DNA of 33,164 bases from Saprospiraceae bacterium (GTDB lineage Bacteria; Bacteroidota; Bacteroidia; Chitinophagales; Saprospiraceae). Every line of letters starts with the position of its first letter. Position 1 is the stretch's first letter. The position numbers and the translations under genes are program-made. The stretch covers positions 16,448-49,611 of the forward strand of contig JAHDGD010000009.1 in NCBI GenBank assembly GCA_020627825.1, written 5' to 3'. Shown piece by piece: positions 1 to 33,164 of this stretch. The notes under the pieces were generated by a model. That model was not told the origin of the DNA. It worked only from the letters and a program-made list of their open reading frames with translations, and did no database searches.

Positions 1-10
1 TTTTGTTAGA

Positions 11-22
11 TATATTTGTCGA
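11..22 (+). promoter_or_regulatory. Candidate -7 promoter element upstream of the DUF6029-like gene
   Basis: TATATTTG fits the Bacteroidota -7 consensus TAnnTTTG exactly, and it is followed by TCGA. The matching -33 element would fall outside the window, so it cannot be checked. If the element is used, the transcript has a leader of about 220 nt. The same 12 bases, TATATTTGTCGA, recur at 20394-20405 ahead of the TonB-dependent receptor gene. Confidence 0.35.
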
Positions 23-73
23 TACAAATAAATGATAATTTTCCTAATTTTATTTCTTATCTCTAGTTTTAAA

Positions 74-89
74 CATGACATATGTCATG
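74..89. promoter_or_regulatory. Perfect 16-bp palindrome, candidate operator
   Basis: CATGACATATGTCATG is its own reverse complement. It lies about 155 bp before the start of the DUF6029-like gene, in an otherwise featureless AT-rich leader. The symmetric TGAC-N4-GTCA core looks like a binding site for a dimeric helix-turn-helix regulator, possibly of the CRP/FNR class. No regulator gene is adjacent, so the assignment is only an inference from symmetry. The rest of 1-243 shows nothing else I can support. Confidence 0.35.
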
Positions 90-243
90 GTTTATGCGAA
101 TAATTTTAGCACTAAAAGAAAACTTTTTTAAAGATAGTGATATAATTGTCCACCACTTTAGGAGAACGAATATACTGAACTGACGATTTAAAAACATAAA
201 AGACTTCTTTTAACGAAGCTTATTAACATATAATTAACTGATA

Positions 244-1938
244 ATGCTGGGTAAAATTCTCTCTAAACTGTGCACCGCTATTCTATTCTTTAGTTGCTTT
301 TTTGTAAGTGCTCCTTCTTTTACATTTGCACAAGATGGTGGTTCATTTTTTGGAGCTTTTAATTCCAATGCGAATTTTTTTATTCGAGATGAAAACATTG
401 GTGCAGTCGATATTCCACAATATGACAATCAGAAATTTGGAGCTGATGCATGGTTGAATCTCAACTATAATTACAAAAAGGTAAAAGTAGGAATGAGATA
501 TGATCTATTCAATAATTCCAATCTTTTCGATCCAAATGGATCTTACACTGACCAAGGAATAGGAATGTATTTTGCCGAATTAGATCTGGGCAAACTTGAT
601 TTAAGAGTAGGGCATATCTACGATCAAATAGGAAGTGGTATCATTTTTAGAGCTTATGAGTTAAGGCCATTGTTGTTTGACAATGCTCTTTTTGGTGCAA
701 GATTGCGGTATCGCATTAATGATAACTGGACTATAAAAGGATTTACTGGGAAACAAAAATTCTTATTTGATACATTCGATGCGGTAATAAAAGGAGGGAG
801 TGTAGATGGCTATGTTCAACTGGGAAGTGAAGAAAATCCCATAAATCTTATTCCAGGTTTTGGAGTAGTAAGTAGAACGAATTCTGACGAAACGATCCAA
901 AAGCTTGTATCAGCTTTACAATCTTATATTGAGCCCAGTGAACGAATAGAAGCTATTGCATTTAATAATTATCTTTTTTCAGCATACAACACATTAACAT
1001 ATGGAAACTTTAGTTGGTATGCAGAAGCAGCTTATAAATCACCTGATGTATTTCTTGATCCATTTGCAACAGTTACAACTTTTACTGGAGCTAAAGTCCC
1101 TGGACGTTATGTTCGAGAGTCTGGAACAGTATTATATACCACATTTAGTTATGCAGTTAAAAAAATAGGGATAACAATTGAAGCAAAACGCACCGAACAT
1201 TTCAATTTCCGTACTGATCAAACCTTATTGTTGACCAGAGGAATTGTTAACTTTTTGCCTCCTATGATGCGTCAGAACACCTATCGATTAACATCAAGAT
1301 ATAGTCCTGCAACGCAAGATGTCTCTGAGCAAGCCATTCAAGTTGACCTACGTTACAATCTAGCTAAAAAGTTATCGGGATTAACGAATTTCAGCTATAT
1401 AGAAACTTTAGAAGGAGAAACACTTTATAGAGAAATATACTCCCAATTACAATATAAGTACAACAGGAAACTGAAAATGACGGCTGGAGTTCAGTTACAA
1501 CGATATAATCAAGCTATTTACGAGGGGAAGCCAGCTAATGTCACACCTGATGTACAGACTATAACCCCTTTTATGGACGTTTTATATAAGTTTACAAGAA
1601 AGAAAAGTTTACGAGTAGAGGCGCAATATATGAGTACAGAACAAGATTATGGATCTTGGGTATTTGCATTAGCTGAACTTGGGTTAGCTCCTCATTGGCA
1701 GTTTGAAGTAAGTGGAATGTACAATGTAATACCGAATACCGATAACCCAAATATCGCAGCTGAAGTAAGAGGGAAGCAGATCTTTTATCCTACATTTGGA
1801 GGGGTCTATTCTGAAGGAGCGAACCGTTATTCCTTGAGATATGTTAAACAGGTTGAGGGAGTTGTGTGTTCTGGAGGTGTATGCCGACTTGAACCCGCTT
1901 TTAGTGGTGTAAAATTCGAAGTAACTTCTACATTTTAA
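244..1938 (+). CDS. DUF6029-like outer-membrane beta-barrel protein
   Basis: A 564-residue exported protein. It has an N-terminal signal peptide: a basic start, then a hydrophobic run rich in Phe, Leu and Cys, with likely cleavage after FAQ near residue 30. The mature part is rich in alternating aromatic and polar residues, typical of outer-membrane strands, and ends in Phe (EVTSTF), the usual Bam recognition end. Length, the early GAFNSNANFF stretch and the DLGKLDLRVGHIYDQIGSG region resemble the Bacteroidota DUF6029 family, which has no known function. It is followed after 37 bp by an Omp28-like lipoprotein, and the two families are commonly neighbours, suggesting a joint role at the outer membrane. 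The family call is from memory of sequence style; the barrel prediction is firmer. Confidence 0.72.
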   Translation: MLGKILSKLCTAILFFSCFFVSAPSFTFAQDGGSFFGAFNSNANFFIRDENIGAVDIPQYDNQKFGADAWLNLNYNYKKVKVGMRYDLFNNSNLFDPNGSYTDQGIGMYFAELDLGKLDLRVGHIYDQIGSGIIFRAYELRPLLFDNALFGARLRYRINDNWTIKGFTGKQKFLFDTFDAVIKGGSVDGYVQLGSEENPINLIPGFGVVSRTNSDETIQKLVSALQSYIEPSERIEAIAFNNYLFSAYNTLTYGNFSWYAEAAYKSPDVFLDPFATVTTFTGAKVPGRYVRESGTVLYTTFSYAVKKIGITIEAKRTEHFNFRTDQTLLLTRGIVNFLPPMMRQNTYRLTSRYSPATQDVSEQAIQVDLRYNLAKKLSGLTNFSYIETLEGETLYREIYSQLQYKYNRKLKMTAGVQLQRYNQAIYEGKPANVTPDVQTITPFMDVLYKFTRKKSLRVEAQYMSTEQDYGSWVFALAELGLAPHWQFEVSGMYNVIPNTDNPNIAAEVRGKQIFYPTFGGVYSEGANRYSLRYVKQVEGVVCSGGVCRLEPAFSGVKFEVTSTF

Positions 1939-1943
1939 TTAAA

Positions 1944-1958
1944 TTTGGGCGAAAGCCC
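1944..1958. repeat. Stem-loop word GGGCTTTCGCCCAAA (copy 1, reverse complement), intergenic
   Basis: The plus strand reads TTTGGGCGAAAGCCC, a GGGC/GCCC stem closed by a GAAA (GNRA-type) loop. It sits in the 37-bp gap between the DUF6029-like and Omp28-like genes. Exact copies of the same 15-base word, in the other orientation, occur at 19585-19599 and 19886-19900. It is too short, and lacks the T-run, for a convincing terminator. Confidence 0.6.
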
Positions 1959-1975
1959 TATAAAAAATAATAGAG

Positions 1976-2812
1976 ATGAAACCATTCTTATATATAATGA
2001 CCCTTGTATTCTTCTTTATTTCATGTAAAGAAGTATTAGTGCCTGTTCCTGAACAAGGCGAAACGATATCACCTCGAGTTGTTCTACTTGAAGAATTAAC
2101 AGGAGTAAGTTGTCCGAATTGTCCCACAGGTACAGAAAAGATAAAAGAATTGAAGAATACGTACGGAGATAATTTAGTTGTGGTTGCTATTCATGGTGAC
2201 TTTTTATCATGGCCGACTCCTGAAAGTAAGTACGATTTTAGATTTCCAGAGGCTAAGCAACTAGAGAATTATTTGAAACCTTGGCTTGGTAAACCTGCGG
2301 CTTCAGTTAATCGAATTCAGCATGTGGAAGATGAATTATCCGTTAGTAATCCACAATTATGGAATGGTTATGTTAAAGACGAACTAGAATCGGAGCATAG
2401 AGTGAACCTTGATCTAGATCTAGAATATAATGAAGATACTAGAGAGGTCAGTATAAAAGCAATTGTTTTACCAGTATCTGATTTTGGACTTGAGGAAGAA
2501 GTGAGAATGACCGTAATGGTACTTGAAAGTGAAATAGAGGATGCTCAAGAAGATCCTACTTCTATAATTGAAGAGTATACACATGATCATGTTCTGAGAG
2601 ATTTTGCAACAGATTGGAATGGGAAGCCTTTAAATGTTGAATTGTTCGATAATGTAGAAAAAACATTTACGTATTCTTACACGATTCCTATGCCTGAAGA
2701 AGGGGAAACTTTGTGGAATCCAGCTCATATGGAAATTGTTGCTTTTTTACATTCCAATATCAATGGAGAAAAAACTGTTTTTCAAGCAGCTGAAGCAAAA
2801 ATTATAGAGTAG
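1976..2812 (+). CDS. Omp28-related outer-membrane lipoprotein with thioredoxin-like CxxC motif
   Basis: A 278-residue lipoprotein. The N-terminus is a short hydrophobic segment ending in a lipobox (FFISC, Cys17), so the mature protein is predicted to be lipid-anchored. After it comes a thioredoxin-like region: a beta-strand (VVLLEELTG) then CPNC at residues 46-49, followed by a helix and a second strand (LVVVAIHGDF). This layout is typical of the Omp28-related family of Bacteroidota, named after a Porphyromonas outer-membrane protein. The CxxC suggests a redox or disulfide role, but this is not shown for the family. It is probably co-transcribed with the upstream barrel gene. The C-terminal half (about 120-278) is an acidic beta-rich domain. 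Confidence 0.82.
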   Translation: MKPFLYIMTLVFFFISCKEVLVPVPEQGETISPRVVLLEELTGVSCPNCPTGTEKIKELKNTYGDNLVVVAIHGDFLSWPTPESKYDFRFPEAKQLENYLKPWLGKPAASVNRIQHVEDELSVSNPQLWNGYVKDELESEHRVNLDLDLEYNEDTREVSIKAIVLPVSDFGLEEEVRMTVMVLESEIEDAQEDPTSIIEEYTHDHVLRDFATDWNGKPLNVELFDNVEKTFTYSYTIPMPEEGETLWNPAHMEIVAFLHSNINGEKTVFQAAEAKIIE

Positions 2813-2821
2813 TACAGCTCT

Positions 2822-3160
2822 GTGGTATTCAAGAAAAAAAGTTACTGGGAAGATGTGTATGATATTGTGCGTCTTATCCCTTCAGGAAGAGTAAGCACCT
2901 ATGGTGCAATAGCAGACTTTCTAGCTTTGGGATCAGCTCGAATGGTTGGTTGGGCATTAAATCATTGTCATACTTCAGAAGAATTTATTCCGGCACATCG
3001 GGTTGTAAATCGGAAAGGAGAATTGAGCGGCAGGCATCAGTTCGAAACAGCCACAGCAATGGAAGAAAGACTTTTAGCGGATGGAATAGAGATAAAAGAT
3101 CATAAAGTTGTTGACTTTTCTGAACGATTTTGGCATCCAAAGGAACTAGATGAAGGGTAA
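2822..3160 (+). CDS. Alkyltransferase-like (ATL) MGMT-family DNA-binding protein, PAHR type
   Basis: A 112-residue protein starting at GTG, nine bases after the preceding stop. It is the DNA-binding domain of O6-alkylguanine-DNA alkyltransferase: the IPSGRVSTYGAIA segment (about 19-31), the ARMVGWAL recognition helix with the likely arginine finger Arg40, and the active-site motif. In true MGMT that motif is PCHR; here it is PAHR (57-60), so the alkyl-accepting cysteine is an alanine. ATL proteins of this kind bind O6-alkylguanine without repairing it and hand it to nucleotide excision repair; Thermus TTHA1564 is a known alanine-type member. The length fits ATLs (about 100-110 residues). No true MGMT is seen nearby. 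Confidence 0.88.
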   Translation: MVFKKKSYWEDVYDIVRLIPSGRVSTYGAIADFLALGSARMVGWALNHCHTSEEFIPAHRVVNRKGELSGRHQFETATAMEERLLADGIEIKDHKVVDFSERFWHPKELDEG

Positions 3161-3191
3161 TACGTTAGTATAGATGGAAAACATGAAAGAG

Positions 3192-3259
3192 CAGTGAAAA
3201 GCGTGATATGAATAAATCTAGAAGGCGATTCTAGAACTTTATTTCGCGATATTTCACTG
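3192..3259. repeat. Long imperfect stem-loop between the ATL gene and panD
   Basis: The outer arms CAGTGAAA and TTTCACTG pair over 8 bp. The inner arms AATAAATCTAGAA and TTCTAGAACTTTATT pair over 13 bp with a two-base bulge around a GGCGA loop. A poorly paired middle separates the two parts. No T-run follows directly, so it is not a clear intrinsic terminator. It could be a processing signal, a small structured RNA or a remnant of a mobile repeat. Confidence 0.45.
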
Positions 3260-3285
3260 TCCAAATTATTGTTTTCTTTTTAGTA

Positions 3286-3313
3286 TTGATTTTAAAACGT
3301 TTGTTTAAGTTTG
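3286..3313 (+). promoter_or_regulatory. Candidate promoter of panD, TTG-N17-TAAGTTTG
   Basis: TTG at 3286-3288 and TAAGTTTG at 3306-3313, with a 17-bp spacer, match the Bacteroidota -33/-7 pattern (TTG, TAnnTTTG). The -7 element ends only four bases before the panD ATG at 3318, so transcription would begin at or next to the start codon and the message would be nearly leaderless. Confidence 0.5.
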
Positions 3314-3317
3314 CGCT

Positions 3318-3665
3318 ATGTTATTGCAGATACATAAAAGTAAAATTCACCGAGTAAAGGTTACAGAAGCTAACCTGAATTACGTAGGAAGCATCACGAT
3401 TGATGAAGCGCTTATGGAAGCGGCTAATTTATACGAAGGAGAACGTGTTCAGATCGTGAACAACAACAATGGTCAACGTTTGGAGACATATGTGATTCGT
3501 GGAGAGCGAAACAGTGGCGTTATATGTTTAAATGGAGCGGCTGCAAGAAAAGCAGAAGTAGGGGATATTGTGATCATTATTTCTTATGGACTGATGACTC
3601 CTGAAGAAGCTCTTGCTTATAAACCAATCGCTGTTTTTCCTGACGAAAACAACGAATTAAATTAA
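3318..3665 (+). CDS. panD: Aspartate 1-decarboxylase (pro-enzyme)
   Basis: A 115-residue pyruvoyl enzyme that makes beta-alanine from L-aspartate for pantothenate and coenzyme A synthesis. The self-cleavage site is clear: Gly24-Ser25 in YVGSITID, which gives the beta chain and the pyruvoyl-bearing alpha chain. Catalytic residues known in E. coli are present at equivalent places: Lys9 (SKIHRV), Arg54 and Tyr58 (QRLETYVI). Length is as usual. The ATG at 3318 is supported by family alignment of the first strand. panC, often beside panD, is not in the window; instead a flippase-like membrane gene follows after 7 bp and is probably co-transcribed. Confidence 0.97.
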
Positions 3666-3672
3666 AAACTGA

Positions 3673-4695
3673 TTGAATATTTTTAAGAACAAGGGAGTTC
3701 AGCTTGTCTTATTTGTGAGTTTCGGCACATTGCTCCTTTATCTTGTTTATATCAATCAACGAAATCTTCACATTGCAAACTGTATCGCCGAAAATGGAAT
3801 TGATGCAAATTGCAATTATCTCGACAAAATAGTTACGGATTTGAAACAAGCTAAACTGAGCTGGGTTATCTTATCTGTTCTATTGTATATTTTAAGCAAT
3901 ATCATTCGTGCTGCAAGATGGTGTATGTTATTCAAACCGCTAGGATATACAGTCAGTTTTGCCAATAGTTTCTTTTCCACAATGATAGGATATATGGTTA
4001 ATCTTGGTCTTCCTCGGGCTGGAGAAATTGCTAAGATTGCAGCTTTGTCTAGAAATGAGCATATCGAAATTGAAAAAGTTGCAGGGACCATTGTTGTAGA
4101 TCGTTCAATGGACTTTATCTGTCTGTTTGTTATGATTTTATTAGGTATCTTTTTCGAGTATGATGCTATTGTTAATTTCGTTATGCAAGAAGGCTCATTC
4201 CCTTTTTGGGTGTTCCCTTTTTTACTTATTCCAGCTGGTTTGTTTGTATGGTTTTTGTACATAAGAAAAACGAGTAAAAATAAAGTTATCCAAAAGATTA
4301 ATGGACTCATAAATGGGTTTTCGGAAGGAATAATGAGTGTGTTCAAAATGAAGAATAAAGTCTTATTTCTAGCGTATAGTGTAGGAATATGGCTTTGTTA
4401 TTATTTAATGACATATGTTGTTTTTTTCAGCTTTGCCCCTACAGCAGAGTTAAGTCCAGTTGCGGGTCTAGTGGTATTTGTGTTTGGCGCATTAGGAATG
4501 GTGATACCATCTCCAGGGGGTGCAGGAACGTATCATTACTTGATTGCAAAAGGACTCGAATTATATGGAGTAACAGATGGGTTCGTTTTAGCGAATATTA
4601 TTTTTATACCGATTCAAGTGGTAGGGAATATATTACTAGGGTTAACAGCTTATATTTTATTGCCATCTTTTAAAAAACCCAAAGATGATGAGTAA
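3673..4695 (+). CDS. Flippase-like integral membrane protein (lysylphosphatidylglycerol synthase TM / UPF0104 type)
   Basis: A 340-residue polytopic inner-membrane protein with about eight hydrophobic segments. It starts at TTG seven bases after panD. Recognisable family features are the first membrane helix, the NIIRAARWCMLFKPLG segment (about 76-91), the MNLGLPRAGEIAK-like segment here reading MVNLGLPRAGEIAK, and the late GALGMVIPSPGGAGTYHY motif (about 273-290). The family holds the membrane domain of MprF-type lipid flippases and AglD-like proteins; the substrate of stand-alone members is unknown. The N-terminal helix is followed by a cysteine-containing external loop (about 30-50). It overlaps the next gene, rfaE2, by 11 bases, which suggests translational coupling and perhaps an envelope role. 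Confidence 0.85.
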   Translation: MNIFKNKGVQLVLFVSFGTLLLYLVYINQRNLHIANCIAENGIDANCNYLDKIVTDLKQAKLSWVILSVLLYILSNIIRAARWCMLFKPLGYTVSFANSFFSTMIGYMVNLGLPRAGEIAKIAALSRNEHIEIEKVAGTIVVDRSMDFICLFVMILLGIFFEYDAIVNFVMQEGSFPFWVFPFLLIPAGLFVWFLYIRKTSKNKVIQKINGLINGFSEGIMSVFKMKNKVLFLAYSVGIWLCYYLMTYVVFFSFAPTAELSPVAGLVVFVFGALGMVIPSPGGAGTYHYLIAKGLELYGVTDGFVLANIIFIPIQVVGNILLGLTAYILLPSFKKPKDDE

Positions 4696-5170
4696 GGACC
4701 AAGCCTTTATTGTATCTTCTGAAGAAGAAGTTTTGGGTTTAACCCAAAAATGGAAAAAGGAGGGGTTTCGCATTGTTTTTACAAATGGGTGCTTCGATAT
4801 TGTGCATGCTGGTCATGTAGATTATTTACAAAAAGCGGCAAAGCTAGGGGATAAATTGATGGTTGGGTTGAATAGTGATTCTTCAGTAAAAAGATTGAAA
4901 GGTGTGAATAGACCTATCAATGAAGAATCCCAACGGACAATAGTTCTTGCAGGATTAAGAGCGGTAGATGCGGTTATTGTTTTCCAAGAAAATACACCGA
5001 TAAATCTTATTCAAATAATTGAACCTGATGTATTAGTCAAAGGAGGTGATTACAAAGGAAAAGAAGTGGTAGGAGCAAAAGAAGTTAAAGAGAAGGGAGG
5101 AGAAGTTGTCTTGATTGATTTTGTTTTTTCGAACAGTACAAGTTCTTTATTAAAGAAGCTAAATAAGTAA
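4685..5170 (+). CDS. rfaE2: D-glycero-beta-D-manno-heptose 1-phosphate adenylyltransferase
   Basis: A 161-residue nucleotidyltransferase that adenylates heptose 1-phosphate to ADP-heptose for lipopolysaccharide-type glycans. It corresponds to the C-terminal domain of the fused E. coli HldE; here it is a stand-alone protein. The signature is clear: FTNGCFDIVHAGH (32-44) with the HxGH nucleotide-binding motif at 41-44, then the GLNSDSSVKRLKG segment, RPINEESQR, and DVLVKGGDYKG. Two ATG codons are adjacent (4685 and 4688); either gives the same domain. It overlaps the upstream membrane gene. No kinase half (HldA) is in the window. Confidence 0.95.
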   Translation: MMSKDQAFIVSSEEEVLGLTQKWKKEGFRIVFTNGCFDIVHAGHVDYLQKAAKLGDKLMVGLNSDSSVKRLKGVNRPINEESQRTIVLAGLRAVDAVIVFQENTPINLIQIIEPDVLVKGGDYKGKEVVGAKEVKEKGGEVVLIDFVFSNSTSSLLKKLNK

Positions 5171-5174
5171 AATC

Positions 5175-5966
5175 ATGACGAAACTATATGAATTGATTGA
5201 ACACCTAGAACAGATAGCACCTAGACATTTACAAGAAGCATATGATAATAGTGGATTGATTGTTGGTCATCTGGAAATGGAAGTAAAAGGTGTCATCGTC
5301 TGTTTGGATTCAACCGAAGAAGTAATAGAAGAGGCTATAGCCAAAGAGTGTAATGTAGTGGTTGCGCATCATCCTATCGTTTTTTCAGGATTGAAACAAT
5401 TTACAGGAGCTAATTATATCCAACGAACGATAATTAAAGCGATAAAACACGATATTGCGATATATAGCATTCACACTAATCTTGATAATGTTCAAGCGCA
5501 AGGAGTAAATGAAAGAATAGCAATGACCTTGGGATTACAGCAATGCGAAATTCTATCACCAAAGTTTCCTGATCAGCTTGACATAGGGGCAGGAATGATA
5601 GGGACATTGACCGAACCCATGGCTAAAGAGCCTTTCTTAGCTTTCGTGAAAAGACAAATGAAGACAGATTGTATTAAGTATACAAGATGGATTAAAGAAA
5701 ACGTTTCAAGAGTAGCAATATGTGGAGGTTCAGGAAGTTTTTTACTCGAACAAGCAAAAGATAAAAATTGTGATGTATTTATCACATCAGACTTTAAATA
5801 TCATCAGTTTTTTGATGCAGATGAAAAAATTGTGATTTTAGATATAGGACACTATGAAACTGAGCAATTTACGATTGATTTACTTGTTGAAATAATTACA
5901 GATAAATTTAGTAACTTTGCAGCCCATTATACGAAAGTATGCACTAATCCAGTAAAATATTATTAA
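5175..5966 (+). CDS. Nif3-like dinuclear metal-centre protein (YbgI/DUF34 family)
   Basis: A 263-residue member of the Nif3/YbgI family, proteins that form toroidal hexamers with two metal ions per subunit. Metal-binding motifs are visible: VVAHHPIVFSG (HH near residue 65), SIHTNLD (near 97-103) and DIGHYETEQF near 225-234. The GGSGSFLLEQAKDKNCDVFITSDFKYH region is also typical. Some relatives carry an inserted PII/CutA-like domain and are about 360 residues long; this one is the short form. Its reaction is unsettled; GTP cyclohydrolase-like and nucleotide-damage roles have been proposed for the family. It starts at ATG four bases after rfaE2 and is followed after six bases by the zinc-ribbon gene, a common pairing. 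Confidence 0.93.
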   Translation: MTKLYELIEHLEQIAPRHLQEAYDNSGLIVGHLEMEVKGVIVCLDSTEEVIEEAIAKECNVVVAHHPIVFSGLKQFTGANYIQRTIIKAIKHDIAIYSIHTNLDNVQAQGVNERIAMTLGLQQCEILSPKFPDQLDIGAGMIGTLTEPMAKEPFLAFVKRQMKTDCIKYTRWIKENVSRVAICGGSGSFLLEQAKDKNCDVFITSDFKYHQFFDADEKIVILDIGHYETEQFTIDLLVEIITDKFSNFAAHYTKVCTNPVKYY

Positions 5967-5972
5967 AACTTT

Positions 5973-6725
5973 ATGGCGGCGACTAAAGAATTAACAGTAG
6001 AAGAAAAGTTAAATCAGCTATACGCGATTCAGTTAATTGATTCGCAAATAGATAAAATTAGTAATCTGAAAGGGGCTTTACCGATGGAGGTAAGTGATCT
6101 TGAAGATGATATCACAGGTCTTGAAACTAGAATTGCAAAATTGGATGAAGCAATAGGTGATATGAATAGCTTAGTATCTTCTCACAAAGGAAATATTAAA
6201 GATTCAGAAAGTTTGATCGAGCGTTACAATAAACAGCTAGATGAAGTAAAAAATAATAGAGAGTATGAAGCTTTGACAAAAGAAATCGAGATGCAAAATC
6301 TGGAAATCCAATTGTCAAATAAAAAAATCAAAGAAATTGATTTCAAGCTAGAAGAGAAAAATGAACAAAGAGAAGAAGCTGTTGCTAGATTGGATTCAAA
6401 GAAAGCAGACCTTGAGGTAAAAAAAGTAGAGCTTGAAAAAATTATCGTAAAGACGGAGAAGGAAGAGAGTAAATTAATGAAGCAAAGCGATAAATTGAAA
6501 AAGAATGTGGATGAAAGGATTTTGAAGTCTTACCATAGAATAAGATCTAGATATAAAAATAAATTGGGAGTTGTTACGATTGAGAGAGAAGCTTGTGGTG
6601 GATGTTTCAATAAGATTCCACCTCAGGTAAGAATTGAAATTTCTGCTAGAAAAAATATCATTGCTTGTGAGCATTGTGGACGTGTTCTAGTAGATAAAGA
6701 ATTAGCTGAGTCCCTAGATCAATAA
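5973..6725 (+). CDS. Coiled-coil protein with C-terminal C4 zinc ribbon
   Basis: A 250-residue soluble protein. Residues about 10-190 form a long, highly charged antiparallel coiled coil rich in Glu and Lys (KNNREYEALTKEIEMQ is the characteristic family segment near 90). The C-terminus is a zinc ribbon with two CxxC pairs, Cys208/Cys211 and Cys232/Cys235. This matches the C4-type zinc-ribbon family (CT398/Cj-type, structure known from Helicobacter HP0958), whose members can bind RNA or other proteins; no fixed function can be given. It is tightly packed between the Nif3-like gene and the TPR gene. Confidence 0.93.
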   Translation: MAATKELTVEEKLNQLYAIQLIDSQIDKISNLKGALPMEVSDLEDDITGLETRIAKLDEAIGDMNSLVSSHKGNIKDSESLIERYNKQLDEVKNNREYEALTKEIEMQNLEIQLSNKKIKEIDFKLEEKNEQREEAVARLDSKKADLEVKKVELEKIIVKTEKEESKLMKQSDKLKKNVDERILKSYHRIRSRYKNKLGVVTIEREACGGCFNKIPPQVRIEISARKNIIACEHCGRVLVDKELAESLDQ

Positions 6726-6728
6726 TTA

Positions 6729-8246
6729 GTGACGGTCTTTCAAAAAATTATATTGTACCCTGCTCGATTGATTTCGGTCAGGGTATTTTTTTTATTGAGT
6801 TTGTTCATTCCACTAACTGCACAGACACAAGTCTATTATTATGAAATAAATGAGGCGGTAGAAAAATTATATGGTTTATCCGAGGAATTAAAATTAAAAG
6901 AAGCAAGAGCTTTTAGTGCTAAGGTTAAAAAAGAACAACCTGGAAATTTACTTCTTTATCACATTGATAATTATGCAGATTTTTATGAAATCTTCATTTC
7001 TGAAGAAGAACACATTTACGAAAAATACAGTGCTTTCAAGGAAGAACGACTTAAACAGTTAAAGAAAGGAGATGCTTCTTCTCCTTATTACCTTTTTTCG
7101 CAGGCTGAAGTATTATTGCAATGGGCACTTGTTGATCTTAAATTTAAGAATTATGTTAGCGCCCTGTATGCTATACACAAAGCAACAACGTTGCTTGAAG
7201 AAAACAAAAGAAAATTTCCTGAATTTATTTGGTCTGATAAAAGCTTAAGTGTTATACATGCAATAGTGGGAACCATTCCTGATCTATATAAGAAACCATT
7301 AAGCTGGATTTCATCTTTTGAAGGAACAATTGAGCAAGGGTACAGGGAAATTTGTGATATGACCTGCTCAGTAGAAACATCAAACGTATTTTATAAAGAA
7401 GTCTACGTTATTAAAGCATTGATCGAACTACATTTAGTAGATGATAAGATGGCCGCATGGTCAACAGTTTCACAGACGCTTTTGGACGAAAAGTCCACGC
7501 CGTTATTACAATTTATACTGGCAAATGTTGCGCATAGAACATATCATAATGACATTGCACTTTCCATTTTGCGGAAAAGAAAAAAAGAAGAAGAAATACC
7601 ATTTTTTTATCTGGACTATTTACAAGGTGCTTATGCATTAAATAATCTTGAAGATGATGCTGATATTCATTTATTATCGTATGTACACCATTTTAAGGGG
7701 AAGAACTATATAAAAGATGCCTATTTAAAGTTAGCATGGCATGCGTATGCTGTGAAACATGATGAAGCTTTATTTTATAGTTACTTGAATCAAATTAAAG
7801 TAAATGGTGAGTCCATTACAGATGAAGATAAATACGCTTTAGAAATTGCAGAGAAAGGTGCATTACCAAACCGAACTTTTCTAAGATCCAGATTATTATT
7901 TGATGGTGGATATTTTGAGCGATCTTATCGAGAGTTGATGGATATTGAAAAGCATGTAAAGGTGGAGGATCAAAACGAATTTATGTATCGAAAATCCAGA
8001 ATTTTATTTGAGAAAAAACAGTATGTTGAATCCATTACAGGATTTCGAACCATCATAAATCAAGCTGAAAGAAGTTATGACTTTTATGTAACAGCTCTTT
8101 TTTACACTGGACTTTCATACGAAAGAATGGGAGAAATTGATAAAGCTATTTCTTTTTATGAATTGGTGTTAAAACAAGATTCTGGTGCATATAAAACATC
8201 ACTTCATCAGAAAGCAAAAGCAGGGTTAATGCGGCTTCGTTCTTAG
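6729..8246 (+). CDS. Exported tetratricopeptide-repeat protein
   Basis: A 505-residue protein starting at GTG three bases after the zinc-ribbon gene. The N-terminus has a signal peptide (hydrophobic run about 15-30, with likely cleavage after LTAQ near 31). The remainder is alpha-helical, with TPR-like helix pairs. The clearest are near the C-terminus (DFYVTALFYTGLSYERMGEIDKAISFYELVLK is read as one repeat, roughly 450-482) and the preceding QYVESITGFRTIINQ helix. No enzyme motif is seen. It is probably periplasmic, acting as a protein-binding scaffold. I do not recognise a named family. Confidence 0.8.
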   Translation: MTVFQKIILYPARLISVRVFFLLSLFIPLTAQTQVYYYEINEAVEKLYGLSEELKLKEARAFSAKVKKEQPGNLLLYHIDNYADFYEIFISEEEHIYEKYSAFKEERLKQLKKGDASSPYYLFSQAEVLLQWALVDLKFKNYVSALYAIHKATTLLEENKRKFPEFIWSDKSLSVIHAIVGTIPDLYKKPLSWISSFEGTIEQGYREICDMTCSVETSNVFYKEVYVIKALIELHLVDDKMAAWSTVSQTLLDEKSTPLLQFILANVAHRTYHNDIALSILRKRKKEEEIPFFYLDYLQGAYALNNLEDDADIHLLSYVHHFKGKNYIKDAYLKLAWHAYAVKHDEALFYSYLNQIKVNGESITDEDKYALEIAEKGALPNRTFLRSRLLFDGGYFERSYRELMDIEKHVKVEDQNEFMYRKSRILFEKKQYVESITGFRTIINQAERSYDFYVTALFYTGLSYERMGEIDKAISFYELVLKQDSGAYKTSLHQKAKAGLMRLRS

Positions 8247-8291
8247 ATTTAAATTACGTTTTATAGCTTGTGAGTACTTTGTAGTCCGGGG

Positions 8292-8987
8292 TTAAAATAA
8301 AATTCCTGCGTGAAGACCAAAAGTATAGGATGTAATTCTACTGTCTATAGCTGTATCTTTTGTAATATCAACAAATCCTTGCTTCCAATTTAATCCCAGT
8401 ACACCTGATATGTTTTCAGTCAAACTATATTCTATTCCTGCCATAAGACCATAAGATAAATTTAACGGTGCCATGGCAGGATAAATATTCTGGTCTCTTA
8501 CCGAGACATCATCATTTTTTATTGCTCCAGAAGCACCTGTTGTAATCCCCATTGTAAGTCGTGGAATTTCAAAAAAAACACGATACCTTCCCATTTCATC
8601 AGTTCTTAATTTCAACGCTACAGGAATTTCTAAGTACTGAATACTTGTTCTATAAATAGTCGGTCCTGAAAGGGTATGTAAATCTTCAGGAACCAAAACA
8701 GCATCTGCCCATACATCTCCACCTTCGGTGTACAATAATGAGCCTCCTTGATTAACAGTAAACCCAACACCTGAGGCAAAAGAAACAAAAGGAGAAAAAT
8801 AATATTCTGTTTTAAAGAATATCGAACTTGACAGATTAATTCTTGTAAATTCAATTAATGGAGTATCACTATCCATTGAACTGATGCTTGCAGGTTCTCC
8901 TGAAATGCCCAATCTTAAATTTCTTATTTGCCCTTGAGCAGATAATCCCAAAAAGATAAAGATAAAGGTGTAAAGTAACGTTCGCAT
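8292..8987 (-). CDS. Small outer-membrane beta-barrel protein (PorT/OMP_b-brl type)
   Basis: A 231-residue protein with a signal peptide (cleavage likely after SAQGQ near residue 20). The mature part is made of alternating aromatic strands with turns: SIFFKTEYYFSPFVSFASGVGF, EIPVALKLRTD, SYGLMAGIEYSLTENISGVLGLNW, and a terminal strand ending in LF (FGLHAGILF). The EIPVALK strand and overall size are typical of the eight-strand outer-membrane barrels annotated as PorT family in Bacteroidota. It is not necessarily the true T9SS component PorT. It converges on the TPR gene (45 bp apart) and diverges from gldB (134 bp apart). Confidence 0.75.
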   Translation of the reverse strand: MRTLLYTFIFIFLGLSAQGQIRNLRLGISGEPASISSMDSDTPLIEFTRINLSSSIFFKTEYYFSPFVSFASGVGFTVNQGGSLLYTEGGDVWADAVLVPEDLHTLSGPTIYRTSIQYLEIPVALKLRTDEMGRYRVFFEIPRLTMGITTGASGAIKNDDVSVRDQNIYPAMAPLNLSYGLMAGIEYSLTENISGVLGLNWKQGFVDITKDTAIDSRITSYTFGLHAGILF

Positions 8988-9063
8988 AAGGCTTGTCTTG
9001 TTCTAGATTAAAGGTATAAAATCATTTTTTAGCAACCTAAATTATGTTCAATTTTAGCCTATT

Positions 9064-9087
9064 ATTCCATATTTTCAAAAATGGAAT
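9064..9087. promoter_or_regulatory. Hairpin in the divergent region upstream of gldB
   Basis: ATTCCAT and ATGGAAT form a 7-bp perfect stem, and an inner TTTT/AAAA can extend it after a bulge. The site is 34 bp before the gldB ATG, between two divergent genes. An operator or a cruciform-prone spacer is possible; no T-run supports termination in either direction. Confidence 0.3.
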
Positions 9088-9121
9088 AAAATTTGTTTCT
9101 CTTTTTAACAGTTTATAAAGT

Positions 9122-10177
9122 ATGAGAGCAAAAATTTATTTCATCTTCATTTTAGTTGTAAGTTCATTCATCTTAAGTTCTTGTGGAGACAATGAAGAAC
9201 ATATTCCGGATGTTCATGACATTCCAGTTGAATTCGAATTGTATAGAACGGAGAAAGCAATTGCAAGTCTTGATACAAATAAGACGGATATTTTAAGCCA
9301 ACTGTATAAAGAAGATAGTACATTTTACAGTCTGTACTTTGAAAGAATCTTAGGAATTCCTATTTCTCGTATGCCAGTCGATGATAAAGACAACTTTATT
9401 AAAGGATTCGTGCGAGATGAACGGATCAATCGTATTCTGCATGAGGTAGATTCGGTTTACGGTGATTTTCGAGAAACAGAAGATGAACTAGCTCAAGCTT
9501 TTCAATTTGCAAGCTATTATTTTCCACGGAAACAAACACCAGATATTTTTACATTCATATCGGAATTTACCTATCAACGGTTTATTTTCGATAATCAAGG
9601 AAAAGATGGAATTGCACTTGGTCTTGACATGTTTTTAGGAGAAGAATATCCCTATAGGAAGTACGTGCCCAATAATACATTTTTTAGTCAATATCTTGTT
9701 CGTCGATATAATAAAGACAACATTACAAGAAATACTATAGAAACACTAGCAGAAGATTGGTTGGGTGCAGGTCCATCAGGCGAAACACTTCTTGAACAAA
9801 TGTTGTATCATGGAAAGAAATTATACATCATAGACAAATTACTTCCGTATGAAGAAGATGCTCTTATAATGGGGTATACTCCTGAGCAATATGAATGGTG
9901 TCAAAGAAATGAACAAGAGATGTGGGCTTACTTTTTCAAAGAGCAATTGTTTTATTCTACTGATATCAATAAAATTTCAAAATTGGTAAATCCTAGTCCA
10001 CATTCTACTGGGATGCCTCCTGAAGCACCAGGTAGAACTGCAAATTATTTGGGGTGGAAAATTATACAGGCATTTATGGCGAAGAATGAATTTGAACCTC
10101 AAGAAATATTATCTTTGAATAGATTTTCAGCACAACAAATTCTGGAAATGTCTAAATTTAAACCTAAAAGAAACTAA
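9122..10177 (+). CDS. gldB: Gliding motility lipoprotein GldB
   Basis: A 351-residue lipoprotein with a clear signal peptide and lipobox (ILSSC, Cys21). The family layout is present: the early VEFELYRTEKAIASLD region, SLYFERILGIP (about 70-82), the central GLDMFLGEEYPYRKY (about 165-180), and the C-terminal EMWAYFFKEQLFYSTD and GMPPEAPGRTANYLGWKII segments (about 260-320). GldB is required for gliding in Flavobacterium johnsoniae and is found in many Bacteroidota, including some non-gliders. It probably acts at the periplasmic face of the envelope. The usual neighbour gldC is not present; instead an oxygenase gene starts five bases after the stop. Confidence 0.92.
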   Translation: MRAKIYFIFILVVSSFILSSCGDNEEHIPDVHDIPVEFELYRTEKAIASLDTNKTDILSQLYKEDSTFYSLYFERILGIPISRMPVDDKDNFIKGFVRDERINRILHEVDSVYGDFRETEDELAQAFQFASYYFPRKQTPDIFTFISEFTYQRFIFDNQGKDGIALGLDMFLGEEYPYRKYVPNNTFFSQYLVRRYNKDNITRNTIETLAEDWLGAGPSGETLLEQMLYHGKKLYIIDKLLPYEEDALIMGYTPEQYEWCQRNEQEMWAYFFKEQLFYSTDINKISKLVNPSPHSTGMPPEAPGRTANYLGWKIIQAFMAKNEFEPQEILSLNRFSAQQILEMSKFKPKRN

Positions 10178-10182
10178 ATAAT

Positions 10183-11130
10183 ATGTCAGAAAGAGCTATA
10201 CCTGTTGTTGATTTAAATCAATTTATAAATGGGAATGAAGAACAAAGAGCTGCATTTGTTGAAGAACTAGGCAAGGCTTTTCACGAAGTAGGATTTGTTG
10301 GTGTTCGAAATCATGGTGTTCCTCAAGATCTTGTTGATGGATTTTATTCTGCTTCGAAAGAATTCTTTTCAAAATCCGTTGACATAAAGAAAGCTTATGA
10401 AATTCCTGGCCTCGCTGGACAGCGTGGTTACACGGCTTTCGGGACAGAAAAAGCAAAACAATCAGAAGTTGCTGACTTAAAGGAATTTTACCAAATTGGG
10501 CAAGTTGCAGATAATACGGATAGAGAAGAATATCCTGAAAATCCAGTTGTAACCGAAGTAAAAGAATTTACAGATTTCGGTTTTGAACTCTATAAAGCTT
10601 TTGAGAAATCAGGAGGGGCACTTTTGAAGGCAATTGCATTGCATCTTGAATTGGATGAAAATTATTTTGATGATAAAATTGAAAACGGCCATTCTATTTT
10701 AAGAACAATTCATTATCCTCCTATTACGCATGAACCGAAATCAGCAATTCGTGCGGAGCAGCATGAAGACATAAATTTGATTACACTTCTTGTGGGCGCT
10801 TCTGCTGGTGGTCTTCAATTGTTGAATACGGAGAATGAGTGGCTTGACATTGTTCCTGGAGAAGATGAGATCGTTATCAATGTTGGTGATATGCTTCAAC
10901 GTCTTACAAATAATTATCTGAAATCAACAACTCACCGAGTAGTGAATCCTCCTCGATCTGAGTGGCATAAGCCAAGATTAAGTATTCCGTTCTTTTTACA
11001 TCCTAAAAGCAATATGAAGCTCGATTGCCTGGATTTTTGTATAACGGAAGAGCGACCGCTACAATATGACCCGATCACTGCAGGTGAATATCTTGATGAA
11101 AGATTGCGAGAAATAGGCTTAAAAAAATAA
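10183..11130 (+). CDS. Fe(II)/2-oxoglutarate-dependent oxygenase, isopenicillin N synthase family
   Basis: A 315-residue soluble oxygenase. The N-terminal DIOX_N-type part (IPVVDLNQF, then GFVGVRNHGVP at about 37-47) is followed by a double-stranded beta-helix domain with the metal triad His194-x-Asp196 and His251 (STTHRVVNPP). The 2-oxoglutarate carboxylate-binding Arg265-x-Ser267 (RLSIPFF) is also there. All key residues are present, so it should be active; the substrate is unknown. Bacterial members of this family include ones acting on amino acids and small metabolites. It follows gldB by five bases and is probably in its transcript, although no functional link to gliding is known. Confidence 0.9.
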   Translation: MSERAIPVVDLNQFINGNEEQRAAFVEELGKAFHEVGFVGVRNHGVPQDLVDGFYSASKEFFSKSVDIKKAYEIPGLAGQRGYTAFGTEKAKQSEVADLKEFYQIGQVADNTDREEYPENPVVTEVKEFTDFGFELYKAFEKSGGALLKAIALHLELDENYFDDKIENGHSILRTIHYPPITHEPKSAIRAEQHEDINLITLLVGASAGGLQLLNTENEWLDIVPGEDEIVINVGDMLQRLTNNYLKSTTHRVVNPPRSEWHKPRLSIPFFLHPKSNMKLDCLDFCITEERPLQYDPITAGEYLDERLREIGLKK

Positions 11131-11138
11131 GATAAGTA

Positions 11139-11180
11139 AATAATTATCAGATAATTATTAAACTTTTTGGAGACAAAAAG
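11139..11180 (+). terminator. Paired palindromes after the oxygenase gene, possible terminator
   Basis: AATAATTATC and GATAATTATT (11139-11159, one-base centre) form a 10-bp AT-only palindrome. It is followed by AAACTTTTT, and then by a second stem, CTTTTTG-GAGA-CAAAAAG (11163-11180). The T-run after the first stem makes a weak terminator possible. The all-AT stem is thermodynamically poor, so read-through into tatA is equally plausible. Confidence 0.35.
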
Positions 11181-11239
11181 GGTCTTATCAGTGTTATACC
11201 AAAAAATATCATCACCTTTGTGATGCAAAAAATATAATT

Positions 11240-11467
11240 ATGAGTGCGTTTTACGGTTTATTTAATCTAGGAGGTCCTGAAATTGCAATTATCTTAGTAG
11301 TCGTTCTTTTATTATTCGGCGGTAGAAAGATCCCTGAATTAATGAGAGGTCTTGGTAAAGGAATTAGAGAATTCAACAATGCGAAAGCAAATATCGAGTC
11401 TGAGATTAAAGATAATATGAAGGAACTCGAAACAAAAGAAGCACATAAAGAGAAATTGAATAGATAG
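11240..11467 (+). CDS. tatA: Twin-arginine translocase subunit TatA/TatE
   Basis: A 75-residue membrane protein with the typical layout: a single N-terminal transmembrane helix (about 12-27, [14 protein letters not shown]), the hinge and amphipathic helix with the conserved [20 protein letters not shown] segment (27-46), and a charged, helical tail rich in Lys and Glu. TatA forms the pore of the Tat pathway, which moves folded proteins across the inner membrane. tatC is not in the window. The following hydrolase gene starts one base after the stop, so the two are probably co-translated. That hydrolase has no twin-arginine motif, so it is not an obvious Tat substrate. Confidence 0.96.
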
Positions 11468-11468
11468 T

Positions 11469-12845
11469 ATGGCAAAATATTTCGCCGTATGTGTATTCGT
11501 ATGCTCTAGTCTTTTGGCGTTCAGCCAATCTGATTTTAATGGTCAATGGAAATCTTCCGTTCTCGGAATGGATGTATATATTAAGATCACAGACCAACTT
11601 TTATTGACCATTCCTACACAGGGGGTTCTAGATGAAAAGGCAACAAATTTCGAAATAGATTCGGATAAAATAGATTTCTATTTTCGAAAGTTTTCGGCTA
11701 CTTTCATCGGGGAGCTGAAAAATGATACAATATCCGGGAAATGGAAACAAGCTGGTCGTGAATTTCATATGGATTTTGTAAGAAATGAAGATCTCATTGA
11801 AATTAAAAGATCCCAGGAACCTCTTCAAGACATCAACTATGTTAGCGAGGAAGTAACTTTTCCTTCATCTGGTGAAGAAGGGTTTTTAATCGCAGGAACG
11901 TTGACTAAACCACAAGGAACTGGCCCATTTCCAGCTATTGTTTTAGTGTCGGGGTCGGGGCCCCAAAATAGGAATTCTGAATTTTATAATCATCGACCAT
12001 TTCTGATTCTTGCCGACTTTTTTACTAGAAGTGGATATGCAGTTTTGCGTTATGATGATAGAGGCATCGGTAAATCCAAAGGCTATTTTGCTAAAGTCAC
12101 AACGATGGATTTGGCAATGGATACGGATGGGGCAATAGAATATCTTTCAAAACGCGATGACATCATTGAATCAAAAATGGGAATAATGGGGCATAGTGAA
12201 GGTGGTATGATTGCTCCTATTGTTGCTTCTCAAAATGAAAAGGTTGATTTTATTGTTTTGTTAGCTGGTCCTGGACAGCCAGTAAAAGACTTAATGTTGT
12301 ATCAGCTGAATCGCCAATATGCTAGAATGCAAGGATTTTCAATGGAAGGAGTCAGAGAAGCCGAATCATTTAATGAAGCGATGATCGACTTGTTGATTCA
12401 AGATGTTCCCAATGATAAAATTGTTGATGACCTCAGACAATTAACTTCTTCATTTTACTATAGCTTATCGGAAAAAGATCAAATGATTGTAGCACCAAGC
12501 GAACAACAGCTGTACTTTCAAACAGCACCAGGTATGATGAATGCTTATATGCGGTACTTTTTAGCATTTAATCCAGAAGATTATTTAACAAAAGTAAAGG
12601 TGCCTACATTGGCTCTAAATGGAAAGAAAGATATTCAAGTCACTTATAAGGAAAATATCGATGGAATAAAGAATGCCTATAAGTCAAGTGGACATCAAAA
12701 ACTACTTAAATGCATCACGTATAAAAACTTAAATCATTTGTTTCAAACATCCGAAACCGGTGAAGGAGATGAGTATTTTACCAACGAAGAAACGTTCAAC
12801 CCCAAAGCCATGGAAGACATTTTGAAATGGTTAAATAATCTTTAA
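11469..12845 (+). CDS. Exported alpha/beta hydrolase with N-terminal beta domain
   Basis: A 458-residue protein with a signal peptide (cleavage after AFSQ near 20). Residues about 21-115 form a small beta-rich domain (FNGQWKSSVLG, GELKNDTISGKWKQ) of the kind seen before hydrolases in exported Bacteroidota proteins. The catalytic domain covers about 125-458. Its nucleophile elbow is GHSEGG with Ser243, the oxyanion region is LVSGSGPQNRN (about 159-169), the acid is probably the Asp of LNGKKDIQV, and the His is in NLNHLFQ. It matches the serine aminopeptidase/acyl-hydrolase-like S9/S33 subgroup. It is probably a periplasmic esterase or peptidase; the substrate is unknown. Confidence 0.9.
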   Translation: MAKYFAVCVFVCSSLLAFSQSDFNGQWKSSVLGMDVYIKITDQLLLTIPTQGVLDEKATNFEIDSDKIDFYFRKFSATFIGELKNDTISGKWKQAGREFHMDFVRNEDLIEIKRSQEPLQDINYVSEEVTFPSSGEEGFLIAGTLTKPQGTGPFPAIVLVSGSGPQNRNSEFYNHRPFLILADFFTRSGYAVLRYDDRGIGKSKGYFAKVTTMDLAMDTDGAIEYLSKRDDIIESKMGIMGHSEGGMIAPIVASQNEKVDFIVLLAGPGQPVKDLMLYQLNRQYARMQGFSMEGVREAESFNEAMIDLLIQDVPNDKIVDDLRQLTSSFYYSLSEKDQMIVAPSEQQLYFQTAPGMMNAYMRYFLAFNPEDYLTKVKVPTLALNGKKDIQVTYKENIDGIKNAYKSSGHQKLLKCITYKNLNHLFQTSETGEGDEYFTNEETFNPKAMEDILKWLNNL

Positions 12846-12893
12846 AAGTGTGTTTATAAATTTAGAGTCGTTTTTTCTTTTTAAATTTAACAT

Positions 12894-13628
12894 ATGAAAA
12901 CAATACTTACTGCTGCGCTAATTACCATGTTTTACTCCCTTTCTCACGGGCAAGTTCTTGTGTTTGACCTATTCGCTAAAGAAGAATTCGAAGTTTCGGA
13001 AAAAGATCTTCATGATATGAATACCCTTCCCGACTTGCATCCAAGGTATAACAAAGAATGGGTGGATACGTATATCTCTACGGAGTTGACTTATACCTTT
13101 CAAAATGACATGATGAAAGCTACAGGGTCCAATGAAGACCTGACAGCTCAGCAAAAAGAATTACTCCTGAATGCAAAACCAGGTTCAACTATAGATTTAG
13201 TTGTACACTATATGCCAAAGAATAATCTGGCACAAAATGATCCACAAAAGATGGATTTGCAAATTAAAATCATACCTGAAAAGACCCCCATATTCGTAGG
13301 AGGAAATGAACAATTTCAAAATTATATTTACAATAACTTGATTGAAAAATTGTCAGACAAAGAAAAGGAAACCATACAGTTTTCCGTTGTACAATTTGAT
13401 ATTGCATCAAATGGTGATTCTGATCATGTAGAAGTACAAGAGAGTACTGGAAATTTAGAACTCGACGCTAAAATAGCTCAGGTTCTATGCAATATGCCAG
13501 CATGGGAGCCAGCAACAAAATCAGATGGTGAAAAAATGGATTATTCCATGAAATTTTACATTACCAATGTAAAACAATCATGCAGAGTTAACGAGATCGT
13601 TGCAAGAAAAGAATCAACATCAAAATAA
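12894..13628 (+). CDS. Exported protein with TonB C-terminal-like domain
   Basis: A 244-residue protein with a signal peptide (cleavage likely after SHGQ near 20). The last about 90 residues look like the TonB C-terminal fold used by energy-transducer proteins: QFSVVQFDIASNGDSDHVEV, then STGNLELDAKIAQVLCNMPAWEPATKSDG, and a final strand KMDYSMKFYITNV. There is no proline-rich spacer and no membrane helix apart from the signal peptide. It is therefore unlikely to be a working TonB energiser and more likely a periplasmic binding module of this fold. The first half (about 21-140) is unrecognised. It ends at a strong bidirectional terminator. Confidence 0.75.
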   Translation: MKTILTAALITMFYSLSHGQVLVFDLFAKEEFEVSEKDLHDMNTLPDLHPRYNKEWVDTYISTELTYTFQNDMMKATGSNEDLTAQQKELLLNAKPGSTIDLVVHYMPKNNLAQNDPQKMDLQIKIIPEKTPIFVGGNEQFQNYIYNNLIEKLSDKEKETIQFSVVQFDIASNGDSDHVEVQESTGNLELDAKIAQVLCNMPAWEPATKSDGEKMDYSMKFYITNVKQSCRVNEIVARKESTSK

Positions 13629-13656
13629 AAGAGGTTACCTATTAAATGATAAATAC

Positions 13657-13690
13657 AGAGGTTGCTAATTTTAGCAACCTCTTTTAGTTT
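13657..13690. terminator. Strong bidirectional intrinsic terminator
   Basis: AGAGGTTGCTAA (13657-13668) and TTAGCAACCTCT (13671-13682) pair perfectly over 12 bp. TTTTAGTTTATT follows on the plus strand and an A-rich stretch precedes. It lies between two convergent genes and can stop transcription from both. A second copy of the left arm, AAAAGAGGTT at 13627-13636, can pair with AACCTCTTTT at 13676-13685. Confidence 0.85.
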
Positions 13691-14339
13691 ATTCCTTCAT
13701 ATGTTTCATACCATTTTCTTTTTCTTTCCAGAGTAGCATACTTAATCCAACTACCCAAAATAAAACAATAAACAACGTTACTTTTTGGAGTAATGGCAAA
13801 GCTTTTATTCCAATGCTGATATAGTAAATGACATTGTTAATACATAGTAATACAATGCATAGAAAGCCCATCCATTTATAAAACGTATGTCTACTTCGAT
13901 ACATCTCCAAGATGATTAGTATAACGCATACTATTCCAAAAATGCTAGACAAAATAGTCATTAGATCATGAAATGAAGTAAACATCAACGAGGCAAAAAT
14001 CATCGATACGATGCCGCTTGTTGTTAATAACTTTTTTGTATTGTTCGTTTTAGAAAAGTGTTCTCCAAATAGGTAAAAGAATACAGCCATACTACAACAT
14101 AAGATTGATGAAGCTATAATGGCAAGTGGTCTTGCGATATTTAACTCGCCATTGATGCTATACTCCATATATAAGTTACACCAATAATTATGCAACCAGT
14201 CAAATCCTATTGATTCTGGATCATGCTGTGATCCTCCAGGATATAATGTAGAGGCATAAATAAAAAGCATAGTAAATAAGAACACCCCCAAAATTGGCAC
14301 TAAAGAAAGGAGCCTATTGTACGTTGATCTTTTAGTCAT
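13689..14339 (-). CDS. Six-helix integral membrane protein, DUF998-like
   Basis: A 216-residue membrane protein with six hydrophobic segments (about 10-30, 69-91, 105-125, 128-147, 155-175 and 184-206). The first external loop carries TLYPGGSQHDPESIGFDWLHNYWCNL (read in parts, about 31-57). The YPGG and F-W-x-NYWCNL elements resemble the DUF998 group of bacterial membrane proteins. No function is known and no enzyme motif is seen. The stop codon lies inside the tail of the shared terminator, so the gene ends right at the convergent junction. It is preceded upstream by the 267-bp inverted-repeat element, so it probably has its own promoter in 14340-14460. Confidence 0.65.
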   Translation of the reverse strand: MTKRSTYNRLLSLVPILGVFLFTMLFIYASTLYPGGSQHDPESIGFDWLHNYWCNLYMEYSINGELNIARPLAIIASSILCCSMAVFFYLFGEHFSKTNNTKKLLTTSGIVSMIFASLMFTSFHDLMTILSSIFGIVCVILIILEMYRSRHTFYKWMGFLCIVLLCINNVIYYISIGIKALPLLQKVTLFIVLFWVVGLSMLLWKEKENGMKHMKE

Positions 14340-14460
14340 TTACCAATTTTATTGATTGTTGAAATATAAAAATAGAGTACTTTTCAAACGATCGAATTGA
14401 TAACAATGAGGCTTATTTTTTGGAAGCTTTATATTATAGTAATGAATTATTTTGCTAAAT

Positions 14461-14727
14461 AACGTGAATAATGGATAAGGAATTTTATCAGAAACCTTTT
14501 AAATGGTTAGGTTTGACTAGAAATTCCGAAGGACTAGCCATAGCTAATTCGAGGAATTTATAGGAAAAAGATGACCTTTTAAAAGGTTTTATGAAATATT
14601 GACATTTCTACCTCCATCTACTTCGTTCGATTTCATTTACCTTAGCGCTGCTAAGGCAAACAAAATCAGCCTCGTATATAGATGTATCTCTGTCAACTGA
14701 TTTTATTCCTTATCCATTATTCACGTT
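14461..14727. mobile_element. 267-bp miniature inverted-repeat element (MITE/REPIN-like)
   Basis: The two ends are perfect 23-bp inverted repeats (14461-14483 and 14705-14727, beginning AACGTGAATAATGGATAAGG). After a three-base mismatch, five more bases pair (ATCAG). AAAT stands directly outside both ends, which could be a 4-bp target duplication, although the region is AT-rich. The inside has no open reading frame of note but several structures: a 14-bp palindrome ACCTTTTAAAAGGT, arms AAATTCC/GGAATTT, and a 17-bp hairpin at 14629-14667. It looks like a non-autonomous element moved by a transposase encoded elsewhere. It fills most of the 425-bp gap 14340-14764; the flanks 14340-14460 and 14728-14764 show nothing else clear. 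Confidence 0.75.
14629..14667 (-). repeat. Internal hairpin of the miniature element
   Basis: In leftward RNA the arms GATTTTGTTTGCCTTAG and CTAAGGTAAATGAAATC pair over all 17 positions, 14 Watson-Crick and three G-U wobbles, around a five-base CAGCG loop. In rightward RNA the same three positions would be A-C mismatches. The structure therefore favours RNA, or single-stranded DNA, of the minus strand. Confidence 0.6.
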
Positions 14728-14764
14728 AAATAACAAACATTTTGAAGTGGAGTAATTACCTGGC

Positions 14765-15532
14765 TTATTTCTTCAAAAACGCACCTATAGCTTTTTTAGA
14801 AAATTCAGATAGAACCAACTTTCCGCTCTGTTCAGCTCTTTTTTCAAGTAACGTACCCCAGTGATCTGTTCCTTCCCAAAATACAGTCTTAAGTTGATTC
14901 AAAGCTTGAGGATTCATCGTTAATAACTCTCTTGTAAAAATGTCTATGTAATCATCCATCGCTTCAGTACTTTCAAAAACTCGATGATATAAATTATGCT
15001 GTGCGCCCCACTCAGCCGATTGCCATTGATTCGGAGTGATCGATAAGTGAGCAAATTGTGAAACACCAACTTTTCTAGTAACTGCAGGACCAATTACAAA
15101 AGGGCCTATTCCTACAGCCAGTTCACTTAGTCTAAATGAAGCATACTTTGTTGCCAAACAATAATCTACAGCACTAGCGATTCCTACACCTCCACCTACT
15201 GCTTTTCCTTGCACTCTGCCAATAACAACTTTTCCACACGTTCTTATGGCATTGATGACATTGGCAAAACCCATAAAAAAATTCTTTCCTGTATCCTCAT
15301 TGTCAATAGAAATTAATTCATCGAAACTAGCTCCTGCGCAAAACGTTCGAGCTCCTCCACTTTTTAGTAAAATAAGTTTCACCTCATCAGTTGCGCCAGC
15401 CTTCAGAATGGCGTCTCTGAGTTGAGCTAATATATCTCCAGGCAGGGAATTGTGTGAGGGATGATAAAATGTTATACGTTGAAGTCCATTATCAAATTCT
15501 GATTGGACATATGCTGGTTCTTTCTCACTCAT
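14765..15532 (-). CDS. Enoyl-CoA hydratase/isomerase family protein, single-glutamate type
   Basis: A 255-residue crotonase-fold protein. The CoA and oxyanion region is visible (FCAGASFDEL, 64-72, and GKAVGGGVGIASAVD, 109-123), as is the second catalytic region FRLSELAVGIGP (133-144). In classical enoyl-CoA hydratase two glutamates activate water (Glu144 and Glu164 in the rat enzyme). Here the first is Gly117 and the second is kept as Glu137, exactly 20 residues on. A single glutamate is typical of enoyl-CoA isomerases, so isomerisation is more likely than hydration. It lies 24 bp downstream of nadK and is probably the last gene of a carB-nadK transcript. Confidence 0.85.
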   Translation of the reverse strand: MSEKEPAYVQSEFDNGLQRITFYHPSHNSLPGDILAQLRDAILKAGATDEVKLILLKSGGARTFCAGASFDELISIDNEDTGKNFFMGFANVINAIRTCGKVVIGRVQGKAVGGGVGIASAVDYCLATKYASFRLSELAVGIGPFVIGPAVTRKVGVSQFAHLSITPNQWQSAEWGAQHNLYHRVFESTEAMDDYIDIFTRELLTMNPQALNQLKTVFWEGTDHWGTLLEKRAEQSGKLVLSEFSKKAIGAFLKK

Positions 15533-15556
15533 AAATTATATTTTTCTTACCATTGT

Positions 15557-16438
15557 TCAATTTCTTGAATCTAGTCCCCAGTTCAGTTTTTTACGAATAG
15601 TCTGAATGAAACTAATGTCATCAAGTAATACAATATTGGCTACAAAGTCACATTTGGTTACAATAAGCTCTTCTTCTGCTGTAATGATTTCACTTCGAGA
15701 ATCTAGTGTACACATATAGTTTTTACTTCGGCCTTCGATCTTAAAGGAAATTTTATTATCATCAGATATGACGAGTGGACGCACATTTAGATTATGTGGA
15801 GCAACAGGTGTAATTACAAAGTTTGATGATTCAGGAAAAACAATAGGGCCACCACAACTTAATGAATATCCTGTCGATCCTGAAGGAGTGCTAACAACCA
15901 AGCCATCTGCCCAATAACTATTAATGAATTCATCATTTACATAAGTATGTACAATCATCATGGAAGAAGTATCCCGTTTATGCAAGGTGAAATCATTTAA
16001 AGCAAATGACTTTTGTGGAAATAGATCTGACGAACTTTTTAAACTCAACATCGTTCGAGCCTCTGTTCTATATTCCTTTTGAATAAGTTTTTGGATCGCT
16101 TCTTTTATCCTAGTTTTCTCGATTGTAGCCATAAAACCTAGACGCCCAAGATTAATTCCACAGATTGGTATTTCAGAACCTTTCACTAAAGTGATTGCAT
16201 GCAAGATTGTTCCATCACCCCCTAAACTAAAGACAAAATCGAAATCCCCTTTTTTTGGGCTTGACCCAAAACCAACAGTAGGATAGTCTTTGTACTTAGG
16301 AAATATTGTACTTACCTCTTGATGATAGGTATCGTAAAAACTTATCGAGATACCAAGTTTATCAAGTTCTTGAAGGAGTTCCAATACATAAGGTTGATCT
16401 TCTTCTTTTAAAACACGGGAATAGATCAATACCTTCAT
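15557..16438 (-). CDS. nadK: NAD kinase
   Basis: A 293-residue cytosolic enzyme that phosphorylates NAD to NADP using ATP or polyphosphate. The diagnostic GGDGTIL motif is at 73-79 with its catalytic Asp75. NLGRLGFMA follows at about 116-124, and the second domain has the STPSGSTGYSLSCGGPI nucleotide-binding signature (about 184-200). The length is as usual. It begins 47 bp downstream of carB and is followed by the hydratase/isomerase gene, all leftward. Confidence 0.97.
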   Translation of the reverse strand: MKVLIYSRVLKEEDQPYVLELLQELDKLGISISFYDTYHQEVSTIFPKYKDYPTVGFGSSPKKGDFDFVFSLGGDGTILHAITLVKGSEIPICGINLGRLGFMATIEKTRIKEAIQKLIQKEYRTEARTMLSLKSSSDLFPQKSFALNDFTLHKRDTSSMMIVHTYVNDEFINSYWADGLVVSTPSGSTGYSLSCGGPIVFPESSNFVITPVAPHNLNVRPLVISDDNKISFKIEGRSKNYMCTLDSRSEIITAEEELIVTKCDFVANIVLLDDISFIQTIRKKLNWGLDSRN

Positions 16439-16485
16439 AAACTACTTTTTCCTCTAATATAATAATACACTTTATTTTTAAGTGC

Positions 16486-19302
16486 TTATCGAGTAAGATA
16501 CATAGATCGCTCTTTATCTAGTTGTCTGAAATATGGATCATTCAAGTCATCAATAAATCGAATCATTTCTCCGGTCGATTTCATTTCTGGTCCTAGTTGT
16601 TTGTCAACATTTGGAAATTTATTGAAAGAGAAAACAGGGACTTTAATTGCATAACCATCCATCTGAGGATTCACATTAAACTCTTTTAATTTCTTAGACC
16701 CTAGCATGACATGTGTTGCTATATTCAAGAAAGGAGTTTTATATGCTTTCGCAATAAATGGAGTTGTTCTCGAAGCTCTTGGGTTCGCTTCAATTACATA
16801 CACCTTATCATCTTTTATTGCAAACTGAATATTAATCAGACCTTGAATCTTAAGAGCTTTTGCTAATTTCAGCGTATAAGCTTTCATTGTTTCAACAGCC
16901 TCCTCGCTCAATGAATAAGTAGGTAACATAGCAGAACTATCTCCAGAATGAATTCCTGCAGGCTCTATATGTTCCATAATACCCATGATCATCAATTCTT
17001 CTCCATCAAATATAGCGTCAATCTCAGCTTCCTTCGCACGATCAAGGAATTGATCAATTAATACTTTATTATCAGGCATGTGCTTGTAGATAGATAACGT
17101 TTGCTTCTCTAGCTCTTCATCATTTATTACAATTCGCATACCTTGTCCTCCCAGTACATATGAAGGTCGGACTAAAACCGGGTATGTTACTTTATTAGCA
17201 ATGGCCAATGCTTCATCTACATCATCTGCTACCCCGTATTTTGGATATGGGATATCTAGGTCTTTAAGTAAATCAGAGAATCGTCCTCTATCTTCTGCTA
17301 AATCCAAGCTTTGATAAGATGACCCTATAATTTTTATACCTTCTTTATGAAATTTCTCTGCTAGCTTCAAGGCTGTTTGGCCTCCTAGTTGAACAATGAC
17401 ACCTTCTGGTTTTTCGAGATCAATAATTTCCTTGATATGCTCCCAAAAAACAGGTTCGAAATATAATTTATCGGCAACATCAAAATCTGTTGATACCGTT
17501 TCAGGATTACAATTGATCATAATAGCTTCATACCCTGCTTCTTTAATAGCAAGTAAACCATGTACACAACAATAATCAAATTCTATTCCCTGTCCTATCC
17601 TATTTGGGCCTGAACCCAAAACAATAATTTTCTTTCTATCTGATGGAATAGACTCGTTTTCTTTGTCGAATGTAGAATAGAAATATGGTGTCTTTGCTTC
17701 AAACTCAGCTGCACAAGTATCCACCATTTTATATGTTCTACGTATTCCTCTTTCATAACGTGCTTTACGAACTTGATCTTCTTCTATTCGCATCACCCAG
17801 GCAATCTGAGCATCAGAATAACCTACTTCTTTTAGTTCTCTGAAAAACTCAGTAGGAATATCTTCAGGAACATTGTATTTCGTAAGCTGGTCCTCATAAG
17901 TAACTAGTCGCTTAATTTGACGTAAAAACCAAGGATCAATTTTGGTTAATTTATGAACTGTTTTAGTAGGAACTCCTAGACGCAATGCATCTTTGATACG
18001 GAAAACACGATCATCACCAACTTTTTCAAGTCGCTCAAGAATATCTTGTGTTCGAATCCACTCTTTTTTATCAGCACCGAGTCCCGTTCTATTATTTTCT
18101 AAAGATTGACATGCTTTTTGAAGCGCTTCAAGGAAATTTCGACCGATGGCCATAACTTCTCCCACAGACTTCATCTGCAGTCCTAGGGTATTATCAGAAC
18201 CATGGAATTTATCGAAATTCCATCTTGGCATTTTAACAATCACATAGTCAAGTGCTGGTTCGAAGTATGCTGAGGTTGTTTTAGTAATTTGATTTTTTAG
18301 TTCATCAAGTGTATAGCCAATAGCTAATTTCGCTGCAATTTTTGCTATTGGATAACCTGTAGCTTTACTAGCTAGAGCGGAAGATCTTGAAACCCTAGGG
18401 TTGATTTCAATAGGAATGATGTCTTCATTCTCAGGGTTTATCGCAAATTGAACATTACAACCTCCAGCGAAATTACCAAGAGACCGCATCATTAAGATGG
18501 CATCATCTCGCATTTGCTGGAATGCGGTGTCGCTAAGAGTCATTGCAGGTGCAACCGTAATAGAGTCACCAGTATGAATCCCCATAGGGTCAAAATTCTC
18601 TACTGTACATATGATTACGACGTTATCATTCGCATCTCTTAATAACTCTAGCTCGAACTCTTTCCAACCGAAAATTGCCTTTTCAATCAACACTTCGTGT
18701 GTAGGAGAAGCGTCAAGACCTCTTCTTAAAGCGGTAGGAAATTCCTCAGAAGTCATTACGAAACCACCTCCAGTACCACCCAGTGTGTAGGATGGACGAA
18801 TAACCAAAGGGAATCCTATTTTCTGCGCCGCTTCCATTCCTTCTAGAAAACTATTTGCAATAAAAGAAGGAGCAACTTGCATTCCTAGTTTTAGAACATG
18901 TTGCTTGAATTCTTCACGATTTTCTGTCAACTCAATTGCATCTAGATCAACACCGATTAATTTCGTATCGTATTTTTCCCACAATCCTCTTTTCCCAGCA
19001 TCGATCGCTAAATTAAGAGCTGTTTGACCACCCATTGTAGGTAGAACAGCATCGATTTTCTCATTTTGGAGAATGTGTTCCAGGCTTTCGACTGTCAGAG
19101 GAAGCAAATAAATATTATCTGCTGTTACCTCATCGGTCATTATGGTTGCTGGATTGGAATTAATGAGTGTTACTTCAATACCTTCTTCTCGAAGGGATCT
19201 AGAGGCTTGAGAACCGGAATAATCAAACTCACAAGCTTGGCCTATAATGATAGGACCGCTCCCTATTATCAGAACGGATTTGATGGAATTATCCTTTGGC
19301 AT
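16486..19302 (-). CDS. carB: Carbamoyl-phosphate synthase large subunit lacking the MGS domain
   Basis: A 938-residue large subunit that makes carbamoyl phosphate from bicarbonate, ammonia (delivered by CarA) and two ATP, for pyrimidines and arginine. Two homologous halves are clear. The first pre-ATP-grasp starts [21 protein letters not shown] (read in part, about 10-30) with ATP-grasp motif [12 protein letters not shown] near 165; the second starts [16 protein letters not shown] near 562 with [10 protein letters not shown] near 708. After the usual [20 protein letters not shown] the protein ends within about 26 residues. The roughly 130-residue C-terminal MGS-like allosteric domain of the E. 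coli enzyme (1073 residues) is missing. The clean end is not a frameshift; CarB of this length is usual in many Bacteroidota. carA is not in the window. Confidence 0.96.
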
Positions 19303-19325
19303 GGAAAGCTGATTTTATTTTGCCG

Positions 19326-19354
19326 CAAATATAATCTGATATACTATTTTTCAA
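19326..19354 (-). promoter_or_regulatory. Promoter of carB, TTG-N18-TATATTTG
   Basis: On the minus strand TTG (19354-19352) is followed after 18 bases by TATATTTG (19333-19326), an exact fit to the Bacteroidota -33/-7 pattern. The start point would be near 19320, giving a leader of about 18 nt before the carB ATG at 19302. This is the best promoter match in the window. Confidence 0.65.
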
Positions 19355-19404
19355 AATGTCAAAGCATAATATATTATACTTGTATTAATATTATAAAATA
19401 AAAT

Positions 19405-20370
19405 ATGTCGAAAATTGTTCTCATAACCGATGATGTTCATCCGCATCTTATTGATGGATTGCGAAAAATAGGCTATGCTATCATCAATAAACCCTCACTT
19501 CCATATGCTGATGTTTCGCAGTATATTCCTGAAATTGATGGAATTATTATCAATAGTAAGGTGATTATGACAGATGAATTGATGGGGCTTTCGCCCAAAG
19601 GAGATGATGGAAAACACAGATTAGAATTTATAGGGAGACTGGGAAGTGGACTGGATATCATTGATCTTCCAGCAGCAAAAGCTAGGGACATACGCATATT
19701 TAGTGCTCCAGGTGGGAATAAAAATGCTGTAGCGGAACATGCCCTTGGCATGTTGTTGTCTTTGGCCAATCAGTTATGCTGGGCTGATCGTGATGTGCGG
19801 AATAAAGCATGGGATCGAGAAGCTCGAAGAGGGTTTGAGTTAATTAATAAGAAGATAGGGATAATTGGATTTGGAAATAATGGTAGGGCTTTCGCCCAAA
19901 AATTACAGGGACTAGGTGTACGCGTTCTGGCTTATGATAAATACAAAGTACATTATGCTGAAGATATGGATTGGGTTGAGGAATGTGATGCACCTGAAGA
20001 CATTCAAAAACAAGCGGATGTGATTAGCCTTCATGTACCTCTAGACGACAAAACATATCATTTAATCGACAAAGGTTATATTGAAAAATGTAAAAATGGA
20101 TTCATCTTAATAAATACTGCAAGAGGAAAATGTGTCGATACAAAAGCGGTTCTCAAAGGGCTAAAAGAAGGAAAAATCAAAGGGGCATGTTTAGATGTTT
20201 TCGAGAATGAAAAGCCACATACTTTTACTGAATCAGAATCAACTATGTATGATGAATTGTATAATTTAAATCAAGTTGTTCTTAGCCCTCATGTAGCAGG
20301 ATGGACACATGAATCGAAGTATTTAATTGCAGATATTTTATTGTCTCAAATAGCGAAGTTTAACAAATAA
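19405..20370 (+). CDS. D-isomer-specific 2-hydroxyacid dehydrogenase (SerA-like)
   Basis: A 321-residue NAD-dependent dehydrogenase. The NAD-binding fold has GFGNNG at 155-160 with the acidic residue Asp178 (LAYDKY) expected for NAD over NADP. The catalytic triad of the family is complete: Arg240 (NTARGKCVD), Glu269 (FENEKP) and His296 (LSPHVAGW). The substrate is undecided; relatives include 3-phosphoglycerate dehydrogenase, D-lactate dehydrogenase and glyoxylate or hydroxypyruvate reductases. It lacks the C-terminal ACT domain of long SerA forms. It is divergent from carB over a 102-bp AT-rich gap. Two exact copies of the 15-base word GGGCTTTCGCCCAAA lie inside it in two different reading frames. 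Confidence 0.93.
   Translation: MSKIVLITDDVHPHLIDGLRKIGYAIINKPSLPYADVSQYIPEIDGIIINSKVIMTDELMGLSPKGDDGKHRLEFIGRLGSGLDIIDLPAAKARDIRIFSAPGGNKNAVAEHALGMLLSLANQLCWADRDVRNKAWDREARRGFELINKKIGIIGFGNNGRAFAQKLQGLGVRVLAYDKYKVHYAEDMDWVEECDAPEDIQKQADVISLHVPLDDKTYHLIDKGYIEKCKNGFILINTARGKCVDTKAVLKGLKEGKIKGACLDVFENEKPHTFTESESTMYDELYNLNQVVLSPHVAGWTHESKYLIADILLSQIAKFNK
19585..19599 (+). repeat. Stem-loop word GGGCTTTCGCCCAAA (copy 2)
   Basis: An exact copy inside the 2-hydroxyacid dehydrogenase gene, read in frame as GLSPK (residues 61-65). The GGGC and GCCC arms pair around a TTTC loop. See copies 1944-1958 and 19886-19900. Confidence 0.7.
19886..19900 (+). repeat. Stem-loop word GGGCTTTCGCCCAAA (copy 3)
   Basis: An exact copy 301 bp downstream of copy 2 in the same gene, but in another frame (codons read RAFAQK). 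Because the encoded residues differ, shared protein sequence does not explain the repeat. Confidence 0.7.
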
Positions 20371-20393
20371 TTAGGATATTCACTAACCATTAG

Positions 20394-20405
20394 TATATTT
20401 GTCGA
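20394..20405 (+). promoter_or_regulatory. Candidate -7 element upstream of the TonB-dependent receptor gene
   Basis: TATATTTG matches TAnnTTTG and is followed by TCGA, the same 12 bases as at 11-22. No good TTG lies 17-23 bp upstream, so the promoter call is weak. If used, the leader of the receptor message is about 165 nt. The 200-bp gap 20371-20570 also holds a small AATTC/GAATT hairpin near 20500 but nothing else clear. Confidence 0.3.
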
Positions 20406-20570
20406 GTTAAAGACTAGATGCCTATACTGGTTTCTAGAATTGATAGGATTTATTTAGAATTGCATTCTATTGGGCAACGTACGATGATATTTCATTAATA
20501 ATTCTCACGAATTAGACTCTAACTATTAGTCAGCCTCATAGACATTTGCTTATTACATTAAATAGTTTTT

Positions 20571-23500
20571 ATGACTAAGAAACTTACACTTTTATTTTTT
20601 CTTCTGTGTATTTTCTCTGCCTCTGCAATCGCTCAAACTGTTCTTCAAGGACAAGTTGCGGATGAGGATGGTGGAGTAATAGGAGCGAACGTGTTTTTAT
20701 TTAAAAACGATGTTCAAGTAAAGGCAGTGCCTACTGACTTTGATGGAAATTACATTTTTACGAATATCGATCCAGGTACTTATGACATTGAGGTAAAATC
20801 TCTCGGTTTATCGACTCAGCGTATCACTGGAGTTGTTGTTTCTGAAAACAGTACAACTAAAGTAAACATCGACATGGTTGCTGAGGGAACCGTTTTAGAT
20901 GACATTGTCATCAAAGCGTATGAAGTTCCGCTTATCAGCTTTGACCAGACTTCATCTGTGAAAACAGTAACAGCTGAAGCTATTGCCAATTCACCTTTGA
21001 AATCTGTCCAAGGGCTAGCTGCAACTTCAGCTGGACTTTCTTCAGATGCAGATGGGAATATTTCGGTTCGGGGTATGCGTGCCAATGCTACGAACTATTA
21101 TGTTGATGGTATTCGTGTGACAGATGTTGGACTATTGCCAGCGGCAGAAATTGAACAATTACAGGTCATAACAGGTGGTTTAGCAGCGCGATATGGTGAT
21201 GTTACGGGTGGGGTTATCTCCCTTACATCAAAAGGTCCAAGCGAGAAGTTCTCAGGTGGATTTGAAGCGGAAACATCTCAATTTCTGGACCCTTATGGGT
21301 TTAATTTCTTAAACGGGAATATCAGTGGTCCTATATATAAGAAAAACGGAAAATCAATTATTGGATTCCGTTTGAATGCACAATATGTTAGTCAATTAGA
21401 TGATAGACCTTCTGCGGTTGGTGTATACAGAATGCCTGAAGAAATCATTAGAGATTTGGAAGAAACACCAAATTTCGAAATCGATGGGGTTTCTTTTCCT
21501 AGAGCAGAGTTATTAAATGAACAAGACCTTCCATCTCCTCTTAAAACTCGACCTAATGAAGATCGATATGATCTTGACATAACAGGTAAAATTGATGTAA
21601 GATTTAGTGAGAATATTGATGTATCAGTTTCTGGTATTTATGGAATTGATCGTAATCGATTTACTCCAGGTGGAGGATTCGGGTTACTAAATTGGACGCG
21701 AAATCCCTATGAGTATGGGAATAACTATAGATTAAATGCGAGATGGAGACATAAAATTGGAAAACAAGGTTTACCTGAAGAAAAAGTAGAAGGTAAATCT
21801 CCTACATTGATTCGTAATGCATCTTATATCTTGCAATTTGGAGTAGAAAATGTATTCCGTTATAGAGAAGATGTAATTCATGAAGATAATTTCTTCGATT
21901 ATGGATTATATGGTACTCAAGAAGTTACTTCGAATCCAGTTGCAGGATTCGTAAATGGTGAAGAATGGAATGGACCAGGAATGATAGAAACACCATTTGG
22001 TTTTGTTGATCACAATTCATTTTCACAAAACTTTTCGGCTTTTTCGCCAACAATAAATGAGAATGGAGACGCAAGTCCTAATCCAGTATTATCTCAATAC
22101 CAAGAGATCAATGGTCAACTTGTTGGAACTGCAGTGGATGTGTGGGGAAATCGATTTTTCGACAATGTGGGAAGGGTGTATAACAATTACAGAAAATTTG
22201 ACAATACAAGGTATACAGTAAATTTTGATGCACAACTTGACATCTTACCAAGTGGATCTATAGACAATAGACACAATATTCAATTTGGTGGTACATATGA
22301 GCTAAGATCTAATAGAAGATGGGAAATAAGTCCTAGAGAATTATGGACAATGGCAAGAGATGCAGCTAATTCACATTTTATTGCTGGAGTTGACACAAAT
22401 ACAGTTACAGGTACTATATTCAATGGTCAACCACCTTTTGACAATTTTGAATTTCAAGAATATGGTAGATTGATCGAAATTGATGAAGATAAATTATTCT
22501 ATCAATCAATAAGAGAACAACTTGGTTTAAGCCTAAATGACTTTGTGAATATAGATGGAACTGATGTTATTGCAAATGGTCTATCTCTTGATATGTTTAG
22601 TGCGAGCGAATTAATTAACTGGAGACAATTGGGATTAGATTACTATGGGTACAATTACAAAGGAGAAGTGTCCAATGGTGGTTCATTCAATGATTTCTTT
22701 ACTGCAGTTGATGAAAATGGAAGAAGAACATTTGAAGTTGCTCCACTTACACCAGTATACATTGCAGGTTATATTCAAGATAAATTCTCGTATGAAGATA
22801 TTATTTTAAGAGTAGGAATTAGAGCAGATTACTTTGATGCAAATACACGTGTTGTTGAAGATCCATATTCTTTATATGCAATTGAAACAGCAGAAGAATT
22901 TGCTGACAGAAGAGACGTAAGTTTCCCTACATCAGTTGATCCCAATGCAAAAGTTTATTTAACGGGAACAGATAAAGAAAACGATGCAGTAAAGGCCTAT
23001 AGATTAGGCGATGATTGGTTCTTGCCAGATGGAACAGCAACTGACGCTCAGCTGATTTTTGGAAGTGAGCCAGTTACTCCTTCGTTCCGTTTTTCAGAGG
23101 AAGAAAATAATATTCAAAGTAGAACATTTAACCCTGATCAGAGCTTTGTTGATTATGATCCAGCGTTTAATGTTACACCGAGAATCTCTTTATCATTCCC
23201 TATTTCTGAGGAAGCAGGATTCTTTGCTCACTATGATCAATTAATTCAAAGACCTTCTTCAAATACAGCATTTACAGCATTGGATTATTTCTTCTTTGAA
23301 GATATCGCTCGATTAAATCCTAATGGGGCTCCTGCAAATAATCCAAACTTGAGACCTGAGACAACAATTGATTATGAGGTTGGATTCCAACAAAAATTGA
23401 CAAATTCTTCATCTCTTAAATTGAATGCTTACTATAGAGAGAATAGAAATTTAATACAAACTAGATTTATCTTAAATGTTCCTGTTGTTACGGATTACTT

Positions 23501-24233
23501 GACATTTGATAATATTGATTTTGGTACAGTAAAAGGTTTTACTGCAACATATGATTTAAGAAGAACTGGAAACATTTCAATAAATGGTAGTTATACGTTA
23601 CAATATGCAGAAGGTACAGGATCTAATTCAAATTCAGGCTTATCATCTCGAAATGGTGAAGTAAGAGTTCTTGTTCCTCTTTCATTTGATGAAAGACACC
23701 GAATAGTGGCAAATATTGATTACCGATATGCTTCAGGTAAAGCTTATAACGGACCACGAATCTCAGGTATGAACATCCTTGCAAATACTGGATTAAATTT
23801 TCAAGTATCTGCGATCTCTGGAAGACCATACACTAGAGCAAGTACCATCAACACTCCTTTCAACTCTTCAGGATTTACTGGAGACATCAATGGAGCTAGA
23901 TTACCTTGGAATTATAACATAGATATGCGTTTGGATAGAAACTTCAATATTAAACTAAACGAAAACAGTGATAGAGGACTTAACTTCAACGTGTATTTAA
24001 GAGTTAGTAACTTATTGAATACTAGAAATGTAGTTAGTGTTTACAGAGTTACAGGATCACCAGATAATGATGGTTATCTAGCTACTCAATTTGGTCAAGA
24101 TGCTATTAATGCTGTAGAAACATCAGGTAAAGATGTTCAGAGTTTCTTAGCAGCTTATGAGTGGGCTTTATTAAATCCAGGTTTTTATTCTCTTCCAAGA
24201 AGAATAAGAGTAGGAGGAATTGTTAATTTTTAA
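20571..24233 (+). CDS. TonB-dependent receptor with N-terminal carboxypeptidase-regulatory-like domain
   Basis: A 1220-residue outer-membrane receptor. The signal peptide ends after SAIAQ near residue 22. Residues about 23-110 form a carboxypeptidase-regulatory-like (CarboxypepD_reg) beta domain (LQGQVADEDGGVIGANVFLF). The plug domain follows (about 125-235), with VRGMRANATNYYVDGIRV and the closing ITGGLAARYGDVTGGVISLTSKG (read in parts). The rest is the beta-barrel, ending RRIRVGGIVNF with the terminal Phe typical of Bam clients. The substrate is unknown and no SusD-like lipoprotein is beside it. Instead a 1344-residue T9SS-type protein and a PorV/PorQ-like protein follow at short distances (31 and 26 bp), so the three are probably one operon ending at the terminator at 29418. 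Confidence 0.93.
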   Translation: MTKKLTLLFFLLCIFSASAIAQTVLQGQVADEDGGVIGANVFLFKNDVQVKAVPTDFDGNYIFTNIDPGTYDIEVKSLGLSTQRITGVVVSENSTTKVNIDMVAEGTVLDDIVIKAYEVPLISFDQTSSVKTVTAEAIANSPLKSVQGLAATSAGLSSDADGNISVRGMRANATNYYVDGIRVTDVGLLPAAEIEQLQVITGGLAARYGDVTGGVISLTSKGPSEKFSGGFEAETSQFLDPYGFNFLNGNISGPIYKKNGKSIIGFRLNAQYVSQLDDRPSAVGVYRMPEEIIRDLEETPNFEIDGVSFPRAELLNEQDLPSPLKTRPNEDRYDLDITGKIDVRFSENIDVSVSGIYGIDRNRFTPGGGFGLLNWTRNPYEYGNNYRLNARWRHKIGKQGLPEEKVEGKSPTLIRNASYILQFGVENVFRYREDVIHEDNFFDYGLYGTQEVTSNPVAGFVNGEEWNGPGMIETPFGFVDHNSFSQNFSAFSPTINENGDASPNPVLSQYQEINGQLVGTAVDVWGNRFFDNVGRVYNNYRKFDNTRYTVNFDAQLDILPSGSIDNRHNIQFGGTYELRSNRRWEISPRELWTMARDAANSHFIAGVDTNTVTGTIFNGQPPFDNFEFQEYGRLIEIDEDKLFYQSIREQLGLSLNDFVNIDGTDVIANGLSLDMFSASELINWRQLGLDYYGYNYKGEVSNGGSFNDFFTAVDENGRRTFEVAPLTPVYIAGYIQDKFSYEDIILRVGIRADYFDANTRVVEDPYSLYAIETAEEFADRRDVSFPTSVDPNAKVYLTGTDKENDAVKAYRLGDDWFLPDGTATDAQLIFGSEPVTPSFRFSEEENNIQSRTFNPDQSFVDYDPAFNVTPRISLSFPISEEAGFFAHYDQLIQRPSSNTAFTALDYFFFEDIARLNPNGAPANNPNLRPETTIDYEVGFQQKLTNSSSLKLNAYYRENRNLIQTRFILNVPVVTDYLTFDNIDFGTVKGFTATYDLRRTGNISINGSYTLQYAEGTGSNSNSGLSSRNGEVRVLVPLSFDERHRIVANIDYRYASGKAYNGPRISGMNILANTGLNFQVSAISGRPYTRASTINTPFNSSGFTGDINGARLPWNYNIDMRLDRNFNIKLNENSDRGLNFNVYLRVSNLLNTRNVVSVYRVTGSPDNDGYLATQFGQDAINAVETSGKDVQSFLAAYEWALLNPGFYSLPRRIRVGGIVNF

Positions 24234-24264
24234 TTGAATAGAATTAGATAAAATATAAATTATA

Positions 24265-27200
24265 ATGAAAAAAATTATAATCATATTCTTAGCCTTTTTT
24301 GCATATACTTCGGCTTATAGCTATGTTGATCGAGGTGCGAAATCGAAAAAGAAAAATACAACCATCAACACGAGAGAAGATTGTGTAGAAGGAACGGAGA
24401 GAGCATTACAAAATATTAATAACGTAAGAGCAACCCTTCTATCTTCTGGTGATGTGTGGTGGAATTTACAAGAAGGACAATACATCGTACCGAATACACC
24501 TCCGGAAATTCAAGATGTTTCATCGCTTTTCGCTGGTTCGGTATGGATTGGTGGATATGAGCCAATTGAAGGAGGTGAAGATATTTTGAAGATAGCTGCA
24601 ACAACATATCGTCCAGGTGGTGACTGGTATCCAGGTCCACTTGATGATGATACAGGTACAACGGATGACGTTGTGTGTTCACGATGGGATCGATTCTTCG
24701 AAGTAACAGGAGACGAAATTGATTTACACCGAATTAATTACAATAAATTTAAGTTAGCAGGTCAAGACTATCCGAAAGATTCTATTCCTGATAATGTACG
24801 ATTTTATCCTGGACTAGGGAATGTAGATTTCCCTATAAAATATGGATTTCAGCTACCTGATGCAGGTCAAGGATTAGGTGCTTTCTATGACCATCCAGAT
24901 TCACAGATTGATATTTATGATCCTGAAAATGGAGATTACCCAGTAATCGAAGTAAGAGGATGTCAAGATTTTGGACCTCAATATCCTGATCAGATGTTTT
25001 TTTGGATTTATAACGATCAAGGTGGACCTCACTTAGGAACAAATGGTGAGGCTATTCAAATGGAAGTGCAAGTCCAAGCATTTGCATATGAGTCAAATGA
25101 TGAGTTGAATGACATGACTTTCCAACGATACAAACTGATTAACAGAGCGCAAACAGTAATTGAAGATTGTTATTTTGCAATGTGGGTAGATGGTGACTTA
25201 GGATGTAGTGAAGATGATTATATAGGTTGTGATACAACTAGATCACTTGCGATTTTATATAATCAGAATGAAGTAGATGGTGATAATGGAGTAAATTGTT
25301 CAACAGGTGCTGCAACGTATGGAACAACTGTTCCAATCCTTGGAATTGATTACTTTAGAGGGCCACTTAAACCTCAGAAATTTGATGCTGATGGAAATTT
25401 AATGGATTTAACAGATCCTTTCGCAGAAGCAGATACTTTTGTTGAATTGGGTATGTCGTCTTTTGTTTATACGAACAGACAGGGAGCTGGAGAGCACCCT
25501 CCTGGGACATTTGATGCACAAACAGCTCTTGAACATTATAGATTATTAGATGGTCAATGGAGAGATGGGTTAGCTATTACAAGAGGAGGTTCAGGATATA
25601 ACATTGGATCAACTGATACCATTCGTTACGTTCTACCTGGTGCACCAAGTAATGATAATGAATGGTCTATGTGTAGTGCAAACTTAGGTTTTGGTGATAG
25701 AAGAACCATTCAAGCATCAGGACCATTTATCTTAAAGCAAGGAGCTGTAAATGAATTGATCATTGGAGTAGCTTGGGTTCCTAACCAAGTTTACCCGTGT
25801 CCTGAACTAGGTGCATTGAACAAGGCAGATGATTTAGCACAAGCATTATTTGACAACTGTTTCCAAACGCTGGATGGACCTAAAGGACCAGATGTTGATG
25901 TTGTTGAGTTGGACAGAGAAATCATCATCTTATTATCCAATGATACATTACTTTCAAACAACGCTTTCGAACAGTATTCTGAAGTTGACATTTTTGCAAC
26001 AGACTCTATTGCAAAATCATTACCAGATGAAGAAAAGTCATATAATTTTGAGGGATACATCGTGTATCAATTATTTGACCCGAACGCTTCTTCTGCATTA
26101 GATGATATTGAGCGTGCACGTATTGTAAGACAAGTTGATTTAACAAATAATATTACAACATTATACAACTGGACTTCACAGGTTAATCCGCTTCCAGGTA
26201 ATAATGAATTGGTTTATACACCTGAAAGAGAAGTGGTAGGAGGCGACGCAGGGATTCAGCATTCATTCAGCATCACTCAAGATGCCTTCAATCAAGGTGA
26301 TACAAGGTTAATCAATCATAAAGAGTATTATTATTTTGTAATAGCTTATGGTTATAATGAATATGCACCTTTTGATCCTCAGACAGGATTAGGACAACAA
26401 CGTCCTTTCATCAGTGGTAGACAATCATTTGGAGTAGTTACAGTCGTTCCTAGACCTATAGTCTATGATCAATTAAATACGGCATATGGCGACGGACCAA
26501 AAGTTACTCGAATATCAGGAGTAGGAAATCAAGGTAAATTTTTATTACTAGAGGATGGCATGCATGAGCGTATCATAGCTAATAATGAAGTGTCTGATGT
26601 TGAATACAAAGATAATGCAGGTCCACTGGAAGTTAAAATTGTAAACCCAGTAGATGTAAAAGATGGTAAATTCAGATTAGAAATTATTGGAGAATTTGAT
26701 GATGATAGTGGTAAAATGCTTGCTACAGATAATTCAAGATGGGTATTGACTGATTTAGAAAATAATGACGTATTTACAAGTAGAGGAAATCTAGAAGATA
26801 TTAATGAACAAATTATCAGACAATATGGATTTTCCTTAACGATCTATCGTCAAGAAGATGTGAGTGATGAGCCAGGTGAAACACCAGGAGCAGGTACTTT
26901 TGTAGGTGCAACTGTAGAATATGATGATCCTAATGGTCCAAGCTGGTTATCTTTCGTTCCAGCTGGAGGGTTTAATACATTACCTCCAGTTTATAATCAA
27001 TTTTATGCTTTTGTAAATCCAGAAGATGAGGCAGAATTTGATCCAGAAGGATTATTTGCAAGCGCTGGGGGAACAAATGTAATACCTCTTAAATTGGCTG
27101 ATTTTACAAGACCTTTGGTTACACCAGCATTGCGTAATAATCAGGCGATTGCAGGAAATGTACAATCGAATAGTTTGGAGATGGGAGATCTTAATAATGT

Positions 27201-28299
27201 GGATATTGTCTTTACATCCAATAGAGAGAACTGGAGTAAGTGTATAGTTGTTGAGACTTCACATAGAGATTTCTACGATGCGGGTTATAGTCAAGAAGGA
27301 GCTTCCACTCAATTGGAAATTCGTGATGCAACATCTTTAGGATTAAGTGCTGATTCCGATGGAAATCCAAGACCTTCTAGTGATGGAACAACTGGATTTG
27401 GATATTTCCCTGGATATGCTATTGATGTTGAAACAGGTGAAAGATTAAATATATTCTATGGTGAGAATTCTGTGTATGGAAGTGGTATTGATGGAACTAG
27501 TTCAGCAGGTCGTGATATGGCTTGGAACCCGGAGTCATCACTTATAATACCTACTCCTGAAGGAAGACCATTATCTATTTATGATGCATATACTGGAGGT
27601 CAACATACTATTTATGTAACAAGAACCACATATGATGGATGTGAATCTTTAGTACCATTTTTTGAAAATAGTGCGCCGTTGAATAGAGTCTTAAGAGGTC
27701 TCGGTACGATCACGTGGGCTGGTATTCCTCTTCCAACAGAGGAGTTATTGTCATACGGAGATGGATTAATTCCTAACGATGTGACAGTTCGACTTAGAGT
27801 TGATAATACATTCGGAAGGGAACAAGAAGATGAAGATGGAAAATTTGAAGCAGCTGGTGATAATCCAGTATATGAATTTGAATTAAGAGGAAAAGAAGCT
27901 GTTCCAGTAGATGAAACTACAATTGATGAAGCATTGTCGAATGTAAATGTAGTACCAAATCCATATTACGCTGCATCATCTTATGAAGTAGATCAAAATG
28001 ATGCTCGGGTAAAAATTACAAATGTACCATCTAGATCAACAATTACAATTTATTCGTTGGATGGAAGGTTTATTGCTCAATTTAGAAGAGATGCTACACG
28101 TACTCCGGTGAATAGACCAACGGCAAGTGTCAACTTCTCACAAGAAGGAGCAAGTGTTGTATGGGATTTAAAGAATAGTGCTGGTATACCTATTGCAAGT
28201 GGAGTGTATATTATTCATATTTTGGACGAAGATACAGGTGCACAAAAATCTGTGAAATGGTTCGGAATTAACCGTAAATTCGATCCTAGTGGATTATAA
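24265..28299 (+). CDS. Large exported protein with T9SS type A-like C-terminal domain
   Basis: A 1344-residue exported, acidic protein. The signal peptide spans about 1-19. The N-terminal region (about 35-150), with NNVRATLLSSGDVWWNL, LFAGSVWIGGYEP, ATTYRPGGDWYPGPLDDD and later conserved Cys, resembles a module found at the start of many large Bacteroidota surface proteins. The centre has long beta-rich, Asp- and Asn-rich stretches without an enzyme motif that I recognise. The C-terminal about 100 residues look like a T9SS sorting or FlgD-Ig-type domain: NVVPNPYYAASSYE, ITNVPSRSTITIYSLDGRFI, VVWDLKNSAGIPIASGVYII, ending VKWFGINRKFDPSGL (read in parts). It is probably exported by T9SS to the cell surface. 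Its function is unknown. Confidence 0.85.
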   Translation: MKKIIIIFLAFFAYTSAYSYVDRGAKSKKKNTTINTREDCVEGTERALQNINNVRATLLSSGDVWWNLQEGQYIVPNTPPEIQDVSSLFAGSVWIGGYEPIEGGEDILKIAATTYRPGGDWYPGPLDDDTGTTDDVVCSRWDRFFEVTGDEIDLHRINYNKFKLAGQDYPKDSIPDNVRFYPGLGNVDFPIKYGFQLPDAGQGLGAFYDHPDSQIDIYDPENGDYPVIEVRGCQDFGPQYPDQMFFWIYNDQGGPHLGTNGEAIQMEVQVQAFAYESNDELNDMTFQRYKLINRAQTVIEDCYFAMWVDGDLGCSEDDYIGCDTTRSLAILYNQNEVDGDNGVNCSTGAATYGTTVPILGIDYFRGPLKPQKFDADGNLMDLTDPFAEADTFVELGMSSFVYTNRQGAGEHPPGTFDAQTALEHYRLLDGQWRDGLAITRGGSGYNIGSTDTIRYVLPGAPSNDNEWSMCSANLGFGDRRTIQASGPFILKQGAVNELIIGVAWVPNQVYPCPELGALNKADDLAQALFDNCFQTLDGPKGPDVDVVELDREIIILLSNDTLLSNNAFEQYSEVDIFATDSIAKSLPDEEKSYNFEGYIVYQLFDPNASSALDDIERARIVRQVDLTNNITTLYNWTSQVNPLPGNNELVYTPEREVVGGDAGIQHSFSITQDAFNQGDTRLINHKEYYYFVIAYGYNEYAPFDPQTGLGQQRPFISGRQSFGVVTVVPRPIVYDQLNTAYGDGPKVTRISGVGNQGKFLLLEDGMHERIIANNEVSDVEYKDNAGPLEVKIVNPVDVKDGKFRLEIIGEFDDDSGKMLATDNSRWVLTDLENNDVFTSRGNLEDINEQIIRQYGFSLTIYRQEDVSDEPGETPGAGTFVGATVEYDDPNGPSWLSFVPAGGFNTLPPVYNQFYAFVNPEDEAEFDPEGLFASAGGTNVIPLKLADFTRPLVTPALRNNQAIAGNVQSNSLEMGDLNNVDIVFTSNRENWSKCIVVETSHRDFYDAGYSQEGASTQLEIRDATSLGLSADSDGNPRPSSDGTTGFGYFPGYAIDVETGERLNIFYGENSVYGSGIDGTSSAGRDMAWNPESSLIIPTPEGRPLSIYDAYTGGQHTIYVTRTTYDGCESLVPFFENSAPLNRVLRGLGTITWAGIPLPTEELLSYGDGLIPNDVTVRLRVDNTFGREQEDEDGKFEAAGDNPVYEFELRGKEAVPVDETTIDEALSNVNVVPNPYYAASSYEVDQNDARVKITNVPSRSTITIYSLDGRFIAQFRRDATRTPVNRPTASVNFSQEGASVVWDLKNSAGIPIASGVYIIHILDEDTGAQKSVKWFGINRKFDPSGL

Positions 28300-28325
28300 T
28301 TTAATAAACTCTTGAATTATTAAAA

Positions 28326-29390
28326 ATGAAGAATAAAATATTAATTATAGTATTATTAATCCTTCCTGCTTTAAGTTGGGCTGGAAATCCAGATCGACAA
28401 GGTGAGGCAGGTGCTTATGAATTATTATTAAGTCCATGGGCAAGAGCTGCAGGATTAAATTTAATGAATACAGCCACAATAAGTGGTGTGGAAGCTATGA
28501 GATTAAATCCTGCTGGACTTCACTTTGATGGGAAGACGGAATTCAATTTTGGTCATATGAGATTGTATCAAGGTGCAGGAATTAGTATGAATGCTGGTGG
28601 ACTAGCATTTAAAATTGGTGAGAATGGCACAATTGGATTTTCTATAGCTGCAATGGATTTTGGGGATATTGACATTACAACAGAAAATCAACCAGGAGGA
28701 ACTGGTGGTACATATTCTCCAAATTTTATTCAAGGTGGTGTAGGATACAGCCATAGTTACAAGGATAAAATTTTTGTAGGCGTTTTATTTAGAGGTGTTT
28801 CGGAGACGATTATTGATGTATCTGCTTTCGGAATTGCTATGGATGCTGGTGTTCAGTATAGAGGCGGGAATGATGGTCAGTTGAGATTAGGAATCTCAGT
28901 GCGTAATGTTGGACCAGCTATGACGTATAGAGGAGAGGGTTTATCCCAAGAGGTTGAGTTAACAACACCACAAACAAACAGTTATTTTCTTACGGGTTAT
29001 GTGAGAGCAGCTAAATATGAATTACCTACAATGCTAAATTTAGGAGTCTCTTATGATCTAAAATTTGTTGGAGGAAGAGACTACTTGAGATTAATTGGTA
29101 ATTTTACTTCCAATGCATTCTCTAGAGATAATATTGGATTAGGAGCAGAATATTCATTTAAAAATACAGTTCAATTAAGAGCTTCTTACAAGCTGCCATT
29201 AGGAACAGTTGCTGAAGGATTAGATGATATTTATACAGGTCTTAGTGCAGGATTTTCTGCAAGTTTTCCTACTAGAAAGAAAATGGAAGGTAAACCTGAA
29301 CCAAGTCGATTTGCTATTGATTATGCTTATAGAACAACTCAGCATTTTCAAGGTACTCACAATATTGGAATCAGATACAATATCTTTTAG
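28326..29390 (+). CDS. PorV/PorQ family outer-membrane protein
   Basis: A 354-residue FadL-like barrel protein of the PorV/PorQ family. A signal peptide ends after LSWAG near 20. The family signature follows: RQGEAGAYELLLSPWARAAGLN and then VEAMRLNPAGLHF (about 25-66, the NPAGL motif). Glycine-rich strands fill the rest (GTIGFSIAAMDFGDIDI, GGVGYSHSYKDKIFVGVLFRG), and the end is HNIGIRYNIF. PorV shuttles T9SS cargo from the translocon to the attachment complex, and PorQ-like relatives are linked to secretion. This copy stands directly after a large T9SS-type protein, so it may serve that cargo. That link is inference from position. The core T9SS genes are not in the window. Confidence 0.9.
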   Translation: MKNKILIIVLLILPALSWAGNPDRQGEAGAYELLLSPWARAAGLNLMNTATISGVEAMRLNPAGLHFDGKTEFNFGHMRLYQGAGISMNAGGLAFKIGENGTIGFSIAAMDFGDIDITTENQPGGTGGTYSPNFIQGGVGYSHSYKDKIFVGVLFRGVSETIIDVSAFGIAMDAGVQYRGGNDGQLRLGISVRNVGPAMTYRGEGLSQEVELTTPQTNSYFLTGYVRAAKYELPTMLNLGVSYDLKFVGGRDYLRLIGNFTSNAFSRDNIGLGAEYSFKNTVQLRASYKLPLGTVAEGLDDIYTGLSAGFSASFPTRKKMEGKPEPSRFAIDYAYRTTQHFQGTHNIGIRYNIF

Positions 29391-29417
29391 TACCTAGCTA
29401 AACATATATTTTAGTTT

Positions 29418-29460
29418 AAAAGTGGTTTATTGCTTAACAATAAACCACTTTTATTTTTTA
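29418..29460 (+). terminator. Strong intrinsic terminator after the receptor/T9SS/PorV-like cassette
   Basis: AAAAGTGGTTTATTG (29418-29432) and CAATAAACCACTTTT (29438-29452) pair perfectly over 15 bp around a CTTAA loop, followed by ATTTTTTA. The stem and T-run are textbook. It closes the operon that starts at 20571 and insulates greA. Confidence 0.9.
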
Positions 29461-29626
29461 TGAATAGAAAACTTTATAGACCTTTACTTAGTAATACAAT
29501 TTAAAATTTAAATGGTATAAGTGTTTTTGATGGATGAATTCAGCAATAAAAGAATCATTAAATAAGTTTTAAATACCATTTTAGAAATTTGTATTTTTAA
29601 AGTTCAGGATAACGAAAATCAGAATT

Positions 29627-30100
29627 ATGAGTGACATTTTTTACATGACTCAAGAGAGCTATGATAAATTAAGCGATGAATTGGATGTCCTTAAATCGGA
29701 CGGTAGAGCTAAAGTTGCTGCAGCTATTGCAGAGGCTAGAGAAAAAGGAGACCTTTCTGAAAATGCAGAATATGATGCTGCAAAAGATGCGCAAGGCATG
29801 CTTGAGGCAAAGATCAATGAAATGGAGAAATCTTTAGCTAATGCCAGAATTATTGATGAAAGTGAACTGGATACTTCCAAAGTGACTGTACTTTCTAATG
29901 TTACCATTCGTAATGTTAAAACAAAACAAGAAGTTACGTATAAATTGGTTGCCCCCTCAGAGGCAGATTTTAAGGAAAAGAAAATTTCAGTAAAGTCTCC
30001 CATTGGTGAAGGATTACTTGGAAAAGCGGTAGGAGATATCGCAGAAATAAATGTACCAAGTGGGGTTATGCAATTCGAAATACTAAATATTAGTCTTTAA
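29627..30100 (+). CDS. greA: Transcription elongation factor GreA
   Basis: A 157-residue factor that rescues backtracked RNA polymerase by stimulating cleavage of the transcript 3' end. The N-terminal coiled coil (about 5-75) carries the acidic-tip signature EKGDLSENAEYDAAKDAQG (about 40-58). The C-terminal FKBP-like domain includes KISVKSPIGEGLLGKAVGD (about 124-142) and ends VMQFEILNISL. Length is as usual. The gap of 236 bp before it holds the cassette terminator and no other clear gene. The stop codon overlaps the start of the HIT gene by one base (TAATG), implying coupling. Confidence 0.97.
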   Translation: MSDIFYMTQESYDKLSDELDVLKSDGRAKVAAAIAEAREKGDLSENAEYDAAKDAQGMLEAKINEMEKSLANARIIDESELDTSKVTVLSNVTIRNVKTKQEVTYKLVAPSEADFKEKKISVKSPIGEGLLGKAVGDIAEINVPSGVMQFEILNISL

Positions 30101-30495
30101 TGGCTAGTATATTTTCGAGAATAGCTAGTGGTGAAATTCCTTCTTTCAAGATAGCAGAGAATGAAAACTTTTTTGCTTTTCTAGATATTAATCCACTCCG
30201 AAAAGGGCATACACTTGTAGTACCTAAACAAGAGGTTGATCATATCTTTGATCTTGATGATGATTTGTTTAGCGGGCTACACCTATTCTCCAAGCGGATT
30301 GCAAACGCAATATATAAAGCTTTTCCTTGTGAACGAATAGCATCAGCTGTGATAGGACTTGAAGTACCACATGCTCATATTCACCTTGTACCAATTCATA
30401 CAATGAAAGATATTGACTTTACGCAAGAGAAGCTAAAGCTTTCGTCTGAAGAAATGCAAGAAATTGCCAGCGCCATTCGTTCACATTTGAAATAA
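30100..30495 (+). CDS. HIT family hydrolase
   Basis: A 131-residue histidine-triad protein. The N-terminal FSRIASGEIPSFKIAENENFFAFLDINPLRKGH stretch (read in part, 5-37) is typical, with GHTLVVPKQEVDH following. The triad is HAHIHLVP at 91-98 with His91, His93 (expected nucleophile) and His95. Members hydrolyse or transfer nucleotide monophosphates, commonly adenosine phosphoramidates or dinucleoside polyphosphates. It is tightly coupled to greA, a pairing common in Bacteroidota. Confidence 0.95.
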   Translation: MASIFSRIASGEIPSFKIAENENFFAFLDINPLRKGHTLVVPKQEVDHIFDLDDDLFSGLHLFSKRIANAIYKAFPCERIASAVIGLEVPHAHIHLVPIHTMKDIDFTQEKLKLSSEEMQEIASAIRSHLK

Positions 30496-30500
30496 GCGAA

Positions 30501-31943
30501 TTGGGTAAGCTCAAAAAACTTGCAGGAGAAACCATAATTTATGGCTTAGGTGCTATCTTACCTAAATTAGTAGGCTTTCTTTTAGTTGGTTCTTTCTTAA
30601 CCTATCAATTAAAGAATGAGGGACAGTATGGAGTTTATTCTATTCTGTATGCTTATGTAACATTAGTCTTCGTAGTGTTTACACTTCGAATGGAAACAGC
30701 CTTTTTTAAGTTTGCGAATGATAAAACGTACACGACAAAGAATGTATATAATACAGCGATTACATTAGTTTTATGTACGTCTGTCATATGCATATTGTTT
30801 TTGAGTGTTTTTTATAAACAAGTGGCCACATTCACAGTAGGAATAGAAAATGCTCGATACATCTTTTACTTTCTTGTAATCATGTTTTTGGATGCAGTTG
30901 CTGCAGTTCCCTTCGCAAAGTTAAGACATGAAGGAAAAGCCCTTAAGTTTTCTATCATTAAGATCGTCAATAGTCTAATAACTGTTGCGTTTAACTTATT
31001 TTTCTTTTTGGGTTTACCCAAAATAAAAGGATGGAGCGAATTTTACGATGCTAGTTATTTTCTCGATTATACATTTATAGCAAATCTTATAGGATCAACC
31101 TTGGTCGTGTTGTTGCTGTATCGCGAAGTTTCTTCGTTTAGATTTAGTATGAATAAAAAGCTTATTCAAGCAATGTTTCGTTTTTCATGGCCTCTGATTA
31201 TTGTAGGTATTGCTGGAGCTACTAATCAGTTTGCTGATCGAATCTTAATTGAAAAATATCAAGATTCATTTGAATTATCTGGATTGTTTTCAGGGGCCAT
31301 AAAAATTGCAGTTGTGATGAATTTGTTTATCACTGCTTTTAATTATGCTGCCGAACCTTTTTTCTTTAAGAATGTAAATGAGAAATCAAGAGAGTCTTTG
31401 TATGGCTCTATTGCATTAGCCTTTACCATATGTGGGATGGCAATTTTTCTAGGCGTTTTATATTATATTGATGTACTTCAGTATATTATTGATAGTAAGT
31501 ACAGGGAAGCACTTTATGTTATTCCTTTTGCACTTATGGCAAACTTTATACTTGGGTTATATTATAATGTTTCTATTTGGTATAAATTAAGTGGTAAAAC
31601 GATTTATGGTGCTGTCATTGCATCGTGTGGAACACTAATTTTTTTAATATCTAGTTCTTTTTTAATACCATCTCAGGGTATTATTGGAGCAAGTTATTCT
31701 TCCATATTGTGTTTTGCCTTTATGGTCATATTAGCTTTTTTGCTTGGACAAAAACATTATCCAATTCATTATCCTGTCAAAAAAATAGTGTTATACATTT
31801 TTGCTGCAGTTATATTATATTACGGAACATCGTTTTTGAATTGGGATGGAATTGCAAAAATAGGCTTAGGCACTGTTGTTATTGGAATGTATCTTGGAGT
31901 GGCATACTACCTAGAGTTTAGAAATATTAGAAGGATTGCCTAG
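30501..31943 (+). CDS. Polysaccharide/lipopolysaccharide biosynthesis flippase (MOP superfamily)
   Basis: A 480-residue polytopic membrane protein with about 12-14 hydrophobic segments, starting at TTG five bases after the HIT gene. The N-terminus (KLAGETIIYGLGAILPKLVGFLLVG, read in parts) and the second-half start FSWPLIIVGIAGATNQFADRILIEKY (read in parts, about 228-253) are characteristic of Wzx/MurJ-like exporters of lipid-linked sugars. The SFLIPSQGIIGASYSS segment near the C-terminal half is also typical. The lipid-linked substrate is unknown. No glycosyltransferase genes are adjacent, so this copy may serve a general envelope glycan. TTG is favoured because the KLAGETIIYGLG helix starts right after it. 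Confidence 0.9.
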   Translation: MGKLKKLAGETIIYGLGAILPKLVGFLLVGSFLTYQLKNEGQYGVYSILYAYVTLVFVVFTLRMETAFFKFANDKTYTTKNVYNTAITLVLCTSVICILFLSVFYKQVATFTVGIENARYIFYFLVIMFLDAVAAVPFAKLRHEGKALKFSIIKIVNSLITVAFNLFFFLGLPKIKGWSEFYDASYFLDYTFIANLIGSTLVVLLLYREVSSFRFSMNKKLIQAMFRFSWPLIIVGIAGATNQFADRILIEKYQDSFELSGLFSGAIKIAVVMNLFITAFNYAAEPFFFKNVNEKSRESLYGSIALAFTICGMAIFLGVLYYIDVLQYIIDSKYREALYVIPFALMANFILGLYYNVSIWYKLSGKTIYGAVIASCGTLIFLISSSFLIPSQGIIGASYSSILCFAFMVILAFLLGQKHYPIHYPVKKIVLYIFAAVILYYGTSFLNWDGIAKIGLGTVVIGMYLGVAYYLEFRNIRRIA

Positions 31944-32041
31944 CATCTTAAAGGCTTTTAAAAAAATCCTGTTGAAAGTGAAGTAAAAACTTGTTTTATA
32001 CATTTATATTACTGATTTTTGTAATATATAAAGTCTTCTTT

Positions 32042-32860
32042 ATGGATTTGTTAAATAAGTCTTCTAAGTATAGTAGCTATCTCCAAAGAATACAGGAGTA
32101 TAAAGAAATAGCTGATAACAATCAAGCTTTTGCTGAGATAGAAGGTCGTGTTGACAATCTATATAATGAGCTTAAAGCAGGAAGCCAGAAAAATTTTTAC
32201 AATACGATTTTTCGAGTGATTTTGTTTGTTGGTCTTACCACGGCATTTACTTGTTTCTTTACTGGTGCTTATAGTTTAGGTGTAGTGAATTTATTATCTG
32301 TTTTTGCAGCGTACTTTTATTACAAACAATCTGTAAAGCAATATGTAGAAGATTCGAAAAGAGAAAAATCACTTGTTATAGATAGCTCAACCTTCGATTC
32401 CAAATTGTTCCATACGATGCGATATTTGGAAAATGGAATCGACCTGAAAGAAGCGAGAATTATTGCAGTGCGTTTTATATTCATGGGTTTGTTTTCAGTA
32501 ATCATGTTTACTTCACTATCTATAATGAATATAGAGCACTCAACTAGTAAAGTTGTTTTGTACGCACTTTCCTTATGTTTAAATGTTCCGTTTTGGTTTT
32601 ATTTTTTCAAAGATGACCTTGAAGAACTTGAGTACATTGCAATGGAACTAGATGAATATATAGAGTCCTACAAGGAAAGCGAAAAACTTAGTAGACAAAA
32701 CACAAAAGCGAATATACAAGGTACAATTAAAGTAGAAGAAGAGAAACCAATCGATTTCTACAACCTTGATCATGACGAACCAATCGAACTTGTTGCAAAT
32801 CCTCAGACCGAAGAAGATCAAGAACAAAAAAAGTACAAGCAGCTTAAACTTGAACTATAA
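32042..32860 (+). CDS. Unknown membrane protein with two hairpin pairs of helices
   Basis: A 272-residue protein if started at the ATG at 32042; an in-frame TTG at 31991 would add 17 hydrophobic residues, which I take to be AT-rich leader. An N-terminal coiled-coil-like, charged part (about 1-50) is followed by two membrane segments (about 52-94), a loop, two more (about 142-190) and an acidic, Glu- and Asp-rich tail of some 75 residues. I do not recognise a family or an enzyme motif. It follows the flippase by about 100 bp in the same direction and could share its transcript, but this is not certain. Confidence 0.65.
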   Translation: MDLLNKSSKYSSYLQRIQEYKEIADNNQAFAEIEGRVDNLYNELKAGSQKNFYNTIFRVILFVGLTTAFTCFFTGAYSLGVVNLLSVFAAYFYYKQSVKQYVEDSKREKSLVIDSSTFDSKLFHTMRYLENGIDLKEARIIAVRFIFMGLFSVIMFTSLSIMNIEHSTSKVVLYALSLCLNVPFWFYFFKDDLEELEYIAMELDEYIESYKESEKLSRQNTKANIQGTIKVEEEKPIDFYNLDHDEPIELVANPQTEEDQEQKKYKQLKLEL

Positions 32861-33138
32861 ACAAACCAACGCCATATAATTTTAATTGAAATTCAAGGAT
32901 CAAGATGAATTTCTAGTGGGGCCAGTAGAATATGCTCTATTTAGAATAAAAAGTAATCTGGAGGGCAGTTTGATTAACCGTTTTTTATGTTGAAAGTAGA
33001 ATGCTTTTAAATTAAAACGATGCATGAGGAAAGATCATGTCGGATTACTAACAACGAAGTTTAAAGCTTACAGATTCACTAAAGAAATTTCTTATTTTCT
33101 TTGCACCTCAGAGGATATAATTCCAATTAAACTCTAAA
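32861..33138. other. 278-bp gap with a small hairpin
   Basis: No reading frame is convincing here. GAAATTCA (32888-32895) and TGAATTTC (32906-32913) pair over 8 bp around a 10-base loop, but no T-run follows. Near the right end TTTCTTTG at about 33094-33101 is one base off the TAnnTTTG -7 consensus, and it may belong to the promoter of the gene starting at 33139. Confidence 0.35.
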
Positions 33139-33164
33139 ATGTCGAATAAATTCTTCTTAAAATA
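33139..33164 (+). CDS. Start of a gene cut by the window edge
   Basis: ATG at 33139 opens a frame reading MSNKFFLK, which continues to the last base. Eight codons are too few to name the product. The start is plausible because a -7-like element lies about 40 bp upstream and no stop appears. Confidence 0.4.

Follow-up and report, generated by a model that had tools for sequence, protein, structure and literature searches.

What does a bacterium gain from placing a TonB-dependent receptor gene, a gene for a giant exported protein and a gene for an outer-membrane barrel in a row? This locus lies in the window, the whole stretch of 33,164 nucleotides analysed here from a Saprospiraceae bacterium. 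A preliminary description of the same DNA had proposed that the three products work as a joint machine. Comparison of sequences supports the view that the trio behaves as one evolutionary unit. Its co-travel across the superphylum suggests one surface machine, probably for nutrient uptake. We found no prior description of such a receptor-giant-barrel triad in the accessible portions of the open-access literature.

Organisation of the locus

The three genes share the forward strand, with intergenic gaps of 31 and 26 bp, and are closed by a strong intrinsic terminator (Table 1). These coordinates exactly reproduce those of the preliminary description. The terminator stem is the longest among the 12 terminator-like sites found between 18500 and 31000, where shuffled sequences gave a mean of 5.6 (sd 2.5). 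Promoter-like sites are at chance level, with 50 observed and 50.9 in shuffles.

Table 1. Features of the cassette, in positions of the window
Feature	Positions	Strand	Basis
TonB-dependent receptor, 1220 aa	20571-24233	+	ORF; signal peptide by eye; CarboxypepD_reg and Plug
Plug domain, receptor residues 125-215	20943-21215	+	PF07715, E 3.4e-12
Giant exported protein, 1344 aa	24265-28299	+	ORF; signal peptide by eye; no lipobox
N-terminal half of the giant, residues ~40-535	24382-25869	+	Fold via alignment A5 from the L116 model
FnIII-like region of the giant, residues ~541-735	25885-26469	+	Model
T9SS-type CTD, residues 1215-1344, subfamily A extended tail	27907-28296	+	Modelled fold
Lys1331, invariant, near the C-terminus	28255-28257	+	29/29 rows of alignment A1, 45/45 rows of alignment A6
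PorV/PorQ-family outer-membrane barrel, 354 aa	28326-29390	+	NF033709
Intrinsic terminator closing the cassette	29417-29453	+	16-pair stem and TTTTTT run

According to Pfam, the upstream neighbours are a carbamoyl-phosphate synthase and a D-2-hydroxyacid dehydrogenase, and the downstream ones GreA, HIT and a polysaccharide flippase-type protein. The single triad of the window thus sits amid housekeeping genes, and its neighbours do not hint at a substrate. No SusD gene was seen beside the receptor among the scanned flanking genes, in keeping with the earlier reading of a receptor that lacks a SusD partner.

The three proteins

The receptor reaches 47.3 bits for the plug domain PF07715 (cut-off 23.9), which identifies it as a TonB-dependent receptor, and carries CarboxypepD_reg at residues 25-102 (Pfam, 6e-13). 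An STN signalling domain is not among its Pfam matches. The suggestion that the receptor might signal was therefore rejected. The SusC model TIGR04056 does not list it at E 0.1; the receptor of the orthologous locus L116 scores 63 bits with this model, against a cut-off of 368. The receptor sequence has no match among solved structures at 1e-3. Its own genome holds no close paralogue, the next matches reaching at most 47 bits and covering the N-terminal ~230 residues only. TonB is encoded in the same genome.

As for the giant, Pfam gives nothing at E 0.1, and searches with Pfam and family models show no SusD match. A lipobox-like motif is present in none of the 46 giants of the tree set, and none is visible in the giant of the window. 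The C-terminal ~130 residues align to the ends of two models, those of PorZ (4e-8) and PorU (0.004), and the giant-family profile finds the end of PorZ among solved structures at 0.011, plus one chance-like match. The type A sorting domain TIGR04183 remains below its cut-off of 23 bits, both in the window (14.2 bits) and in the L116 orthologue (21.2 bits).

The modelled C-terminal domain (CTD) is closest to that of PorZ (5m11; Z 11.3, 91 residues aligned, rmsd 2.5), followed by the PorU CTD (Z 9.0). Foldseek returns PorZ at E 1.3e-5 and the CTD of NucA in the translocon at E 0.05 (TMt 0.69). Judged by its model, the domain is a T9SS CTD in the wider sense, an Ig-like beta-sandwich like those of PorZ, PorU and NucA. 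The preliminary description had called the domain T9SS-like and had allowed that it might be of a kind that T9SS does not use. The first statement holds, though under the cut-off of the type A model, and the PorZ match speaks against the second. At E 10, this CTD is the sole match to the domain in its own genome. A near-invariant lysine close to the CTD end is described in the accessible text of PMC10994853, and an invariant lysine is found near the end of the giant as well (Table 1).

The N-terminal half was read from the model of the L116 orthologue, whose residues 43-474 match 9ju0 best (Z 19.8, 251 residues aligned, rmsd 3.0), followed by chains of glucodextranase, cellodextrin phosphorylase and GH116. 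We take this fold to be a beta-supersandwich. A catalytic helical barrel of the GH94, GH15 or GH116 kind is absent from the L116 model, which past residue 474 consists almost entirely of strands, with four short helices. The earlier statement that the giant holds no recognisable enzyme is correct by sequence, but its N-terminal half has, in the L116 model, a fold common to carbohydrate-active enzymes. The window's own giant was modelled from residue 541 to 1344, and the first 190 residues of this model resemble FnIII domains (Z ~10). The region between FnIII and CTD is longer in the window than in deep lineages and is poorly modelled in places, with pLDDT below 50 in eight stretches of the whole model.

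The barrel passes the PorV/PorQ family model NF033709 with 124 bits (cut-off 90). It stays far under the cut-offs of the equivalogs for PorV (NF033710, 43 of 250 bits), PorQ (NF033711, 69 of 220) and PorV2 (NF052325, 26 of 325). The true PorV, PorQ and PorV2 of the same genome score 437, 315 and 396 bits and are located elsewhere, so a stray copy of the general PorV was rejected, and the earlier reading of a distinct member of the family is borne out. PorU is also encoded in this genome. No model of a type B CTD or of a PorP/SprF-type barrel lists any of the three proteins at E 0.1.

Conservation of the gene order

The giant is present in 57 of 61 genomes of the window's family, its own genome counted. 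A search for the three-gene order, proposed earlier as a check, found it in all 29 loci examined within this family. Outside the family it recurs in 36 of 39 chosen regions, and 62 of 80 named loci of the FCB group show it as well. One triad, at locus L177, belongs to the culturable Membranihabitans marinus. This recurrence, within the family and far beyond it, exceeds chance, and a lineage-specific accident was rejected.

The remaining named FCB loci comprise six with exactly one partner beside the giant (L172 included), all ending at a contig edge, and 12 where neither partner adjoins it. Contig edges aside, a missing barrel in these 80 loci means that the receptor is missing too. Two loci outside this set differ: L221 has a receptor and a long-tailed giant with no barrel behind, and L088 a giant without an upstream receptor.

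Across 40 genomes, 46 of 47 cassette barrels lie directly behind a giant, and the remaining one is at a contig end. The barrel is thus not found mostly apart from its partners, an outcome that would have spoken against a joint function. The wording that it is locked behind one cargo needs widening, as some genomes encode further giants with the same extended tail and no adjoining barrel, some of them in tandem and without receptors. One barrel may therefore serve several cargos.

Furthermore, a second triad subfamily (B) was found beside that of the window (A). All 19 B neighbourhoods sampled, chosen among the higher-ranking hits, hold the full triad, with the barrel directly behind the CTD protein. 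The A/B split is identical in the receptor, giant and barrel trees, with one change each and support of 99-100, which indicates that the triads duplicated as units. The cargo tail changes with the barrel subfamily: from the GxY motif to the C-terminus there are 31-35 residues in each of the 26 A giants measured, out of 27, and 23-24 in all 19 B giants.

Within a 12.5-kb stretch, three of the 19 B triads (L198, L205 and L210) have genes for GH2, GH3, or GH130 with a sugar ABC transporter by Pfam, and a fourth, L212, has carbohydrate genes by ORF likeness only. These genes are separated from the barrel by up to ~4.5 kb and are given as raw counts.

Distribution of SprA and SusD

SprA was found in all 68 giant-bearing genome entries tested, which are 67 distinct genomes, as G221 and G368 are the same. 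It is also present in all 134 giant-positive genomes among 296. Since many weaker giant matches cover only the CTD or other short parts, the count was repeated at stricter cut-offs, giving 74/74 at 1e-20 and 56/56 at 1e-30. A secretion route free of SprA was rejected on this basis.

The SusD-like family PF14322 is missing in 13 of 22 genomes of other classes, whose median PorV-family count is 9.5, a number that includes true PorV, PorQ and PorV2. It is also missing in all 10 named genomes, where barrels were left uncounted. This contrast covers one SusD family, tracks class lines and is uncorrected for phylogeny.

A possible surface machine and its alternatives

We give a roughly even chance to the reading that receptor, giant and barrel form one outer-membrane unit, in which a surface subunit exported by T9SS and held by the barrel serves the TonB-dependent importer. 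The giant would leave through T9SS, and its CTD, a PorZ/PorU-like domain with an additional, constant tail, would be taken up by the cassette barrel and not by the general PorV. By analogy with PorQ-PorZ and with type B cargo on PorP/SprF barrels, the giant would be neither clipped nor released, and would remain on the cassette barrel as its surface anchor. The modelled beta-sandwich and FnIII domains could then serve the adjoining importer as its substrate-binding subunit on the outside of the cell, a role comparable to that of SusD for SusC, taken by a protein that is not a lipoprotein. A glycan-like ligand seems likeliest. The N-terminal fold and the genes near some B triads bear on such a role indirectly, as having a fold in common is by itself no sign of binding. 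The joint machine of the preliminary description gains strong comparative support from gene order, co-inheritance and co-duplication, while its interpretation overall is upheld in part only.

With somewhat less confidence, and tentatively, we propose that the triad represents an ancient uptake class of the FCB group, in which a TonB importer works with a T9SS-delivered subunit pinned by its own PorV-family barrel. This class would have expanded, perhaps to about ten copies, in SusD-poor deep lineages, doing there the job of SusCD in gut Bacteroidota. The window would hold a single surviving copy in a family that uses SusCD, and the length of the CTD end would be a code matching barrel and cargo subfamilies.

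An unlikely alternative is that the giant and its dedicated barrel do belong together as cargo and carrier, with the giant acting as an adhesin or structural surface protein and the receptor merely co-transcribed and importing something unrelated. FnIII-like domains are common in adhesins and are present in the giant, the window has no nutrient context, and the extra giants stand without receptors. However, the receptor is retained with the other two across the whole FCB range, shares their A/B division and, contig edges aside, is missing from the 80 named loci wherever the barrel is. L221, outside that set, has receptor and giant with no barrel.

Less probable still is a unit that supports T9SS itself, for example by delivering sugar or lipid to secreted proteins as PorZ/PorQ do, and not by feeding. 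The CTD is nearest to PorZ and the barrel related to PorQ, 33 of 40 genomes have a single A-type barrel, as would suit a housekeeping part, and greA follows the cassette in 14 of 29 family loci, seen on short flanks. On the other hand, the genome already has its own PorQ, PorV and PorU, and among 63 SprA-positive genomes from the same class but other families, 61 lack the giant. Deep lineages also hold many further barrels of the cassette family, with triads in every one of the neighbourhoods sampled.

We see little chance that the barrel is a FadL-kind uptake porin for a hydrophobic ligand, with the giant carried by the general PorV, as other type A cargo is. The barrel-family profile does match TodX weakly (2e-4), and PorV is called a FadL homologue in the accessible text of PMC12578637, but the match to PorV of F. 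johnsoniae (6h3i_F, 4.6e-23) is far stronger. The constant place of the barrel behind the CTD protein in A and B, and the shift of tail length with barrel subfamily, also argue against it. Finally, it is highly improbable that the TonB-dependent barrel, constantly adjacent to the cargo, is its exit pore or assembly scaffold in place of SprA, given that SprA is present in every giant-bearing genome tested, the CTD has a T9SS fold and the receptor plug is ordinary.

In the accessible literature, dedicated T9SS shuttles have so far been shown for type B cargo. If the proposed importer unit is real, this rule extends to the PorV/PorQ family, and T9SS, viewed as a secretion route, becomes tied to the building of TonB-dependent importers. 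It would also suggest how FCB lineages manage with little or no SusD. The triad offers a testable role for numerous genes of the PorV-family, receptor and giant kinds that lack a name, in FCB lineages that are mostly uncultured. The matching of tail lengths also opens the CTD features recognised by carriers to direct testing.

Comparison with known systems

For type B CTD cargo of F. johnsoniae and P. gingivalis, the accessible texts of PMC12618676 and PMC9143113 describe a PorP/SprF-like barrel gene directly behind the cargo gene, propose that this barrel delivers and anchors the cargo, and note that orphan cargos can share a barrel. The triad likewise has a dedicated barrel gene immediately 3' of the cargo gene. 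It differs in that the barrel is of the PorV/PorQ family, the CTD is of the PorZ/PorU kind (type A-like), and a receptor gene is added.

The CTDs of PorZ and PorU are described as unprocessed and barrel-bound in the accessible text of PMC10202324. The triad resembles the PorZ-PorQ and PorU-PorV pairs in CTD fold and barrel family. Unlike these, the giant matches the ends of the models only, and PorQ, PorV and PorU are separately present in its genome.

As in SusCD/RagAB, the triad combines a TonB-dependent barrel bearing CarboxypepD_reg with a large surface partner. It is multicopy in certain lineages and at times lies close to glycan genes. A SusCD system is defined by a SusD lipoprotein beside SusC; the giant, in contrast, gives no SusD match, lacks a lipobox and ends in a T9SS CTD, a third gene encodes the barrel, and TIGR04056 does not list the receptor.

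Lastly, the N-terminal beta-sandwich of the L116 giant is similar to those of GH94 phosphorylases, GH116 and glucodextranase (Z ~17-20), with a sequence identity of ~10% and, in contrast to these enzymes, a model without the helical catalytic barrel.

The cassette and its own genome

The ordinary-looking operon belongs to a three-gene system that is deeply conserved and whose members duplicate together. The preliminary description had reported three open reading frames, with gaps of 31 and 26 bp, and a terminator behind them, and all of this was borne out when the sequence was read again. Pfam assigns CarboxypepD_reg and Plug domains to the receptor and matches nothing in the giant. The barrel is accepted by the PorV/PorQ family model and by none of the PorV, PorQ and PorV2 equivalog models. 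The assembly of this genome (96% complete, 4.46 Mb, 297 contigs) encodes SprA and TonB. Its true PorV (437 bits) adjoins PorU (1143 bits), and PorQ (315 bits) and PorV2 (396 bits) are at other places, which makes the cassette barrel a separate member of the family, the fourth in this genome.

Features of the cassette and of related loci
Feature	Locus	Positions	Strand
TonB-dependent receptor	window	20571-24233	+
Giant exported protein, 1344 aa	window	24265-28299	+
Acidic motif D.DLG...DD..G.D, giant residues ~309-323	window	25189-25233	
PorV/PorQ-family barrel	window	28326-29390	+
Terminator	window	29417-29453	
greA and HIT gene	window	29627-30495	
532-aa protein	L041 (own genome, contig C179)	6217-7815	
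Divergent receptor and distant giant fragment upstream of triad	L162 (Neomarinimicrobiota)	1-5038	
Divergent receptor and distant giant fragment upstream of triad	L168 (Neomarinimicrobiota)	1-5018	
Three tandem giants	L217	2523-10920	
Receptor and long-tailed giant	L221	4559-11490	
PPIC-type prolyl isomerase-domain protein	L198	3658-5163	
PPIC-type prolyl isomerase-domain protein	L212	6670-8223	

Conservation of the gene order

Within its own family, the giant is present in 57 of 61 genomes, own included. Among the four without it, two are 87% and 74% complete and two are nearly complete. One member of the family (f1), G221, shares contig coordinates with G368, the genome of locus L177 (Membranihabitans marinus, assigned to Saprospiraceae by NCBI), and the two were taken as one genome. 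In all 29 best-matching loci of other family genomes (L008-L036), the C-terminal part of the receptor precedes the giant and the barrel follows it on the same strand. The greA gene lies behind the cassette in 14 of the 29, within the short flanks fetched. In two further loci (L042 and L043, genomes G004 and G049), a second giant follows just behind the barrel, giving one carrier and two cargos.

A profile search at 1e-10 gave a match to the giant in 134 of 296 genomes of the phylum, many of the weaker matches covering short parts only, such as the T9SS-type C-terminal domain (CTD). Family f2 of the same order has no match in ten genomes. Other families of the same class have the giant in 2 of 63 SprA-positive genomes, confined to f6 and f7; the remaining giant-positive genomes outside the own family all come from other classes. 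Among the matches listed, 39 regions (L074-L112) were chosen, nearly all with a long N-terminal match, 37 from other classes and two from the same class. The complete receptor-giant-barrel order was found in 36 of them, the receptor of three being cut by a contig start or end. As for the rest, the contig of L112 ends before the barrel position, L103 is cut by the fetched stretch (neighbouring L216 holds a receptor, a stop-interrupted giant and a barrel), and L088 has no receptor upstream of the giant and its contig ends downstream.

Among the best 80 loci of a scan of named genomes, the triad is complete in 62, where the median gaps are 28.5 and 15.5 bp. The record titles of the 80 include Ignavibacteria, Rhodothermales, Neomarinimicrobiota, Latescibacterota, Handelsmanbacteria, KSB1, Calditrichota, Cloacimonadota, Flavobacteriales MAGs and Saprospiraceae, among others. 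Of the 18 incomplete loci, five keep a single partner and reach a contig edge where the other would lie, in one (L172) a split giant precedes the beginning of a barrel on a contig of 3.6 kb, and in twelve neither partner adjoins the matched giant. Exactly one partner with both flanks present was seen in none of these 80. Locus L221, with a receptor directly upstream of its giant and no barrel behind, counts against a strict both-or-neither rule. Two Neomarinimicrobiota loci carry additional genes upstream of the triad (table).

The barrel profile, run over 40 giant-bearing genomes, gave 47 matches of at least 363 bits, the next best having 249 bits. A giant, located by an independent search of these genomes, directly precedes 46 of these barrels; the 47th (G104) is 308 bases short of the end of its contig (67,687 bases). 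There is one such barrel in 33 genomes and two in seven.

Subfamilies A and B

Weaker barrel matches (212-247 bits, broader profile) led to 19 neighbourhoods in 17 genomes of other classes, the upper part of the list and not a random sample. The order is the same in all 19: a receptor, then a giant of 1028-1280 aa with a CTD, then a barrel. We termed them subfamily B, the window's triad belonging to A, a label that rests on the gap in barrel scores. Trees of receptor, giant and barrel (46 triads: 27 A, 19 B) each part A from B by a single change with support of 99-100; only the last 520 receptor residues were used, because many B regions are cut. Path lengths correlate among the three trees within A and within B (r 0.82-0.95, uncorrected for shared descent). 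From this identical split and these correlated paths, the triad was most likely duplicated as a unit. Two genomes (G325 and G074) have ten barrel matches of at least 190 bits each, triads being checked for part of them. Locus L208 has two B triads in facing orientation, both from a single genome and with one barrel apiece. Many B neighbourhoods have a further protein with a CTD-like end behind; the one checked (L196) scores 44.9 bits with TIGR04183.

Association with T9SS and the C-terminal tail

SprA was over the cut-off in all 68 giant-bearing genome entries tested, which include one genome twice and a few without a complete triad (e.g. those of L142 and L174). In the 296-genome sample, SprA is present in 134/134 giant-positive genomes versus 94/162 giant-negative ones, 68 lacking both; this association is lineage-driven, genomes not being independent events.

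The stretch between the GxY motif of the CTD and the C-terminus measures 31-35 residues in 26 of 27 A giants (one not measurable) and 23-24 in all 19 B giants. Some giants that lack an adjoining barrel of their own have a long tail of 29-34 residues (L103, L217, L220, L221, L222 and, in L042 and L043, the second giant). Others end like ordinary type A cargo, with 22-24 (L218, L219, L224), or have an ordinary ending after a longer last loop (L223, with 29, and L225, motif not found). The tandem giants of L217 share the same extended tail and have no adjoining barrel or receptor. These giants are compatible with one carrier for several cargos, as reported for type B orphan cargos (PMC12618676).

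Structure of the giant

The N-terminal half was modelled in an orthologue of 1070 aa (L116; pLDDT 88.9, pTM 0.71). Its residues ~43-474 match dextran dextrinase 9ju0 (Z 19.8, 251 aligned, rmsd 3.0), glucodextranase 1ug9 (Z 18.6), cellodextrin phosphorylases (~18) and GH116 chains (~17.5), and the helical catalytic barrel was not found in this model. This fold is named the supersandwich. By alignment, residues ~40-535 of the window's giant are the counterpart. This module has a strongly conserved acidic motif (table), possibly a metal site. It is also joined to CTDs of the ordinary type A, for example in the 532-aa protein elsewhere in the genome (TIGR04183, 26.1 bits, cut-off 23), which makes the module common to different CTD types.

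The model of residues 541-1344 (pLDDT 77.2, pTM 0.81) has an FnIII-like region at its start and the CTD at its end. The CTD is closest to that of PorZ (Z 11.3, 91 aligned, rmsd 2.5, 25% identity); PorU is the next T9SS protein (Z 9.0), and the NucA CTD in the translocon gives a Foldseek E of 0.05. A lysine near the C-terminal end is invariant (29/29 family rows, 45/45 wider rows). Type A CTDs are described as having, close to their end, a nearly invariant lysine that contacts PorV and matters for function (PMC10994853).

Possible function and known systems

PorZ and PorU retain their CTDs, and a review suggests that cognate PorV-like barrels shield CTDs from cleavage (PMC10202324); type B cargo occurs bound to PorP-like barrels (PMC9143113). 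By analogy, the giant is likely held by its own barrel.

No lipobox was found in 46 giants. At 1e-5, 13 of 22 other-class genomes lack the SusD-like family PF14322 (median 0, versus a median of 9.5 PorV-family matches), as do 10/10 named genomes; 18 Bacteroidia-side genomes have medians of 5.5 SusD-like and 3 PorV-family matches. The constant receptor, the missing lipobox, the N-terminal fold and the rarity of PF14322 in barrel-rich genomes point to the giant being a surface subunit of an importer.

In a Pfam scan of ten chosen proteins, three of the 19 B stretches have carbohydrate genes: L198 (GH130 and a sugar ABC importer), L205 (GH2) and L210 (GH3). L212 has the layout of L198 by ORF likeness, and the B stretch of L206 includes an F5/8C-domain protein. 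In L198 and L212, a PPIC-type protein is directly behind the triad, followed in L198 by the sugar importer.

The three-gene system is best filed as a variant of the known arrangement of a cargo with a dedicated shuttle, to which a TonB-dependent importer is added.
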